Of a stretch of DNA of 64,000 nucleotides, positions 1 to 64,000 are shown in pieces. Source of the stretch: Lachnospiraceae bacterium (GTDB lineage: Bacteria > Bacillota > Clostridia > Lachnospirales > Lachnospiraceae); contig JAFXQX010000036.1 of assembly GCA_017526745.1 (NCBI GenBank), positions 1 to 64,000 on the forward strand, read 5' to 3'. The notes beneath the pieces are model-generated. The model was not told the DNA's origin. It worked only from the letters and a program-made list of their open reading frames with translations, and ran no database searches. A program made the position numbers and the translations under genes. Numbering within the stretch: the first letter of the stretch is position 1; every line of letters starts with the position of its first letter.

Positions 1-131
1 GTGAGACAGGGGGACGGGGCCGAAGTGGACCTGGGGGACGGGGTTAGTGGACCATTTTCAGCGCCTGCTTTCGAAAATGGTCCACTAACCCCGTCCCCCA
101 GGTCCACTTCGGCCCCGCCCGCCTGTCTCAC
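1..131. repeat. Large near-perfect inverted repeat (59-bp arms)
   Basis: Bases 1-59 are the reverse complement of bases 73-131 with only two mismatches, around a 13-base loop (60-72). The arms contain G-rich runs (GGGGGACGGGG) and their complements. The left arm starts at the first base of the window, so the element may extend further. Hairpins with this flavour are scattered between genes in many Clostridia. No open reading frame here looks real. Function is unknown; a non-autonomous mobile repeat or a bidirectional terminator are possibilities. Confidence 0.85.
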
Positions 132-147
132 CGTCCGCCTGTCTCAC
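116..147. repeat. 16-bp tandem direct repeat at the edge of the palindrome
   Basis: Bases 116-131 and 132-147 are two head-to-tail copies of a 16-base unit ending in CCTGTCTCAC, differing at one position. The first copy is also the outer end of the right arm of the large inverted repeat. The duplication could mark an insertion edge or slippage of the repeat element. Confidence 0.7.
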
Positions 148-160
148 CTTAAAAAAATAC

Positions 161-189
161 TTGCGAAATGGCAAACGGTACGTTATAAT
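161..189 (+). promoter_or_regulatory. Promoter for rpmE
   Basis: A sigma-70-type pair is visible: TTGCGA at 161-166 and TATAAT at 184-189, with a 17-base spacer. It lies about 70 bases upstream of rpmE. Just downstream, CTGTT (198-202) and AACAG (207-211) form a small dyad that could be a leader hairpin or an operator. Confidence 0.6.
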
Positions 190-259
190 TGCATTTGCTG
201 TTCGTAAACAGTGATTGACACATTAATTATGAAACAAATATTTAGTGAGGTGGATCAAG

Positions 260-460
260 ATGAAGGAAGGAATACATCCCGCATACTATCAGGCAACCGT
301 AACCTGTAACTGCGGCAATACATTCGTAACGGGATCAACAAAGGAAGACATTCACGTTGAGATCTGTTCCAAGTGCCACTCGTTCTACACGGGACAGCAA
401 AAAGGCGCAAGGACCGACGGACGTATCGATAAGTTCAACAAGAAGTACGGAGTTAAATAA
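260..460 (+). CDS. rpmE: Ribosomal protein L31 (bL31)
   Basis: This 66-residue protein is a component of the large ribosomal subunit that sits at the subunit interface. It carries the zinc-binding cysteines of the C+ form of L31: CNC at residues 16-18 and CSKC at 36-39. It ends in a basic tail ([10 protein letters not shown]). The ATG at 260 is chosen over an upstream in-frame GTG because GAGGTGG at about 247-253 gives a ribosome binding site at good spacing, and the protein then starts with MKEGIHP as in other L31 proteins. A terminator follows directly, so the gene appears to be its own transcript. Confidence 0.96.
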
Positions 461-467
461 AGAAAAG

Positions 468-496
468 ATGAGTGCTTTTTGGCACTCATTTTTCTT
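468..496 (+). terminator. Intrinsic terminator after rpmE
   Basis: ATGAGTGC (468-475) pairs with GCACTCAT (482-489), followed by a T-rich tract to 496. It separates rpmE from the DUF1385 gene 12 bases downstream. Confidence 0.85.
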
Positions 497-507
497 AATA
501 ACGGATC

Positions 508-1464
508 ATGAAGAAAAAAGGCCCAAAAAACAAAGCGTGCTACTCGGGGATCGGAGGACAGGCCGTCCTTGAGGGAGTCATGATGAAGAACAAGGACAAA
601 TATTCCGTTGCGATCAGAACACCCGAAGGTGATATCGATGTCGCAGTCGAGGAGTACGAGACGTTTGCACCCTCAAAGGCGCTTACCCGCATCCCCTTTA
701 TCCGGGGAGTGTTCAATTTCATAGACTCACTCATCCTCGGTATCAGAACACTTAATTATTCGGCCTCCTTCTATGAGGAAGAGACCGATACGCACAAAAA
801 GGACAAGATACTTGACCGCATATTCAAGGACAAGGCCGAAAAGGTTCTGTCCACGATAACCGTCATCATATCGATAGCGGTCGCGATCGGTCTGTTCATC
901 CTGCTTCCCTACTGGCTGTCGCAGCTGCTTCGAAAGATCATCGTCAGCGATACTGCGGTAGCGATCATGGAAGGCGTGCTGCGCGTTCTGATATTCGTTG
1001 CATATATCGTCCTGATCTCGTGCATGAAGGATATAAGGCGCGTGTTCATGTATCACGGTGCGGAGCACAAGTGCATCAACTGCATCGAGAACGGACATGA
1101 GCTTACGGTAGAAAATGTGCGAAAATCATCGCGTGAGCATAAACGCTGCGGAACGAGTTTTCTGTTCTTTGTAGTGCTTTTGTCGATAATACTGTTCATA
1201 TTCATAAGGGTTGAAGATCCGGTGGCAAGGATAGCCATAAGACTTTTGCTGATCCCGGTCATCGCATCCCTTGCATATGAGATAATAAGACTTGCCGGAA
1301 GGAGCAACAATATCATTGTGCGCATACTGTCCGCTCCGGGAATGTGGCTGCAAAAGCTTACGACACGTGAGCCCGACGATGCCATGATAGAAGTGGGCAT
1401 TGCCGCAGTCGATGCCGTGTTTGACTGGAAGGAGTATCTGGGAAAACAAAAAGATGAATTATAG
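508..1464 (+). CDS. DUF1385 family membrane protein (YqhQ-like)
   Basis: This 318-residue membrane protein belongs to the DUF1385 family (Bacillus subtilis YqhQ). The N-terminus has the family's GGQAVLEGVMM signature at about residues 17-27. Two hydrophobic segments follow in the middle (about 115-145 and 155-175), then the conserved YHGAEHKC motif near residue 184, then further membrane segments. The biochemical role of the family is not established. Its place between rpmE and prmC/prfA is conserved in many Firmicutes. The end overlaps prmC by 11 bases, so the two are probably translationally coupled. Confidence 0.88.
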   Translation: MKKKGPKNKACYSGIGGQAVLEGVMMKNKDKYSVAIRTPEGDIDVAVEEYETFAPSKALTRIPFIRGVFNFIDSLILGIRTLNYSASFYEEETDTHKKDKILDRIFKDKAEKVLSTITVIISIAVAIGLFILLPYWLSQLLRKIIVSDTAVAIMEGVLRVLIFVAYIVLISCMKDIRRVFMYHGAEHKCINCIENGHELTVENVRKSSREHKRCGTSFLFFVVLLSIILFIFIRVEDPVARIAIRLLLIPVIASLAYEIIRLAGRSNNIIVRILSAPGMWLQKLTTREPDDAMIEVGIAAVDAVFDWKEYLGKQKDEL

Positions 1465-2314
1465 TGAAGCCATAAGATCCGGCGAAAAGACTCTGTCAGA
1501 GGCCGGTATATCGGAAGCAGCCTTGGATGCAAGGCTGCTTTTGGAATTTGTTACGGGATGTTCTTATGCGGATGTTCTTGCTCATCCGGATGAGGAGATA
1601 TCTGACGAACAGACGCAGCTTTTTACAAAATACATAAATATGCGTGCAGGCAGGATCCCGTACAGCTATATAACCGGGATCTGCGAGTTCATGGGACTGT
1701 CGTTTTTCGTGAACGAGCATGTGCTGATCCCGAGGCAGGACAGCGAATGCCTTGTCGAGGAGGCCATGAGATTTGTGTTTGACGGGTCCGACATACTCGA
1801 TCTTTGCACCGGGAGCGGCTGCCTTCTGATCTCTCTTATGAACTACAAGAACAACTGCAACGGCATAGGTGTGGACATCTCGGAAGGTGCCGTAGAGGTC
1901 GCGAAAAAGAACGCAGAGGCAAGAAGAGCCTATTCTGGACCGTCTGCGGGTTCGATACGGTTTTATACCGGAGATCTGTATGACGCCCTTCCGAAGGAGA
2001 CCGGGGTATTTGATGTCATCATCTCCAATCCCCCGTACATCAGGACCGATGTCATACCGGATCTCATGCCCGAGGTGAGGGATCACGAACCTGTGATCGC
2101 ACTTGACGGCGGAGATGACGGCCTTGAATTCTACCGCAGGATCGCAAAGCCCTCAAAAAAATACTTAAGGCGCGGCGGCATGATCTTCCTTGAGATAGGA
2201 TTCGACCAGGCGGAGGATGTCCGCCGGATCCTTGATGCCAACGATTTTACGGATATAAACATAGTGAAGGATTTCGGAGGAAACGACCGGGTTGCGGTCG
2301 CAAGACTTCGGTAA
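1454..2314 (+). CDS. prmC: Peptide chain release factor N5-glutamine methyltransferase
   Basis: PrmC transfers a methyl group from S-adenosylmethionine to the glutamine of the GGQ motif in release factors, and here sits directly upstream of its substrate gene prfA. The 286-residue protein has the N-terminal helical domain of the family, a SAM-binding motif I (DLCTGSGCLLISL, around residues 116-128) and the diagnostic NPPY at about 192-195. I place the start at ATG 1454 (MNYSEAIRSG), inside the end of the DUF1385 gene; an earlier in-frame start at 1400 would add residues not typical of PrmC. Confidence 0.94.
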   Translation: MNYSEAIRSGEKTLSEAGISEAALDARLLLEFVTGCSYADVLAHPDEEISDEQTQLFTKYINMRAGRIPYSYITGICEFMGLSFFVNEHVLIPRQDSECLVEEAMRFVFDGSDILDLCTGSGCLLISLMNYKNNCNGIGVDISEGAVEVAKKNAEARRAYSGPSAGSIRFYTGDLYDALPKETGVFDVIISNPPYIRTDVIPDLMPEVRDHEPVIALDGGDDGLEFYRRIAKPSKKYLRRGGMIFLEIGFDQAEDVRRILDANDFTDINIVKDFGGNDRVAVARLR

Positions 2315-2335
2315 GGAATACGGAAAGGACAGAAA

Positions 2336-3406
2336 ATGTTTGACAGACTTGAAGACCTCCTCATCAGATACGAGGAGATCATGAGCGAGCTCGGCGAGCC
2401 GGGCACCGCAAACGATCAGGACAGATTCCGAAAGCTCATGAAAGAGTCGAGCGATCTTGCTCCTATTGTTGAAGCGTATAACGAGTACAAAAAAAACAAA
2501 CGCAACATTGAAGATTCCCTTGAGATGCTCGAAGGTGAATCCGATGAAGAGATGCGCAGGATGCTCAAGGAAGAGCTTTCCTCATCCAAGGAAAACCTGG
2601 CAAAGCTTGAGGAAAAGCTCAAGATACTGCTCCTTCCCAAAGACCCGAACGATGACAAGAACGTTATCGTTGAGATACGCGCAGGTGCCGGAGGAGACGA
2701 GGCGGCACTTTTTGCGGCCGAGATATACCGCATGTACGTGCACTATGCCGAGGGCCGTGGCTGGAAGGTGGAGATGATGGAAGCGGATGAGATCGGGATC
2801 GGCGGCATGAAGTCGGTGTCGTTCATGATAACCGGCCAGGGCGCATATTCGGTAATGAAATACGAGAGCGGCGTACACCGCGTGCAGCGCGTGCCCGAGA
2901 CCGAAAGCGGCGGACGGATCCACACATCGACGATATCCGTTGCGGTAATGCCGGAGGCGGAAGATGTTGATGTTGTCATCGATGAAAAGGATATAAGGAT
3001 AGATGTCATGAGAGCTTCCGGAAACGGCGGCCAGTGCGTCAACACGACCGATTCGGCCGTAAGGCTCACGCACTATCCGACCGGGATCGTGATCTATTCC
3101 CAGACGGAAAAATCACAGCTCCAGAACAAGGCCAAGGCATTCGCCCTCCTTCGTGCCAAACTGTATGATCTGGAACAGCAGAAAGCCCATGATGCCGAGG
3201 CGGAGCTGAGAAAGAGCCAGATAGGCACCGGGGACCGTTCGGAAAAGATCCGTACATACAACTTCCCGCAGGGAAGGGTCACGGATCACAGGATCGGCCT
3301 TACCCTGTATAAACTCGACAAGGTCATGGACGGTGATATCCAGGAGATAATCGATGCATGCATCGCAGCCGACCAGGCCGCAAAACTGGTCCGCATGGGA
3401 GACTGA
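2336..3406 (+). CDS. prfA: Peptide chain release factor 1
   Basis: RF1 recognises UAA and UAG stop codons and releases the nascent peptide. The 356-residue length matches the family. The PxT-type codon-recognition tripeptide is visible as PET in [14 protein letters not shown], which marks it as RF1 rather than RF2 (SPF). The catalytic GGQ is at residues 231-233, within [14 protein letters not shown]. The residue after GGQ is C where H is more common, a mild variation. A 21-base gap separates it from prmC and only one base separates it from the next gene. Confidence 0.97.
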
Positions 3407-3407
3407 A

Positions 3408-5174
3408 ATGGTATTAAGGAAACTTGCAAAAAGAATACGGCAGTATCTGCCCGTAACGATAGCTACCCCGCTTCTTGTATCAGGCGAGGTCGTGCTTGAG
3501 TGCACGATACCCTTTTACATTGCCGAACTGATCAACCGGATCAAGGCCGGAGCCGGGGTGGGCGAGATAGCTAGCTTTGGCGGCATCCTTGCCCTGATGG
3601 CGCTCGGAAGCCTCATCTTCGGGATGCTCGCGGGAATGACATGTGCCACCGCAAGCTGCGGATTCGGGAGAAACCTTCGCTCGGACATGTACGCCGCGGT
3701 GAATGTTTTTTCGTTTGATAACATAGACAGGTTCTCGACGAGCTCGCTGGTAACAAGGATGACTACTGACGTCACCAACGTCCAGAATGCGTTCATGATG
3801 CTTACAAGGATCGCGGTGCGTGCTCCCTTTATGCTCATATTTGCGCTGATCATGGCATTCCGGCTTGCCGGCAGGATGGCGTGGATATTTGCCGTAGTAA
3901 CTCCGATACTTGCAGCAACTCTCGTTACGATAGCGTCAAAGGCGATGCCGCTTTTCAGACGCATATTCAAGAAATACGATGCTCTTAACGAATCCGTCGA
4001 AGAGAATATAGTCGGCATGCGCGTGGTCAAATCTTTTGTCAGGGAAAGCTATGAGCAGGAAAAGTTTGACAACGCAGCCGAAGAAGTTCGCAAGGATTTT
4101 ACCAGGGCTGAAAAGATCCTCGCATGGAACGCTCCGGTCATGCAGTTCTGCCTCTATGTCGTGATGGCGTTTACGCTCAGCTTCGGATCGTATGTCGTGA
4201 TCACGAGCCGGGGACTCGAACTCGATGTCGGACAGATATCGGCCATGCTGACATACGGTTTCATGATACTGTCATCCCTTATGATGATGTCGATGATATT
4301 TGTCATGATAACGCTCGCTTCGGAAAGCGCATCGCGTATCGCCGAAGTTTTTGATGCCAGGCCCAACATCGTAAGCCCCGATCCCGAAAACGCCGTTGAG
4401 TCGGTATCAGACGGTTCGATAGAGTTTACGCACGTAAATTTCGCATATATGGGAAACCCCGACAACAATGTCCTTACGGACATAAACCTTTCCATCGGAT
4501 CGGGTCAGACAGTCGGCATAATCGGCTCGACCGGAAGCGGAAAATCATCCCTTGTGCAGCTCATTCCGAGACTGTATGATGCCACATCCGGAACGGTACG
4601 TGTCGGCGGTGTCGACGTCAAGGACTACGATCTTGAAGTTCGCAGAAAAAGTGTTGCCATGGTGCTTCAGAAGAATGTCCTGTTTGAAGGTACGATAGCG
4701 GATAACCTTCGATGGGGGGATCCCGATGCGACGCTTGAGGATATGAAGAAGGCCTGCCATCTTGCATGCGCCGATGAATTCATCGACTCGTTTGAGGAAG
4801 GATATGATCACAGGATCGATCACGGCGGCGTGAACATATCGGGAGGACAGAAGCAGAGACTGTGTATCGCAAGAGCGCTTCTTGCCAAGCCGAAGATCAT
4901 AGTATTCGATGATTCCACAAGTGCGGTAGACACCCGTACCGATGCGATGATACGAAAAGGGATGAGAGAGTATATACCCGAGACCACCAAGCTGATCATT
5001 GCCCAAAGGACTGCTTCGGTGCAGGATGCGGATATGATAGTCGTCATAGATTCCGGAAAGATATCCGATGTCGGAACGCACGAGGAACTGTTAAATAACA
5101 GTGCTATTTATCGCGAGATATATGAGTCCCAGAACTCTCAGGCAAGGGAGGGAGGTGATGAAGATGGCAGGTAA
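3408..5174 (+). CDS. ABC exporter subunit, degenerate ATPase half (TM287-like)
   Basis: This 588-residue half-transporter has an N-terminal six-helix membrane domain (about residues 15-310) and a C-terminal ATPase domain. Walker A is GSTGSGKSS near residue 373 and the signature is ISGGQ near 478. The residue after Walker B is aspartate (FDDSTSAVD, about 500) instead of the catalytic glutamate. This is the hallmark of the non-catalytic half of heterodimeric exporters such as TM287/288 or BmrCD. The start is ATG 3408, one base after the prfA stop; an in-frame start at 3354 lies inside prfA. The substrate cannot be read from sequence. Confidence 0.93.
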   Translation: MVLRKLAKRIRQYLPVTIATPLLVSGEVVLECTIPFYIAELINRIKAGAGVGEIASFGGILALMALGSLIFGMLAGMTCATASCGFGRNLRSDMYAAVNVFSFDNIDRFSTSSLVTRMTTDVTNVQNAFMMLTRIAVRAPFMLIFALIMAFRLAGRMAWIFAVVTPILAATLVTIASKAMPLFRRIFKKYDALNESVEENIVGMRVVKSFVRESYEQEKFDNAAEEVRKDFTRAEKILAWNAPVMQFCLYVVMAFTLSFGSYVVITSRGLELDVGQISAMLTYGFMILSSLMMMSMIFVMITLASESASRIAEVFDARPNIVSPDPENAVESVSDGSIEFTHVNFAYMGNPDNNVLTDINLSIGSGQTVGIIGSTGSGKSSLVQLIPRLYDATSGTVRVGGVDVKDYDLEVRRKSVAMVLQKNVLFEGTIADNLRWGDPDATLEDMKKACHLACADEFIDSFEEGYDHRIDHGGVNISGGQKQRLCIARALLAKPKIIVFDDSTSAVDTRTDAMIRKGMREYIPETTKLIIAQRTASVQDADMIVVIDSGKISDVGTHEELLNNSAIYREIYESQNSQAREGGDEDGR

Positions 5175-7101
5175 TCACGGACCCGGCAGAAGAAGAGGAC
5201 CCGGCCTTGCTCCGGGAGAGAAGCTCTCCAAAGGGATAGTAAAGCGTGTGCTAAAAGATGTGCTGTCATTTTATCCCGTGATGCTTCCGGTCGTCATCGT
5301 ATGCATCACGACTTCATCGCTCATCTCTTCGATGCCCTCGATATTCCAGCAGAAGGTCATCGCAGTGATAGAGAGCTCATACAAGAGCGGAGACTGGGCA
5401 GGAGTCAGGGACGAGATCACAAGACTTGTAGGGCTTCTGATCTCATTCTACTGTATATCGGTAGCCGCAACGATAGCTTTCAACCAGATGATGGCCGTCA
5501 TCACCCAGGGCACCCTCAAGAAGATGAGATGCCGGCTGTTTGACAGGATGGAGACTCTTCCCATAAGGTTCTTCGACCGCAAGCAGGTCGGCGATACGAT
5601 GAGTCTTTATACAAACGATATAGATGCGCTGCGCCAGATGATATCCCAGAGCTTCCCGCAGATGTTCAATACGGCCATCATGGTCATCACGGTCATAGGC
5701 ATCATGCTCTGGTACAGTCTTTACATGACCGTTGTGATACTCCTGGGCGTGTCCCTTATGTTTGTTGTCACCAAGTTTGTCGGAGGAGGAAGTGCGAAGT
5801 ACTTTTTCAAACAGCAGCAGGCACTCGGAAAGGCTGAAGGATATATCCAGGAAACCATCAGCGGGACAAGGGTCGTAAAAGTATTCTGTCATGAGGACGA
5901 GTGCTCTGACGAATTCGAGAAGCTGAACGAAGACCTGTTCAACGTTGCGTCGCGTGCAAATAAATATGCCAACATCCTCGGACCGATACTTAACAACATG
6001 GGTAACATCCTTTATGTTGTCGTGGCGATCGCGGGCGGCGTGTTCATTGCATCGGGGCTGCGCAACATCAGCATCTCCGGCATGGATTTTTCGATCAGCC
6101 TTGTTATCCCTTTCCTCGGGATGACGAGAATGTTCTGCGGACAGATAGGACAGATATCGATGCAGATAAATGCGGTCGTTGCAGGCCTGGCGGGATGCGA
6201 GCGTATATACCGCGTCATGGATGAGCAAAGTGAAGCCGACAGCGGCTATGTCCATCTTGTAAATGTCAAAGAGGTAAACGGAGAGCTTGTCGAGACTGAT
6301 GAGCCTACAAGACTCTGGGCGTGGAAGCACCCTCACAAAGAGCTTGGAACGGTAACGTATACACCTCTTCGCGGCGACGTGGTCGTCGACGGTGTTGATT
6401 TTTCATACGACGGAGAAAAACAGGTACTGTTCGATGTTTCGGTATTTGCCAAGCCCGGTCAGAAGGTCGCGTTTGTAGGTGCCACCGGTGCGGGCAAGAC
6501 GACCATCACAAATCTTTTAAACAGGTTCTACGACATAGCGGACGGCAAGATAAGATATGACGGCATCAATATCAACAAGATATGCAAGGCCGATCTGCGC
6601 CACGCCGTCGGTATAGTTTTGCAGGATACGAACCTCTTTACCGGAACTGTCATGGAGAACATACGCTACGGAAAGCTTTCCGCTTCCGACGAAGAATGCA
6701 TAAATGCGGCGAAACTTGCCGGGGCACATGATTTTATCATAAGGCTCCCGAAAGGATACGATACGGTGATCTCGGGGAATGCCGCAAACCTTTCCCAGGG
6801 GCAGCGGCAGCTGCTGTCGATCGCAAGAGTCGCCGTTGCCGATCCTCCGGTAATGATACTTGACGAGGCAACATCTTCGATAGATACAAGGACAGAGGCG
6901 ATAGTCCAGAAGGGAATGGATGCCCTGATGAAGGGCAGAACGACTTTTGTCATCGCTCACAGACTGTCGACTGTCAAGAATTCGGATGTTATAATAGTGC
7001 TTGATAAGGGCCGCATTATAGAACGGGGCGGACATGACGAACTCCTTGCGGCAAAGGGACAGTATTACAGGCTGTATACAGGTGCATTTGAACTTGAGTG
7101 A
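5164..7101 (+). CDS. ABC exporter subunit, catalytic ATPase half (TM288-like)
   Basis: This is the partner of the preceding half-transporter: about 645 residues, an N-terminal membrane domain and a C-terminal ATPase. Walker A is GATGAGKTT near residue 439 and Walker B has the catalytic glutamate (ILDEATSSIDT). The signature is altered to LSQGQ (near 543), as in TM288-type subunits. The two halves therefore complement each other to give one full and one degenerate ATP site. A longer loop (about residues 355-400) separates the membrane and ATPase domains. The start at 5164 is preferred because GGAGGTGAT at 5151-5159 is an excellent ribosome binding site; ATG 5158 is possible. The start overlaps the previous gene. 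Confidence 0.92.
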   Translation: MAGNHGPGRRRGPGLAPGEKLSKGIVKRVLKDVLSFYPVMLPVVIVCITTSSLISSMPSIFQQKVIAVIESSYKSGDWAGVRDEITRLVGLLISFYCISVAATIAFNQMMAVITQGTLKKMRCRLFDRMETLPIRFFDRKQVGDTMSLYTNDIDALRQMISQSFPQMFNTAIMVITVIGIMLWYSLYMTVVILLGVSLMFVVTKFVGGGSAKYFFKQQQALGKAEGYIQETISGTRVVKVFCHEDECSDEFEKLNEDLFNVASRANKYANILGPILNNMGNILYVVVAIAGGVFIASGLRNISISGMDFSISLVIPFLGMTRMFCGQIGQISMQINAVVAGLAGCERIYRVMDEQSEADSGYVHLVNVKEVNGELVETDEPTRLWAWKHPHKELGTVTYTPLRGDVVVDGVDFSYDGEKQVLFDVSVFAKPGQKVAFVGATGAGKTTITNLLNRFYDIADGKIRYDGININKICKADLRHAVGIVLQDTNLFTGTVMENIRYGKLSASDEECINAAKLAGAHDFIIRLPKGYDTVISGNAANLSQGQRQLLSIARVAVADPPVMILDEATSSIDTRTEAIVQKGMDALMKGRTTFVIAHRLSTVKNSDVIIVLDKGRIIERGGHDELLAAKGQYYRLYTGAFELE

Positions 7102-8291
7102 TGAAAGATAAAAGGCAGACTATCTACAGGATAATCAGGATCGGATATACCGGGGATCTTCCGAGCAGGCTGTTTGATATCGTGATAGCCGTATCCATCC
7201 TTGCGAATCTTTTCATTATATTTTTCGAGACGTTCGATGTCTCGAAAAGATATCTTCCTGCGCTTAGTATAATCGAACTTGTGACCGTGATCATATTTAC
7301 GGTCGAATATCTTTTAAGGCTTGTTACGGCGGATCTTGCCTATCCGGGCGCCAAAACGTTTGCGGCCGCTGTTGCCGCATTTGTATTCTCCCTTTACGGG
7401 ATAATAGATCTTGTTTCATTTCTTCCTTACTGGATCTCGCTCGCATTTCCCGCAGCCGCTATTCCGTCGGGTGCGGTGGCCTTCAGGATGCTGCGTGTTG
7501 TGAGGATCTTAAGGCTGTTTCGGATCAACAGATATTATGATGCATTCAACGTCATAACAGATGTCATACGGGAGAAGAAAAATCAGATCCTTTCAGCTCT
7601 TTTCATAATCCTGATGCTTGTTCTTGCAGCATCCGTTATCATGTACAATCTCGAGCATGAGGCTCAGCCCGAAGCGTTCAAAAATGCCTTTTCGGGGATC
7701 TGGTGGGCCGTCTCGACCCTGCTTACAGTCGGCTACGGAGATATCTATCCCGTCACGACCGCGGGACGCGTTGTCGGAATAATACTTGCTTTTCTCGGAG
7801 TCGGTATAGTTGCGGTCCCGACCGGTATCATAAGTGCCGGATTCGTTGAGCACTACACGAGGATCAAGGATCTTGAAGGAGTCAGCGACGAGTATCCCCT
7901 GGGCTTTGTCATGACGGATATGGTAAAAGGCCACAAATGGCTGGGAATGAAGGCGGGAGAACTGCCGCTTCCGGAAGATCTTACCGCGCTGGCCGTCCTT
8001 CGCGGCAAGGATACCTTTCCCCTGAAGGCCGATACAATCATCAAGGAGGGAGATCGTCTGATCATAGCATCTTTTGCCGAGGACGGTGCCGATATGATGC
8101 TCGGAAGGATAATCGCCGGGCCGAGGAGTGAATGGATTGGAGATAAGACAGGGCCTTTTTCGGAAGATCTCAACGTGTCGTGCCTTCGGATCAACAGGGA
8201 AGGCAGGAGTTTTGTCCCGGATGGTGATACAGTTATAAAGAGTCATGATTCCCTGATCGTATTCAGGAGACGGAGCGGAGGACGGATGTGA
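7101..8291 (+). CDS. Voltage-gated-type potassium channel with TrkA-C-like tail
   Basis: This 396-residue six-helix ion channel has an S4-like helix with arginines every third residue (RMLRVVRILRLFRINRYY) and a K+ selectivity filter TVGYGD at about residues 209-214. The cytoplasmic tail seems to hold two RCK/TrkA-C-like modules: GMKAGELPLPEDLTALAV...GDRLIIAS, and a second ending DGDTVIKSHDSLIVFRR. Such modules usually bind small ligands and gate the pore. The ATG shares one base with the stop of the ABC gene upstream, and the gene ends overlapping the kinase gene by four bases. This implies co-expression and possibly a joint function in ion homeostasis or envelope stress. Confidence 0.9.
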   Translation: MKDKRQTIYRIIRIGYTGDLPSRLFDIVIAVSILANLFIIFFETFDVSKRYLPALSIIELVTVIIFTVEYLLRLVTADLAYPGAKTFAAAVAAFVFSLYGIIDLVSFLPYWISLAFPAAAIPSGAVAFRMLRVVRILRLFRINRYYDAFNVITDVIREKKNQILSALFIILMLVLAASVIMYNLEHEAQPEAFKNAFSGIWWAVSTLLTVGYGDIYPVTTAGRVVGIILAFLGVGIVAVPTGIISAGFVEHYTRIKDLEGVSDEYPLGFVMTDMVKGHKWLGMKAGELPLPEDLTALAVLRGKDTFPLKADTIIKEGDRLIIASFAEDGADMMLGRIIAGPRSEWIGDKTGPFSEDLNVSCLRINREGRSFVPDGDTVIKSHDSLIVFRRRSGGRM

Positions 8292-11071
8292 AGAGGAACA
8301 TTATAGACCGTACCGCGATCATCATTCACATGATCGCCATGTGTATCTTCGCCGCGGCACTCGTTTACATGCACTGGTTCATGGTAAACGACAGGGCGGT
8401 CCTGATCCCGCGCGAAGACGTCAAGGTCATAAAAGAGTGGACATATATCGATCAGCTGACCGGACCTGAGAAGATCACATCTCCGGTCAGAGTCGACAAA
8501 GACGACAGGGATACTTTTGTATTTGAGGGAAGACTTCCCGACAGCTATCCCGAAGGGTCTGTATTTGCGATACTCAACAGGGTCGCGTTAAAGATCGAGA
8601 TCGGGGACAGAGTCGTCAAACAGTGGGTTCCGGATGATGCTCCGGTCGTAGGAGGTCCTCCCAAGAACTCGTATTTTATCGTGCCGGTCAGACAGGATGA
8701 TGCGGGCTCTGTCATCAGGCTGACGTTTTCGGGAAAGTATTTCGGCGGCAAGATGTTCGATGCATTTGTGGGCAGCGAATATGAAGTCGTAAGATTTCTG
8801 GAGATAAAAAGCGGCGTTTTCCAGTTTGTCATGTCGATTGTACTCCTTGTTGTCTCACTTGCCATAATCATCACGGGTATAGTTCTTCGAACGCTCTACA
8901 GGCACAGCGTGAAGCTTGTTTTTATAGCTGCCGGCGTGTTTGTAACGTCTTCGTGGATGGTCACGGATTCATTCGTGTTCCAGTTCCTGACAAGATCCCA
9001 GTTCATCGACGGCTTCATGTCATATATGACGACGCTGTCCATCATTTTCCCCTTTATCGCCTATCTTAATTCCATACAGGAATACCGTTACAGAAAATGG
9101 TATTTCGTCCTGACGGTCATCGAGTTCCTGAACCAGATCGTATTTACCGTACTTCACATAACACGCATATGGAACTTTTCACAGACGCTCCTGTGGCTTG
9201 ATATAGTTCTCGGCATAGGCGTGCTCGGATGCATGACCCTTACCCTGATCGATATCGCACGGGGATACGCCAAGAGTTATAAATATGTTGCATACGGATT
9301 TCTTGCGCTCATGATCATGACGATCGTTGAGATCGTCCTTATCAATACCGTTGTAGAGCGCGTGGAGGGCGGCGTCATCATAGCCGGCCTGTATATCCTT
9401 CTCGTATCGGCCATCGTCCAGCAGCTTATGGAGATACGCCAGATGGGTGTTGAAAGAGACAGGGCAAACGAAGCCGGTGCGGCCAAGACCCGCTTTCTTG
9501 CCAGCATGTCCCACGAGATCCGTACACCGATCAATTCGATCCTCGGCATGAACGAGATGATCATGAAGGAGACGACCGATCCAGACATATTAAACTATGC
9601 CGGCATCATCAACGATTCGGGTACGATGCTTTTGTCACTCATCAATGATGTGCTCGATGTTTCCAAGATCGACAATGACATGGAAGAGATCGTATGTGCC
9701 AACTACGATCCCGGCAGGATGTTTGACAGCGCTGCTGACATGCTCCGCACGGGAGCGGCCCAGAAAGGCCTTGCTGTCAAGATCGGCAAGCCGCAGAATC
9801 TTCCTCCGCAGCTGTACGGTGATGAGAAGAGGATACTGCAGATCGTGACCAACCTTATCACGAATGCGGTCAAGTATACCGAGGAAGGATCGGTCACGTT
9901 ATCCGGGGAATGCTTCAGACAGGAAAAGGGATACGTACTGTGCTTTTACGTAAGCGACACGGGAGTCGGCATCAAGGAAGAGGACCTTGATACCATCTTT
10001 GATCCCTTCCACCGTCTCGATCTTCGTAAAAATCAAAGCATCCAGGGTACAGGCCTCGGGCTTTCGATCGTAAAGAGCCTTGTGGAGAAGATGGGCGGAG
10101 AGGTCAATGTCGAGAGTATTTACGGCAAGGGATCGACATTCTCCGTGCGTCTGCCTCAGCAGGATCTGGAGGAAGTTGAGGTCGAAAAGTACAATTCCGG
10201 AAATGCCGTGGAAGATGATGATCTTAGCGACATAGATGATAACTACATCGCCCCGGAAGCACAGATACTTGAGGTCGACGATAACCTTTCCAATCAGGTG
10301 GTCGTAAGGGAATTCTTAAAATCAGCCGGAGTGAAGCTTGACATTGCGTCCGGAGGAAATGAGGCGCTCAGACTGTGCAAGCTCAACCGGTACGATTGTA
10401 TACTCATGGATCACATGATGCCGCATCCGGACGGTATCGAGACCTTCCACCTGATAAGGACGACTGACGGAAGCCTTAATAAGACTACACCGGTCATAAT
10501 ACTTACAGCAAATGCGATAAGGGGAAGCAGAGCCCAGTATGAGGCCGAGGGATTTGACAATTATCTGAGCAAGCCCGTGGAGTCGACAAGACTCCTTAAG
10601 ATGGTACGCAAATATCTTCCGCCGGAAAAGGTGCTTTACAAGCCGAGAAAGCGCAATGCTCCCATTAATACGGCCCTTTCCGGACCGTCTGCCGCCGTCC
10701 CCGGCAGGGTTTTGGTACCTTCATCGGGTCCTGTCGACATGGCTGCACTGTTTGCCAGATTTGACAACAAGGAAGAAACGGTTAATATGATCCTTGAAGA
10801 GGTTATCAAGGAAGGCGAGAGGAAGATACCTCTTCTTCGAGAACTTGCATCAAACGGTGATATCAACCGCTATGCGGTCGAAGCCCACGGCGTAAAGGGC
10901 GTCATGACGAGCACATGCGTGCCCGGTCTTGCAGCTACGGCAAAGAGCCACGAACTTGCCGCCAAGGAAGGCAAGCAGTCTTATGTGGATGAGAACGTTG
11001 AATTTTTCCTCAAAGAGTATGAGGAAGTCTTGCAATACATCAGGGATTATCTGAAGGGGAAACAAAAATGA
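8288..11071 (+). CDS. Hybrid sensor histidine kinase (membrane sensor, HisKA, HATPase, REC, Hpt)
   Basis: This 927-residue phosphorelay protein has an N-terminal membrane helix, an extracytoplasmic domain (about 35-170) and a run of seven or so membrane helices (about 175-385), like 7TMR-DISM sensors. HisKA follows with phospho-acceptor His409 (MSHEIRTPINS), then HATPase with GTGLGLSI. The receiver has Asp708 (LMDHMMP) and the conserved lysine (LSKPVE). A C-terminal Hpt domain has His867 (EAHGVKG). The start is GTG 8288, overlapping the channel gene by four bases, with GGAGG just upstream. It carries every phosphorelay module except a DNA-binding output; the gene downstream is a natural candidate partner. 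Confidence 0.93.
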   Translation: MKRNIIDRTAIIIHMIAMCIFAAALVYMHWFMVNDRAVLIPREDVKVIKEWTYIDQLTGPEKITSPVRVDKDDRDTFVFEGRLPDSYPEGSVFAILNRVALKIEIGDRVVKQWVPDDAPVVGGPPKNSYFIVPVRQDDAGSVIRLTFSGKYFGGKMFDAFVGSEYEVVRFLEIKSGVFQFVMSIVLLVVSLAIIITGIVLRTLYRHSVKLVFIAAGVFVTSSWMVTDSFVFQFLTRSQFIDGFMSYMTTLSIIFPFIAYLNSIQEYRYRKWYFVLTVIEFLNQIVFTVLHITRIWNFSQTLLWLDIVLGIGVLGCMTLTLIDIARGYAKSYKYVAYGFLALMIMTIVEIVLINTVVERVEGGVIIAGLYILLVSAIVQQLMEIRQMGVERDRANEAGAAKTRFLASMSHEIRTPINSILGMNEMIMKETTDPDILNYAGIINDSGTMLLSLINDVLDVSKIDNDMEEIVCANYDPGRMFDSAADMLRTGAAQKGLAVKIGKPQNLPPQLYGDEKRILQIVTNLITNAVKYTEEGSVTLSGECFRQEKGYVLCFYVSDTGVGIKEEDLDTIFDPFHRLDLRKNQSIQGTGLGLSIVKSLVEKMGGEVNVESIYGKGSTFSVRLPQQDLEEVEVEKYNSGNAVEDDDLSDIDDNYIAPEAQILEVDDNLSNQVVVREFLKSAGVKLDIASGGNEALRLCKLNRYDCILMDHMMPHPDGIETFHLIRTTDGSLNKTTPVIILTANAIRGSRAQYEAEGFDNYLSKPVESTRLLKMVRKYLPPEKVLYKPRKRNAPINTALSGPSAAVPGRVLVPSSGPVDMAALFARFDNKEETVNMILEEVIKEGERKIPLLRELASNGDINRYAVEAHGVKGVMTSTCVPGLAATAKSHELAAKEGKQSYVDENVEFFLKEYEEVLQYIRDYLKGKQK

Positions 11072-12321
11072 AGAAGATACTGATAATTGACGGCACCAAA
11101 GAAGAAGCCGCCGCACTTGCCCAAAAGCTCGAAGGCGGATACGAAGTGGTAAATGCCTCCGGTTACAAGATCAATAACATGGCCTTATCTACAGTGATCA
11201 CGATCGCCAATACGATCGATTCGCTCGACAATTACACGGCCGGAAAATCACTTCGCGTGGCGGTCTGTGCAAGGGATATAGCCGAAAATCTCGGCTGGGA
11301 TGAGGACAGATGCAGGAATGTTTACTATATTTCGCTGCTTCACGATATAGGCATGATAACCGTTCCAGACTCGATAGTACATAAGCCCGGGCGTCTTACG
11401 GAACCGGAATACGAGGTCGTAAAACGGCATACCTTAAAGAGTGCGGAGATGCTGCGTGACATAGATGTTCTCGACAATCTCGTACCGGCAGTGACAAGCC
11501 ATCACGAAAGATGGGACGGATGCGGCTATCCTTCCAAGAAAAGAGGAAAGGACATACCCGAAGAAGCAAGACTCATCGCGATAGCGGATGCATATGTCGC
11601 AATGTGTTCAGACAGGGTATACCGTTCCAAGATGCCGCATGACAAGATCATTTCGGAATTTGCAAGATGCCGTGGAACGCAGTTCGATCCCGATATGGCT
11701 GATGTGTTCATATTCATGTTAAAGGAAGGTTATTCCGTCGATCCCGATATCGAGCAGACGAAAGAGGCAAGCGATCTTGCCGCGACACACGGCGGGTTCA
11801 GAAGCATCTTTTCATCTGCGGACCAAGGATCTGACGGCATAGAAGGAGAAAAGGATGCACTTACGGGACTGTTCCTTCGTGCATATCTTAATACGAGCGT
11901 CGGAAACAGGATAACGAAGGAACGCTCCGGTGCGTTGATGCTCATACACTTCAGGGGTTTTGACGAACTGAGGGAGAGGTACGGAAGCGAAGAGGCTGAT
12001 GCCGTAATTAAGGATTATTCCGACAGGCTCAGATCATTCTTCAGGGAAGCCGATATACTCAGCAGGCTTTCGGCCGATCAGTTCGCTGTATATGTCAGCG
12101 GCGAATCCGGTAAATCCGTTATAGAGAAAAAAGCACAGATGATCACCGAGATAACGGATACGGACGGGGCGTTTGAGAAGTACCGCGATATCGTGGGGAC
12201 TTCCATCGGCATATCGATGTGCCAGGAAGACGGTATAACGTTCGAAGAGCTCTACGGCGTTGCAAGATCCGCCCTTGAAGAGGCAAGAGACGAAAAGACG
12301 AATACCTACAGGTTCAAATAA
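11068..12321 (+). CDS. Degenerate HD-GYP / GGDEF signalling protein
   Basis: This 417-residue protein starts with about 30 residues that look like the first strand and helix of a receiver domain (MKKILIIDGTKEEA). It then goes directly into an HD-GYP domain (about 40-225) and a GGDEF-like domain (about 265-415). The HD pair (H92, D93) and HHE...DGCGYP (from H145) are present. However, the usual GHS histidine is Lys60, HDIGK reads HDIGM, and ADxYDA reads ADAYVAM. The GGDEF signature reads SADQF (335-339). Both catalytic domains therefore look inactive or altered, suggesting a c-di-GMP sensor or scaffold. The start overlaps the kinase gene by four bases. Confidence 0.88.
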   Translation: MKKILIIDGTKEEAAALAQKLEGGYEVVNASGYKINNMALSTVITIANTIDSLDNYTAGKSLRVAVCARDIAENLGWDEDRCRNVYYISLLHDIGMITVPDSIVHKPGRLTEPEYEVVKRHTLKSAEMLRDIDVLDNLVPAVTSHHERWDGCGYPSKKRGKDIPEEARLIAIADAYVAMCSDRVYRSKMPHDKIISEFARCRGTQFDPDMADVFIFMLKEGYSVDPDIEQTKEASDLAATHGGFRSIFSSADQGSDGIEGEKDALTGLFLRAYLNTSVGNRITKERSGALMLIHFRGFDELRERYGSEEADAVIKDYSDRLRSFFREADILSRLSADQFAVYVSGESGKSVIEKKAQMITEITDTDGAFEKYRDIVGTSIGISMCQEDGITFEELYGVARSALEEARDEKTNTYRFK

Positions 12322-12381
12322 CATAGGAAACAGAAAAAACACGAGGAGGCTGTTGCATCCGAAGGATCGGCCGGTCAGAGA

Positions 12382-12410
12382 AACCGAGGGTATTTACCCT
12401 CGGTTTTTTT
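12382..12410 (+). terminator. Strong intrinsic terminator after the signalling operon
   Basis: AACCGAGGG (12382-12390) pairs with CCCTCGGTT (12397-12405), followed by a run of T to 12410. It ends the long transcript that starts upstream of prmC. Confidence 0.93.
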
Positions 12411-12431
12411 GGTGCAATAACAGAAAACCTG

Positions 12432-12460
12432 TTGACATAATTACTGACATAGGATAGAAT
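12432..12460 (+). promoter_or_regulatory. Consensus promoter for the TetR-type gene
   Basis: TTGACA at 12432-12437 and TAGAAT at 12455-12460 are separated by exactly 17 bases. Transcription would begin around 12467, at the edge of the 13-bp repeat array. Confidence 0.8.
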
Positions 12461-12468
12461 AACCTTGT

Positions 12469-12545
12469 TATGTAACAAAGATGTGTAACGAAGATATGTA
12501 ACATAGATACGTAACGCTGATATATAACAAGGATATTTAACGATG
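12469..12545 (+). repeat. Six tandem 13-bp repeats in the leader of the TetR-type gene
   Basis: Units start at 12469, 12482, 12495, 12508, 12521 and 12534, each resembling TATGTAACAAAGA with TAAC fixed in every copy; the last is truncated by the ATG at 12543. The array fills the presumed 5' untranslated region between the promoter and the start codon. The fifth unit supplies an AAGGA that may serve as the ribosome binding site. An operator array for the adjacent regulator is the simplest reading, but a role in translation or phase variation cannot be excluded. Confidence 0.85.
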
Positions 12546-13094
12546 CCTCCAAAGGAGAAGGTTTCAAAGGTCAGAGTGTCGGACACGGCTTTTGAGATGA
12601 CAAGAGAATACGGATTCTCCTCGGTCACTGCAAGAAAGCTGGCGGAAAGACTCGGGTGTTCGACTCAGCCCATATTCCGTGCATATGAGAATATGGATGA
12701 ACTCAGGACAGACCTTTTCTACATGAGCACGGACTATTTCCTGACGAGGCTGCTTTCCAAAAAGACAAGAACGCCGGCATACATGAGCCTGGCGATGTCA
12801 TATATAGAGTTTGCAAAAAAAGAGAAAAATCTGTTTGAACTCATCGCATCGGTCGATGATTTCGGAACACAGACTCTTGCCGAGTTCTTAAAGAGCGAAG
12901 AAGGGGAACAGCTCCTCGGCAAAGTCTCAACCGCATCGGTTCCCGACACGAAGAGGCAGGAACTGTTCACGATGTTCTGGATGTTCGTACACGGTATGGC
13001 ATCCCTTATCGCGGGAAACAGGATCGAATGTTCCGACAGGGAGATCAGAACGTATATCACCAAGGCTTATGAGGGCTTTGTAAGCCGGATATGA
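12543..13094 (+). CDS. TetR/AcrR-type transcriptional regulator
   Basis: The 183-residue protein has an N-terminal three-helix DNA-binding domain. The helix-turn-helix covers about residues 24-50, within the segment from FSSVTARKLAERLG to CSTQPIFRAYEN, typical of TetR-family proteins. The C-terminal ligand or dimerisation half is all-helical and not recognisable to a specific ligand class. Its own leader carries six 13-bp repeats directly after a strong promoter, which suggests autoregulation. A small membrane protein follows 25 bases later and may be its target or partner. Confidence 0.87.
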   Translation: MPPKEKVSKVRVSDTAFEMTREYGFSSVTARKLAERLGCSTQPIFRAYENMDELRTDLFYMSTDYFLTRLLSKKTRTPAYMSLAMSYIEFAKKEKNLFELIASVDDFGTQTLAEFLKSEEGEQLLGKVSTASVPDTKRQELFTMFWMFVHGMASLIAGNRIECSDREIRTYITKAYEGFVSRI

Positions 13095-13119
13095 ACAGGG
13101 GAGTATAAAAGGGGGAAAT

Positions 13120-13443
13120 ATGAGCAGCAGACCGGTAAGAAGGAACAGACGCCGCAGAAAGATCGTCCGCGGCATGAAGAAGACCTTTATCAATGTTGTA
13201 TTTGCACCGGCAAGGATACCGAGGATAAAAGGGGATACACTCGAGCTGATCATGAAGATGTGTGAAGCAGCCGCTCTTTCGTTTGCGGCAGCACTCGTGC
13301 TTCATATAGCCGTGCCGGATGCGGTAAAGACCGGAGTGGTCGTATTTTGCGGGATCGTATTTGCAGTCCTTCTCCTTGCGATCAAATTGTCGGATTACCA
13401 GGAGAAGATAGAACAGTACAGGTATTACGGCTTCAGGATATAA
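13120..13443 (+). CDS. Small membrane protein of unknown function
   Basis: This 107-residue protein is not recognised. The first 40 residues are very basic (RRNRRRRK near residue 8), followed by two closely spaced hydrophobic segments (about 50-68 and 72-90) and a short charged tail. A GGGGGAAAT sequence precedes the ATG. It lies 25 bases after the TetR-type gene on the same strand and is followed by a terminator, so the two probably form one transcript. Confidence 0.7.
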   Translation: MSSRPVRRNRRRRKIVRGMKKTFINVVFAPARIPRIKGDTLELIMKMCEAAALSFAAALVLHIAVPDAVKTGVVVFCGIVFAVLLLAIKLSDYQEKIEQYRYYGFRI

Positions 13444-13460
13444 AGCCGGTACACATACAC

Positions 13461-13497
13461 CAAAATAAAGAGCTCCGGAATAGGGGCCGGCGCTCTT
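13461..13497 (-). terminator. Minus-strand terminator for the Sel1/MCP operon
   Basis: AAGAGC (13468-13473) with TCCGG pairs with CCGG and GCTCTT (13487-13497). On the minus strand the hairpin is followed by TTTATTTTG (plus strand 13461-13469). It would end the minus-strand operon that stops at 13550. Confidence 0.7.
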
Positions 13498-13521
13498 GGT
13501 ACATAGAGGGTTTATAATATA

Positions 13522-13550
13522 AGAGGGGGGCGTAAGCCCTCTTTTTGTAT
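13522..13550 (+). terminator. Plus-strand terminator after the small membrane protein
   Basis: AGAGGG (13522-13527) pairs with CCCTCT (13537-13542), followed by TTTTTGTATT. It sits between convergent transcripts, close to the stop codon of the minus-strand gene. Confidence 0.75.
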
Positions 13551-14512
13551 TACAGTTCTATCGCGATGTCGTATACCACGGGATTGAGTTCCCTGATACA
13601 TTCCATATGCTCGTTCAGAAGGTCGATATTCGTATCGTAATCCTTGTGGAAGTACTTGATCAGGTTAAAATATGCCCAGGCGCTGTTTGCATCGGGATAT
13701 ACAAGCGCCTTCTCAAAGTATTTTCTGGCAAAGGGGATATTGATGTAATCATGCAGATGAACCGTATCCCCCGAAGATGAGCGTACCTCGCCCGTCATAT
13801 AGAAAAGGCCAAGCCTGTTTGCGGCATACGGTTCATAACGGTCGGCAGATATCGTCAGATAGTGTATGAACGCATTTACATGGTCCGTGATGTCATCCTT
13901 GGCACCGCGCACTATGATGTCAGCCTCGCGTGCGGCAAGATTGTTACATGCGTACACGTAGCCGCCTTCTGCGGCATCCTCGAAGCAGTCTTCCGATGTT
14001 GCCGGCTCATCAAGCTTTTCGGCAAGTGCGGGGCATTCGTTTATTATCCGGCCTATGAGGTTTACGGTTGCCGGGGATCTTATTGCGGAAAGAGTTGCAA
14101 CAGCAAGATCAAGAGCCAGTTCGAGACGCTCCTGCCTTGTCATCTTTTCGATCTCGTCTATCACCTCGCATTTTTTGAGGATCGATTCACATCTGTAGTT
14201 GACAAGATAGTATCCGATCACGTAGAAAGCAAGAGGCGTTCCGTCTCCGGAACATGTAATCCCGTCTTCCGTGAATGTGATACCTGCAGCCTCGCAGTAC
14301 AGCGGAAAAGCTTTGCTGTAGTTTTTCCTGCATGGTATCTTGCGGTAGAAGAGCAGGTCGGCGTATGATTTTTGCGCAGCTTTGTTGCCGGTGAGGGCAA
14401 GGCAGATTATCTCGCGTTCGGATGAAGGCGAACTGTAACCGTACCTGTCAAAAACGGTCTCCTGCAGTTCCTGCTCGTCGGCTTTGTAGGTGTTATTGCA
14501 TGTTATCTTCAA
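13550..14512 (-). CDS. Sel1/TPR-like repeat protein
   Basis: This is a 320-residue soluble, helical protein. It contains Sel1-like stretches with small residues in helix-turn-helix spacing, for example ALTGNKAAQKSYADLLFYRK, DAAEGGYVYACNNLAA and EPYAANRLGLFYMTGE. No signal peptide or catalytic motif is seen. Such repeats usually mediate protein-protein contacts. The start is TTG 14512, supported by AAGGAGG six bases upstream on the minus strand. It overlaps the end of the upstream membrane-protein gene by 20 bases, so it is likely translated by coupling. It is last in an operon headed by a chemoreceptor. Confidence 0.75.
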   Translation of the reverse strand: MKITCNNTYKADEQELQETVFDRYGYSSPSSEREIICLALTGNKAAQKSYADLLFYRKIPCRKNYSKAFPLYCEAAGITFTEDGITCSGDGTPLAFYVIGYYLVNYRCESILKKCEVIDEIEKMTRQERLELALDLAVATLSAIRSPATVNLIGRIINECPALAEKLDEPATSEDCFEDAAEGGYVYACNNLAAREADIIVRGAKDDITDHVNAFIHYLTISADRYEPYAANRLGLFYMTGEVRSSSGDTVHLHDYINIPFARKYFEKALVYPDANSAWAYFNLIKYFHKDYDTNIDLLNEHMECIRELNPVVYDIAIEL

Positions 14513-16283
14513 TTACGGCCTCCTTATCAGCTTCCGGCGCACCAAGGGGTGAGAATGTCAGCGCACAAAGTACGGGAAGCGCGCAGAACAGCGCATACAT
14601 ATATCTGAATTCGGCATAAACGGGCGATGAGATCACAAGCGAGAGAATGATCGCGAGTATGGGGACTGCCGCGATGATGCCGCAGGTGTTCTTCTGAAAA
14701 CAGCATCTTACAAACATCAGCAGGACGATCCAGGTGTACATCCCTGTTGCGGTAAAGATCATAAGAACGGGATTGTTATAATACAGCCACAGATACTGAT
14801 CCATTGCATTTCGAAATGCCGGGCTTACGACTGTCTGCTTAAGGCCGTATCCGTTATCCTCGATATCCCAGTACCATACCCAGTAGTTGTAACCCGAATT
14901 CCAGTAGCCGCACGTGCTGTCGACCCATGCGATGATATAAGTCATGGGATTTTTGATAAAAGTGCGGCAATATACTGCAAGAAAAGTACCGATGTTATCT
15001 GTAAGATATCTTTCGTTTCCGAGATCGCGGATCATGTTCTTTACCGGATCCGAGATGTCGGGATTGTAGGTATCCTTTATCGCATCAATATCCATGAACT
15101 GTGCAAGAAAAGCCCTGTCATCATCGGCGATGTGACCCTTGTCCGTAATGACGCGGCTGATCTGCTGAAGCGGTATTGACAAAGACTCGACTGTATCGGG
15201 CTGGGTCACGTCCAGTGCTCCGAGCACGGGATGCTTTAATATGAATGCGGCAACGATCATGGCAGCCATGATCGCGATGAGCTTTGTCTGCTTTCTCATA
15301 AGAAGCAGCATGGCTGCAAATACAAAAACGTATGCGAACAATCCGTTGCTCCTTAGCAGGCATATGAAAGGGGCGCACACCGCAAATCCGGCGATGTTTA
15401 CCGAACGCCTCCCGATCCCGCGGCATATCCTTGCAAAGAATATTATAAGGAGTGCCGTAAATGCTCCGAAATAAACATCCTTCCATACCGTGAACGAGAA
15501 CATGATATGAAAAGGCATGACCATGTACCATATAAGGGCTGCTGCCCGGCTCCATTTCGGAAGGGCCAGATCTGCCATCGTTCGGACGGAAAATGCAAAT
15601 ACCGCCGCAAGAAAGGCAGCCTGCACGATGACATAGAACGCTGCTGCAGCATTTATATCGCCGAACATAAGAAGGCCCGCACGGAGAAATGCGCCGATCA
15701 TAAGAGTGTGGTAGAAGGGCTGGTGATTTGAATACCGTCCCGTAAATATCTGATCTATCTGGTCTATGGAATCAAGCGACATAAGGCCCGGATAATAGCT
15801 GAGGAAATATACCGTCAGATAGGACAGCAGTATGAGTATGAAGGGAAGCGTAAACGACAGAGCGGGCGAAGCCGGTGCCTTATCGCTGCTCTCTATGCTT
15901 CCGCCGTCGAATGAGATTCTGATCCTGCTATCATCTGCGATAAATGTCAGGATGTTCCTTACCGCAAAATACGATCCCGCAAAGATCATAAGAACAAGCG
16001 CCGCTTTTTGCGATCTTACAAACATCGGTGTCCTGTTGTCGGGAAGAAGCGGAAAGAGCCATATCTGATAGTTTGCGATCAGGATAAAAAATGCCGAGAT
16101 GGCTGACATGACATTTACCGCCACCGTATGCTCTTTTACGGACGTTGCATTTTCGTTTGCAAGACAGTAAAGGGAAAAAAGGGAAAAGAGCAGATAGGGC
16201 GCAAAAAGAGCCCGTGATCCGGTCAGGGTGATCAGTCCGAGCAGTATGCAGATGATGTTTATCGCACGGTATGTTTTACTCAA
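14493..16283 (-). CDS. Polytopic membrane protein, DUF6020/GT-C-like
   Basis: This 596-residue protein has more than ten hydrophobic segments and a large loop in the C-terminal third. The motif YYPGLMSLDSIDQI (near residue 165) followed by NHQPFYHTL resembles DUF6020-type proteins, which share the layout of membrane glycosyltransferases of the GT-C fold using lipid-linked sugars. I infer a role in cell-surface glycan or protein glycosylation, but there is no direct evidence for substrate. The start is TTG 16283 with AAGGAAG upstream on the minus strand. It lies 13 bases after another polytopic protein gene. Confidence 0.65.
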   Translation of the reverse strand: MSKTYRAINIICILLGLITLTGSRALFAPYLLFSLFSLYCLANENATSVKEHTVAVNVMSAISAFFILIANYQIWLFPLLPDNRTPMFVRSQKAALVLMIFAGSYFAVRNILTFIADDSRIRISFDGGSIESSDKAPASPALSFTLPFILILLSYLTVYFLSYYPGLMSLDSIDQIDQIFTGRYSNHQPFYHTLMIGAFLRAGLLMFGDINAAAAFYVIVQAAFLAAVFAFSVRTMADLALPKWSRAAALIWYMVMPFHIMFSFTVWKDVYFGAFTALLIIFFARICRGIGRRSVNIAGFAVCAPFICLLRSNGLFAYVFVFAAMLLLMRKQTKLIAIMAAMIVAAFILKHPVLGALDVTQPDTVESLSIPLQQISRVITDKGHIADDDRAFLAQFMDIDAIKDTYNPDISDPVKNMIRDLGNERYLTDNIGTFLAVYCRTFIKNPMTYIIAWVDSTCGYWNSGYNYWVWYWDIEDNGYGLKQTVVSPAFRNAMDQYLWLYYNNPVLMIFTATGMYTWIVLLMFVRCCFQKNTCGIIAAVPILAIILSLVISSPVYAEFRYMYALFCALPVLCALTFSPLGAPEADKEAVIEDNMQ

Positions 16284-16296
16284 GAGTCTTCCTTAA

Positions 16297-17883
16297 TCAT
16301 TCGTACGGGTAAGGGTCGGAGAATACCGGCTCAAAGTCCGAGAAAATATTCCGATCGAACACGAGGATATACAGACTGTCGTCGTATTTGATCTTGTCGA
16401 TCGCATTCGGAACGAGAGTATCCGCCACATATTCAAGTTCCTCTGAGCCGACAGTGACAAAATATTTATCCACGCCGGGAACATCAACGTATCCCGAAGG
16501 ATCCGACTGGTAATGCCTGACACCGTACCTTCCGTCCGGCCAGAACAGTATCGGACTGACCGTTATGGTGTTATCCGAAAGTACTGTCACGGCATTGGCC
16601 GTATTCCAGAAGCTTGAATATCCCCTTGTCAGGCCGTTCTCGCGGTATATCTCGATAAGCTTGTCGTTTTCGTTGGCGTTAAGTGCGGACGGGATCTGCT
16701 TGACCGTCAGCATGCATATGAAAGCGCTTGCCGCAAATACGGGAACGAGCAATATCACCCACCTGACATACAGCTTCTCTTTGAGCATGTACAGTATGTA
16801 GAGCATCGAAACGATGACCGAACAGCATACAAGGCCTGCAAGACGCCAGTTCGATACGAGGGCATAGCTTACCGAATACGTTACCATCGTCACAAAGAAC
16901 ATCAGGTGATAGAACAGTATCAGAAGCCTCAGAGGCCGGCTTGTTATCTTGCGGTATGATATTGCGGCAAATACCGGGATGATAAGAAGAAGCACAGCAA
17001 AAAAGTACAGGACGAGTATTCTGATCCCGTCAAATGTCATCATCGGCACATCGCCCGACGAACTGCCGGTCAGAACCTTTATCCATTCGAGAAGGAAGGG
17101 GCTCTGCTTCCATACCCATCCGTCCGAGGGCAGAAGTGCGGTTATCGAATCCTCGTATTCGCGGCTTCCGAAGAAGACCATCTTGATGACTGTCCCGGCA
17201 AGTCCTCCGGCACAGATGATACCTAGCTTCTTAATAAGATCCCTGTCGCCTTTAAGAGATATCGGTGTTTTGTCAAAGTATCTCTCAAGAACGAGAGACC
17301 CCGCAAAAGGGACAAAGAACAGCAGGACGGTCGCAATGCCGTTCGTACAGCATAGCATGCACCAGAGCGCGAGCAGTACGTACTTTTCCTTTTTAAGGAC
17401 CGCATATGCTATGCACATGAACACTATCGCCAGACTGTAATGGATGATATGACCGTAGAAGATCATTCTCGTTATCTGCGATGCGCACATGAGTATGCAG
17501 GTCAGGCCGGAAAGAGCAAATGACTCACCCCATGTACAGTCTGCCGAGCGCATGTAGATGAGAAGAGTTGCGGCGAAGATAAGCGCGAAAACAGTCATCC
17601 CCAGCTGGTGGGAAAAATAGGTAAGGCCGAACTTGGCCACGATCGGGATCATGAGCGGAATACCGGAGAAGGGCAGGAAGTATGCATACCAGTAATCCGG
17701 ATCATAAAAATGTCCGCTTGTTACGGAGGCGTTCGCCCACAGGATTGTATCGGTGTAGTCTGCGTTAAATTCCGCCCTGCATCGCCTCCAGAGGAAAAAG
17801 ATAACCACGAAAAGGCCCAGCACAAATATGCCAAGCCCTATCGCAGTCGTTATGAACTTTTCGTGTTTCTTCACAAAAGCCAT
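16297..17883 (-). CDS. Polytopic membrane protein, possible GT-C glycosyltransferase
   Basis: This 528-residue protein has an N-terminal helix, then an acidic loop (EFNADYTDTILWANAS) and about ten further membrane segments, ending in a soluble domain of about 120 residues. An acidic first extracytoplasmic loop and this topology resemble GT-C enzymes that transfer sugars from polyprenyl phosphates. No named family is recognised with confidence. It sits 12 bases after the chemoreceptor gene and 13 before the DUF6020-like gene, all on the minus strand. Confidence 0.6.
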   Translation of the reverse strand: MAFVKKHEKFITTAIGLGIFVLGLFVVIFFLWRRCRAEFNADYTDTILWANASVTSGHFYDPDYWYAYFLPFSGIPLMIPIVAKFGLTYFSHQLGMTVFALIFAATLLIYMRSADCTWGESFALSGLTCILMCASQITRMIFYGHIIHYSLAIVFMCIAYAVLKKEKYVLLALWCMLCCTNGIATVLLFFVPFAGSLVLERYFDKTPISLKGDRDLIKKLGIICAGGLAGTVIKMVFFGSREYEDSITALLPSDGWVWKQSPFLLEWIKVLTGSSSGDVPMMTFDGIRILVLYFFAVLLLIIPVFAAISYRKITSRPLRLLILFYHLMFFVTMVTYSVSYALVSNWRLAGLVCCSVIVSMLYILYMLKEKLYVRWVILLVPVFAASAFICMLTVKQIPSALNANENDKLIEIYRENGLTRGYSSFWNTANAVTVLSDNTITVSPILFWPDGRYGVRHYQSDPSGYVDVPGVDKYFVTVGSEELEYVADTLVPNAIDKIKYDDSLYILVFDRNIFSDFEPVFSDPYPYE

Positions 17884-17895
17884 TATAGTGATTCT

Positions 17896-20385
17896 TTACA
17901 GATTGAATTTATTGATTATATCGTTAAGGTCTGAGACTGCATCACGGCAGCTGCTCACCTTGTCGATACTGTCGATCGATTCGGATGCCATCTCGGTCGT
18001 TCTGTTTGCGATATCGACAACGCCGTGGCTGGTCTCCGAAACGTTTGAATCGATGCCCGAGATCGCTCCGGCGATCTTTTCGATATCGGATGTAAGGCTT
18101 CCGACGCTGGTGCGGATCTCATTCATGCTCTGGCCGAACGTTTCGGCATCATCCTTGTACTGAACGCTGACTTTGCCGAATTCCTGATAATCGGACAGAA
18201 CGTTTGTCTCGAGGAAGGAAGTCGTCTGAGTCAGGCAGTCAGACAACTGTCCGACCGCATCGTTGACTTCGTTAACGATACCGCCGATGTTTGTAACGGC
18301 TTCGGACGTCTGGTTTGCAAGGTTTCCGATCTCGGTCGCAACAACCGCAAATCCTCGGCCGGCTTCACCGGCCCTTGCAGCCTCGATCGAAGCATTGAGC
18401 GCCAGGAGCGATGTCTGTGATGATATTGCCATGATCGTTCCGGTAAGCTCGTTGATCTTGTTGACCGCCTGGGAGGCGCCTATTGCTTCTTCGGATTTCT
18501 GCTTGACGCTCTCATACATATCCATTGTCTTGCGGCTGGCGATCTCGGTCGTCTCGGCAAGCTCATTTGCACGTCTTACGACTTCATCGGACAGCTTGGT
18601 ACCTTCGTCAGCAAGCCTGTCGATATCCTGCGCATTTGTCTGAACGTTTGTGACGTTTGCCGCGATCGTGGACGTGGTTGCGGCAGTTTCTTCCATACCT
18701 GCGGCAAGATTCTCGGTTGTAGCCGAGTTGTCCTCGCATATGTTTCCGACCTTGTCGATCGTAGCCTGAAGCATGTTGACGTTCGTATCTATGCTCGAGC
18801 CCGCGCGCGATATCATCGTTACCATGTCGCGCAGATTCTGGCGTGTTACCGAAAGCGCCCTTGCTATGATACCGATCTCATCCGACCTTCTCTCAAGCCG
18901 TGCGGATTCGGCGTCTTCCGAAAAATCATAATTTGCGGTCTTGTTGATGACCGGTACGAGGTGCTCGAGAGGCCTGAGCATGATCATCGTAAAGAATGCA
19001 ACGAGTACTACCGAGATGATAAGGAAGATGATCCCTATGACGATCAGCATCGTGCTCATCCTGTCAACGCTTGCCATCATCGCATCCCTGTCGGCCGTAA
19101 CGATAACGATGTTGCCGGCCTCGGTGAACGCATATCCGGCCACCTTATCGGAGCCCTTGTATTCGTATGTGCATGATCCGTCGGGAACGGTCTTGCCTGC
19201 GGCAAGATCCGCAACTATACCCTTAACGGCTGCATTTTCAACCGGATTGCCTATCTTGGAAGCGTCCTTGTGATAGAGCATCGTGCCGTCGGGCGATACC
19301 ATGTATGCATAGGATCCTTCGACACCGGACATTTCGATCTGGCCGATAAGCTTGTCATAGTCGATCCTGATCAGCTTGTCATGATCCGCAGTAACGAGAA
19401 CTATGTTACCCGTGTCCGTAAATGAATAGCCGGCAAGCTTTAATGCACCCTTGTATTCGTAAATGACGAATCCGTCCTCAACGGTCTTGCCTGCGGCAAG
19501 ATCCGCAACTATACCCTTAACGGCTGCATTTTCAACCGGCTGACCGATCTTCTCGGGAGTAGGATGCCAGAGCATCGTGCCGTCGGGCGATACCATATAA
19601 GCGTAGGAACCGTCTACGCCGTCGATCGTTATGTTTCCGAGAAGAGTATCATAGTCTATCTTCATGAACTCGTCGTAGTCGGCAGTGACTATAACGATGT
19701 TTCCGTTTGATGTGAACGCGTAGCCGGCAAGCTTTAACGCATCCTTATATTCATACAGGACCGAGCCGTTTTCAACACTCTTGCCTGCTTTAAGATCTTC
19801 AACGATACCTTTGACAGCTGCATTTTCCACGGGCTTTCCGATCTTGTCGGCTGTCGGATGCCAAAGCATCGTACCGCCGGGAGATACCATATATGCGTAT
19901 GAGCCTTCAACTCCGAGAATGTGAACACTGTTAAGTACCCAGCCCACATTGCCTCCGTCTTCACCGCCGGATGCCAGGTTTACGCTCTTTGCAGCTTCTT
20001 CCGCAAGATTCTGGGCGTATGATTTGTATACGGTCTCACCGAACAGCCTTGAGAAGTTGATCGAGACGGCAGCTTCTTCAGCGAGGTTCTTGGCGTATCC
20101 GCCGTATGCCTGCTCACCGAACTGCGTTGCAAAATCAACACCCTGTGCGGCTTCTTCCGCAAGGTTCTGCGAATAGTTGAGGTATGTCTCCTCCATCGCG
20201 GATGCTGCACGGTTCTTCGCAACTATGATAAGCACGAGTACCGATACGAACACGATACCGCTTATCAGAAGCGTGATCTTGGAACTGAGCTTGTCAAATA
20301 TCGCAAGCTTTTTTGCAGACCTGCCCTTCTGCTGCTCTGCCTTTTGCCCTATGGCAGAACTGTGTTTTTTTGGATCAGTAGCCAT
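17896..20385 (-). CDS. Methyl-accepting chemotaxis protein with triplicated Cache-like sensor
   Basis: This 829-residue receptor has a first membrane helix at about 32-57, then three copies of a 26-residue helical unit beginning NLAEEAA (from about 73, 99 and 125). Three copies of a 98-residue sensor module follow, starting near 155, 253 and 351, each with GSYAYMVSP and [11 protein letters not shown]. Then come a second helix (about 437-465), a HAMP-like region and the signalling domain with [14 protein letters not shown]. The other chemoreceptor here (33299) has only one sensor copy. The start is ATG 20385, nine bases after GGAGGG; an upstream TTG at 20400 overlaps that site. It heads the minus-strand operon down to 13550. 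Confidence 0.93.
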
Positions 20386-20500
20386 TGTTATACCCTCCAA
20401 TAAGATCAGAAAGATCTGATATGATTTTTCATTTTATCATAACCGCGGGCCAAAATCATCCTTTATCGGGGATTTACGGGTGATTTTGCCATGTTTTTTC

Positions 20501-20530
20501 TTGCTTTTTGGGGAAATTGATTGCTATAAT
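20501..20530 (+). promoter_or_regulatory. Promoter for the carboxymuconolactone-decarboxylase-like gene
   Basis: TTGCTT (20501-20506) and TATAAT (20525-20530) are 18 bases apart, about 40 bases before the start codon. In the same gap, on the minus side, ATCAGA/TCTGAT (20405-20420) forms a small hairpin just ahead of the chemoreceptor ribosome binding site. Confidence 0.6.
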
Positions 20531-20571
20531 CCTTTGTGGGCGTACATTTACGGCGTGCGAAGGAGAAGACT

Positions 20572-21063
20572 ATGAATTTTGAATTATGGCTTTTTTCGAT
20601 CAAGCGGCTCGCACAGACAATGGATGCGGCAAAGCTTATCTATGACGGATTAAGTAAGGAAGAACAGGAAGAATTAAAGAAAGAGTACGAGGCGTATGTC
20701 GGAAATACATCCGGCTCTGTCGCAGCTGCGCATGATCCGCATGAAAGGATAGTTCAGACTGCGGGCAGGGACAACCTCGGAAGTTTTGCCCCCGAGTTTG
20801 CTCGCTTTAACGATGATATCCTTTTCGGCGAGAACTGGAACAATGCGGACATCGATCTGAAGACCAGATCGATAGTGACCGTGGTTGTTCTCATAGCTCA
20901 GGGCATTACGGACAGCTCGCTCCGCTTTCACATATTAAATGCCAAAAATCACGGGGTCACTCAGAAGGAGATGGCAGCAGTGATCACCCATGCCGCATTT
21001 TATGCGGGATGGCCCAAAGCCTGGGCGGCTTTTAATATCGCGCAGGAAGTTTACAGTTCGTAG
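20572..21063 (+). CDS. Carboxymuconolactone decarboxylase-like protein
   Basis: This 163-residue protein has the AhpD/CMD helical fold in its second half. LKTRSIVTVVVLIAQGITDS...HILNAKNHGVTQKEMAAVITHAAFYAGWPKA follows the pattern of the family. The CxxC pair of the alkylhydroperoxidase AhpD is absent, so a peroxidase role is unlikely. Members without cysteines act as decarboxylases or have unknown roles. The start is ATG 20572 with AAGGAG upstream. The last 13 bases overlap the tail of the convergent Dabb-domain gene. Confidence 0.82.
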   Translation: MNFELWLFSIKRLAQTMDAAKLIYDGLSKEEQEELKKEYEAYVGNTSGSVAAAHDPHERIVQTAGRDNLGSFAPEFARFNDDILFGENWNNADIDLKTRSIVTVVVLIAQGITDSSLRFHILNAKNHGVTQKEMAAVITHAAFYAGWPKAWAAFNIAQEVYSS

Positions 21064-21353
21064 TCAAGACAGCTTCTGATCTTTACAAAGGGCCGTACTT
21101 TCGAATCTGCAACGGCGACGTGAGCCGGATGCGTTGAATATCCTTTTAATGCTTCCGGGCTCTCAAATGTTGAATCGAGCATCAGATCCGCATTTGACGA
21201 ATCAAGACGGCCGGTGACCACTTTGATATCGATTATCCCGGGGACCTTTCCGGCAAGTCCTTCAAGCCCTTCTTTGATACCTGTTTTTATGGCATCCTTT
21301 TCTTCTTTTGAATATTCGTCCTTTAATGTCCACAGTATAACGTGTTTGACCAT
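21051..21353 (-). CDS. Dabb (stress-responsive A/B barrel) domain protein
   Basis: This 100-residue protein begins MVKHVILWTLKDEYS and continues with a dimeric alpha/beta-barrel domain, including VPGIIDIKVV and STFESPEALKGYSTHPAHVAVADS. This is the pattern of stress-responsive A/B-barrel (Dabb) proteins. Family roles range from plant stress proteins to bacterial proteins of unknown activity. The start is ATG 21353 with AAGGAG on the minus strand; a longer reading frame to 21419 lacks support. A minus-strand promoter lies at 21411-21440. Confidence 0.85.
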   Translation of the reverse strand: MVKHVILWTLKDEYSKEEKDAIKTGIKEGLEGLAGKVPGIIDIKVVTGRLDSSNADLMLDSTFESPEALKGYSTHPAHVAVADSKVRPFVKIRSCLDYEL

Positions 21354-21410
21354 GACCGCTCCTTTCGTGATCTGCTTCTTTTGCGAATGGTTTAATGGTT
21401 TTTCCGCCTG

Positions 21411-21440
21411 ATTATACAATAATTCTCAGCTGTGGGGCAA
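21411..21440 (-). promoter_or_regulatory. Promoter for the Dabb gene
   Basis: On the minus strand, TTGCCC (plus 21435-21440) and TATAAT (plus 21411-21416) are 18 bases apart. The region overlaps the divergent promoter of the GGDEF gene. Confidence 0.55.
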
Positions 21441-21451
21441 TGTGTTATAAT
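21423..21451 (+). promoter_or_regulatory. Promoter for the GGDEF gene
   Basis: TTCTCA (21423-21428) and TATAAT (21446-21451) have a 17-base spacer, 26 bases ahead of the start codon. It is interleaved with the divergent Dabb promoter. Confidence 0.5.
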
Positions 21452-21476
21452 GTATTGATCGTTTGGGAGAAAGATA

Positions 21477-23123
21477 ATGTATTACGCAAGTTTCGGGCTT
21501 CTGTCCCTGATACTTCACATTATAATCAATAACGAGATACTGCGGACAAAGGCCGATGATATAGATACCGTATCAATGAAGCGATACAGGAAGTTCCTCT
21601 ATATCATCATGGTCTATTACATCACCGACATTCTCTGGGGGATCCTGACTGAGTCGCACATAGTATGGCTGGCTTATGCCGATACGGTTCTGTATTTTCT
21701 GTCCATGGCGATGTCCGTGCTTATGTGGATCCGCTTTGTAGTCGAATACCTCGGAAGAGTGGGTGCCAAGAGTACCAGCCTTATCTATGCCGGATGGGTG
21801 ATCTTTTTCTTTTCGGTCATAAGCCTTCTGGTGAATTTTTTCAATCCGATCATTTTTACGATCGATGCCGAAAGGGGATATGTTCCCGGAGCAGCCAGAT
21901 ACATGATATTCATTATACTGTTCCTGCTCCAGGTCGTTTTGTCGCTGTACTCGGTCATTGTATCTTTAAGGTCCGAGGGCAAGGACAGGATCCATTACGG
22001 TACCGTTGCGGCATCGGGGACAGGGATGGCGGTCTTTATAATACTCCAGACGCTTTATCCGCTTCTTCCGTTCTATGCGGTCGGATGTCTTGTCTCGACA
22101 TGCCTTATCCATGTATTTGTCGAGGGCGACGAGAAGCAGGAGATGGATGCCAGACTTCAGATGGTAGAGAAGAAGGCAAAGACCGAGGAGATGAAGAACA
22201 TCACTTTCGGACAGATAGCCGAGAGCCTTGCATCAAACTATGATGCGATATACTATGTGAACGCCGAAAACGGGAAATATGCGGGATACAGTTCCAAGAA
22301 CGCATACGGCGGCCTTGCCATAGACAGGACAGGGGATGATTTTTTCGGGGATTCAAAGAAGAACATGTTCCGCATCATCCATCCTCATGACCGGGCAAGG
22401 ATATCCGAGATAATGAACCATGATTATCTCCTTACCGCTCTTGAAGACAGAAAGATGTTCACGGCGGATTATCGTATAATGATCGGAGAACTGGCTTGCC
22501 ATACGAGAATGTCGGTCAGAAAGACCAGTAATTCGGACCATTTCATCATCGGTGTGGAGAACATCGACGATGAGATCAGAAAAGAACACGAGCATGTCCA
22601 GGCCCTTAATACCGAACGCGAACTTGCAAGACGTGACGAACTGACCGGAACTAGGAACAAGACCGCATATCTCGAACTTGAGCAGAGCCTGCAAAAGAGC
22701 ATTGAATCAGGACTTGAACAACCTGCATTCGCGATCGCCATATTTGATATAAACGACCTTAAGAAGATTAATGACGGGGACGGCCACAAGGCCGGAGACG
22801 ACTACATAAAGAGTGCGGCAAAGCTTATATGCGATACGTTCGATCACAGCCCGGTATTTCGTATCGGCGGGGACGAATTCGTCATATTCATGCAGGGTGA
22901 CGATTACGACGACAGAGATGATCTTATGCTGCATTTTCACGAGGAGATACTTGAGAACATATTGAACGATCACGGACCCGTGATCGCTTCCGGAATGGCC
23001 GAATACATCCCGGGACAGGATACGGCCGTTTCGGATGTGTTCAAAAGAGCTGATGAAAACATGTATAATGACAAGCGTGACCTGAAGAGGAGTTCCGGAG
23101 GATACATGGCTGCGATCAGGTGA
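21477..23123 (+). CDS. Membrane-bound diguanylate cyclase (PAS-GGDEF)
   Basis: The 548-residue protein starts with about seven hydrophobic segments (residues 1-220). A coiled linker and a PAS-like region follow (about 255-365, with IIHPHDRARISEIM), then a GGDEF domain. The active-site motif is intact: GGDEF at residues 464-468, preceded by RRDELTGTRNKTAY. It is therefore likely to make c-di-GMP from GTP in response to a membrane or PAS-sensed signal. I do not see the usual RxxD inhibitory site. It lies 24 bases upstream of metF on the same strand, so the methionine genes may be read from its promoter as well. Confidence 0.93.
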   Translation: MYYASFGLLSLILHIIINNEILRTKADDIDTVSMKRYRKFLYIIMVYYITDILWGILTESHIVWLAYADTVLYFLSMAMSVLMWIRFVVEYLGRVGAKSTSLIYAGWVIFFFSVISLLVNFFNPIIFTIDAERGYVPGAARYMIFIILFLLQVVLSLYSVIVSLRSEGKDRIHYGTVAASGTGMAVFIILQTLYPLLPFYAVGCLVSTCLIHVFVEGDEKQEMDARLQMVEKKAKTEEMKNITFGQIAESLASNYDAIYYVNAENGKYAGYSSKNAYGGLAIDRTGDDFFGDSKKNMFRIIHPHDRARISEIMNHDYLLTALEDRKMFTADYRIMIGELACHTRMSVRKTSNSDHFIIGVENIDDEIRKEHEHVQALNTERELARRDELTGTRNKTAYLELEQSLQKSIESGLEQPAFAIAIFDINDLKKINDGDGHKAGDDYIKSAAKLICDTFDHSPVFRIGGDEFVIFMQGDDYDDRDDLMLHFHEEILENILNDHGPVIASGMAEYIPGQDTAVSDVFKRADENMYNDKRDLKRSSGGYMAAIR

Positions 23124-23147
23124 ACCACACTGCCCAAGGAGACAGAT

Positions 23148-24026
23148 ATGAAGATATCGGAATTATTAAAAGAATCAAAAAAAAGAATGTCGTTCGAGGT
23201 CTTTCCTCCCAAAACGGATGACAGATACGAGAGCGTAAAAAGTGCGGCAAGTTCCATCGCCTCGCTGCATCCCGCATTTATGTCGGTGACCTATGGTGCC
23301 GGCGGCGGAACGAGCAGATACACGCTTGATATCGCCAAGGAGATCCAGGGTTCTTACGATGTCCCGTCTCTTGCCCACCTTACATGCGTCAATTCAACAA
23401 AAGAGACGGTAAAGGACCGCATTAAGGATATCAGGGAATCCGGGATAAAGAATATCATGGCCCTTCGGGGGGATCTTACCGAGGAGATGAAGCAGAAGGA
23501 CAGGAGCACCTGGGACTACCGCCATGCGATCGAACTGATCAGACAGATCAGGGAATACGGTGATGATTTCTGTATAGGCGCCGCATGTTATCCCGAGGTA
23601 CATCCGGAAAGCACCGACCAGAAAGAGGATATAAAACATCTGAAGGAAAAGGTCGATGCAGGGGCTGATTTTCTGACGACCCAGATGTTCTTCGACAACA
23701 ATCTGTTCTATAATTTTTTGTATAAGATAAGGGAAGCCGGCATAACATGTCCCGTTATCCCGGGTATCATGCCGATAACGAACGCCTCCCAGGTAAAGCG
23801 TGCCATCGAACTGTCGGGGTCCTTTGTGCCGCAGCGTTTCAAGAGCCTCGTGGATGCATTCGGATCCGATCCGTCCGCCATGCACCAGGCGGGGATAATA
23901 TATGCCACGGACCAGATCATAGATCTTTATGCGAACGGCATTAAGCTCGTTCATGTTTATTCGATGAACAAGTTTTCCGTTGCAAAAGCGATTAAGGATA
24001 ATCTGTCGGAAATACTGGAAAAATGA
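23148..24026 (+). CDS. metF: Methylenetetrahydrofolate reductase
   Basis: MetF reduces 5,10-methylene-THF to 5-methyl-THF, the methyl donor for MetH. The 292-residue protein shows the family's FEVFPPKT start, the motif SVTYGAGG near residue 47, LTCVN, ALRGD and TQMFFDN, all along one TIM barrel. It is followed with four-base overlaps by the activation-domain gene and metH, giving a compact methyl-transfer module. AAGGAG precedes the ATG. There is no SAM or B12 riboswitch in the 24-base gap upstream. Confidence 0.96.
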   Translation: MKISELLKESKKRMSFEVFPPKTDDRYESVKSAASSIASLHPAFMSVTYGAGGGTSRYTLDIAKEIQGSYDVPSLAHLTCVNSTKETVKDRIKDIRESGIKNIMALRGDLTEEMKQKDRSTWDYRHAIELIRQIREYGDDFCIGAACYPEVHPESTDQKEDIKHLKEKVDAGADFLTTQMFFDNNLFYNFLYKIREAGITCPVIPGIMPITNASQVKRAIELSGSFVPQRFKSLVDAFGSDPSAMHQAGIIYATDQIIDLYANGIKLVHVYSMNKFSVAKAIKDNLSEILEK

Positions 24027-24622
24027 CGGGACATGCAGGGATAAGATCATTTGAAGAACCGGATTTTGTCCGGCGGGAGATACTCCGGTACGCGATGTGT
24101 CCCGGATGCGATGAGCCGAAGATGCTCGACCTTATGGAAGAGTGCATCAAAGAATGCCGCGAGTTTGCTTCCTTTTCCTACAGGGTCTCGTACTGTGTGC
24201 TGAACGCAGTGACCGTCGATGACGAAAACGGACAGATCGATCTTGAGCATATCAGGGTCACAAGCCGAGATCTTGCAAAAAACCTGAAAGGATGCGACAG
24301 GGTAGTTGTGTTTGCGGCAACGATCGGGCCCGGCATAGACCGGCTCATCAAAAAGCATTCCAAGCTCGATCCGGTAAGAGCGCTTTTTATGCAGGCGATC
24401 GGTGCCGAAAGAGCGGAGACGATGTGCAATCTGTTCTGCTCATCATTCCCCGAAAAACTCCGCCCGCGATTTTCGCCGGGGTTCGGCGACCTTACGCTTT
24501 CGGTACAGCCGGAAGTGCTGCGTGTCACAAACGCAAAAAAGAATCTTGCCATAACGCTCGATGACGGATATCTGATGTCACCGAGCAAATCCGTTACGGC
24601 ATTTGCAGGTATTGATAAATGA
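24023..24622 (+). CDS. Stand-alone methionine synthase activation-domain protein
   Basis: This 199-residue protein resembles the C-terminal activation domain of cobalamin-dependent methionine synthase, including FAATIGPGIDRLI and RFSPGFGDLTLSVQPEV. In MetH this domain binds SAM to reductively remethylate cob(II)alamin. The downstream MetH lacks the domain, so this protein is presumably its separate reactivation factor. It overlaps metF and metH by four bases each. The split arrangement is known in Clostridia and some other anaerobes. Confidence 0.9.
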   Translation: MTGHAGIRSFEEPDFVRREILRYAMCPGCDEPKMLDLMEECIKECREFASFSYRVSYCVLNAVTVDDENGQIDLEHIRVTSRDLAKNLKGCDRVVVFAATIGPGIDRLIKKHSKLDPVRALFMQAIGAERAETMCNLFCSSFPEKLRPRFSPGFGDLTLSVQPEVLRVTNAKKNLAITLDDGYLMSPSKSVTAFAGIDK

Positions 24623-27105
24623 ACTTCAGGGAATTCTTAAAAGACAATTTTGTTATACTTGACGGCGGCATGGGGTCGCTCCTTCAGAAAAGAGGACTGC
24701 TTCCCGGCCAGAAGCCCGAGACTTTCAACATCCTTCACCCCGAGATCATAAGGGATATCCAGAAGGATTATTTTGACGCGGGATCGAACGTGGTCAATTC
24801 CAATACGTTCGGTGCCAACATATTCAACTTTCCCGACGAAGAAGAATTGAAAAGCGTGATAGAAGCTGCGATATCGATCGCAAAAGAGGCGGCCGCCTTA
24901 TCCGATGAGGCATCGGAGGAAAGCCAAAAGCGGCCGAAGTTCGTATCTCTTGACATGGGATCTTTGGGACAGCTCCTGCAGCCTTACGGCAATCTTCCGT
25001 TTGAAGATGCTGTGGAGGCCTTTGCCAAAACAGTCAGGATCGGCGCGGCAGCCGGAGCCGATCTTGTTTCGGTAGAGACGATGAACGACTGCCTCGAGAC
25101 GAAAGCGGCACTTCTTGCGGTCAAGGAGAACTGCGATCTTCCTGTGATCGTGACCGATGCGTTTGATGAGAACGGACAGCTGATGACAGGGGCTGATCCT
25201 TCGGCGATGACGGCAGTTCTTGAGGCGATGGGAGCGGATGCGGTCGGAACAAACTGTTCGGTCGGGCCCAGACAGCTTCGCGGCGTTATGGCCGAGTTCC
25301 TTGAAAAAGCATCGGTCCCCCTTGTATTCAAACCGAACGCAGGCCTTCCCAGAGTGGAGAACGGCGAGACGGTATTTGACGTTACGGTCGATGAATTTGC
25401 CGAGGAAGTCATAATGCAGATGGAAGCCGGAGTGAGAGTGGTAGGCGGATGCTGCGGGACGACTCCCGAATATATCAGGAAGGTTTACGATCTTCTTCAG
25501 AAGAAAAAACTGACGCCCAAACCGATAAAGGATAAGGGCCTTTCGGTCGTAAGCTCGTATACCCATGCGGTGTATTTTGATAAGGACCCGATACTGATCG
25601 GAGAGAGGATCAATCCGACCGGCAAGAAGAGGTTCAAGCAGGCCCTTGTCGAACATGACATGGACTATATACTGAACGAGGGACTGCGGCAGGCGGATGA
25701 GAATGTCCACATACTTGATGTCAATGTCGGGATACCCGATATCGATGAACCTGCGCTTCTGACCGAAACGGTCAAGGAGCTTCAGGCCGTAACGGATCTG
25801 CCTCTCCAGCTTGACACATCGGATCCCGTTGCCATGGAGCAGGCGCTTCGGGCATACAACGGCAAGGCGATGATCAACTCGGTTAACGGCAAAGAAGCTG
25901 TCATGTCCGCAATATTCCCTCTCGTTAAAAAATACGGCGGTTTTGTTGTATGTCTTACGATCGATGAGAACGGCATACCGGATACGGCAGAAGAGAGGAT
26001 AGCCATAGCGAAAAAGATAATAAAGCGCGCAGGTGATCACGGTATCGCCAAAAAGGATCTGATCTTTGATCCGCTGTGTATGACGATAAGTGCGGATACG
26101 ACCGCAGCGGTCACAACGCTTGAATGTGTCAGGATATTAAGGCATGAACTGGGAGTTCATACATCGCTCGGCATCAGCAACGTTTCATTCGGGCTCCCCA
26201 AGAGGAACATGGTCACTTCCGGGATGTTTGCGGCAGCTCTTGAAAGCGGGCTATCAGCTGCGATCATGAACCCCTTCTCGCCGGAGATGATGGTAACATA
26301 TTACTGCTACAGGGCCCTTCATGATCTTGACGGCAACTGTATGGACTTCATCAAGTTTGCAGAGGGATATGACAGCAAGTACGCCACGACGACCATTGCA
26401 GCTTCCGGCTCACCGGCTCCGGCGGCAGCCGCCGGCGTCGAAGGTGCGGGCGCGATGAGCGAACTTATGACCGCGATCGTAAAGGGACTTAAGGACCAGT
26501 CTGCAAAGATCACCGAGAGGATGATCAAAGAAGAGGGTAAAAATGCCCTTGATATAGTTGCCGAAGAGGTCATTCCCGCACTGAACACGGTCGGCGAGGG
26601 ATTCGAGGCAAAAAGGATCTATCTCCCCCAGCTTCTTATGAGTGCGGAAGCGGCCAAGGAAGCATTCGGGATCATAAAGGCAGATCTTGAAAGCGGCAAA
26701 AAGGAAGAAGGCGGCGGATCGAAGAATTCGTCATGCAGGATAGTCATCGCGACCGTAAAGGGCGATGTCCACGATATCGGTAAGAACATAGTCAAGCTTC
26801 TTCTTGAAAACTACGGATTTGATGTTACGGATCTTGGCAAGGACGTCTCCCCGGAAGACATAGTGGATGCGGTGATAAAATACCATGCAAATGTCTGCGG
26901 GCTGTCTGCTCTTATGACAACGACCGTTCCCGCCATGGAAGATACGATAAAGCTCGTTCACGAAAAAGCCCCCTGGTGCCGCGTTATGGTCGGAGGCGCC
27001 GTCCTTACGCAGGAATATGCAGACAGGATCGGTGCGGACGCTTATTCGAAAGATGCAATGGGGTCGGTAAGATACGTTGAGAGCCTTATTGAAAAAGGAC
27101 TCTGA
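24619..27105 (+). CDS. metH: Cobalamin-dependent methionine synthase lacking activation domain
   Basis: This 828-residue enzyme transfers the methyl group from 5-methyl-THF to homocysteine through methylcobalamin. The homocysteine domain (about 1-290) has zinc ligands Cys213, Cys278 and Cys279 (GGCCGTTPE). The pterin-binding domain covers about 310-570 (IGERINPTGKK, LDVNVG). The cap and B12-binding domain is at about 615-828, with the cobalt-ligand histidine in DVHDIGKN (from residue 716). E. coli MetH is about 1,220 residues; the missing part corresponds to the separate protein encoded just upstream. A short alanine/glycine-rich linker lies near residue 595. Confidence 0.95.
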   Translation: MNFREFLKDNFVILDGGMGSLLQKRGLLPGQKPETFNILHPEIIRDIQKDYFDAGSNVVNSNTFGANIFNFPDEEELKSVIEAAISIAKEAAALSDEASEESQKRPKFVSLDMGSLGQLLQPYGNLPFEDAVEAFAKTVRIGAAAGADLVSVETMNDCLETKAALLAVKENCDLPVIVTDAFDENGQLMTGADPSAMTAVLEAMGADAVGTNCSVGPRQLRGVMAEFLEKASVPLVFKPNAGLPRVENGETVFDVTVDEFAEEVIMQMEAGVRVVGGCCGTTPEYIRKVYDLLQKKKLTPKPIKDKGLSVVSSYTHAVYFDKDPILIGERINPTGKKRFKQALVEHDMDYILNEGLRQADENVHILDVNVGIPDIDEPALLTETVKELQAVTDLPLQLDTSDPVAMEQALRAYNGKAMINSVNGKEAVMSAIFPLVKKYGGFVVCLTIDENGIPDTAEERIAIAKKIIKRAGDHGIAKKDLIFDPLCMTISADTTAAVTTLECVRILRHELGVHTSLGISNVSFGLPKRNMVTSGMFAAALESGLSAAIMNPFSPEMMVTYYCYRALHDLDGNCMDFIKFAEGYDSKYATTTIAASGSPAPAAAAGVEGAGAMSELMTAIVKGLKDQSAKITERMIKEEGKNALDIVAEEVIPALNTVGEGFEAKRIYLPQLLMSAEAAKEAFGIIKADLESGKKEEGGGSKNSSCRIVIATVKGDVHDIGKNIVKLLLENYGFDVTDLGKDVSPEDIVDAVIKYHANVCGLSALMTTTVPAMEDTIKLVHEKAPWCRVMVGGAVLTQEYADRIGADAYSKDAMGSVRYVESLIEKGL

Positions 27106-27140
27106 CTCTGATATCATTAACCTTGATGTGAGGTAAGATC

Positions 27141-27476
27141 ATGGAAGGATTTGAATTTCTCGATCAGGAGGTCGGACTTGAATATTGTGCCCAGGACGAA
27201 GAGATCTATCGTGAGATCCTGGAGGGATACCTTGAAGAGGACAGAAGGCAGGAACTGGCAGGTTATTACGAAGCCGGGGATCTTGCAAACTACAGGGTGG
27301 TCGCGCATGCGATAAAATCAACATCTCTTACGATAGGCGCCACCGAGCTTTCCGCCAAGGCAAAAGCGCTTGAATACGCGGCTGCAGACGGGGACGAGGC
27401 CTTCATCAGGCAGAACAATGATGAGATGGTTGCGATGTATTCCGATATCCTTGATAAGATCAGGGCAGCTCTGTGA
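27141..27476 (+). CDS. Orphan Hpt (histidine phosphotransfer) protein
   Basis: This 111-residue protein is a single Hpt domain. The phospho-acceptor is His56 in VAHAIKSTSLTIGA, flanked by acidic helices. It would pass phosphoryl groups between receiver domains in a multistep phosphorelay. No kinase or receiver gene lies next to it. The hybrid kinase at 8288 already has its own Hpt, so the partner is unknown. It overlaps the helicase gene downstream by four bases. Confidence 0.85.
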   Translation: MEGFEFLDQEVGLEYCAQDEEIYREILEGYLEEDRRQELAGYYEAGDLANYRVVAHAIKSTSLTIGATELSAKAKALEYAAADGDEAFIRQNNDEMVAMYSDILDKIRAAL

Positions 27477-29989
27477 GTTCTTCCGTTTTTTTGCGAATAA
27501 ACATTTCAGTCCGCTCGCTTGTTGAGTTCATAATGCGAAGCGGCAGCATAGATAACCGCCGCAGGGCCGCTTCAGGCCCCGAGGTAATGCTCGAGGGTGC
27601 GAACATCCATCGGATGATCCAGCGCCGCATGGGCAGGGATTATCACCCCGAAGTATATCTTTCCTGTACGGTAAGACGCAGGGATTACGAGATAGTCATA
27701 GACGGCCGGGCCGATGGGATAATCATTCCCGAAGGCTTAGGCCCTTTTTCATTTCTTGAGGACGGGATCGAGGCTTCATTTGACAGTACGGATGATCTTC
27801 TGACCGGGGATGCCACGGCCGTACTGTTTGACAGGGATGGCGGAAGCGATCGGGATCTTTGCGATCTGTCCGGTCTTGTCGTTATCGATGAGATCAAGAC
27901 GACGGCAAGGGCTCTTGAGAATATGAGCCGCCCGGTGCCGGAACATCTGGCGCAGGCACTGTGTTATGCATATATGGTCGCAAGTGCCGCCGATCTTCCT
28001 TCCATCGGTGTGCGTATGACATACTGTAACACCGAGACAAAAGAGATCCGCTATTTTGACAGCATATATACGCGCGAAGAGACAGATGAATGGTTTGCCG
28101 CCCTCATCTCATCATATGTGCGCTTTTCCGACCACGAGATCGAATGGAAGGCCGTCCGCGATGCGAGCATAGATGCGATGGGATTCCCTTATCCGTACAG
28201 AAGGGGCCAGCGCGAGCTTATGGCGCAGGTGTACACATCGATCGAGCAGAAGGAAAAGCTCTTTGTCATGGCACCCACGGGTGTAGGCAAGACGATCGCG
28301 AACGTTTATCCGGCCGTAAAATCACTTGCCCTGGATCTGGCCGAAAAGATATTCTATCTTACGGCCAAGACCGTAACTGCAAAGGTCGCATCGGACTGCC
28401 TCGCACTGCTCAGAGGCGGCAGTCCGCATCTTCGGTTCAAATCCGTTCTGATCACCGCCAAGGAGAAGATATGCCCGCTCGATAAATGCGAGTGCAGGCC
28501 CGATAAATGCCCGTATGCCAACGGACATTTTAACAGGATAAACGATGCGATCTACGACCTTCTCGTAAATGAGGATGATTTTTCCCGCGAGAACATAATC
28601 AGGTATTCCGAAAAGCATATGGTCTGCCCTTTTGAGTACTGCTTGGACATGTCGCTTTTTTCCGACATGATCATATGCGATTACAATTATGTGTTCGACC
28701 CGAATGTCTACCTTCGGAGGTTCTTCGGTGAGAATGTGAACGGACGGTATATCTTCCTTATAGACGAGGCGCATAATCTTGTCGAGCGCGGCATGAAGAT
28801 GTATTCCGCAAAACTTGTCAAAGAACGTTTCCTTGACATGAAACGTCTTGTTAAGGACACTGACCACCGCCTTGCATCGGCGCTTGAGAGCTGTAACCGT
28901 TTCCTTTTATCACTAAAGCGCGAGTGCGAATCCGTAATGACGGTTGAAAGCTTCGATCTGTTTATCGCGCATCTGTTAAGGCTTGGCGGGCGTATCGAGC
29001 AGTTTCTCGATGATCATGAGCATTTCGACTCCTCCGACGAGCTCCTCGAATTCTATTTTGAGGTACGCCATTTCCTGAACATTTATGAGAACATGGATGC
29101 CAAGGATTACGTGATGTATACGGAGTTTGAGGAAAACGGCGATTTTGCGGCAAACCTGATGTGTGCCAATCCGGCAAAGAGGATAGCAAAATGCACCGAC
29201 AGGGCAAGATCATCGGTGTTCTTTTCGGCAACCTTGCTCCCGATCGAATACTATAAAATGATGCTCGGGGGAGACAGGGACGATACCGCGGTATATGCAA
29301 AGAGCGTGTTCGATCCGGCCAAAAGAAAGCTTATGGTCGCAAGGGATACGACGAGCAAATACACCAGAAGATCCGACAGCGAGTACGACAGGATGGCACA
29401 GTACATTCTTGCGGTCACTTCGCAGAAGGCAGGGAACTATATGGCCTTCTTCCCGTCGTTTGCGATGCTGTCTCGTGTGCATGAGATCTATATGAGCCGG
29501 TATCACGACCCGTCCCAGGAGGTCATAGTGCAGCAGCAGTCAATGACCGAGACGGAGCGGGAGGAGTTTTTGAAGAGGTTTGACGGCCCGGATCAAAATG
29601 ACTCCGGTTCACTCCTCGGATTCTGCGTTCTCGGAGGGATCTTTTCTGAAGGTATCGATCTGAAAAATGATGCGCTTATCGGAGCCGTGATAATCGGAAC
29701 GGGTCTTCCGATGGTATGCCCGCAGAGGGAACTGTTAAAACGCTGTTATGATGATATGGGACTGAACGGGTTTGACTATGCATACCGGTATCCCGGCATG
29801 AACAAGGTGATGCAGGCTGCCGGACGCGTTATCAGGACCGAGGAGGACATGGGCGTTGTCGCTCTCCTTGATGAGAGATTCCTCGGCCGTGATTATCTGC
29901 GCCTGTTCCCGCGTGAATGGGAAGGTTACAGTACATGCCGCATAGACGACATAAATGAGATCCTTGAAGAATTCTGGGACGGAAGATGA
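27473..29989 (+). CDS. PD-(D/E)XK nuclease fused to XPD/DinG-type Fe-S helicase
   Basis: This 838-residue protein has an N-terminal RecB/Cas4-like nuclease region (about 1-210) with IDGRADG, VIDEIKTT and the Q-containing helix EHLAQALCYAYM. A superfamily 2 helicase of the XPD/DinG type follows. Walker A is near residue 266 (APTGVGKT), and the DEAH box is LIDEAHNLVE. A cysteine-rich insert (C334, C339, C341, C346, C385, C390) fits a 4Fe-4S cluster. The late motif QAAGRVIRTEED is present. A role in DNA repair or replication-fork processing is likely. The start is GTG 27473, overlapping the Hpt gene, because the family's N-terminal ISVRSLVEF motif lies upstream of the next ATG (27533). Confidence 0.9.
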   Translation: MSSSVFLRINISVRSLVEFIMRSGSIDNRRRAASGPEVMLEGANIHRMIQRRMGRDYHPEVYLSCTVRRRDYEIVIDGRADGIIIPEGLGPFSFLEDGIEASFDSTDDLLTGDATAVLFDRDGGSDRDLCDLSGLVVIDEIKTTARALENMSRPVPEHLAQALCYAYMVASAADLPSIGVRMTYCNTETKEIRYFDSIYTREETDEWFAALISSYVRFSDHEIEWKAVRDASIDAMGFPYPYRRGQRELMAQVYTSIEQKEKLFVMAPTGVGKTIANVYPAVKSLALDLAEKIFYLTAKTVTAKVASDCLALLRGGSPHLRFKSVLITAKEKICPLDKCECRPDKCPYANGHFNRINDAIYDLLVNEDDFSRENIIRYSEKHMVCPFEYCLDMSLFSDMIICDYNYVFDPNVYLRRFFGENVNGRYIFLIDEAHNLVERGMKMYSAKLVKERFLDMKRLVKDTDHRLASALESCNRFLLSLKRECESVMTVESFDLFIAHLLRLGGRIEQFLDDHEHFDSSDELLEFYFEVRHFLNIYENMDAKDYVMYTEFEENGDFAANLMCANPAKRIAKCTDRARSSVFFSATLLPIEYYKMMLGGDRDDTAVYAKSVFDPAKRKLMVARDTTSKYTRRSDSEYDRMAQYILAVTSQKAGNYMAFFPSFAMLSRVHEIYMSRYHDPSQEVIVQQQSMTETEREEFLKRFDGPDQNDSGSLLGFCVLGGIFSEGIDLKNDALIGAVIIGTGLPMVCPQRELLKRCYDDMGLNGFDYAYRYPGMNKVMQAAGRVIRTEEDMGVVALLDERFLGRDYLRLFPREWEGYSTCRIDDINEILEEFWDGR

Positions 29990-29992
29990 CAG

Positions 29993-31525
29993 TTACTCAA
30001 ATCCTTTTGCAACCGCTTCCGCAGCTTCTTCCTGGATATCGGCAAAGTATGACAGATCGGGCTTTATGTCATGCCCGTGAAGCTTTCTCTCGACGTAGTT
30101 ACGCGTGATCCTGACAACAACGGGTGAGAGTGCCACGACACCTATGAGGTTGGGGACCATCATGAACCCGTTGAACGTATCCGAGATATCCCATGCAAGA
30201 GATGATGTCATCACCGCACCCGATACGATCATAAGAACGAAGATCACACGATAGATCTTAACGCCTGTGATCCCGAACAGATACTCAACCGCCTTGCTTC
30301 CATAGTGTGACCATCCGAGAACCGTTGTGAATGCAAAGAGGAGTACCGCAAGAGCCACGAACCACTGTCCGGGACGTCCGAATACATTTCCGAATGCCTG
30401 TGCCACGAGAGTCGCATCACTTGTTCCTTCTTTTACGAGTCCTGTTGACAGATCAATATATCCCGATGACAGAACAACGATCGCGGTCATCGTACATACG
30501 ATGAACGTATCCGCGAACACTTCGAATATTCCCCACAGTCCCTGCTTGACGGGCTCTTTTACATTTGAATTGCTGTGTACCATAACGCTGGATCCGAGTC
30601 CGGCCTCATTTGAGAACACGCCTCTCTTGCAGCCCTGCTGAACGACGGTCATCACGGCAACACCTACAGCACCGCCTTCAACTGCCTTGATACCGAAGGC
30701 GAACCTGAATATCGAAGTAAACATCGCACCGATCGAAGATATATGAATGAACATTATGACGAGTGCACCGAGGACATAGAGCAGTGCCATGAAAGGAACG
30801 ACTCTTTCGGCGACCGCCGCGATCCTCTGAAGACCGCCGATTATTATGAATCCTCCGACGAGCATCAGAACTATACCGATTATGAGATTGACAAGGGGCA
30901 CGCTGCCGAATACCGTTGCGCCGGAGAATCCCTGGAAGAACGCATCCTCAAGGTTTAAGGTGATCTTGTTGATCTGTCCCATGTTACCGATACCGAATGA
31001 TGCTATAACGGCAAAGATCGCAAACAGGACCGCAAGAACCTTTCCGAGCTTTTCATATCCGATGATGTTTCCGAGACCATCTTTAAGATAATACATGGCT
31101 CCGCCGGACCATTCACCTTCGTGATTTTTTCTTCTGTAATATATACCGAGCACGTTTTCGGAGTAGTTTGTCATCATTCCGAGAAATGCTGCGATCCACA
31201 TCCAGAACACGGCTCCGGGTCCGCCGACACATATGGCTGCGGCAACACCTGCGATGTTACCCGTTCCGATGGTTGCGGCAAGAGCTGTACAAAGGGCCTG
31301 GAACTGGGATACGCTTCCGGCCTCGTTCTTGACATGCGCATCGGGCCTGAACACGCTTCCGATCGTCTTGTGTATCCAGTGCTTGAAATGGGTCACCTGG
31401 AAGAAACCGGTAAGTATGGTCATCAGGACACCTGTGCCGATCAGCAGCACAAGGCCTATCTTGACCCAAATAAATGAGTTGACGGCGTCGTTTACGGCTG
31501 CGACCGTATTCATTAGATCGTTCAT
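29993..31525 (-). CDS. Sodium:alanine/glycine symporter (AGCS family)
   Basis: This 510-residue polytopic transporter takes up alanine or glycine with Na+. Family motifs are clear: TALAATIGTGNIAGVA near residue 80, GGPGAVFWMW, SGGAMYYLKDG and KRGVFSNEAGLGS. The ATG at 31525 has AAGGAG six bases upstream on the minus strand. Its leader of about 110 bases contains a long hairpin (31596-31627). It converges with the helicase gene with only three bases between the two stop codons, and no terminator is visible there. Confidence 0.95.
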   Translation of the reverse strand: MNDLMNTVAAVNDAVNSFIWVKIGLVLLIGTGVLMTILTGFFQVTHFKHWIHKTIGSVFRPDAHVKNEAGSVSQFQALCTALAATIGTGNIAGVAAAICVGGPGAVFWMWIAAFLGMMTNYSENVLGIYYRRKNHEGEWSGGAMYYLKDGLGNIIGYEKLGKVLAVLFAIFAVIASFGIGNMGQINKITLNLEDAFFQGFSGATVFGSVPLVNLIIGIVLMLVGGFIIIGGLQRIAAVAERVVPFMALLYVLGALVIMFIHISSIGAMFTSIFRFAFGIKAVEGGAVGVAVMTVVQQGCKRGVFSNEAGLGSSVMVHSNSNVKEPVKQGLWGIFEVFADTFIVCTMTAIVVLSSGYIDLSTGLVKEGTSDATLVAQAFGNVFGRPGQWFVALAVLLFAFTTVLGWSHYGSKAVEYLFGITGVKIYRVIFVLMIVSGAVMTSSLAWDISDTFNGFMMVPNLIGVVALSPVVVRITRNYVERKLHGHDIKPDLSYFADIQEEAAEAVAKGFE

Positions 31526-31595
31526 AACATCTCCTTAATCTACTGATACTGTTTTAAACTGTAGCAACAATCTCTTGCTGTGATCTCGAAACAAC

Positions 31596-31627
31596 AAAGG
31601 AGCGGTAGCATATGCCACTGCTCCTTT
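31596..31627 (-). promoter_or_regulatory. Leader hairpin upstream of the AGCS symporter
   Basis: AAAGGAGC (31596-31603) pairs with GCTCCTTT (31620-31627), and the pairing continues inward past one mismatch, giving about 14 base pairs. On the minus strand it lies in the symporter leader and is followed by a T-rich stretch. It does not match the glycine riboswitch consensus. An attenuator or protein-binding element is possible. Confidence 0.6.
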
Positions 31628-31643
31628 GCAGTATCACCTATAC

Positions 31644-31671
31644 ATTATACACATAAGATGCGATATGTAAA
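31644..31671 (-). promoter_or_regulatory. Promoter for the AGCS symporter
   Basis: On the minus strand, TTTACA (plus 31666-31671) and TATAAT (plus 31644-31649) are 16 bases apart, giving a 5' leader of roughly 110 bases. Confidence 0.6.
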
Positions 31672-31699
31672 GGCTTTGGTGCTTCGTAACGTACATAGA

Positions 31700-31751
31700 A
31701 CGGTTCTGCGCGGAACCGTCCCCCCATGCGGATAATACACCCCATGCGGAT
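31700..31751. repeat. Hairpin plus short direct repeats in the symporter/amylase gap
   Basis: ACGGTTC (31700-31706) and GAACCGT (31713-31719) form a hairpin followed by CCCCCC. The unit CCCCATGCGGAT then occurs twice (31722-31733 and 31740-31751) with an 18-base period. The ...CCGTCCCCC composition recalls the large palindrome at the window start, so both may belong to one dispersed repeat type. Confidence 0.6.
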
Positions 31752-31815
31752 GATTTGCGATTTGTGCCGGGAAGTGATACTATATCTTGTAATGTTTACC
31801 AAGGAGGAACACGAT

Positions 31816-33177
31816 ATGTGGGCATATGAAACAGTATTCTATCAGATATATCCGCTCGGCTTTTGCGGGGCACCTTTTGACAATCCGGGGGCACCTCTTT
31901 CGGCCGAGGACAGGAACGCAGGGAAGAAGTATGAACACGCGGGCGAAAATCATTCGATACTGAAAGTCATCGACTGGATCGATCATCTGAAAAAGCTGAA
32001 CATAGGCGCGATCTATTTTTCACCTCTTTTCGAGTCGGATACTCACGGCTATAACACAAGAGATTACACGGTCATCGACAGCCGCATAGGTACGAACGAG
32101 GATTTCAAAAAGGTTGTTGATGCTCTTCACGATGCCGGGATAAAGGTTGTGATCGATGCGGTCTTCAACCATGTCGGCCGCGGATTCTGGGCCTTCCAGG
32201 ATGTTCTTCGCTACAGGTGGGACAGCATCTATAAGAACTGGTTCAACATCAATTTTGACGGTAATTCCAATTACAACGACGGGCTGTGGTATGAAGGCTG
32301 GGAAGGAAATTACGATCTTGTAAAGCTCAACCTCGGATGCGAAGAGGCAGTCTGTCATGTGCTCGACTGTGTAAAAGGATGGGTCGATGAATTTGACATA
32401 GACGGATTAAGACTTGATGTCGCCTACTGCCTGTCACCCGAATTCCTGAAGAGACTCCGCTCTTTTACGGACACGTTAAAGGATGATTTTTTCCTTGTGG
32501 GTGAGTGCCTGCACGGCGACTACAACCGCTGGATGGGAGACGACATGTGCCACTCGGTCACCAACTACGAGTGCTATAAAGGACTGTACTCAAGCTTTAA
32601 CAGCATGAACATGTTCGAGATCTGCCATTCGCTCCTGCGCCAGTTCGGACCCGACAACTGGTGCCTGTACAGGGGACGCCACCTCTTATCGTTTGTCGAT
32701 AACCACGATGTTACGAGAGTCGCATCGATCCTTTCGAACGAAGCTCACCTGCCGCTCATATATACTCTCGCATTCGGAATGCCCGGGATCCCCTGCGTTT
32801 ATTACGGGAGCGAGTGGGGCGAAAAGGCGGACAAATCGATGGGCGATCCCGCACTCAGGCCGTGTTTTGATTCTCCTTCATGGAATGCTATTTGCGAGCA
32901 CATCTCAAAGATCGCGGCTGCAAAGAGGAAGAGTGCGGCCCTGCAGTACGGGGATTACAAAAACACCCTTCTTACGAACAGGCAGTGTATCATAGAGAGA
33001 AAGTGCGACAGCGAGAGAGTGCTCGTGTGCATAAACGCCGATGAGAACGAATACACCGCACACTTTGATGCGGGCTGCGGAGAGGCTTACGATCTTATCA
33101 CGGGCGAGAGGGTTGATTTCGGCGGCGGCCTTCATATGAACGGATATTCATCGATGCTCCTTAAGATGGAAAGGTAG
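31816..33177 (+). CDS. GH13 alpha-amylase family glycosidase
   Basis: This 453-residue cytoplasmic glycoside hydrolase of family 13 starts WAYETVFYQIYPLGFCGAP, like cyclomaltodextrinase/maltogenic-type enzymes. The conserved regions are DAVFNHVG, DGLRLDVAY with nucleophile Asp201, VGECLHGD with acid/base Glu230, and FVDNHDVTR with Asp295. A short beta domain ends the protein. There is no signal peptide, so it acts on imported maltodextrins. The start is ATG 31816 behind AAGGAGG; a longer frame from 31726 includes repeat DNA and is not credible. Confidence 0.93.
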   Translation: MWAYETVFYQIYPLGFCGAPFDNPGAPLSAEDRNAGKKYEHAGENHSILKVIDWIDHLKKLNIGAIYFSPLFESDTHGYNTRDYTVIDSRIGTNEDFKKVVDALHDAGIKVVIDAVFNHVGRGFWAFQDVLRYRWDSIYKNWFNINFDGNSNYNDGLWYEGWEGNYDLVKLNLGCEEAVCHVLDCVKGWVDEFDIDGLRLDVAYCLSPEFLKRLRSFTDTLKDDFFLVGECLHGDYNRWMGDDMCHSVTNYECYKGLYSSFNSMNMFEICHSLLRQFGPDNWCLYRGRHLLSFVDNHDVTRVASILSNEAHLPLIYTLAFGMPGIPCVYYGSEWGEKADKSMGDPALRPCFDSPSWNAICEHISKIAAAKRKSAALQYGDYKNTLLTNRQCIIERKCDSERVLVCINADENEYTAHFDAGCGEAYDLITGERVDFGGGLHMNGYSSMLLKMER

Positions 33178-33196
33178 TTTGAACCCCTTGGGAAGG

Positions 33197-33225
33197 TTGT
33201 TTTTTGGATATCGTTAATGTATAAT
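33197..33225 (+). promoter_or_regulatory. Promoter for the second chemoreceptor
   Basis: TTGTTT (33197-33202) and TATAAT (33220-33225) have a 17-base spacer. This is a sigma-70-like rather than a flagellar sigma-factor promoter. Confidence 0.55.
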
Positions 33226-33245
33226 TCTTGCTGTATCAATATCAG

Positions 33246-33283
33246 GGGACCGTGTGTCCCTGCCCGTCTGAAGGTATACGGGC
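33246..33283 (+). promoter_or_regulatory. Two consecutive leader hairpins before the second chemoreceptor
   Basis: GGGAC/GTCCC (33246-33250 with 33256-33260) and GCCCGT/ACGGGC (33262-33267 with 33278-33283) form two adjacent hairpins 15 bases before the start codon. They do not match the GEMM c-di-GMP riboswitch. Confidence 0.5.
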
Positions 33284-33298
33284 AGAAAGGGTGAGGTT

Positions 33299-35011
33299 AT
33301 GGCTAAGAACAACAGTCAGAAAAAAGCTGACGGCGAGAAGATTTCATTCATTTATTCCATCGCCGCCAAGATCATGCTGCTCGTGTTCGTATGTGTCGGT
33401 ATTACCGTTACGGTGAGCACGCTGATCTTTGTAAACAATGCGAAAAAAGAGATCACATCGGTGACGATGAGATACATCGAGACCGTTACAACGGCTCAGC
33501 GCGACATGCTGAACCGCAAGGCCGGAAACTCCGATGCCGAGTTTTACAAAGCGGCTCTCGGAAATGTGACTATCGACGGCATAAGCGGATCTTATGCTTA
33601 TCTTGTCGGAAGCGACGGGATCATGATCTATCATCCGAAGGATGAGAAGATCGGACAGCCTGTTGAGAACGATGTGGTAAAGGGTCTTGTTGCACAGCTC
33701 GCATCCGGACAGAAGCCCGAGGACGGTATCGCAAGATATCTTTACAAGGGCGCATATAAATATGCGGGATATGCGGTAACGAACCAGGACCAGATACTTG
33801 TCATATCTGCGGATGAGGATGTTGCCCTTGCCCCGATGAACAGGATCAGGAACATAGGTATCATCGTATCGGTTATCATGCTTGCGATATCTCTGGGCGC
33901 AGCATATGCGATGTCTGTCATAATCGTCCATCCGATCAAGCTCATCACGGTCATCATGGACAGAACGAGTAAGTTCGATTTCAGGCACAATCCCAATTCC
34001 GCAAAGCTGTGCGCCCGTAAGGATGAGAACGGCGTGATGGCAAGAGCGGTACAGCTGATGCGTAACAACCTTCGAAGGATGGTTGCGAGCATAGAAGAGG
34101 CTTCGACCAAGATCAACGGAAACGTTGACCAGCTTGAAGACGTTACAAACGTTGTCAATTCAATGTGTACCGATAACTCCGCAACGACCGAGGAACTTGC
34201 GGCAGGCATGCAGCAGACAAGTGCCACAGCAGAGAGCATTTATGCGAACATCGGTTACATGAAGACCGGAGCTGAAGATATCCAGGCTCTTTCGGAAGCC
34301 GGGGATACGCTTTCCAAGGAAGTTATGGAAAGAGCTGCGGAGCTTCGCGAAAAGACGATACAGGCTACCGAGAAGACCAGGGAAAAGTACGAGTCGGTCA
34401 AGACAAGATCGGACAAGGCTATCGAGGATTCAAAGGCAGTCGACAAGATCAATGCTCTTACGGATGCGATCATGGCAATATCATCACAGACATCCCTTCT
34501 GGCACTCAACGCATCGATCGAGGCGGCACGTGCCGGAGAAGCTGGCCGCGGATTTGCGGTTGTCGCAACAGAGATCGGCAATCTTGCAAACCAGACGTCC
34601 ACAACCGTTTCCGATATCAACAATATAGTCGGGGAAGTGAACAATGCCGTTGCAAACATGTCCGGATGCCTTTCCGAGACGGGAGCCTTTCTCGAGGAGA
34701 CGGTACTTGCGGATTATGCGGAGTTTGCACAGGTTTCCGAGCAGTATAACGATGATGCGGTCAAGTTCAAGGAGAGCATGAACGACGTACACGAATCCAT
34801 CGTAAACCTCACCGATTCGATAGCCAAGATAAGCGATGCGATCTCAGGCATCACGTCCACGGTCGGAGAATCGACGGTTGGCGTTACGGATATCGCGGAG
34901 AAGACGACCAATATGGTGAGCCGTACGAGCGAAACAAGCGGTCTTGTCGAAGAAAGCAAGAACTGCGTGGTACAGCTTCAGGATATCGTGGGAGAATTCC
35001 AGTTAGTCTAG
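33299..35011 (+). CDS. Methyl-accepting chemotaxis protein with single Cache-like sensor
   Basis: This 570-residue chemoreceptor has a membrane helix at about 20-46 and one extracellular Cache-like domain (about 75-175). The domain carries [17 protein letters not shown] and [14 protein letters not shown], the same module that is triplicated in the receptor at 17896-20385. A second helix (about 188-212), HAMP-like region and signalling tip [16 protein letters not shown] follow. The cytoplasmic half is clearly paralogous to the other receptor, ending in [13 protein letters not shown]. It lacks a C-terminal CheR/CheB pentapeptide. No che genes are in the window. Confidence 0.95.
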
Positions 35012-35083
35012 AGCTTTGGGCGTTCTTTTGACCGATCTGGGATTATAGATAGACTAATCCGGATATTATCTGAAAATTTTTCT

Positions 35084-35111
35084 TACATTTTTTTGAAAAG
35101 TGTTGTAGAAT
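35084..35111 (+). promoter_or_regulatory. Promoter for the CarD-like gene, overlapping a terminator arm
   Basis: TTACAT (35084-35089) and TAGAAT (35106-35111) are 16 bases apart. The -10 box lies in and just beyond the left arm of the hairpin at 35096-35140, so transcripts from it would start after that arm. Confidence 0.5.
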
Positions 35112-35143
35112 GAGTATTGGACGCATTTTACAACACTTTTTTT
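35096..35143 (+). terminator. Strong intrinsic terminator after the second chemoreceptor
   Basis: AAAAGTGTTGTA (35096-35107) pairs perfectly with TACAACACTTTT (35129-35140), extended by AATG/CATT inside, followed by further T. It ends chemoreceptor transcription just before the CarD-like gene. Confidence 0.85.
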
Positions 35144-35167
35144 GTCAAATTATCCTGGGAGGTTAAT

Positions 35168-35716
35168 ATGTTCCATATCGGAGATACGGTTGTATGCAGT
35201 AACGGTGTGTGCCGGATCGAGAAGATCGGGCCGCTTGCCGGTATGGGCAAGTCCATCGCCAACAAGTCATATTACACGCTGCGTCCGTGCTTCGACGAAG
35301 CGGCTACCATATATGTGCCCGTTGACGGGGATGAGGACGCTCTGCGTTTCGCTCTTAAAAAGGACGAGGTCAAGAAACAGATGGATGAGATAGATGATCT
35401 TGACCAGATCAATATCTCAGACGAGAAGAAGCGTGAACTCGAATACAAAAATGCCGTTAATTCCAAGGATCCGAGAAAACTGATCCGCATCATCAAGACG
35501 ATGTACTACAGGCGCAAGGCCCGCATAGAGAGCGGTAAGAAGTCGACGGCGATAGACGAGAGATATTTCCGCATCGCCGAGAACCGTCTGTATGAGGAGA
35601 TGGCACTTGCACTTTCGGTGGACAAGGACGAGGTCAGGGATTATATCAGACAGTATATAGAAAAACAGCCCGCCAAGAAGAAAAAGAAAGCGGCCGGCAA
35701 GAGAAAAGAGATGTGA
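35168..35716 (+). CDS. CarD/CdnL-type RNA polymerase-binding regulator
   Basis: This 182-residue protein has an N-terminal CarD_TRCF domain (FHIGDTVVCSNGVCRIEKIG, then SYYTLRPCFDEAATIYVPVD), which in CarD/CdnL binds the RNA polymerase beta subunit and stabilises open promoters. The C-terminal half is helical and basic, ending in a lysine-rich tail (KKKKKAAGKRKEM). The start is ATG 35168 behind GGGAGG; the frame's upstream extension runs through the terminator. It is monocistronic by appearance, bounded by hairpins. Confidence 0.9.
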   Translation: MFHIGDTVVCSNGVCRIEKIGPLAGMGKSIANKSYYTLRPCFDEAATIYVPVDGDEDALRFALKKDEVKKQMDEIDDLDQINISDEKKRELEYKNAVNSKDPRKLIRIIKTMYYRRKARIESGKKSTAIDERYFRIAENRLYEEMALALSVDKDEVRDYIRQYIEKQPAKKKKKAAGKRKEM

Positions 35717-35737
35717 GAATTCGCATCTCTTTCATTT
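35707..35737 (+). terminator. Terminator overlapping the end of the CarD-like gene
   Basis: AGAGATG (35707-35713, including the last codons) pairs with CATCTCT (35724-35730), followed by TTCATTT. The T tract is imperfect. Confidence 0.6.
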
Positions 35738-35756
35738 ATGATATAATCATAGTGTT

Positions 35757-36848
35757 ATGAAAAAAACCTTTCTGACATATTCCTGCTTCATACTGGCGAT
35801 GACCTGCTTTATCGTTCTTCGCGTTTACGCGGGAAAGACTCTTGCCGCCGAAAACACGGATGAGACATCATCCGAAATAGAAGTGGTCCCGGTTGCCGCC
35901 ACTCCGGATCCGGAAGAGTTCGCAAAAGATCCCGTAAGCGATGAGAGTGCGGCCGCAAAGGATGAGAATGAATATCTGTACCGTGGAAGCGTCGATCCCG
36001 TCGGACACTACGACGGAACTCTTCCGAGGATCATCTGCTGGGGAGATTCCCTTACCGTTTCCCTAGATCAGAAAAGCGCATTTCCCGATATACTTCGTGA
36101 TCTTTCCGGATGCGAGGTGATAAACTACGGGGTGGAATCGGAGAGCACCGCGATGATCGCCATGCGTGAAGGAGGCCTCCGTGTCAATGTCAAGGCGACT
36201 GTCATACCTGCGGATACGACCCTGATCCCGGTGTTTTTGAGGACCGAGGACAACGGTCATGTATATTTCCTCGATAACGGGGACGGAGGCGTCAATCCCT
36301 GTACGATAAGCGGGATAGAAGGAGAACTGTCCAAACTTAACGGTTCGTATTATTTCAAGCGGGCGCGAAAGGGCGAGAGGTTATCCGTTGACGAGGGAAC
36401 GCAGTTCAAAACCTTTGCGATGAACGATGCCCGGGAAGACGACGTGCTTGTTATCTTTGCCGGAACGAACGATATTCCGGACAAAAAGAGTGCCGCGTCG
36501 ATCATCAGGCTCGAGCGGGCGATGCTTGATGCCGTCTCCTGCAAGAGATTTGTGATAGTAGGACTTACGTATGCCGGCGGCATACCCGAGATAGATGCGG
36601 TAAATGAAGAACTGTCCAAAGAGTTCGGAGATAATTTCCTTGATATTCGAAAGTATATGCTTGCGTACGGACTTGAGGATGCGGGGATCACACCGACTCA
36701 GCAGGACATGGATGATATCGCAAAAGGCGAGATCCCGTCGTCGCTTCGCAGTGATTATGTTCACGGGAACAGGCATTACCACAGGCTTCTCGGACAACAG
36801 GTGTACCGGAGGATGCAGTACCTCGGATACCTGGGGGAGGGACTATGA
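35757..36848 (+). CDS. Secreted SGNH/GDSL-type hydrolase
   Basis: This 363-residue protein has an N-terminal signal sequence or membrane anchor (residues 1-31) and an acidic linker to about 75. An SGNH hydrolase domain follows, with nucleophile Ser98 in GDSLT, GTND near 236 and the catalytic pair Asp333/His336 in DYVH. It probably removes acyl or acetyl groups from an extracellular glycan. There is no Shine-Dalgarno sequence before ATG 35757, while TATAAT at 35742-35747 sits only nine bases upstream, so a near-leaderless transcript is possible. It overlaps the kinase gene downstream by four bases. Confidence 0.86.
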   Translation: MKKTFLTYSCFILAMTCFIVLRVYAGKTLAAENTDETSSEIEVVPVAATPDPEEFAKDPVSDESAAAKDENEYLYRGSVDPVGHYDGTLPRIICWGDSLTVSLDQKSAFPDILRDLSGCEVINYGVESESTAMIAMREGGLRVNVKATVIPADTTLIPVFLRTEDNGHVYFLDNGDGGVNPCTISGIEGELSKLNGSYYFKRARKGERLSVDEGTQFKTFAMNDAREDDVLVIFAGTNDIPDKKSAASIIRLERAMLDAVSCKRFVIVGLTYAGGIPEIDAVNEELSKEFGDNFLDIRKYMLAYGLEDAGITPTQQDMDDIAKGEIPSSLRSDYVHGNRHYHRLLGQQVYRRMQYLGYLGEGL

Positions 36849-37756
36849 TCTATACACTTACATACAATCCGTCTATCGACTATCTTGTAACGGTTGATGA
36901 TCTTCAGATCGGAAAGCTCAACCGCATGCGCAAGGATACCTATCTGTACGGCGGCAAGGGCGTGAACGTGTCCCAGGTGCTTAAGGAACTCGGGATAGAC
37001 AATACGGCGCTTGGCTTTGTTGCGGGATTTACCGGAAGAGAGATCGAGGAGGGCCTCAGAAAGCTCGGGATCAATACCGACTTTGTTCATCTTCCCGAAG
37101 GCCATTCGCGCATCAACATCAAATTTCACGGAATAGAAGAGACCGAAGTCAATGCTCCGGGACCCTTTGTCGATGCGGTGAGCATGAGGGCGCTTCGCGA
37201 CAAGATCGGCCAGATAGGATCGGACGATATACTCGTTCTTGCGGGAGCATCGACCGCGAACATGGAAAACGATACGTTCGCATCATTCATCTCGGAGCTT
37301 CCCTACCGCGATACGAAGGTCATACTTGATACCAACGGAGAGGCTCTCGTTAATGCGCTGTGCTATCATCCCTTCCTTATCAAACCGAACCTGTTCGAAC
37401 TGTCCGAACTGTTTCATGAGGAGTTTGTAACATCGGATACGAACGGCATCGCAAATGCAGCAAAAAGGCTGCAGGATAAGGGCGCCAGAAACGTCCTCAT
37501 ATCAATGGGCGAGGACGGTGCGATACTCGTTACCGAAGACGGCCGCATAATATCAAGGCCGGCACCTGCCGGGATAGTGGTCAATTCCGTAGGATCCGGA
37601 GACTCAATGGTGGCCGGATTCCTTGCGGGTTATCTTGAAAACCAGAATCTGGAGGATGCGCTGTGTCTTGGGGTTTGTGCGGGATCCGCGAGCGCATTTA
37701 ACGAGGGATTTGCAAAGGGAGATGAGATAATGCAGCTGTACAGACTGGCAAGATAA
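36845..37756 (+). CDS. PfkB-family sugar kinase (1-phosphofructokinase-like)
   Basis: This 303-residue protein has the hallmarks of hexose-phosphate kinases of the 1-phosphofructokinase/tagatose-6-phosphate kinase group. It starts MIYTLTYNPSIDY, has GGKGVNVSQVLKELG near residue 37 and the PfkB signature VNSVGSGDSMVAGFLAGY with the catalytic Asp. It probably phosphorylates fructose-1-phosphate. It overlaps the SGNH hydrolase gene by four bases; there is no fructose PTS or regulator nearby, which is unusual for fruK. Confidence 0.9.
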   Translation: MIYTLTYNPSIDYLVTVDDLQIGKLNRMRKDTYLYGGKGVNVSQVLKELGIDNTALGFVAGFTGREIEEGLRKLGINTDFVHLPEGHSRINIKFHGIEETEVNAPGPFVDAVSMRALRDKIGQIGSDDILVLAGASTANMENDTFASFISELPYRDTKVILDTNGEALVNALCYHPFLIKPNLFELSELFHEEFVTSDTNGIANAAKRLQDKGARNVLISMGEDGAILVTEDGRIISRPAPAGIVVNSVGSGDSMVAGFLAGYLENQNLEDALCLGVCAGSASAFNEGFAKGDEIMQLYRLAR

Positions 37757-37771
37757 CGCTTTATCATCTTG

Positions 37772-38299
37772 CTACTTTACTGTCTTCGGGTGCGGGAAAT
37801 ACCGTGCCCATGCCCTTCCGAGTATCTTGTCCTTGTATACGTAGGGCTGGTTCCAGTACCTGCTGTCCATCGAATTGTTCCTGTTATCACCCATCATGAA
37901 ATAGGCACCTTCGGGAACGTTAAAAGGTCCGAAATTACCCAGAGGTGTTGCCGCTATATATGCGGACTCATCAAGAGGCTCTTCGGAGCCGTTTATGTAT
38001 ACTTTTCCGTCCCGGATCTCCACAGTCTCTCCGGGAAGCCCTATGACACGCTTGATAAAGTATTCCTTCTCATTGTCGGGGTACAGAAATATCACGACAT
38101 CCCCGCGCTTGGGGTCTTCGTTGATGTATGCGAGACGGTTTCCGATGAGACGGTCACCGGTCATTATCGTCGGCTCCATTGACGCTGACGGTATCTTGGC
38201 ATTTACTATGATGAATTTATCAAGACAGAATGCGAGAAGTGCCGAGATGGCTATGACAATGACCCATTCAAGTACTTCGCGTGCAAATGATTTTTCCAT
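37772..38299 (-). CDS. lepB: Signal peptidase I
   Basis: This 175-residue type I signal peptidase is of the short Gram-positive form. It has one N-terminal membrane helix (about 11-30), then catalytic Ser40 in PSASMEPT and Lys83 in KRVIGLPG. The conserved MGDNRNNSMDSR box follows near residue 145. It cleaves signal peptides of exported proteins on the outer face of the membrane. It converges with the PfkB kinase gene with 15 bases between stops, and diverges from the MBOAT gene. Confidence 0.95.
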   Translation of the reverse strand: MEKSFAREVLEWVIVIAISALLAFCLDKFIIVNAKIPSASMEPTIMTGDRLIGNRLAYINEDPKRGDVVIFLYPDNEKEYFIKRVIGLPGETVEIRDGKVYINGSEEPLDESAYIAATPLGNFGPFNVPEGAYFMMGDNRNNSMDSRYWNQPYVYKDKILGRAWARYFPHPKTVK

Positions 38300-38338
38300 A
38301 TCCGTTATCCCCTGTGTAAAGGTGTGTATTATTTACAA

Positions 38339-38366
38339 TTCAAGCATCGATACATTATAATATAAT
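38339..38366 (+). promoter_or_regulatory. Promoter for the acyltransferase operon
   Basis: TTCAAG (38339-38344) and TATAAT (38361-38366) with a 16-base spacer precede the MBOAT gene, inside the 98-base gap to the divergent lepB. Confidence 0.5.
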
Positions 38367-38397
38367 AGTTTGTTTCATACAAGGAGAAAGATCGGAA

Positions 38398-39852
38398 ATG
38401 ATGTTCGACTCCATATCTTTTATCATATTGTTTCCTGCAGTTGTCATCATGTACCGTCTGATCCCGGAAAAGTTCAGGTACATATGGCTGCTCGTGGTAA
38501 GCTGCGCGTTCTATGCATCCGCACAGCCGCAATTTCTGATACTTCTTTTATTCGTGACACTTCTGATATATGCTTCGGGACTTCTTCTGTCCCTTGCAAA
38601 ACCTCAGCCGCTCAAAAGGATCATTATCGCATCTTCCGTTGTCATTCTTATCGGAATATTGTTTGTTTTCAAATATCTTAACTTTATGATAAGCCTTATG
38701 GGCAGTCCGGTCAGGTTTGATATCATCCTGCCCCTGGGCCTTTCCTTTTACACGTTTCAGGCGGTCTCTTATGTTGCGGACGTATACCGCGGCAGGATAA
38801 GTGCCGAGAAGAACATCCTAAAGCTCGCACTGTATCTTTCCTTCTTCCTTTCGATAGTATCGGGCCCGATAAACCGGGCGGAAGATATACTGCCTCAGCT
38901 TTCCGGAAGTCTACCCTCATACGATCAGACAAAAGAAGGGATGCAGAAGATGCTCTGGGGGTATTTCCTGAAGCTGGCCGTTGCGGGAAGGCTTAACATA
39001 ATCGTCGAGAACGTTTACGGGAACATAGAAGGTTTTTCGGGATTTTCACTGGCAGTGACCGCGCTTTTATACATATTCATGCTCTACTGTGATTTTGAGG
39101 GATATTCCCAGATCGCGACAGGCGGAGGATATATGCTCGGGATCAGGATGAATGAGAACTTCCGTCAGCCCTTTTTTGCCGAGAGCATTTCACAGATATG
39201 GAGAAGATGGCATATATCCCTGTCGACGTGGTTCCGTGATTACCTTTATATCCCGCTTGGCGGGAGCAGATGCGGGGTGGCAAGAAAATACCTTAACATC
39301 TTTACAGTCATGTTCGTAAGCGGGATATGGCACGGCGCAGACCTGTCGTTCTTTGTATGGGGAACGCTCTTTGGCATATTCATGATAGCGGGACAGATCA
39401 CACTTTCATACCGTGATGATGCGGCATCGCTTATAAAAGAAAAGCTGTTTTCTTCGTATGGCAGCAGGGGTATATTTGACAGGGCACATGTGGCCTTGCG
39501 AAGGATCGGGGTATACATTTCGTTCGCGTTCATATTTATCTTTTTTGCAAACGACAGCCTGTCGTCATCATTGCTTGTCGTCCGGTCGATATTTACGCGG
39601 TTCGATTGCGGCGGCGCACTTGCACAGCTGACCGGGCTGGGACTTGGCAGGTTTAACCTTCTGGTCGCATTTCTCATGATGGTATTCGTGCTCATTGCGG
39701 ATGCGGCCGCAAACAAAAGACAGATCCCGGTGCCGTTCCTTGCCGCACATATTCCGACTCCGGCAAGGTGGGCGCTGTACTGGATCCTTGTTTCGGCGAT
39801 ACTGTTTTCCGCAAACCTGTCGGGCAAGGAATTTATTTACAGTATGATGTGA
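38398..39852 (+). CDS. MBOAT-family O-acyltransferase (AlgI-like)
   Basis: This 484-residue polytopic protein is of the membrane-bound O-acyltransferase family, close in pattern to AlgI/DltB/PatA. Visible signatures are PLGLSFYTFQAVSYVADVYRG, SIVSGPINRAED, IWRRWHISLSTWFRDYLYIPLGG and the catalytic-histidine motif SGIWHGADLSFFVWG. It would move acyl (often acetyl) groups across the membrane to a surface polymer. The SGNH protein encoded one base downstream is the expected transferase partner. AAGGAG lies upstream of ATG 38398. Confidence 0.94.
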   Translation: MMFDSISFIILFPAVVIMYRLIPEKFRYIWLLVVSCAFYASAQPQFLILLLFVTLLIYASGLLLSLAKPQPLKRIIIASSVVILIGILFVFKYLNFMISLMGSPVRFDIILPLGLSFYTFQAVSYVADVYRGRISAEKNILKLALYLSFFLSIVSGPINRAEDILPQLSGSLPSYDQTKEGMQKMLWGYFLKLAVAGRLNIIVENVYGNIEGFSGFSLAVTALLYIFMLYCDFEGYSQIATGGGYMLGIRMNENFRQPFFAESISQIWRRWHISLSTWFRDYLYIPLGGSRCGVARKYLNIFTVMFVSGIWHGADLSFFVWGTLFGIFMIAGQITLSYRDDAASLIKEKLFSSYGSRGIFDRAHVALRRIGVYISFAFIFIFFANDSLSSSLLVVRSIFTRFDCGGALAQLTGLGLGRFNLLVAFLMMVFVLIADAAANKRQIPVPFLAAHIPTPARWALYWILVSAILFSANLSGKEFIYSMM

Positions 39853-39853
39853 T

Positions 39854-40858
39854 ATGAAGAGATTGACGATATTTGCAAAATGCATAGCTGCAGCGCTCCC
39901 GGCGATAGTCCTTTGCGCCTATACGCTACTGTGCCCTTTTGGCTATATGGACAGCGAGTACCCTGCATGGCGCCTTAAAAAGGAAGTGGCCGAAGGCAGA
40001 AAATATGCGGGAGAGCGTTTTGATACTGTTGTTCTCGGGGATTCGGTGGCCATGAGTTCCGTCATACCGGAAGTCCTCGGAGATTCCGTTGTAAGCCTGG
40101 CATGCGGCGGAGCAACATCGATAGAGATGTATTATTATCTTTCGGAGTATCTTAATAATCATGATGCACCGGATACGGTGATCATATTGTTTGCGCCGTT
40201 CCATTACTGGCATATTGACAATTACAAAACAAGGACCGTATATTTTAAGGCGATAGATCTGAAGGATCTTTCCGGATTGTATAAAAACGCATATGACTGC
40301 GGCGCCACATCCGTGATATACGACAATGTCGTAACGGACGAGATCTCATCAAGACTGGGACTTCCCAACCAATATCTTCCCGCGATATATGCGGCAAGAT
40401 TTACCGGAAGGTATGATGAGAACACCGCTTCATATGAAGATCTTATTAGTACGCACGGGTACGGCGGGTTCGGAAACCTTACGGAGTGTTACGACGAGTC
40501 ATACGAGACTTCATATGAGGACATGGTAATAGACGGCGATGCAAAGCTTCTGACCCTTTATATGCAGAAGATCCTGCGTCTTTGCAACGAAAATAAGATA
40601 GCGGTCAGACTCATACAGCCGGCGGTCAATAAAGCAACATTTGACAATCTCGGCAAACATTATTATGCTTCATATAGAAACTATATTAAACAGTTGTCGG
40701 GTATCTGTGACAACATTGATTATGAGACAGACCTTCGTGTGTATGACGGCAGATACTTTTCCGACGCATCGCATTTAAACAAAGAAGGCGCTCTTTGCTA
40801 TTCCGGAGAGATTTCGGAAATAGGCAATAATAAGGAGGAAGAAAATGCTGAACATTAG
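39854..40858 (+). CDS. Membrane-anchored SGNH protein, partner of the MBOAT
   Basis: This 334-residue protein has one N-terminal membrane helix (about 8-28) and an extracytoplasmic SGNH-type domain: Ser64 in LGDSVAMSS, APFHYWH in the middle, and Asp304/His307 in DASHLNKEGA. Gene pairing with an MBOAT and this topology match AlgX/AlgJ or DltD-type proteins that complete O-acetylation outside the cell. It starts one base after the MBOAT gene and its end overlaps the STAS gene by 14 bases. Confidence 0.85.
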   Translation: MKRLTIFAKCIAAALPAIVLCAYTLLCPFGYMDSEYPAWRLKKEVAEGRKYAGERFDTVVLGDSVAMSSVIPEVLGDSVVSLACGGATSIEMYYYLSEYLNNHDAPDTVIILFAPFHYWHIDNYKTRTVYFKAIDLKDLSGLYKNAYDCGATSVIYDNVVTDEISSRLGLPNQYLPAIYAARFTGRYDENTASYEDLISTHGYGGFGNLTECYDESYETSYEDMVIDGDAKLLTLYMQKILRLCNENKIAVRLIQPAVNKATFDNLGKHYYASYRNYIKQLSGICDNIDYETDLRVYDGRYFSDASHLNKEGALCYSGEISEIGNNKEEENAEH

Positions 40859-41147
40859 TAAGGAAGCAAATGAGGGTACGCTTAAGATCGGTCTTGAGGG
40901 AAGACTTGATACCGTTACCGCACCGCAACTCGAAGATGCACTCAAGGATTCCACGGATTCCGTAAAAGAGCTCGTGTTCGATCTCGAAAAGCTTGAGTAT
41001 ATCTCTTCGGCAGGCCTTCGTGTTCTTCTTTCCATGCAGAAGATCATGAACAAGCAGGGAAGCATGAAGATCCGCGGCGCCAACGAGAATATCATGGAGA
41101 TATTCGAAGTAACGGGATTTGTTGACATACTGACCATCGAGAAATAA
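40845..41147 (+). CDS. STAS-domain anti-anti-sigma factor
   Basis: This 100-residue single STAS domain is similar to SpoIIAA/RsbV. The likely regulatory phosphorylation site is Ser55 in LEYISSAGLRVLLS. The protein binds or releases its anti-sigma kinase depending on phosphorylation. AAGGAGG gives an excellent ribosome binding site within the end of the SGNH gene, which it overlaps. The kinase candidate follows 16 bases later. No sigma factor or PP2C phosphatase gene is in this cluster. Confidence 0.92.
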   Translation: MLNISKEANEGTLKIGLEGRLDTVTAPQLEDALKDSTDSVKELVFDLEKLEYISSAGLRVLLSMQKIMNKQGSMKIRGANENIMEIFEVTGFVDILTIEK

Positions 41148-41163
41148 TGTCGAGAGGATGCCG

Positions 41164-41592
41164 ATGAAGGAGATCACCGTAGCGGCAGATTGCGATAATC
41201 TTGACAAGGTAACGGCTATGCTCGAAGAATATCTTGATAATGCCGGAGCACCCGTGAGTGCGGCAATGAAGATATCCGTTGCGCTTGAAGAGATGTTCGT
41301 TAATGTTGCCCATTATGCATATACGGATACCGACGTTCCGGAAGAAGACAGGACCGTTACCGTACGTTTTGAAGATGTACAGGTAAACGGAAGTGCCGGA
41401 ATAAAGATCACCCTTTCGGACCACGGTAAGCCTTACGATCCTCTTGCCAAGGAAGATCCCGACACGACTCTTTCGGCAGACGTAAGACCTATTGGCGGCC
41501 TTGGTATCTTTATGGTCAAGAAGAGCATGGACAACGTCAGTTACGATAATATTGACGGATTCAACACCTTCTCCATGGAGAAGGCCTTCTGA
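41164..41592 (+). CDS. Anti-sigma-type serine kinase (RsbW/SpoIIAB-like HATPase)
   Basis: This 142-residue GHKL-type ATPase is like RsbW or SpoIIAB. The N-box-like segment is VALEEMFVNVAHYAY, with further motifs LSDHGKPYDP (G1-like) and GGLGIFMVKKSMDNV (G2-like). It probably phosphorylates the STAS protein encoded just upstream and may sequester a sigma factor or another client. The start is ATG 41164 because GAGAGG at 41152-41157 then has correct spacing; the ATG at 41158 would be too close. Confidence 0.88.
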   Translation: MKEITVAADCDNLDKVTAMLEEYLDNAGAPVSAAMKISVALEEMFVNVAHYAYTDTDVPEEDRTVTVRFEDVQVNGSAGIKITLSDHGKPYDPLAKEDPDTTLSADVRPIGGLGIFMVKKSMDNVSYDNIDGFNTFSMEKAF

Positions 41593-41612
41593 ACAGATTG
41601 TGCATTTTTGTG

Positions 41613-41641
41613 GTGACATATACATCATCTTGTGCTATAAT
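41613..41641 (+). promoter_or_regulatory. Promoter for the DUF3048 lipoprotein gene
   Basis: GTGACA (41613-41618) and TATAAT (41636-41641) with a 17-base spacer lie 36 bases upstream of the start codon. Confidence 0.7.
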
Positions 41642-41676
41642 CTCTCGAAGATGATTTTTGATTTAGGAGGAACATT

Positions 41677-42795
41677 ATGAAAAAGAAATTGATTCTTCTT
41701 CTCGCACTGTGCTCGGCTGTTGTACTTTCGGGCTGCGGGGATGAGGAAGATGCAGCGGCTACGGCTGCGCCTGCACCTAGCATAGAAGTTGTTGACAATA
41801 CACCTGCCATCAGCATAGAGGACCAGGGTCCCGTTGATGACGGATCTCATGAGGGAATGTACAGAAGTGAGCTCACCAACGAGTGGATCCCCGAGGAGAT
41901 CAAGGACCAGAGACCCATCGCGGCAATGGTGGATAACGAGAAGACGGCTCTGCCTCACTACGGTCTTTCACAGTATGCCGATGTTGTATATGAGATGACC
42001 AATTCGCTTGCCAATGACGGTATCACCCGTCTGATGGTACTTGTCAAGGACTGGGAGAAGATCGACCAGTTGGGAAGTATACGTAGTACACGTCCCACAA
42101 ACCTTATCATCGCACCCGAATGGAATGCCATCGTGTGCCATGACGGCGGTCCTTTCTACATTGATGATTATCTTGCCAAGCCTTTCGTTGATAACTTCTC
42201 TGGTACGTTCTCGAGAGTGGACAACGGCAAGTCGAGAGAGTTCACCGAGTACATCTGCACGGGTGATCTTGACAAGAACTTTGAGAGCAAGACAAATGTT
42301 TCCAAGACATACAATGAGTACTACAGCGGAGGCCCGCACTATCAGTTCGTAACGGGCGACGGCGAGATTAATGATCTTGCGGATGCACCCAAGGTTAAGG
42401 ACTGCACCAAGGTGGAACTTCCTTTCAAGCATAACGGATCCAAGCTTGAGTATGATCCCGAGACAAAGCGTTACATGTATTCCGAGTATGGCCAGAAGCA
42501 CACCGATCCCGGCAACAATGATGCACAGCTCGGTTTCACGAACGTACTTCTCCAGAATGCAAGATACGTCAAGTTTGATGATAACGGATATATGATGTTC
42601 CATGCGATCGACTTCCAGCGTGACGGATGGTTCATTACGGAAGGAAAGGCCATCCCCGTGACCTGGTCCAAGGAGGATGAGGTTACTCCGACAAGATACT
42701 TCGACGCTGACGGGAACGAGATCGTTCTCAACACGGGTAAGACCTATGTAGGCCTGATCCCCGATGATAAGTGGAGCGGACTTGTTGTAGAATAA
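41677..42795 (+). CDS. DUF3048 domain lipoprotein (YerB-like)
   Basis: This 372-residue lipoprotein has a lipobox at LSGC (Cys19) and a low-complexity alanine/proline linker to about residue 55. A DUF3048 domain follows, with RPIAAMVDN, YGLSQYADVVYEM and GSIRSTRP. The family (Bacillus YerB) has no firm function; it is surface-exposed and widespread in Firmicutes. It has its own promoter and a strong terminator, so it is probably monocistronic. The lgt gene that would lipidate it is next downstream. Confidence 0.92.
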   Translation: MKKKLILLLALCSAVVLSGCGDEEDAAATAAPAPSIEVVDNTPAISIEDQGPVDDGSHEGMYRSELTNEWIPEEIKDQRPIAAMVDNEKTALPHYGLSQYADVVYEMTNSLANDGITRLMVLVKDWEKIDQLGSIRSTRPTNLIIAPEWNAIVCHDGGPFYIDDYLAKPFVDNFSGTFSRVDNGKSREFTEYICTGDLDKNFESKTNVSKTYNEYYSGGPHYQFVTGDGEINDLADAPKVKDCTKVELPFKHNGSKLEYDPETKRYMYSEYGQKHTDPGNNDAQLGFTNVLLQNARYVKFDDNGYMMFHAIDFQRDGWFITEGKAIPVTWSKEDEVTPTRYFDADGNEIVLNTGKTYVGLIPDDKWSGLVVE

Positions 42796-42810
42796 TCAGA
42801 CCGATCTGAG

Positions 42811-42836
42811 GGCGCGGACCAAGTCCGCGCCTTTTT
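42811..42836 (+). terminator. Strong intrinsic terminator after the DUF3048 gene
   Basis: GGCGCGGAC (42811-42819) pairs with GTCCGCGCC (42823-42831), three-base loop, followed by TTTTT. Confidence 0.93.
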
Positions 42837-42861
42837 ATTAGACATATACAGGAGATTTGAA

Positions 42862-43644
42862 ATGGCGATTGATCTGTTCAGCATAGGAAGATTTACGGTA
42901 CACGGATACGGACTCATGATAGGTCTCGGTTTCATGGCCGCCGTCCTTGTCGGAAGCGCGCTGTGCAAAAAGCGGGGACTGTCAGACGGGGACTTTGTCA
43001 ACATAGCGATCTTTGTCCTTCTTATAGGCTTTCTCGGAGGCAAGATCCTTCATATCATCGTGGAATTCAGGATGTTTCTGACGGATCCGATGTCCGTTAT
43101 CGGATCGGAAGGATTTGTGGTCTACGGAGGGATCATCACCGGGATCGCGACTATATTTGTCTACTGCAGGATCAAGAAGTTTGTCTTTCTTGATTATATC
43201 GATGTGTTCGCGACCGTCGTCCCGCTCAACCAGGCGCTCGGAAGGATCGGATGCCTGCTCGCCGGATGCTGTTACGGCATAGCATATTCGGGACCGCTGT
43301 CCATAAGGTTTCCGGAAGGTGCGATGGCACCGGCCGGTATTGGTCTGTGGCCTTCCCAGCCGGTCATGGCTGCGGGAAACTTTGTGATCTTTCTCATACA
43401 GCTCTTCAGATACCTACGAGGCAGCGACAGGTGCCGCCGGGGAACTCCGACAGCCCTGTATCTGATGCTCTACAGTGCCGGAAGGTTCGTGGTGGAATTT
43501 TTCCGCAACGATGAAAGAGGAGCGGTGGGAGTCCTTTCCACGTCCCAGTTCATCGCGCTGTTTACGTTTGCCGCAGGACTGATACTGTATATATTCATAT
43601 GCAGGTCTTCATCCGGTAAGGATACAGAGGGAGACAGGGCTTGA
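42862..43644 (+). CDS. lgt: Prolipoprotein diacylglyceryl transferase family protein, variant active site
   Basis: This 260-residue membrane protein has the Lgt layout: HGYGLMIGLGF at the start, about seven helices, and the GRIG signature near residue 130. Lgt moves diacylglycerol from phosphatidylglycerol to the lipobox cysteine. Here the signature reads GRIGCLLAGCCYG instead of GRIGNFINGE, and the usual HGG in the third helix reads VVYGG. Positions equivalent to E. coli His103 and Asn146 are therefore changed. It may be a lineage-specific active variant or a paralogue with another substrate. It overlaps the DUF2974 gene by four bases. Confidence 0.85.
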   Translation: MAIDLFSIGRFTVHGYGLMIGLGFMAAVLVGSALCKKRGLSDGDFVNIAIFVLLIGFLGGKILHIIVEFRMFLTDPMSVIGSEGFVVYGGIITGIATIFVYCRIKKFVFLDYIDVFATVVPLNQALGRIGCLLAGCCYGIAYSGPLSIRFPEGAMAPAGIGLWPSQPVMAAGNFVIFLIQLFRYLRGSDRCRRGTPTALYLMLYSAGRFVVEFFRNDERGAVGVLSTSQFIALFTFAAGLILYIFICRSSSGKDTEGDRA

Positions 43645-44738
43645 ACAATATCACCGGTTATGTTGAAAATTATCGCGACGTCACCTTTTCACAGCTGCCC
43701 TTCAACAAGGTTGACGCACTTGTCCTGTCCCAGTTTTCCTACCTTAAGCTTGGCGGACTCGTTCCTTCGGTCGGAACAAGCCTCGATCCGGTAAGCCTTC
43801 GGGATATCGCCTCATCAGACCGTGTTTCGGATCTGTTTACCGATGAGAGATACAAAAAGCCGAACATGGAACTGTTCGATGCGATGGCATCTTCCGAAAG
43901 GTTCGGGAACGTTTTGTTCAACCATTTCATAGACCTTGTCAGCAGCAGGTGGGAGATGCAGTTTTCCGCGGTGACGGCATATCTTATGCCGGGCGTTTCC
44001 CATGTCATATTCCGCGGAACGGATGAATCGATCGTAGGCTGGAAAGAGGATTTTAACATGTCGTTCATGACTCCTATACCCGCCCAGGTCAAGGCAGTCG
44101 ATTATCTTCATTATGCGGCTGAAAGGATACGCGGAAGATTTACGGTAGGGGGTCATTCGAAGGGGGGAAATCTGGCAGTATATTCCGCGATGAAATGCTC
44201 CGGGCTTGTCAGGGACCGGATAGATCTGATCTATTCCCAGGACGGACCGGGCTTTACGAGGGAAACACTCGCGGATGCCGATTACGATGCCATAGCCGGC
44301 AGGATACGAAAGTTCGTCCCCCGATCCTCGATCATAGGGATGATGCTCTTATCCCAGGAGGAATACCGTGTTGTTGAGGCAAAGAGCGTGGGGATACTCC
44401 AGCATGATCCCTTTAACTGGATAGTTGAAAATGATGATTTTGTATACTGCGATGACATAGCCGGCCGTTACAGCATATCGGACACATCGGTCAACGAATG
44501 GGTAAAGCGGGCCGATCCGGAAGAGATGAAAGTGTTCTTCGGCAAGATATTCGAAGTGCTTGATGCTGCCGGTATAAATGACGTGAATGATTTTAAGGGA
44601 AACTTTGCATCGATAATGCTAAACGCCAAAACGGTGCTGGACGACCTTGACGAAGAAGACAAGAACAGGATCAAAGAGGTCCTTTCGGTATTTGCAAAGA
44701 GCGTAAAGGAACAGATAAAGGAAAGCCTTCCGTTCTGA
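43641..44738 (+). CDS. DUF2974 / Mbeg1-like alpha/beta-hydrolase
   Basis: This 365-residue cytoplasmic protein is of the DUF2974 (Mbeg1-like) family. It has the lipase-like nucleophile elbow GGHSKGGNLA with Ser173, and the family's N-terminal TFSQLPFNKVDALVLSQFSY. Substrates are unknown, though the fold suggests esterase or lipase activity. The start is TTG 43641, overlapping lgt by four bases, with AGGGAG seven bases upstream; the next ATG would remove conserved sequence. It converges with the TraX gene, with three bases between the stop codons. Confidence 0.87.
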   Translation: MNNITGYVENYRDVTFSQLPFNKVDALVLSQFSYLKLGGLVPSVGTSLDPVSLRDIASSDRVSDLFTDERYKKPNMELFDAMASSERFGNVLFNHFIDLVSSRWEMQFSAVTAYLMPGVSHVIFRGTDESIVGWKEDFNMSFMTPIPAQVKAVDYLHYAAERIRGRFTVGGHSKGGNLAVYSAMKCSGLVRDRIDLIYSQDGPGFTRETLADADYDAIAGRIRKFVPRSSIIGMMLLSQEEYRVVEAKSVGILQHDPFNWIVENDDFVYCDDIAGRYSISDTSVNEWVKRADPEEMKVFFGKIFEVLDAAGINDVNDFKGNFASIMLNAKTVLDDLDEEDKNRIKEVLSVFAKSVKEQIKESLPF

Positions 44739-44741
44739 CCC

Positions 44742-45491
44742 TCAGATTATGACTCTTGCGAGCAAATAGACTATGATGAAGTTTACGGGATAGAACAGAT
44801 AAAATGCGTACTTGTATCTAGGCTTCATTGACGGATCATAGAAGTACAGGAGCACGAATGATATCGGTGCGAACGCCTTCCAGCTGACCGTTGCGCTTCC
44901 CACCAGAAGCCTTAAGGTGTCAAGGCCCTTCAGATAATACAGCACGGCAACAAGCAGTATGCATTTCCATGAATAATCGGCCTTGAGCAGATATGCCAGA
45001 TCTGCAAATGCGATGACCGTGCACACGTGGCACAGACACAGGAGCTGTTTTGACATACCGATGAAGGTCTGCGTCATGTATTTTAGGACCGTCATCATAA
45101 TAAGCGCCAGAAGGAATGTCAGTATGATGTTCTGGTGGTCCCAGTTAAAGGCCTTTCCGTACAGCCCGAGATCGAACGGGATCTCCGAGATCACGGCGAG
45201 TATCAGAAGGCGGAACGCATATTTTACGACAGCTCTTGTCCGCAGGAACCCTTCGACAAGGAAGAAACAGAATATCGGAAATGCCAGGCGGCCGATGCCG
45301 CGGCATGTCTCGTACAGACTGTTGAGGGTTTTATATTCCTCGGGCATGATATCCATCGCATGTGCTATCATATAGTTATGGAGTATGCCGTAGCCGCAAT
45401 GGTCAATGAACATAAAAACACATGCAAGCGTCTTTAAAACGTTGCATGAGAGCTTTATCTTTTCTTTCGGATCGAATGCAGTTATATCCAT
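44742..45491 (-). CDS. TraX-like membrane protein
   Basis: This 249-residue polytopic protein has TraX-family motifs: VFMFIDHCGYGI near residue 29, GRLAFPIFCFFLVEGF and NIILTFLLAL. TraX of the F plasmid acetylates pilin, and chromosomal homologues are presumed acyltransferases of unknown substrate. I take ATG 45491 as the start; longer frames run into the divergent lipoprotein gene at 45523. No clear ribosome binding site precedes 45491, so the true start is uncertain. Confidence 0.83.
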   Translation of the reverse strand: MDITAFDPKEKIKLSCNVLKTLACVFMFIDHCGYGILHNYMIAHAMDIMPEEYKTLNSLYETCRGIGRLAFPIFCFFLVEGFLRTRAVVKYAFRLLILAVISEIPFDLGLYGKAFNWDHQNIILTFLLALIMMTVLKYMTQTFIGMSKQLLCLCHVCTVIAFADLAYLLKADYSWKCILLVAVLYYLKGLDTLRLLVGSATVSWKAFAPISFVLLYFYDPSMKPRYKYAFYLFYPVNFIIVYLLARVII

Positions 45492-45522
45492 ATCAATTGA
45501 TTTTATCACAAAGGAAGGGATT

Positions 45523-46563
45523 ATGAAACACGAAAAATCGTTGGACATCATTATCATATGCCTTGCAGCGCTTTTTCTGGCCGGATGCTCAAAAAAAGAG
45601 AATGCGGTCGACTCTTCCATGGAAGCCATAGCCGCAAAAGATTACGACACTGCGGTAGCGATCGCGGGGCAGGCCATTGAAGGCGGCGGAGGAAAGCTTG
45701 CAAGGCGCGCAAAGGGGATAGCGCATCTGGCAAGGGGAGAGTATGAGATGGCTGCCCAGTCGTTTACGGATGCCCTTGCATGTTCAAACGGACTCGTCGA
45801 TAAGACCGACATAGATGTTTCATATTACCTTGCCGTCGCCCAGTACAAGATGGGAAAGATCGAAGATGCCCTCGGCACCTGTGATGCGATCATCGGGATA
45901 AGACCCGGCGATGACGGGGCATATTTTCTCCGCGGCAAGATAGAGCTTGCTCTCGGAAACAAAGAAGAGGCGATCGCCTCGTTTGATAAAACGGTCGAGC
46001 TTTCTCCTACCGATTATGACAGATACGTGGGCATATATGAGGAACTACACGCAAGAGGCTATGAAGATGAAGCTTCATCTTATCTTGAAAAGGCGATGTC
46101 GGCAGGGAACAAGCTCTCCGATTACAACAAAGGCGTTCTCGAGTACTATCTGCTGTCATATACCGATGCCAGGAACGATCTTGAAAATGCCAAGAAGAAG
46201 GGTAACAGCGAAAATCTGACCCTCTATCTCGGAAAGACATATGAGGCCCTCGGCGACAGCTCCTATGCCATGTCGCTCTATGACGAATACCTGCGTCAGG
46301 ATCCTTCCGCAGGACGGATATACGAGCAGCTTGCGACCTGCAAGGTGAAGATGGAGGATTATGAGGGGGCGCTTGAGACGATAGATTCCGGACTGTCGCT
46401 CGGAAACGGCGAAGGAGAGGCCGGCCTTATGTTTGACCGCATCGTCGCCTATGAGATGCTGTATGATTTTGAAAATGCCAAAAAGAGCATGGATGAGTAT
46501 CTGAAACTATACCCGGATGACGAGGTTGCAAAGCGCGAGAACATTTTTTTGAGCAGCAGGTAA
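45523..46563 (+). CDS. TPR-repeat lipoprotein
   Basis: This 346-residue protein has a lipoprotein signal peptide with lipobox LAGC (Cys24), followed by at least seven tetratricopeptide-like repeats. Examples are ALGTCDAIIGIRPGDDGAYF, EAIASFDKTVELSPTDYDRY and NAKKSMDEYLKLYPDDEVAK. It is probably an extracytoplasmic scaffold on the membrane surface. The start is ATG 45523 behind AAGGAAGGG; the longer frame from 45406 overlaps the divergent TraX gene and would bury the signal peptide. Confidence 0.9.
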   Translation: MKHEKSLDIIIICLAALFLAGCSKKENAVDSSMEAIAAKDYDTAVAIAGQAIEGGGGKLARRAKGIAHLARGEYEMAAQSFTDALACSNGLVDKTDIDVSYYLAVAQYKMGKIEDALGTCDAIIGIRPGDDGAYFLRGKIELALGNKEEAIASFDKTVELSPTDYDRYVGIYEELHARGYEDEASSYLEKAMSAGNKLSDYNKGVLEYYLLSYTDARNDLENAKKKGNSENLTLYLGKTYEALGDSSYAMSLYDEYLRQDPSAGRIYEQLATCKVKMEDYEGALETIDSGLSLGNGEGEAGLMFDRIVAYEMLYDFENAKKSMDEYLKLYPDDEVAKRENIFLSSR

Positions 46564-46568
46564 AAAAT

Positions 46569-46620
46569 AGACGGCAATTTTTGTGCAAGGTTTACAATAA
46601 TTCACAATAATGCCCGTCTT
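46569..46620 (+). terminator. Possible terminator after the TPR lipoprotein
   Basis: AGACGG (46569-46574) can pair with CCGTCT around 46614-46619 before TTTTA, but the loop is about 40 bases long, so termination here is uncertain. Confidence 0.3.
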
Positions 46621-46626
46621 TTAGGC

Positions 46627-46640
46627 ACAACATATTGTGG
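46627..46640 (+). promoter_or_regulatory. NrdR box 1
   Basis: ACAACATATTGTGG resembles the imperfect palindrome bound by the ribonucleotide reductase repressor NrdR. A second copy lies exactly 32 bases downstream, the three-turn spacing typical of NrdR box pairs. Confidence 0.65.
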
Positions 46641-46658
46641 TGGGCCAAAAAAGTTGAC

Positions 46659-46672
46659 ATAAGATATTGTGT
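46659..46672 (+). promoter_or_regulatory. NrdR box 2
   Basis: ATAAGATATTGTGT aligns with box 1 at a 32-base offset and ends eight bases before the -35 element of the nrdD promoter. Confidence 0.65.
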
Positions 46673-46679
46673 TTTCGGG

Positions 46680-46708
46680 TTGACTAACCATTGTCACAAT
46701 GATATACT
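46680..46708 (+). promoter_or_regulatory. Promoter for nrdD
   Basis: TTGACT (46680-46685) and TATACT (46703-46708) have a 17-base spacer. A perfect dyad CATTGT-C-ACAATG (46689-46701) fills the spacer and may be a further operator. The transcript would have a leader of about 110 bases with a nine-pair hairpin at 46723-46752. Confidence 0.7.
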
Positions 46709-46722
46709 TCAAATCGTGCGAT

Positions 46723-46752
46723 GTTGATGGGATGGCTGTTTTCCCCGTCAAC
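46723..46752 (+). promoter_or_regulatory. Leader hairpin upstream of nrdD
   Basis: GTTGATGGG (46723-46731) pairs with CCCGTCAAC (46744-46752), including one G-T pair. It is not followed by a T run, so it is not a terminator. No known riboswitch is recognised. Confidence 0.45.
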
Positions 46753-46822
46753 ACATGTCAGATCACAAATCAAAACTTACGAGGGGTTCTAAAAGGGGCT
46801 TGTCAGGAAGGGAGTAGTCAGA

Positions 46823-49213
46823 ATGTTCAGCGTAGTAAAACGAAACGGGGAGTTGGCGGATTTCAATATCGCAAAGATCGGCGATGCGATAATGAAGGCT
46901 TTCAATGCATGCGAGAAGCAGTATACAAATGATATGATCGACCTTCTCTCACTCCGCGTGACTGCGGATTTTCAGCCGAAGATGAAGGATAATCAGATCC
47001 AGGTTGAGGATATCCAGGACAGTGTCGAGGTCGTACTGGAGTCGGCCGGATACAATGAGGTCGCCAAGGCATATATCCTTTACCGTAAGCAGCGCGAGAA
47101 GATGCGCAACATGAAATCAACGATCCTTGACTACAAGGATGTCGTAAATAGTTATGTAAAGGTGGAAGACTGGAGAGTCAAGGAGAATTCCACGGTCACA
47201 TATTCGGTAGGCGGACTGATACTGTCCAACTCAGGTGCGGTCACAGCCAATTACTGGCTTTCCGAGATATACGACGAGGAGATCGCAGAGGCACACAGAA
47301 ACGCCGACATACATATCCATGACCTGTCCATGCTCACGGGTTACTGTGCGGGATGGTCATTAAAGCAGCTCATACAGGAAGGTCTGGGCGGCATAAGCGG
47401 CAAGATCACATCCGCTCCCGCATCGCATCTGTCGGTACTGTGCAACCAGATGGTAAACTTCCTCGGAATAATGCAGAATGAATGGGCCGGCGCCCAGGCA
47501 TTCTCATCGTTTGATACATATCTTGCTCCCTTTGTTAAAGCGGACAACCTTTCCTACAGAGAAGTCAAGAAGTGCATAGAGTCGTTTGTATACGGTGTCA
47601 ACACACCCAGCCGCTGGGGAACACAGGCACCTTTCTCCAACATCACGCTCGACTGGACCGTTCCCGCAGACCTTGCGGAGCTCCCCGCTCTTGTCGGCGG
47701 CAAAGAGATGGACTTCAAGTACAAGGACTGCAAGGAAGAGATGGATATGATCAACAAGGCATTCATCGAGACGATGATCGAAGGTGATGCCAACGGAAGA
47801 GGATTCCAGTATCCCATCCCGACATATTCAATCACGAGTGATTTTGACTGGTCGGATACGGAGAACAACAGACTCCTGTTCGAGATGACCAGCAAATACG
47901 GAACTCCTTATTTCTCAAACTACATCAATTCCGACATGGAGCCTTCGGACGTTCGAAGCATGTGCTGCAGACTGCGCCTTGACCTTAGGGAACTGCGCAA
48001 GAAGACCGGCGGATTCTTCGGATCGGGCGAGTCAACGGGTTCTGTCGGCGTTGTTACGATCAATATGCCCAGGATCGCATATCTTGCGACCGACAAGGAT
48101 GATTTCTACAGAAGGCTCAACCGCATGATGGATATTTCCGCAAGGAGCCTTAAGATCAAGCGGGGAGTCATCACAAGACTTCTCGAAGAGGGACTGTACC
48201 CTTACACGAAGAGATACCTGGGAAGTTTCGACAATCATTTCTCGACGATCGGACTGATCGGCATGAACGAGGTCGGCCTCAATGCTAACTGGCTCCGTGC
48301 GGACATGACGGATCCGAGGACTCAGGACTTTACCAAGGAAGTTCTTAATCATATGCGCGAGAGACTGTCCGACTATCAGGAACAGTACGGCGACCTTTAT
48401 AACCTCGAGGCAACACCTGCCGAGTCAACGACCTACCGTCTTGCCAAGCATGACAAGAAGCGCTGGCCGAACATCAAGACGGCAGGCAATCCCGGAGACA
48501 CACCCTATTATACGAACTCATCGCATCTGCCGGTTGATTATACATCCGATATCTTCGATGCGCTCGATATCCAGGACGAACTCCAGACTCTTTACACGAG
48601 CGGAACGGTATTCCATGCATTCCTCGGCGAGAAGCTTCCCGACTGGAAGGCAGCCGCATCACTCGTGCGCAAGATCGCCGAGAATTACAAGCTTCCCTAC
48701 TATACGCTCAGCCCCACATATTCGGTATGCAAGGAGCACGGTTATCTGGCCGGAGAGGTCAAGACATGTCCCACGTGCGGAATGACGACAGAGGTATATT
48801 CCAGGATCACCGGATACTATCGTCCCGTTCAGAACTGGAACGACGGAAAGAGCCAGGAATACAAGAACAGAGTCGTTTATGACATAGCTAATTCCAGCAT
48901 GAAGAGACCCTTGACTGCTGTGGTCAAGATGTCCGGAACAGGCTCCGGATCGGATGTATCTGTTGAGCCCGTAGAGAATGTGAAGTATCTGTTCACCACC
49001 AAGACATGCCCTAACTGTAAGCTTGCCAAGGAATATCTGAAGGATGAGAGCTATGTTCTTATCGACGCCGAGGAGAATACCGAGCTTGCTCAGCGTTATG
49101 GCGTGATGCAGGCCCCCACGCTCGTTGTGGTAAGCGGTGACAAGATCAGAAAATATGCCAACGCTTCGAATATCCGCAAGTATGCAGAAACAATGGAGAT
49201 GGTTACCGTATAA
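46823..49213 (+). CDS. nrdD: Anaerobic ribonucleoside-triphosphate reductase with fused thioredoxin-like domain
   Basis: This 796-residue class III ribonucleotide reductase has an N-terminal ATP-cone (about 1-90) and a large glycyl-radical barrel. A zinc site at about residue 635-655 comprises CKEH and CPTCG, and the radical glycine is Gly664 (RITGYY). The last 75 residues form an extra thioredoxin/glutaredoxin-like domain with CPNC at 729-732. The fused domain suggests reduction by a thioredoxin-type dithiol rather than formate. It is strictly anaerobic. The activase gene nrdG, usually adjacent, is not in the window. AAGGGAG precedes the ATG. Confidence 0.95.
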   Translation: MFSVVKRNGELADFNIAKIGDAIMKAFNACEKQYTNDMIDLLSLRVTADFQPKMKDNQIQVEDIQDSVEVVLESAGYNEVAKAYILYRKQREKMRNMKSTILDYKDVVNSYVKVEDWRVKENSTVTYSVGGLILSNSGAVTANYWLSEIYDEEIAEAHRNADIHIHDLSMLTGYCAGWSLKQLIQEGLGGISGKITSAPASHLSVLCNQMVNFLGIMQNEWAGAQAFSSFDTYLAPFVKADNLSYREVKKCIESFVYGVNTPSRWGTQAPFSNITLDWTVPADLAELPALVGGKEMDFKYKDCKEEMDMINKAFIETMIEGDANGRGFQYPIPTYSITSDFDWSDTENNRLLFEMTSKYGTPYFSNYINSDMEPSDVRSMCCRLRLDLRELRKKTGGFFGSGESTGSVGVVTINMPRIAYLATDKDDFYRRLNRMMDISARSLKIKRGVITRLLEEGLYPYTKRYLGSFDNHFSTIGLIGMNEVGLNANWLRADMTDPRTQDFTKEVLNHMRERLSDYQEQYGDLYNLEATPAESTTYRLAKHDKKRWPNIKTAGNPGDTPYYTNSSHLPVDYTSDIFDALDIQDELQTLYTSGTVFHAFLGEKLPDWKAAASLVRKIAENYKLPYYTLSPTYSVCKEHGYLAGEVKTCPTCGMTTEVYSRITGYYRPVQNWNDGKSQEYKNRVVYDIANSSMKRPLTAVVKMSGTGSGSDVSVEPVENVKYLFTTKTCPNCKLAKEYLKDESYVLIDAEENTELAQRYGVMQAPTLVVVSGDKIRKYANASNIRKYAETMEMVTV

Positions 49214-49240
49214 CATGTGCGGACTCTGATCATATTAACC

Positions 49241-49277
49241 GGGGGACTTTGCTGCATAAGCAGGGTTCCCCCTTTTT
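49241..49277 (+). terminator. Terminator between nrdD and pyrF
   Basis: GGGGGA (49241-49246) pairs with TCCCCC (49267-49272), with an inner TGCT/AGCA pairing, followed by TTTTT. Only 32 bases separate it from pyrF, and no convincing promoter lies in that space, so it might act as a partial terminator or attenuator. Confidence 0.8.
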
Positions 49278-49309
49278 CGCCAGATAATAACCAGAAAAGG
49301 AGACAGCAG

Positions 49310-50254
49310 ATGATCTCAAAACTAATTGAAAAGATCAGGGAGAAAGAGGCGCCCATAGTCGTCGGCCTTGATCCTTCGATCGCCAACATCCCCAGGCACA
49401 TAATCAAAAACGCCACAGACGAAAAAGGTGAGACGTTGGCTGCCGCTGCCGATGCTATCATCAGCTATAACAAGGCGATCGTCGATAAGGTGTATGACCT
49501 TGTCCCGGCGGTCAAGCCGCAGATAGCCATGTACGAACAGTTCGGAGTGGAGGGGATGAGAGCATTTACCGAAACGGTCAATTACTGTAAGGAAAAGGGT
49601 CTCATCGTTATCGGCGATATAAAACGCGGTGACATCGGCTCCACGAGTCTTGCCTACGCCCAGGCACATATCGGTAAAGTTTCTTTCGGATCCGCATCTC
49701 TTTCGGCTTTTGACGAAGATTTCTGTACGGTCAATCCCTATCTTGGCGCAGACGGCGTCAAACCATTCATAGAAGAGTGTAACAAAAACGACAGGGGTAT
49801 ATTTGTCCTGGTCAAGACGAGCAATCCTTCAAGCGGTGATTTTCAGGACAGGGTACTGCGCGATGAGGATTCCACGCTCTATGAGACGGTCGGCATCAAG
49901 GTGAACGAGTGGGCCGCACTTTCAATGGACGGAGCATACAGCAATGTCGGTGCCGTTGCCGGTGCAACGTATCCGAAGATGGGAGAGATACTGCGGCGCA
50001 TCATGCCCAGGTCTTATATCCTCGTTCCCGGTTACGGGGCACAGGGAGGAACCGGAAAGGATCTCGTTCCCTTCTTTAATCCCGACGGGCTCGGTGCCAT
50101 CGTCAATTCTTCGCGCGGCATCATCGCGGCATACAAAAAGGACGAATACAAACACTTTGGCGAGGAAGGCTTTGCCGATGCGGCAAGGGCTGCCGTGCTC
50201 GATATGAAAAAAGACATCAACGACAACGTTTTTGCAAAGAGAAGAAGGGTCTGA
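49310..50254 (+). CDS. pyrF: Orotidine-5'-phosphate decarboxylase
   Basis: PyrF converts OMP to UMP, the last step of de novo pyrimidine synthesis. The 314-residue length and the active-site block GDIKRGDIGST near residue 100 place it in the long type-2 subfamily. VVGLDPS at the start, LVKTSNPSSGD and VPGYGAQGG match the family. The start is ATG 49310 behind AAAAGGAG; an upstream frame runs through the terminator. One base separates it from pyrE. Confidence 0.95.
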   Translation: MISKLIEKIREKEAPIVVGLDPSIANIPRHIIKNATDEKGETLAAAADAIISYNKAIVDKVYDLVPAVKPQIAMYEQFGVEGMRAFTETVNYCKEKGLIVIGDIKRGDIGSTSLAYAQAHIGKVSFGSASLSAFDEDFCTVNPYLGADGVKPFIEECNKNDRGIFVLVKTSNPSSGDFQDRVLRDEDSTLYETVGIKVNEWAALSMDGAYSNVGAVAGATYPKMGEILRRIMPRSYILVPGYGAQGGTGKDLVPFFNPDGLGAIVNSSRGIIAAYKKDEYKHFGEEGFADAARAAVLDMKKDINDNVFAKRRRV

Positions 50255-50255
50255 T

Positions 50256-50930
50256 ATGGAACATTACAAGGAAGAGTTCATTGAGTTCATGATAGAGTCG
50301 GATGCGTTAAAGTTCGGTGATTTTACCTTAAAGAGCGGACGCAGGTCGCCATTTTTCATGAATGCCGGAGCGTATGTTACCGGAAGCCAGCTGGCAAGGC
50401 TTGGCAGATACTATGCGAACTGTATCCATGAAAACTTCGGGGATGATTTTGACGTCCTGTTCGGACCGGCATATAAGGGCATTCCCTTATCCGTTGCAAC
50501 AGCCATCGCATACCATTCGCTGTACGGCAAGGAGATCCGGTATGCGAGCAACCGCAAGGAGGCCAAGGACCACGGGGATGCGGGTATCCTTCTGGGCTCG
50601 TCCTTAAAGGACGGCGACCGGGTAGTGATGATAGAAGATGTCACGACATCCGGCAAATCGATCGAAGAGACCTATCCGATACTTAAGGCCCAGGGAAATG
50701 TCAACATAGTCGGCCTTGCTGTATCGCTCAACAGGATGGAGGTCGGACTGTCGGGAAAGGGCAGTGCACTTTCCGAGATAAGCGACAGGTACGGCTTTCC
50801 GGCCGTGGCGATCGTTACGATGAAGGAAGTGACCGGGTATCTTTACGGCAGGAGTGTGTGCGGCAGAACGGTCATCGACGATGACATAAAGGCTGCCCTG
50901 GATGATTATTACAGTAAGTACGGGGCATAA
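50256..50930 (+). CDS. pyrE: Orotate phosphoribosyltransferase
   Basis: PyrE makes OMP from orotate and PRPP. The 224-residue protein has the FTLKSGRRSPFF start region typical of PyrE, GPAYKGIPLS and the PRPP-binding loop VVMIEDVTTSGKS. I choose ATG 50256; an upstream in-frame start overlaps pyrF. The next gene begins immediately after the stop codon. Confidence 0.95.
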   Translation: MEHYKEEFIEFMIESDALKFGDFTLKSGRRSPFFMNAGAYVTGSQLARLGRYYANCIHENFGDDFDVLFGPAYKGIPLSVATAIAYHSLYGKEIRYASNRKEAKDHGDAGILLGSSLKDGDRVVMIEDVTTSGKSIEETYPILKAQGNVNIVGLAVSLNRMEVGLSGKGSALSEISDRYGFPAVAIVTMKEVTGYLYGRSVCGRTVIDDDIKAALDDYYSKYGA

Positions 50931-51269
50931 ATGGGAAGACCGGTAAAGATCCGCAAAAAGAAGAGCTTCATGTTCACCACGAGGCACTACTCATTCATGA
51001 GCATCATGGGGATAGTGCTTGGGGTATTCTGCCTCGGGGTCGTGATCACATCCGTCCTTCACAGTTATAACAATGCCGGATCTGTCGGAGTCGGTTTCGG
51101 CCTGATCGGCCTTATGTCCCTGATACTGAACATCATAGGCATCATTTGCGGCGTTTCAGGCCTTCACGAAAGAGACGTTTATATCACACCGGCTGTTGTC
51201 GCGATCGTGATCAATTCGATCGTGGTGCTCTGGTGGCTGATAATGATACTGATCTCGGCGATCGCCTGA
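50931..51269 (+). CDS. Small integral membrane protein of unknown function
   Basis: This 112-residue protein has a basic N-terminus (KIRKKK) and three hydrophobic segments (about 22-42, 54-75 and 86-110). The pattern recalls small DUF4190/DUF6142-type proteins, but I cannot assign it. It abuts pyrE with no gap and is followed 18 bases later by the peptidase-like gene, so it belongs to the same transcript. Confidence 0.75.
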   Translation: MGRPVKIRKKKSFMFTTRHYSFMSIMGIVLGVFCLGVVITSVLHSYNNAGSVGVGFGLIGLMSLILNIIGIICGVSGLHERDVYITPAVVAIVINSIVVLWWLIMILISAIA

Positions 51270-51287
51270 GATCATTGCGGAGGATTT

Positions 51288-53387
51288 ATGACAGGAACTG
51301 ACCAGGAACTTCTTGACGAGAGATATTCTCTCGTTATGGACGGGATACGCAGGATAAAAGAGGAGTCTGCCTTCGGGGAGCCTCTTTTGTCGTATTTTAA
51401 TGTGTGCGCGGATATGCTTGATATGCTTTCCGCGATACTCGACCGAAGCCTTTGCGGCGGTATAAAGGATATGGATACAGCCGCTCTTGCGGCGGAAAAT
51501 CATGCCCTTTACGAAGACATCCTCGGAAGGGGCTATGACAAAAGCTTTACAAATCCCGACTATATAACTGCACTCTTTGAAAAAGAGAACATAGGTGACG
51601 CAAAACCGATGGCACAGTATCTGTCCTATCTTCTTGTTCAGATACGCGGCCTGATACCTTATGCATACGAAGGAAAGAAAGAGATATTCACGATACATGC
51701 GGAGCTTTTTGCCGAGATTTATTCGCTCTTTAGCTTTGCGGCGCTTGAAGGCAGGTATCCGGAAGTATCTGCCTTGCATGACGTTTTGTACTGGTTCATA
51801 AGAGATGACTGTGAGATCATCGTGCCGGACAATATCTCGCAGAAGATCGACCCTTCAAATGATTTTCTTACCAGGATCGTATGCGATGAGGATCTTGACG
51901 ATGAAAGGTATCTGTATCTTTCGGGCGAGTACGTTTCCGAAAACGAGAAGGAGATGGCCGCATTCATCTCAAAGCTTCCCGAAGATACGATCGACTTGAT
52001 CGCATCCACATTTACCGAAGGATACAGGATGGGTTTTGTGGCGGCAGATAAGCCGCTCGAAAAAAAGAACGGCGTGAACATCCGTTACAGCCTCGGCTTT
52101 GAGAGGATCATCAGAAAGGCCGTCGAAAATTTTGCGGCCATGGGTCTGGAGCCTGTTATATACAGGGCAGGTTCGTTATCGCTCACATCTTCCGGAACAT
52201 CAAAGGTCGGATTTTACGGTGCGGTACCCAACAGGCAGTATGACTACGATCATAAGGACGATCTGGCACTCTTTATCGATGCCGATCTTGTAACGAGAAG
52301 GATCGAGGTGCTGACAAAAGGATACGAGGCGGTAAAGGAGAAGGCGTATGGGCACGCGGGCCCCGCGGTGATGGAAGTGTTCGGGGAAGTTCCATTTACT
52401 CCCGCCGCCAAAGAGAGCGCGGTAACATTTACCGATAAGACGAGAAAGCTGTCGGTAGACTACAGTGCGAAGGCATCACTTGTAATAAACAGATACATAA
52501 TACCCGAAGAAAGAAGCTTTACGATCATAGCATTTCCTTCTCCCGAGATCGGAGATGATTTTGAAAAGATATTCTTCGAAACGGTTAAGCTGAACACCCT
52601 TCCCTACAAGAAATATGAGACAATACAGCAGAAGATCATAGATGCCCTCGATAAGGCCGGGTCTGTCAGGATAAAAGGCAAAGGGGACAACAGGACGGAT
52701 CTTACCGTAAACCTCATGCCGCTTTCCGACCCTGCAACGCAGTCGCATTTTGAAAACTGTGTTGCCGACGTCAACATTCCGGTGGGAGAGGTATTCACAT
52801 CACCGAAGCTTTCGGGAACGAACGGAGTGCTCAACGTTTCAAAGGTTTATCTTAACGGTATATTGTACAAGGATCTTTCGATAACATTTACCGACGGGAT
52901 GATAACGGATTATTCGTGCGCCAATTATGAGGATGCACAAAAGGGCAGGCAGTTCATAAAGGACAACATCCTTCACAAACACGACAGCCTTCCGATGGGA
53001 GAATTCGCGATCGGAACGAACACGACGGCGTACCGGATGGGAAGGGACTTCGATATCGAAGGACGGCTTCCGATACTCATCGCCGAAAAGACCGGTCCGC
53101 ATTTTGCGGTAGGCGATACCTGCTACTCGCACGAAGAGGATGTCAGGGTATACAATCCAGACAAAAAAGAGATCATATCGCGGGAAAATGAAGTATCCGC
53201 AAAGCGTCATACAAATGAGAAGGAAGCTTATTTCCAGTGCCACACGGATATCACGATAGCGTTTGACGAACTGCTGTATATCCGGGCCGTAACCGGTGAC
53301 GGTGATATCCCCATAATCGAGAACGGCCGTTTCGTACTTCCCGGGACCGCAGAACTTAACGAACCTCTCGACAGGGACCAGATATGA
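51288..53387 (+). CDS. M29-like aminopeptidase with large N-terminal extension
   Basis: The C-terminal half of this 699-residue protein resembles M29 metallo-aminopeptidases (AmpS/PepS/AmpT). It contains VNIPVGEVFTSPKLSGTNG, MGEFAIGTNTTAYRMG, LIAEKTGPHFAVGDTCYSH and HTDITIAFDE, which hold the expected Glu, His, Tyr and Asp metal or catalytic residues. M29 enzymes usually have about 410 residues, so roughly 290 extra residues form an N-terminal helical domain of unknown role. It is probably cytoplasmic. Its last four bases overlap the ParB-like/HAD gene, linking it to that cassette. Confidence 0.82.
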   Translation: MTGTDQELLDERYSLVMDGIRRIKEESAFGEPLLSYFNVCADMLDMLSAILDRSLCGGIKDMDTAALAAENHALYEDILGRGYDKSFTNPDYITALFEKENIGDAKPMAQYLSYLLVQIRGLIPYAYEGKKEIFTIHAELFAEIYSLFSFAALEGRYPEVSALHDVLYWFIRDDCEIIVPDNISQKIDPSNDFLTRIVCDEDLDDERYLYLSGEYVSENEKEMAAFISKLPEDTIDLIASTFTEGYRMGFVAADKPLEKKNGVNIRYSLGFERIIRKAVENFAAMGLEPVIYRAGSLSLTSSGTSKVGFYGAVPNRQYDYDHKDDLALFIDADLVTRRIEVLTKGYEAVKEKAYGHAGPAVMEVFGEVPFTPAAKESAVTFTDKTRKLSVDYSAKASLVINRYIIPEERSFTIIAFPSPEIGDDFEKIFFETVKLNTLPYKKYETIQQKIIDALDKAGSVRIKGKGDNRTDLTVNLMPLSDPATQSHFENCVADVNIPVGEVFTSPKLSGTNGVLNVSKVYLNGILYKDLSITFTDGMITDYSCANYEDAQKGRQFIKDNILHKHDSLPMGEFAIGTNTTAYRMGRDFDIEGRLPILIAEKTGPHFAVGDTCYSHEEDVRVYNPDKKEIISRENEVSAKRHTNEKEAYFQCHTDITIAFDELLYIRAVTGDGDIPIIENGRFVLPGTAELNEPLDRDQI

Positions 53388-54274
53388 AGACTGATCTTGA
53401 ACAGTTCATAGCCGACGAGGTACAGATACAGAGGAGCACGGCCGTACCGGTAAAGGCATCCCTTATCGAACGGCTGATCGTAAGAAAATGCCGTGTTGAT
53501 AACCTCCTGCCGAATCCGGAGGATGAATTCTGTTTTCCCGATATCGGACCGAACATGGACATAATATCCCGATATGTTTCGCAGTTTATCGAGAACATGG
53601 ATAAAAATCTTCCGATCATGGATGAGCCGCTCTACGTTCAGAAGATACGTCCTTCCGGATATATGATATTGAACGGGCATCACAGATGGGCGGCGGCAAC
53701 GCGCCTGTCGATAAAGACTGTTCCGGTACAGATCGTAAACGGGATATATGAAGGTGATATCAGAAGGATACTTGAGGCATCAACGCATGAAAAGCGTGCG
53801 ACGATCGATCTTGATGAGGTCGTGTTTGCAACGCATCCCGACGATATCGCCGAAAGAAGAAGAGGCATCCCTTTGCTTTGCCCGTTTAATAAAAGGATAC
53901 GCCTTGGTATACCCGCCCTGTTTGCAAATCTCAAGCTTAAGGGTTATGACATATGGGTGTACTCTTCGAGTTTTTACAGTGTCGATGATATCGCAAAACT
54001 GTTCGCACGTTATGCGGTAGCCGTTGACGGCATCATCACCGGATTAAAGCCTAAAAGCGGCAAGCCGTCAAAGCAGGGGAAAAAGATGGATGAGCTCATC
54101 GGGAATAAATACCGGATGACTCTTCACATAGACAGGGATCTTCTGGTCAAAACATACGGCCGGTCGGGTGATTTTCGCGAAGCTTCGGTAGAGTCGTCCC
54201 CCGGGCTATGGTCAGCGGCAGTGATTGATGCACTTGCGGGTATCGAAAAAGATGAAAGAAGCCAATCCACATGA
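53384..54274 (+). CDS. ParB/Srx-like domain fused to a HAD-like domain
   Basis: This 296-residue two-domain protein is not known to me as a described architecture. Residues 1-130 look like a ParB/sulfiredoxin-type fold with the signature NGHHRWAAA at about 97-105. Residues 138-280 form a HAD-like domain starting TIDLDEVVF (Asp142, Asp144), then WVYSSSF (motif II) and HIDRD near the end. The HAD part is clearly paralogous to the next gene. ParB-like folds can bind or hydrolyse nucleotides; the HAD part suggests phosphate chemistry. It overlaps the peptidase gene upstream (4 bases) and the HAD gene downstream (23 bases). Confidence 0.75.
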   Translation: MKTDLEQFIADEVQIQRSTAVPVKASLIERLIVRKCRVDNLLPNPEDEFCFPDIGPNMDIISRYVSQFIENMDKNLPIMDEPLYVQKIRPSGYMILNGHHRWAAATRLSIKTVPVQIVNGIYEGDIRRILEASTHEKRATIDLDEVVFATHPDDIAERRRGIPLLCPFNKRIRLGIPALFANLKLKGYDIWVYSSSFYSVDDIAKLFARYAVAVDGIITGLKPKSGKPSKQGKKMDELIGNKYRMTLHIDRDLLVKTYGRSGDFREASVESSPGLWSAAVIDALAGIEKDERSQST

Positions 54275-54761
54275 AAAGATGCGGGTGTCGTTCGATCTTG
54301 ATGAAGTATTGTTCGTATCCCCCGCAACTCATAAGACCGAACCGCCTCTTCCCTTTATCCTGAACAGGATATACAAAGAGCGGCTCAGGCTCGGGACCGT
54401 TGAGCTTATCAATACATTGCAGAAGATGGGATATGAGGTGTGGGTATACACGTCGTCGTTTAGAAGCCAGCGGTATATAAAGCATCTGTTCGCACTCTAC
54501 GGGGTGAAGTTTGACGGGATCATAAATGCGCAGAGGCATCTGTCCGAGGTGCAAAGAGACAGAAAGCAGATACTTCCGCAGAAGGTTCCGAGCATGTACA
54601 GGATATCACTCCATGTCGACGACGAGACGGTCATATGCTCGCTCGGCAGGCAGTATGGATTTGAAGCTTACCAGCTTGATGCGCAGGATGACGACTGGAA
54701 GGAAAAGGTCATAGAACGCGCCGAGCAGATAAAACGCCGGACGATATCCGCCGGCAGTTAA
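54252..54761 (+). CDS. Stand-alone HAD-like protein, paralogue of the preceding domain
   Basis: This 169-residue protein carries SFDLDEVLF (Asp15, Asp17), RLGTVELINTLQKMGYEVWVYTSSF and a late HVDDE. This is the same order and spacing as the C-terminal domain of the preceding gene, including LFA.YGVKFDGII. It is probably a small HAD phosphatase or phosphotransferase. The start at ATG 54252 has only a weak ribosome binding site and lies inside the preceding gene, so translation is likely coupled. purE follows after 35 bases. Confidence 0.75.
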   Translation: MKEANPHEKMRVSFDLDEVLFVSPATHKTEPPLPFILNRIYKERLRLGTVELINTLQKMGYEVWVYTSSFRSQRYIKHLFALYGVKFDGIINAQRHLSEVQRDRKQILPQKVPSMYRISLHVDDETVICSLGRQYGFEAYQLDAQDDDWKEKVIERAEQIKRRTISAGS

Positions 54762-54796
54762 ACGTGGTAATATGATAACAGTTTCAGGAGGTAGTT

Positions 54797-55303
54797 ATGG
54801 CAACAGTAGGAATAGTTATGGGATCGGATTCGGACATGCCGGTCATGAGCAAAGCGTGTGAGATACTCGAACAGTTCGGGATCGATTTTGATATCAGGAT
54901 CATATCGGCGCATCGTGAGCCCGATGTTTTTTTCGAGTATGCAAAGACCGCAAAGGAAAAAGGAATGAAAGTCATCATTGCGGGTGCCGGGATGGCGGCA
55001 CATCTTCCCGGAATGTGCGCGGCGATCTTTCCGCTTCCGGTCATCGGTGTTCCGATGCACACGACTTCGCTCGGAGGAAGGGACAGCCTGTACTCGATCG
55101 TTCAGATGCCGTCAGGCATACCGGTCGCGACGGTTGCGATAAACGGCGGGGCAAATGCGGGACTGCTTGCGGTAAAGATACTTGCAACAAGCGATGAATC
55201 CCTGGTAAAGAAACTTGAAGAGTATGCGGCGGATCTTAAAGCATCGGTCGAAAAAAAGGACGAAAAGCTTGCCGAGACAGGATACAAATACTACAGCAAA
55301 TGA
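54797..55303 (+). CDS. purE: N5-carboxyaminoimidazole ribonucleotide mutase
   Basis: PurE rearranges N5-CAIR to CAIR in purine synthesis. The 168-residue protein shows the family motifs GIVMGSDSDMPVM, ISAHREPD, AGMAAHLPG and GVPMHTTSLGGRDSLYSIVQMP. AGGAGG precedes the ATG. There is no purine riboswitch in the 35-base gap upstream, so expression depends on an upstream promoter. purK is not in the window. Confidence 0.96.
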   Translation: MATVGIVMGSDSDMPVMSKACEILEQFGIDFDIRIISAHREPDVFFEYAKTAKEKGMKVIIAGAGMAAHLPGMCAAIFPLPVIGVPMHTTSLGGRDSLYSIVQMPSGIPVATVAINGGANAGLLAVKILATSDESLVKKLEEYAADLKASVEKKDEKLAETGYKYYSK

Positions 55304-55327
55304 TTGTGACAGGGTAAGGAGACGATT

Positions 55328-56353
55328 ATGGATTACAGATCATCCGGAGTTGACATAGAGGCCGGCTACAAGTCGGTCGAGCTTATAAAGGGTTTCGTAG
55401 AAGGTACGAGACGCCCCGAAGTTATCGGCGGACTCGGCGGTTTTGCGGGAGCCTTTTCGATGGCAAAATACTCTTCCATGGAAGATCCCGTACTTGTGTC
55501 GGGAACGGACGGATGCGGCACCAAGGTAAAGCTCGCCTTTATCATGGATAAGCATGATACGATCGGCATAGATGCCGTTGCCATGTGCGTAAACGACATA
55601 ATCTGCGGCGGTGCCGAGCCGCTGTTCTTCCTTGACTATATAGCCTGCGGCAAAAATCATCCCGAGAAGATAGCATCGATCGTAAAAGGTATCGCCGAAG
55701 GATGTAAGCAGGCCGGATGTTCACTCGTGGGCGGTGAGACTGCGGAACACCCGGGACTGATGCCCGAGGATGAATATGATCTTGCCGGGTTTGCGGTAGG
55801 CATCGTAGACAGAAAAAAGATCATCGACGGAAGCACTCTTGTGCCCGGAGATGTTTTGGTAGGCATCGCATCAACAGGCGTCCACTCGAATGGTTTTTCT
55901 CTGGTAAGAAAGGTTTTTGACATGACCGCCGAAAGCCTTGATACATATTATGAAGAGCTTGGTGCAAAGCTTGGAGATACGCTCCTGGCGCCGACACGCA
56001 TATATGTTCCGGCACTTTCTTCGGCAGCTTCGGCAGGTGTTACGATAAAAGCTGCCAGCCATATAACCGGCGGAGGATTTTACGAGAACGTTCCGAGGAT
56101 GCTTAGGGACGGCGCGCATGCCGTCATCAGGAAAGATTCCTACCCTGTTCCGCCGATATTTACGCTTATGAAGGATAAGGCGGATCTTGATGAGAAGATG
56201 ATGTACAATACGTTCAATATGGGGATCGGAATGGTAGTTGCCGTATCCGCAGATGATGCCGACGCTGCCGTAAGAAGCTTTGAGAGTGCGGGTGATAAAG
56301 CATATATCATCGGTGAGATCACAGAAGGCGAAAAAGGAGTTACGTTATGCTGA
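55328..56353 (+). CDS. purM: Phosphoribosylformylglycinamidine cyclo-ligase
   Basis: PurM makes AIR from FGAM with ATP. The 341-residue protein starts [13 protein letters not shown] and shows [34 protein letters not shown] and the C-terminal [15 protein letters not shown], as expected for the AIR synthetase family. Its stop overlaps purN by seven bases. Confidence 0.96.
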
Positions 56354-56946
56354 AGATCGCAGTCCTTGTAAGCGGCGGCGGAACGAACCTGCAGGCCATC
56401 ATCGATGCGCAAAATGCGGGAGGGCTGGGAGATGCCCGTATAGAACTTGTTGTATCAAATAAAGATGATGCCTATGCGCTGATGCGTGCCAAAGAGGCCG
56501 GGATCCCATCGAAGGTCATAAGGCCCAAAGATTTTCCGGATAAGGATTTGTACGGTGCGGCACTTGCCAGGGAGCTTAAAGAGTGCGGTACCGGACTTGT
56601 GGTGCTTGCGGGATTTCTCGTGGTGCTTCCTCCCGTTTTTATCGATGAGTTTGCCGGGAAGATAATAAATATACATCCTTCGCTCATACCGTCATTTTGC
56701 GGCGAAGGATTTTACGGACTGAAGGTTCATGAGGCGGCCCTGTCGCGAGGGGTAAAGATCACGGGAGCGACCGTGCACTTCGTTGACAAAGGCTGTGATA
56801 CGGGACCCATAATCATGCAAAAAGCTGTAGAAGTACTTGAAGGCGATACGCCCGAGGTTTTACAAAGGCGTGTCATGGAGCAGGCAGAGTGGGTGATACT
56901 GCCTGCCGCGATAAAGAAACTGGCCGAAAGGGAGGAGATCAGATGA
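56347..56946 (+). CDS. purN: Phosphoribosylglycinamide formyltransferase
   Basis: PurN uses 10-formyl-THF to formylate GAR. The 199-residue protein begins with [16 protein letters not shown]. It has [10 protein letters not shown] with the catalytic histidine near residue 105, and [17 protein letters not shown] containing the conserved Asp. It overlaps both purM and purD, the latter by four bases. Confidence 0.96.
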
Positions 56947-58226
56947 AGGTACTGATAGTCGGAGGAGGCGGAAGAGAGCATGCCATAGCACTGGCGGTAC
57001 AGCAGTCGCCGCAGGTAGATAAGATATACTGCGCACCCGGAAATGCGGGCATAGCACAGCTTGCCGAGTGCGTTCCGATAGGTGTTATGGAGTTTGACCG
57101 TCTTGCGGACTTTTCGGTCGAAAAGGGGATAGATCTTGCCATAGTCGGGCCCGATGATCCGCTTGTCGGAGGGATAGTCGATGTTTTTAAAAAGCGCGGC
57201 ATCAGAACGTTCGGACCGGATAAAAAGGCTGCCATACTTGAAGGCAGTAAGGCATTTTCCAAGGATCTTATGAAGAAGTACGGCATTCCCACGGCCGCTT
57301 ATGAAAGGTTTGATGATCCCGATAAAGCGCTCGCTTATCTTGAGACGGCCAAAATGCCCATTGTGCTCAAGGCCGACGGACTCGCTCTCGGAAAGGGCGT
57401 CCTGATATGCAATGACCTTGACGAGGCCAAAGAGGGCATTAAGACTATAATGCTCGATAAAAAGTTTGGCGACAGCGGAAATACCGTCGTTATCGAAGAG
57501 TTTATGACAGGCCGGGAGGTATCGGTACTATCGTTTGTTGACGGTAAAACGGTAAAGACTATGTCTTCCGCACAGGATCACAAACGTGCCAGGGATAATG
57601 ACGAAGGACCCAACACGGGCGGCATGGGAAACTTTTCCCCGAGTCCGTTTTACACGGAAGAGATCGACAGGTTCTGTCAGGAGAAGATATTTGCACCTAC
57701 GGTTGCGGCAATGGCATCCGAGGGACGACCCTTCTGCGGAGTCATATTCTTCGGACTGATGCTGACAAGTGATGGGCCGAAGGTGCTCGAATATAACGCA
57801 AGATTCGGGGATCCCGAAGCACAGGTGGTCCTTCCGAGGATGAAGAATGATATAATAGATGTGATGAATGCCTGCATAGACGGAAAACTTGATACTATAG
57901 ATCTGGAGTTTTCCGATAAAGCGGCAGTCTGTGTCGTACTTGCAAGCGACGGATATCCCGGAAGCTATGAAAAGGGCAAAAAAATCACCGGATTTGAAGC
58001 TTTCGACGGTCTTGATGACAGGTTCTGTTTCCATGCCGGAACGAAGTTTGACGGCGGCGATATAGTCACAAACGGCGGAAGGGTGCTCGGCATCACCGCA
58101 CTCGGAGACAGCATTGCAGATGCAAGGAAGAAGGCCTACGAAGCGACAGGATGGATCGATTTTTCGAACAAGTATATGAGATCCGATATTGCCAACAGCG
58201 TGCTTAGTGCATCCGATATCAAATGA
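56943..58226 (+). CDS. purD: Phosphoribosylamine--glycine ligase
   Basis: PurD ligates glycine to phosphoribosylamine. The 427-residue ATP-grasp enzyme starts [15 protein letters not shown] and has VIVGPDDPLVGGIVD-like sequence, KADGLALGKGV, EEFMTGREVSVLSF, DEGPNTGGMG and EYNARFGDPEAQV. I start it at ATG 56943, overlapping the purN stop by four bases; a longer frame would overlap purN further without conserved sequence. purF, purL, purC and purH are absent from the window. Confidence 0.96.
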   Translation: MKVLIVGGGGREHAIALAVQQSPQVDKIYCAPGNAGIAQLAECVPIGVMEFDRLADFSVEKGIDLAIVGPDDPLVGGIVDVFKKRGIRTFGPDKKAAILEGSKAFSKDLMKKYGIPTAAYERFDDPDKALAYLETAKMPIVLKADGLALGKGVLICNDLDEAKEGIKTIMLDKKFGDSGNTVVIEEFMTGREVSVLSFVDGKTVKTMSSAQDHKRARDNDEGPNTGGMGNFSPSPFYTEEIDRFCQEKIFAPTVAAMASEGRPFCGVIFFGLMLTSDGPKVLEYNARFGDPEAQVVLPRMKNDIIDVMNACIDGKLDTIDLEFSDKAAVCVVLASDGYPGSYEKGKKITGFEAFDGLDDRFCFHAGTKFDGGDIVTNGGRVLGITALGDSIADARKKAYEATGWIDFSNKYMRSDIANSVLSASDIK

Positions 58227-58244
58227 TACAGCAGGAGGGGGTAT

Positions 58245-58691
58245 ATGAACCCGCTTATTTCCAGAAACATCCATGTTCCGCGCGTATGCGAAAAGTGCGG
58301 AGCCGAAGCGCCCGAATACAAGGGCGTTGGTGAATACAAGTGCACTGAATGCGGATTTGTCATGTATGATGACTTCGGCATCGTGCGCAATTATCTTGAG
58401 GAACACCGGGGAGCCACACAGTCGGACGTCAGCCGTGCGACCGGTGTTTCTATGGAGACTATCAGGCAGTTCCTTCGCGAGGAGAGACTCGAAGTGGCAG
58501 CAGGCTCAGGTGTGATGCTCTCCTGTGAGATCTGCAGGGCACCGATCAGGAGCGGCAGGTACTGTGAAGAATGCGCCAAGAAGGTCGCCATGAAGGAAGC
58601 AGCCGCCAAGGCCGCAGAGCATAAGAGCAGTGTTTCCGGATTCGGACTCGGCAAGGCCGGTGAATCCGGTGCGAGGAGATTTAGAAGATAA
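58245..58691 (+). CDS. YvyF-like zinc-ribbon/helix-turn-helix protein
   Basis: This 148-residue protein has a zinc-ribbon (CEKCG and CTECG, residues 15-36) and a helix-turn-helix-like segment (SDVSRATGVSMETIRQFLR). A second cysteine set (CEICRAPIRSGRYCEEC) follows, then an alanine/lysine-rich tail. The order resembles the YvyF/TIGR03826 family associated with flagellar operons in Bacillus, though no flagellar genes are nearby. It lies 18 bases after purD and one base before the aminotransferase gene. Confidence 0.8.
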   Translation: MNPLISRNIHVPRVCEKCGAEAPEYKGVGEYKCTECGFVMYDDFGIVRNYLEEHRGATQSDVSRATGVSMETIRQFLREERLEVAAGSGVMLSCEICRAPIRSGRYCEECAKKVAMKEAAAKAAEHKSSVSGFGLGKAGESGARRFRR

Positions 58692-58692
58692 T

Positions 58693-59880
58693 ATGGCCCC
58701 TAAATATGATTTTGATACAGTTATAAATAGACGCGGCACCTCGTGCTTAAAATATGATTTTGGTATGGCAAGGATGGGCAGGGATGACCTGCTCCCTTTG
58801 TGGGTCGCAGACATGGATTTCGCCCTTCCGGACGAGGTGCTTGATGATATCATATCAAGAACAAGGCACGGGATATTCGGCTATACCGATCCGGACAGAG
58901 CATACTATGAGGCGGTACGTGGCTGGTACCAAAGAAGGCACGGCTATACGATAAAGGATGAGTGGATCACGATAGCGCCCGGAGTGGTATACGCCATCGC
59001 ATGCGCCGTTAAGGCATTTACCGGGCCGGGTGATGCGGTGATCATCCAGCAGCCGGTCTATTATCCCTTTGCGGAGACGGTAGATCTTAACGGCAGAAAG
59101 CTTATGAACAACCAGCTTGTTTACAAAGACGGGTGCTACAGTATCGATTTTGATGATCTTGAAAAAAAGATAGTCGATAATGATGTCAGGCTGTTCATTT
59201 TCTGCTCTCCTCATAATCCCGTCGGAAGAGTATGGACAAAGGATGAACTGATAAAGCTTGCGGATATATGCATAAAGCACGGGGTATACATATTCGCGGA
59301 TGAGATCCATTCCGATTTTGTCTATCCCGGATATAAGCACACATCATTTATGACTCTCGGTGATAAATATACCGAAAAGCTCATACTCGGCACCAGCCCC
59401 AGTAAGACATTTAACATCGCAGGACTGCAGGTGGCCAATGTGATCATACCGGATGAGACAACAAGAAAGACCTACCGGAAGGAAAGCTTTGCATCGGGCT
59501 ACAGCCAGGGAAACACATTAGGACTTGTTGCAACAACGTCTGTTTACACAAAGGGCGAAGAGTGGCTGGATGAGCTGCTTTTGTACCTGTGGCAGAACAT
59601 TTCGTATGTAAGGGATTTTGTCAAAGACAATCTTCCCGATGTCAGGTTCATAGAACCCGAAGGCACATATCTTGTGTGGCTTGATTTTTCGGAGTATACC
59701 GACAGTCATAAGGATCTGGAAAAACTGATCGTTGATGAAGCAAAACTGTGGCTTGATCCGGGGATCATCTTCGGAAGAGAAACCGCTTTGTTCGAGAGGA
59801 TCAATATCGCCTGTCCGCGTTCGCTGACAATCCGGGCTATGGAACAACTGAATGAGGCCGTAAAGAGGAGAAAAAGATGA
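58693..59880 (+). CDS. MalY/PatB-type PLP C-S lyase (cystathionine beta-lyase-like)
   Basis: This 395-residue fold-type I PLP enzyme of the MalY/PatB group starts YDFDTVINRRGTSCLKYD and has LPLWVADMDFALP. FCSPHNPVGRVW and the PLP lysine context GTSPSKTFNIAGLQ follow. Such enzymes cleave cystathionine to homocysteine, or cysteine to pyruvate and sulfide. Homocysteine produced here would feed MetH, encoded at 24619. The start is ATG 58693. It overlaps the next PLP-enzyme gene by four bases. Confidence 0.92.
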   Translation: MAPKYDFDTVINRRGTSCLKYDFGMARMGRDDLLPLWVADMDFALPDEVLDDIISRTRHGIFGYTDPDRAYYEAVRGWYQRRHGYTIKDEWITIAPGVVYAIACAVKAFTGPGDAVIIQQPVYYPFAETVDLNGRKLMNNQLVYKDGCYSIDFDDLEKKIVDNDVRLFIFCSPHNPVGRVWTKDELIKLADICIKHGVYIFADEIHSDFVYPGYKHTSFMTLGDKYTEKLILGTSPSKTFNIAGLQVANVIIPDETTRKTYRKESFASGYSQGNTLGLVATTSVYTKGEEWLDELLLYLWQNISYVRDFVKDNLPDVRFIEPEGTYLVWLDFSEYTDSHKDLEKLIVDEAKLWLDPGIIFGRETALFERINIACPRSLTIRAMEQLNEAVKRRKR

Positions 59881-61031
59881 GCAAAAAGAGCATAGAGACG
59901 ATATGCCAGAGCACCAAAGCGAGCATTGCGGACCCCTGGGGAGCACTGAGCTTTCCGATATACCAGTCTGCAACCTTTGCCCACAGAGGGCTTGGCGAGA
60001 GCACCGGCTATGACTATACGAGAATGCAGAATCCTACAAGAGAGCAGCTCGAGTATGTTGTTGCAGAGCTTGAACATGGGATCGATGCGATCGCTTTTTC
60101 AAGCGGCATGGCAGCGATCGCAACTCTTATGGAAATGTTTTCGCCAAATGATCATATACTGGTCGATGCCGACCTGTACGGCGGTACTGTCAGGCTCTTT
60201 AACGAGATAAGCAAAAAGAACGGCATTGAATTTACAACGACGGATTTAAGTCGCGGCGGATATGAACAGCTCTTTCGCGGTAACACGAAGGCAGTGTATC
60301 TTGAGACACCGACCAATCCGATGATGAACGTTACTGATATCGCATCTCTTGCAGACGAGTGCCACAAAAGGGATGCGCTCCTTATCGTTGACAATACCTT
60401 CCTGACACCCTATTTCCAGAATCCCCTTGATCTCGGAGCGGACCTTGTCGTTCATTCGGCGACCAAGTTTCTCGGGGGACATCACGATATAATCGGGGGA
60501 TTTGTTGTCGTTAAGGATGAGAAGATCGATGAAAGATTGAGATTCATATATAAGACTACAGGTGCCTGCCTTGCGCCCTTTGACAGCTGGCTGACCCTTC
60601 GCGGGATCAGGACCCTTGCCGTCAGGATGGACAGGGCGCAGGAAAATGCGTTAAAGCTTGCCGGGTACCTACAGGGATGCGATCACGTTACAAAGGTCAT
60701 CTATCCGGGCCTTTCCGATCATCCGGGATATGAGATATCATGCAGACAGACCCGGGGGTTCGGCGCGATGATCTCGTTCTACGTTGACTCCACGGAACTG
60801 GTGGAATACATTTTAAAGAACGTTGAGATCGCATATTTTGCGGAAAGCCTCGGCGGGACCGAAACGCTTATCACTTATCCGATAACCCAGACTCATGCGG
60901 ATGTTCCCAAGGACCTTCTGGAAAAGAACGGGATAAACGATAAGCTCCTGCGCATATCCGTCGGGATCGAGGGAATTGAAGATCTGACCGGGGATTTTAA
61001 AAGAATATTTGAGTCGTATGACAGGCAGTGA
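59877..61031 (+). CDS. Cys/Met metabolism PLP enzyme (cystathionine gamma-synthase/lyase-like)
   Basis: This 384-residue protein of the trans-sulfuration family has YDYTRMQNPTREQLE, FSSGMAAI, DADLYGGTVRLF and ETPTNPMMNVTDI. The PLP lysine is in VVHSATKFLGGHHDIIGG, and SLGGTETLITYP follows near the end. Sequence alone does not separate gamma-synthase, gamma-lyase and beta-lyase activity. With the MalY-like enzyme upstream, a cysteine-to-homocysteine route is a reasonable inference. It ends in a terminator hairpin that begins within its last codons. Confidence 0.92.
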   Translation: MSKKSIETICQSTKASIADPWGALSFPIYQSATFAHRGLGESTGYDYTRMQNPTREQLEYVVAELEHGIDAIAFSSGMAAIATLMEMFSPNDHILVDADLYGGTVRLFNEISKKNGIEFTTTDLSRGGYEQLFRGNTKAVYLETPTNPMMNVTDIASLADECHKRDALLIVDNTFLTPYFQNPLDLGADLVVHSATKFLGGHHDIIGGFVVVKDEKIDERLRFIYKTTGACLAPFDSWLTLRGIRTLAVRMDRAQENALKLAGYLQGCDHVTKVIYPGLSDHPGYEISCRQTRGFGAMISFYVDSTELVEYILKNVEIAYFAESLGGTETLITYPITQTHADVPKDLLEKNGINDKLLRISVGIEGIEDLTGDFKRIFESYDRQ

Positions 61032-61054
61032 CATGTTCACTGCTTTTTTTTTTT
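61025..61054 (+). terminator. Strong intrinsic terminator after the PLP-enzyme gene
   Basis: GCAGTGA (61025-61031, overlapping the stop codon) pairs with TCACTGC (61037-61043), followed by eleven T. It closes the long pyrF-to-here transcript. Confidence 0.93.
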
Positions 61055-61070
61055 GCCCAAAATCACGGTA

Positions 61071-61128
61071 TAGGTTTAATTTATCGTCGCCGATAGGTTT
61101 TTGATATTTAAACCTACTGAAATAGTAT
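61071..61128 (+). promoter_or_regulatory. Candidate operator and promoter for the redox cluster
   Basis: TAGGTTT occurs at 61071 and 61094, and its complement AAACCTA at 61110-61116; the last two form an inverted repeat with a nine-base centre. TTGATA (61101-61106) and TAGTAT (61123-61128), 16 bases apart, may be the promoter, so the dyad would cover the -35 region. Confidence 0.5.
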
Positions 61129-61207
61129 GTTAATTTAACCAGTATAAAGAAGACCGAAGTTCCATGAGAAGAAGCATACAGCAAAAAGCAGATAGCGAGG
61201 ATGGGCA

Positions 61208-61735
61208 ATGCCATACAAAGTAAAATATGACCAGACAAAGTGTATATCGTGCGGAACATGCATGATCGCATGTATAGACCAGTGTGATGTGGATGTTGAC
61301 ACTTGTCCGCTGCATAGGAGGGTATATACATTTGATGAAGCAGCAGACGGATCGGAGAAGATCTATTACGTGTCGGTCGGATGCCTGCATTGCCACGAAG
61401 CAGCCTGCATCGATGTCTGTCCGAAGAAGTGTATCTACCGGGATGAGGAGCTCGGACTGGTACGTATCGACCGCAATGAGTGCATCGGCTGTAAGCTTTG
61501 CGCGAAGGCCTGCCCGCTTGGTGCTATCGCCTTTACAGAGGATGGCAAAGCGATAAAGTGCGATGGATGTGCGGAGCGTTTGAAACTGGGCCTTGCCCCT
61601 GCCTGTGAGAAAGCCTGTCAGAATCGTGCCATTACATACGAATACACCGACCGGGCCGAAGAAGCGGGCGGAGATATGGAAGACGTAAAAAGACTTGCCG
61701 GCATATTAAAACGGTTTGATAAAAGCGGAGAATGA
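61208..61735 (+). CDS. Four-cluster 4Fe-4S ferredoxin-type electron-transfer subunit
   Basis: This 175-residue iron-sulfur protein is like the B subunits of DMSO-reductase-family enzymes. Four cysteine groups are visible: CISCGTCMIAC, CLHCHEAACIDVCPKKC, CIGCKLCAKACP and CDGCAERLKLGLAPACEKAC. They fit four 4Fe-4S clusters forming an electron wire. There is no Tat or Sec signal, so the complex is probably cytoplasmic. Its partner, the molybdopterin subunit, begins three bases after its stop. The start is ATG 61208. Confidence 0.92.
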   Translation: MPYKVKYDQTKCISCGTCMIACIDQCDVDVDTCPLHRRVYTFDEAADGSEKIYYVSVGCLHCHEAACIDVCPKKCIYRDEELGLVRIDRNECIGCKLCAKACPLGAIAFTEDGKAIKCDGCAERLKLGLAPACEKACQNRAITYEYTDRAEEAGGDMEDVKRLAGILKRFDKSGE

Positions 61736-61737
61736 TT

Positions 61738-63876
61738 ATGAGCACGGAAGAGAACATAAAAGAAAAAGCCAAGATCGCAGATGAAAATACCGGCGTAAAA
61801 GTGTGCCACACAATGTGCGAGATCTGCACAAGGGGATGCGGCATTGATGCATATGTCAAGGACGGTAAGATCATTAAAGTGGAGGGGACCAAAGGAAATC
61901 CCACGGGCTTCGGATATCTGTGCCAGAAAGGTCAGGGGACCAGAAGTTATATATACAGAGAGGACCGCATCAAAACACCTTTAAAAAGAGTCGGAAAAAG
62001 AGGAGAAGGCAAATTTGTTCCCATCACATGGGACGAGGCATATAAGGAGATCGCGGAAAAACTCAACCTCTACAAACAGGAGAGCGGTCCGGACAGCGTG
62101 GTATTCTTCAGCGGATACACAAAATGGTACCGGCCCATATACCAGAGACTGATATACAGTTTCGGAAGCAAGAACTACTGTACGGATGATTCGCTTTGTT
62201 ATTTCTCCACCTTCATGGCGAACAAGTTAAACTCCGGTATCACAACAAGACCCGACCAGAGATTTTCGGGAGTATTTCTTGCCTGGGCCTTTAACCGGTA
62301 TTATTCCGGAAGTATCGTCGAGACAAAGAGACTGGAGCAGTACAAGGCTGAAAACGGTCTGAAGATCGTTGTCGTAGACCCGAGGATCACACCGGCATCG
62401 GAGAAGCTTGCAGACATTCATTTAAGACCGCTGCCGGGAACGGACGGAGCGCTCGCGTGCTGTTTTGCCAATCTGTTCATCGAATGGGACAGGATCGATC
62501 ACGGATACATCAGCAAGCATGTGTACGGTTTTGAGGAATATGCGGAGTATGTTAAGGAATTTACCGTCGAAAAGACTTCCGAGATAACGACTATTCCCCA
62601 GGAAGACATTATAGCTGCCGCACATATGCTGACCGAGAACGGTCCGATGAGCATAGCGGAAGGAGCATCACCGCTCGTTCATCACACAAACGGAATGCAG
62701 ACATACCGTGCGATCATGACACTGGCAGCCATCACCGGAAACTATGACCGCAAAGGCGGACAGATCCCGACTAACTATGCGGATGTCAGCCGTTCCGGGG
62801 ACGGGGTACTCGAAGATGCGTTTGCACTCGATGTCTTTCCGTATTCCCGCGGGAAAAAAGTCGGTCAGATAAAATACCCTCTGTTCTGTGAGATCGTTGA
62901 GCAGGGACAGGACATGGATCTGGCGCGCCATATCCTGGAAAAAGATCCTTATCCCATAAGAGCGATCTTTGCGATGGGAATGAATTACAGGATGCTGCCG
63001 GCAGATGAGAAGCTTCTTGAGGCTATCAAATCTCTCGACTTTTTTGCGGATGTCGATATCTTCCTTACCGATACCGCCAAATACGCGGACATCGTATTAC
63101 CCGCATGCAGCGGTTTTGAAAGAGGAACATTCCGTAATTATAAAAACGGAAAGGTATTTTTCAGCAAACCGGCGATAGAGCCTTTGTACGAATCAAAATC
63201 AGATGCTGATATTCTGTGTGAGCTCGCTTCGGCTCTCGGGATCGACGATCCGTACCTTAAAGCCGGGTATAAAGCATGTATCGACTATATGCTCGGGCCT
63301 ACCGGACTGACGGTGGATAAACTGCAGGAGTCGGACGAACAGGTGGTGCTTCCTACATTCATCAATTATGAAGCAGGCACGAACACGGCGACGGGATACA
63401 ATACGGAGACTGCCAAATACGAGATCAAGTCCAAGGTGATCGAGAGCAGATATCAGAAATACGGTCTGGAGCCGCTCCCCAAATATGTGCCGCCTCTTGA
63501 TCCCGCAGATCCGAAGGATTATCCGCTGATACTTTGTTCCGGCGGAAGGCTGGTAAATACAATGCATTCGCGACTGCATAATTCGAAGTGGCACAGGATA
63601 CAGCGGCCGCAGCCAAGCGCAGATATCCATCCGGACGATGCAATGCAGCGCAGCATTTCAAACGGAGACGATATCGTTTTATACAATCCGCAGGGAGAAC
63701 TTCATCTGAAGGCCCATGTGACCAATACGTGTAAAAAGGGTGTTGTGTTCCTCGTACACGGCTACAAAGAAGCGGATGTTAATTCCATCATACCGGAAGT
63801 TTACGATCCCTATTCGGGATATCCGGGATTACGGTCTGCCAGATGTAATGTCAGACCGGAACAGGGAAAGGAGTAG
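61738..63876 (+). CDS. Molybdopterin-dependent oxidoreductase, catalytic subunit
   Basis: This 712-residue DMSO-reductase-family enzyme has an N-terminal 4Fe-4S site (CEICTRGC, then LCQKGQG). The probable metal-ligand cysteine is in YCTDDSLCYFST. Cofactor-binding segments are VVVDPRITPASEKLADIHLRPLPGTD, INYADVSRSGDG-like sequence and a C-terminal dinucleotide-binding domain (LVNTMHSRLHNSKWHR). The substrate is unknown; there is no signal peptide. The start at ATG 61738 is preferred over 61732 because GGAG at 61727-61730 then has correct spacing. Confidence 0.92.
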   Translation: MSTEENIKEKAKIADENTGVKVCHTMCEICTRGCGIDAYVKDGKIIKVEGTKGNPTGFGYLCQKGQGTRSYIYREDRIKTPLKRVGKRGEGKFVPITWDEAYKEIAEKLNLYKQESGPDSVVFFSGYTKWYRPIYQRLIYSFGSKNYCTDDSLCYFSTFMANKLNSGITTRPDQRFSGVFLAWAFNRYYSGSIVETKRLEQYKAENGLKIVVVDPRITPASEKLADIHLRPLPGTDGALACCFANLFIEWDRIDHGYISKHVYGFEEYAEYVKEFTVEKTSEITTIPQEDIIAAAHMLTENGPMSIAEGASPLVHHTNGMQTYRAIMTLAAITGNYDRKGGQIPTNYADVSRSGDGVLEDAFALDVFPYSRGKKVGQIKYPLFCEIVEQGQDMDLARHILEKDPYPIRAIFAMGMNYRMLPADEKLLEAIKSLDFFADVDIFLTDTAKYADIVLPACSGFERGTFRNYKNGKVFFSKPAIEPLYESKSDADILCELASALGIDDPYLKAGYKACIDYMLGPTGLTVDKLQESDEQVVLPTFINYEAGTNTATGYNTETAKYEIKSKVIESRYQKYGLEPLPKYVPPLDPADPKDYPLILCSGGRLVNTMHSRLHNSKWHRIQRPQPSADIHPDDAMQRSISNGDDIVLYNPQGELHLKAHVTNTCKKGVVFLVHGYKEADVNSIIPEVYDPYSGYPGLRSARCNVRPEQGKE

Positions 63877-63879
63877 ATC

Positions 63880-64000
63880 ATGAAAAAAAAGATTACGGTC
63901 ATCGGTTCAGGCGGTACGGCACTTGCGGCAGCAGTCACATTTACCGCAAACGGACACGAAGTGACCCTGACAGATACACCGGAACATCAGAAAGTATTTG
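63880..64000 (+). CDS. NAD(P)-binding dehydrogenase, 5' part only (cut by window end)
   Basis: Only the first 40 residues are visible. They form a Rossmann beta-alpha-beta with ITVIGSGGTALAAAVTF and an acidic residue after the second strand (VTLTDTPEH). Octopine/opine dehydrogenases and ketopantoate reductases start this way. GGAG lies just upstream. It follows the molybdopterin subunit by three bases and probably belongs to the same operon. Confidence 0.7.
   Translation, partial: MKKKITVIGSGGTALAAAVTFTANGHEVTLTDTPEHQKVF

Follow-up and report, generated by a model that had tools for sequence, protein, structure and literature searches.

The window analysed here, 64,000 nucleotides of a Lachnospiraceae genome (contig JAFXQX010000036.1, positions 1 to 64,000), contains two adjacent genes, P0002 and P0003, that form an undescribed, separate two-gene unit whose members are kept together. 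P0002 encodes a fusion of a ParB/Srx and a HAD domain, P0003 a standalone HAD protein; both sit behind P0001, an M29-like gene of the pyrFE-purEM block that is present family-wide and unrelated to the pair. We tentatively propose, with slightly less than even confidence, that the pair could be a nucleotide-responsive phosphatase tuning the serine phosphorylation of a partner-switching protein. Its complex, substrate and mechanism are inferred, and the chief competing explanation is a pair derived from a toxin. ParB-fold domains are described in PMC12704722 as binding several nucleotides and being fused to many other domains, most of them of unknown function. The pair offers a concrete, testable case, a ParB-HAD fusion kept with a separate HAD enzyme, whose gene neighbourhood points to phosphate-switch signalling, and the analysis does away with a misleading three-gene cassette and its supposed nucleotide role. 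The features discussed are the following.

40845..41147, + strand: STAS anti-sigma-factor antagonist with an ISSAG motif (Pfam STAS, alignment A3), candidate functional partner
41158..41592, + strand: RsbW-like ATPase (HATPase_c_2; PF13581, 75 bits), serine-kinase type by family, candidate functional partner
50931..51269, + strand: DUF6142-type gene for a small membrane protein, located between pyrE and P0001 (PF19639, 31.9 bits, cut-off 27), context
51288..53387, + strand: P0001, M29-like metallopeptidase with a long N-terminal extension (PF02073; 699 aa)
53384..54274, + strand: P0002, ParB/Srx (SerK-like) domain plus HAD domain with an apparently diverged catalytic site (296 aa)
53384..53758, + strand: ParB/Srx domain of P0002, residues 1-125, signature NPxDEF...IGP...NGHHRW
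53789..54271, + strand: HAD domain of P0002, spanning roughly residues 136-296; nucleophile retained, aligned motif III Lys missing, second motif IV Asp mostly missing
54252..54761, + strand: P0003, predicted standalone small HAD phosphatase (169 aa), partner of P0002 by co-occurrence
54797..55303, + strand: purE (by eye), which usually follows the M29-like gene directly, context

All three reading frames are open, the last counted from its ATG, and they overlap by 4 bases (P0001/P0002, 53384-53387) and 23 bases (P0002/P0003, 54252-54274), as an earlier sequence-only reading had noted. That reading placed them between pyrFE and purEMND, in agreement with the gene order: pyrF, pyrE and the DUF6142-type gene lie 5' of P0001 and purE, purM, purN and purD lie 3' of P0003, the pyr and pur names being assigned by eye from the sequences. 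Since each of the three families recurs across many genomes, these are not chance ORFs.

The description of P0001 as an enlarged M29-like peptidase was also borne out. Its residues 441-615 match Pfam Peptidase_M29 (PF02073) with 60.5 bits for a cut-off of 27, and the protein (699 aa) and its 30 homologues (678-705 aa) exceed the typical M29 length of about 410 residues, the solved M29 chains having 413 and 418. P0001 differs from the M29 aminopeptidases AmpS, PepS and AmpT by these ~290 extra residues but keeps the six catalytic residues EEHYHD (E501, E572, H605, Y613, H652, D654), invariant in 31 sequences of its family. E501 aligns with the glutamate of the AmpS motif NIPTEEVF, and the other five were assigned by the Pfam match, the motif and the spacing given with the catalytic residue set in PMC7023490. 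Strong matches to P0001 occur in 129 of 150 genomes of the family, and in relatives the gene mostly sits directly 5' of purE. It lies ~100 bp from purE in G468, a genome of the same genus with the same gene order, where P0002 and P0003 are absent.

The sequence-only reading had treated the three genes as a single cassette for nucleotide or nucleopeptide processing. The overlapping coding frames and the pyr-pur position, shared by the window and locus L044, fit such a cassette, as does G493, where the standalone HAD and M29-like genes share a strand and are separated by 3.5 kb that includes pyrE. However, among the 41 genomes with the pair or one of its members, the M29-like gene is missing in 20 (E 1e-20) and adjoins the pair in only two, and G468 lacks the pair but has the junction of peptidase and purE. 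These arrangements already contradict a three-gene cassette, which we regard as barely conceivable; the peptidase occurs independently, the outcome that the sequence-only reading itself had named as refuting, and the unity of the three genes did not stand. The suggested nucleotide role had been drawn from position, and in G468 the pair is missing from that position. A role in nucleotide metabolism was set aside, nothing beyond position being in its favour.

The two remaining genes behave differently. In an order-level survey of 392 genomes, the two-domain fusion was found in 17 (16 open, and G490 interrupted by a stop), all 17 of which also carry the standalone HAD. The latter was detected in 19 genomes, and G120 and G175 have it without a two-domain fusion. 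The fusion and HAD genes are unlinked in 5/17 genomes, from two lineages. HAD is present in G089 and G092, where P0002 is matched by its HAD part only, and the single case of a ParB remnant lacking HAD, in G363, is a 122-aa ORF. Pairwise distances of fusion and HAD correlate with r = 0.56 over 37 genomes and 0.61 in the 19 that also have the M29-like gene, little above the values for the M29-like gene with the fusion (0.49) or with HAD (0.38), so that this coevolution test adds little. A role in anti-phage defence was set aside, P0001-P0003 having no PADLOC match, and so was a phage or plasmid origin, as phage records gave no match for P0003 and plasmid records none for P0002.

The domain call of a ParB/Srx-HAD fusion proved right, though the Pfam scores of P0002 are under cut-off (ParB_N, 20 bits for 26.3; HAD Hydrolase, 14.3 bits for 26.4). 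The protein was modelled by AlphaFold2 with a pLDDT of 87 and a pTM of 0.80, and its PHROGs matches are mainly ParB-like families. It does not reach the cut-off of the ParB partition model TIGR00180 (18.3 bits for 58.45), and the ParA-binding motif [LFI]G[KR]G[LFI] is absent. Among solved structures, SerK and its relative 1vk1 come closest to the ParB/Srx domain of P0002, followed by SbnI, and SerK is also the top NCBIfam model of the protein (28.4 bits, far under the cut-off of 380). Residue counts were made on 39 sequences, near-identical pairs retained, and without the ParB-only ORFs L148 and L149 and the short L058 HAD frame, which are under the score limits. NGHHRW is kept in all 39 fusions; its GHHR fits GxxR (Box II), the nucleotide-pocket motif of the ParB/Srx superfamily in PMC12704722. 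SerK, an ADP-dependent free serine kinase, is the nearest ParB-fold family by sequence and has the GHHRW motif in common with P0002, but P0002 has Asn, not Asp, ahead of GHHR, and its ParB domain is followed by a HAD domain. They differ further at the catalytic Glu30 of SerK (a position that, judging by the alignments, differs in 5x0e and 5x0j), which is without a sequence counterpart in P0002: in the sequence alignment it faces Met58, and the column holds Tyr in 27/39 fusions, the sole acidic residue being the Asp of L062.

HAD enzymes carry motifs I to IV, namely DxD, T/S, K and DD. The corresponding residues of P0003 (D15, D17, T67, K111, D123 and D124) are present in 39/39 sequences, and its predicted catalytic site is intact and strictly conserved. 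The HAD domain of the fusion keeps the motif I residues (37/39 and 38/39); its motif III lysine column is Lys in 1/39 and its second motif IV aspartate column is Asp in 4/39, and judged from these columns its catalytic site appears diverged. The basic residues 223 and 242 of the fusion might stand in for the motif III lysine. The family of P0003 aligns with the fusion HAD domain by profile comparison (probability 100%, 158 columns), making P0003 its paralogue, as had been read from the sequence. All HAD Pfam matches of P0003 alone are sub-threshold: HAD_PNKP scores 18.5 bits under a cut-off of 27.6 and matches 3 of 24 family members, and the NIF phosphatase model touches 2 of 24. In PHROGs, P0003 matches polynucleotide kinase (E 1e-7) and a phosphoheptose isomerase family. 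This small HAD resembles phosphatases of the PNKP kind by weak profile matches, but it is under the Pfam cut-off, lacks a kinase domain and has a paralogue fused to a ParB domain. As a counterpoint to a protein-phosphatase model, its better matches are polynucleotide kinase phosphatase domains and not protein phosphatases.

The pair is enriched beside partner-switching genes (STAS, RsbW-type ATPase, SpoIIE phosphatase and MatE-ATPase), although not universally, and in this recurrence it resembles RsbU/RsbV/RsbW-type partner switching. A STAS gene lies within 5 kb of the pair in 11 of 41 genomes for 0.5 expected (genome sizes rounded); these 11 represent seven lineages grouped by eye, several of the counted loci being close relatives. 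STAS was not found within 5 kb in the other 30/41, some loci ending at contig edges. In the Pfam tally of neighbours at most two genes away (124 proteins), HATPase_c_2 ranked first (7) and MatE second (6), with STAS at 3, and all three are absent from the best 25 families of 120 control proteins taken 6-8 genes away; as these reach one-member families, each of the three accounts for at most 1/120 there. The tally covers 34 of 47 loci, leaving out a high-GC group (L049, L053, L055-L057, L061, L063), near-duplicates (L137, L142, L144, L150, L153) and the window locus. All 120 control genes and 124 of 131 selected neighbours were used; dropped were the M29-like and partial purM genes of L044, two comp3 calls (L052, L062), one L062 gene similar to a retained L060 gene, and from L151 two genes similar to retained L136 genes. 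Other neighbour families (PEP-utilisers, ABC and others) reach 2-3 of the 124 proteins, with no visible pattern.

Individual loci illustrate this context. The order is MatE-ATPase/pair/comp3/STAS/SpoIIE in L052, HAD/fusion/RsbW/STAS in L157 and pair/SpoIIE in L141. The STAS gene of the window is 12.2 kb from the pair, and its ISSAG motif is presumably, by analogy, the phosphoserine site. The RsbW-like ATPase is found at the same position in G514, which has the pair; these two genomes have both the STAS-RsbW genes and the pair, and their congener G468 has neither at the corresponding places. G332 and G409 have the pair but not a single match to STAS (A3 profile) or SpoIIE. SpoIIE phosphatases are present in 40 of 42 genomes searched, so that an extra STAS phosphatase is not required for want of one.

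In the mechanism that we favour, the HAD domain of the fusion would bind the active standalone HAD and the ParB/Srx domain would bind a nucleotide, the two proteins jointly acting as a nucleotide-responsive phosphatase on the serine-phosphorylation state of a STAS antagonist or of another RsbW substrate. The phosphate-based protein modification suggested in the sequence-only reading is compatible with these partner-switching neighbourhoods. Neither a ParB-HAD protein nor a HAD phosphatase is named as a partner-switching component in the literature titles and abstract beginnings consulted. That the pair is a new signalling module, with a ParB/Srx nucleotide sensor and a degenerate HAD holding and controlling an active HAD phosphatase that reverses partner-switching serine phosphorylation, is a bolder and rather unlikely proposition. 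Known enzymes reversing this phosphorylation are PP2C/PPM phosphatases.

The pair might instead derive from a toxin, with the ParB/Srx domain as a Tox-ParB-type phosphotransferase or nucleotidase whose effect HAD reverses or restrains, and we consider this unlikely. A HAD countering the ParB/Srx effect implies that the fusion is not kept without it, and the asymmetry fits: over the 392 genomes HAD exists without the fusion, never the two-domain fusion without HAD. The same ParB clade (NPxDEF...IGP...NGHHRW) also forms the C-terminus of a Rhs-repeat protein in G009 and that of a similar protein in G131, and PMC3482391 raises the possibility that ParB-fold toxins act as metal-dependent phosphotransferases. 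The pair lacks Rhs repeats and differs from the Tox-ParB of polymorphic toxins in bearing a HAD domain and having HAD as its partner. Of tails and fusions, only the two Rhs-type tails have Glu at the position of SerK Glu30; the fusions mostly have Tyr there, so that the activities may differ. HAD is less divergent than the fusion (means over 37 genomes of 36% and 54% of positions), unlike a fast-changing antitoxin, and the repeated placement beside signalling genes, like the null results in PADLOC and in phage (P0003) and plasmid (P0002) records, also argues against a toxin.

The PNKP-like matches of P0003 suggest nucleic-acid end processing, in which HAD would be a 3'-phosphatase and ParB/Srx would supply nucleotide or nucleic-acid binding. 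We hold this to be improbable, as no kinase, ligase or nuclease family is prominent among the best 25 families of the neighbour tally, whose signal is signalling. A free serine/phosphoserine couple, with ParB/Srx phosphorylating serine like SerK and HAD dephosphorylating the product, would fit SerK being the sole model that matches all 23 members, the SerK chains among the top PDB matches and the weak resemblance of HAD to a phosphoserine phosphohydrolase-like protein (E 0.048). Against this couple, which seems very improbable, stand the loss of the Glu30 counterpart, the SerK scores far under cut-off and a neighbour tally with no recurrent serine or cysteine gene family. Many of the genomes bearing the pair come from rumen and gut samples.

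Three overlapping genes lie on the forward strand of the window, with overlaps of 4 bases (P0001/P0002) and 23 bases (P0002/P0003), at coordinates that were reproduced here:

51288-53387, + strand, P0001, M29-like peptidase, 699 aa
53384-54274, + strand, P0002, ParB/Srx-HAD fusion, 296 aa
54252-54761, + strand, P0003, small HAD protein, 169 aa

The observation of these genes holds; their interpretation as one three-gene cassette, proposed in the sequence-only reading, does not, since P0001 adjoins the P0002-P0003 pair in only 2 of the 41 genomes that carry the pair or one of its members (the genome under study and G514, locus L044). What remains is P0002-P0003, a two-gene unit of which these searches found no earlier description; its partner relation is clear, and a putative function linked to phosphate-switch signalling is plausible.

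The Peptidase_M29 match of P0001 is above the Pfam cut-off and spans residues 441-615 of the 699-aa protein, leaving it about 290 residues longer than is usual, in line with the enlarged peptidase noted earlier. The EEHYHD residue set described for M29 peptidases (PMC7023490) has counterparts at E501, E572, H605, Y613, H652 and D654, of which E501 was placed by direct alignment to a solved structure and the other five by Pfam match, motif and spacing. All six are invariant in 31 sequences, and P0001 is accordingly predicted to be an active peptidase of this family. It has matches in 133 of 150 family genomes, own included, or in 129 of 150 when four with weak matches are left out (G050, G125, G126 and G130; best E 9e-8 to 7e-14). 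The 29 best P0001 loci besides the window (L003-L031) come from the head of the ranking and are no random draw. Downstream of the homologue, purE is matched at a distance of 38-351 bases in 21, purM follows with no purE match in two, and neither was found in the examined flank of six; pyrE is nearby in 18, and no P0002 or P0003 match was found at any of the 29. In G468, a genome of the same genus, the block from a pfkB-like gene (window position 36845) to purE keeps its gene order (names by eye), with an M29-like gene about 100 bases before purE, and counterparts of P0002 and P0003 are absent from this collinear block. At E 1e-20, P0001 was found in 21 of the 41 genomes with the pair or one member and not in the other 20; apart from the two in which it lies beside the pair, purE directly follows it in 16 of the remaining 19, and in G120, G177 and G529 neither purE nor the pair was found in its examined flank. 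A partial exception is G493, where the standalone HAD and P0001 share a strand and are 3.5 kb apart; in G303, 26 kb separate pair and P0001 on one contig. P0001 is a separate, ordinary gene of its genomic place.

In locus L152 of G493 (4178-10202), three co-oriented genes fall within 6 kb: the standalone HAD, a gene with a MutS_V domain and the M29-like gene. The fusion of this genome sits on a different contig. In the window, a DUF6142-type membrane protein gene (50931-51269) lies between pyrE and the M29-like gene; in front of the M29-like gene, 12 of the 29 family loci have a weak relative of it (21-34% identity), and G468 has a clear one (64%).

A P0002 search of genome contigs gave 20 loci, with a HAD gene directly downstream in 18; the HAD frame is shortened to 74 aa in L058, and no HAD accompanies the fusion in L061, but L060, from the same isolate, has the pair. 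The two-domain fusion occurs in 17 of 392 genomes of the order, all 17 of which also have the standalone HAD (Fisher P 7e-28, uncorrected for relatedness); in one of them, G490, the fusion is interrupted by a stop (ORF of 200 aa). The standalone HAD is found in 19 of the 392, the two outside the 17 being G120, together with a ParB-only gene, and G175, alone. Fusion and HAD are unlinked in five of the 17 (G492 and G374; G355, G231 and G493), on separate contigs except in G374, where about 63 kb lie between them. Since by sequence distance these five form two lineages, the co-occurrence exceeds mere shared position, with few independent cases. G363 has a ParB ORF of 122 aa and no HAD match. Across a sample of the phylum the HAD is rare: 3 of 398 genomes have it, of which one, G840, does not belong to the order. 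Of the 150 genomes sampled from the family, 8 gave a P0002 match, with fusion and HAD side by side in three (own, G041 and G023); the others matched through one domain, or through separate ParB and HAD genes (G120).

The profiles of P0003 and of the HAD domain of the fusion (A1/A2) align over 158 columns with a probability of 100%; therefore P0003 is a paralogue of that domain, as had been read from the sequence. Residues were assigned with the HAD motif definitions and counted in 39 sequences each of the fusion and the standalone HAD, with near-identical pairs retained. D15, D17, T67, K111, D123 and D124 are kept in 39/39 standalone HADs. In the fusions, the motif I aspartates are kept in 37/39 and 38/39, the K111 column holds Lys in 1/39 and the D124 column Asp in 4/39; in the unlinked lineage L144/L145 the nucleophile position is Asn. 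The standalone HAD is thus predicted to be active and the diverged HAD domain of the fusion is probably non-catalytic. Lys or Arg is common at fusion positions 223 (34/39) and 242 (32/39), so that a displaced lysine is possible.

The ParB_N and HAD matches of P0002 are both sub-threshold, and its best NCBIfam match, far below the cut-off of the model, is the free serine kinase SerK. NGHHRW is present in 39/39 ParB/Srx domains of the fusions, and AlphaFold2 models P0002 with confidence (pLDDT 87, pTM 0.80). Among solved structures its profile is closest to 1vk1, whose deposition names no function, and to SerK chains, followed by SbnI and ParB. The catalytic residue of SerK, Glu30, a position that by the alignments differs in entries 5x0e and 5x0j, is unmatched in P0002, where the sequence alignment places Met58. 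This position is Tyr in 27/39 fusions and acidic in one (L062), so that a serine kinase assignment of the domain is unsupported. In G009 and G131 the Rhs-type tails carry Glu at the Glu30 position, and the ParB-only protein of G120 carries Asp. SerK is described in PMC5120207 and ParB-like domains are reviewed in PMC5512222.

The 47 loci, among them those of unlinked HADs, were searched with profiles of STAS, RsbW-like ATPase, comp3 (a recurrent neighbour protein), SpoIIE/RsbU and MatE-ATPase. In 11 of 41 genomes a STAS gene is no more than 5 kb from a member of the pair (L045, L049, L052, L053, L056, L062, L146, L148, L153, L154 and L157, the distance in L153 and L154 being taken from the unlinked HAD), and 0.5 would be expected by chance, given 111 hits for STAS over the 118 Mb of these genomes. 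By our grouping the 11 loci represent about seven lineages (Poisson P ~1e-6 for seven). One of them, L148, is a ParB remnant adjoining an RsbW-STAS fusion. Beyond the limit, STAS is found at 6.8 kb in L152 and 12.2 kb in the window. Speaking against the link, no STAS was detected within 5 kb in 30 of the 41 genomes, and in G332 and G409 the pair is present with no STAS or SpoIIE hit genome-wide. SpoIIE directly follows HAD in L141, comp3 lies upstream of the fusion in L060, and a protein of the MatE-ATPase kind, whose ATPase part was confirmed by Pfam in L049 only, is found next to the pair in L048, L057 and L135 and 2.9 kb off in L156. Among 124 proteins within two genes of the pair, HATPase_c_2 ranked first in the Pfam tally (7), with MatE at 6 and STAS at 3; none of the three appears in the list of 25 families, down to single-member ones, obtained from 120 control proteins at a distance of six to eight genes.

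The pairing, the state of the active sites and the neighbourhood come from computation; the complex, the nucleotide and the target we infer. Most likely, P0002 and P0003 form a complex that would act in partner switching: through its diverged HAD domain P0002 would hold the active HAD, and through its ParB/Srx domain it would render that HAD nucleotide-responsive, with a serine-phosphorylated partner-switching protein as the target. As the main rival, the pair may be an effector that has become domesticated, its action reversed by the HAD, which would account for the fusion never occurring without HAD among the 392 genomes. Outside the pair, close ParB domains form the C-terminal ends of an Rhs-type protein (G009) and a similar protein (G131), and ParB-domain C-termini of Rhs type have been discussed as possible phosphotransferase toxins (PMC3482391). 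ParB-fold fusions are surveyed in PMC12704722, whose main text has 'HAD' once and 'phosphatase' zero times. No ParB-HAD pair, or HAD in partner switching, was found among the titles and abstract openings of the literature searched, which cover it in part.

An Rhs-repeat protein and a similar protein, each with a P0002-clade ParB domain at the C-terminus, are found at L036 and L189 (G009) and at L037 and L190 (G131); the open frame of the Rhs-repeat protein of G009 is 4476 aa, and L189 has small downstream ORFs that by eye resemble immunity genes. In L148 (9795-10988), a 122-aa ParB ORF stops shortly past NGHHRW and is directly followed by a 250-aa RsbW-STAS fusion protein. The comp3 proteins (177-415 aa; for example L146 11714-12961, L060 5545-6078 and L152 17310-18518) are sometimes apparently duplicated and mostly adjoin STAS genes; the three members run (L060, L049 and L146) had no Pfam match. 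MATE transporters with a C-terminal HATPase_c_2 lie near the pair in L049 (345-2096), L135 (10845-12614) and L156 (13694-15445), and we know of no description of such a fusion.

About 12 kb upstream of the pair, the window has two partner-switching genes, preceded by MBOAT- and SGNH-type genes (by eye; whole stretch 38398-41592):

40845-41147, + strand, STAS gene
41158-41592, + strand, RsbW-like gene

G514, which has the pair, carries both in the corresponding position, flanked by the SGNH-type and DUF3048-type genes, on a different contig from the pair, so that the distance is not visible. In G468 (L186), which has no pair, both are missing there with the flanking genes in order, and other STAS and RsbW-like genes are present on another contig. 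This co-variation of STAS-RsbW and pair, over few genomes (n=3), agrees with the neighbourhood signal.
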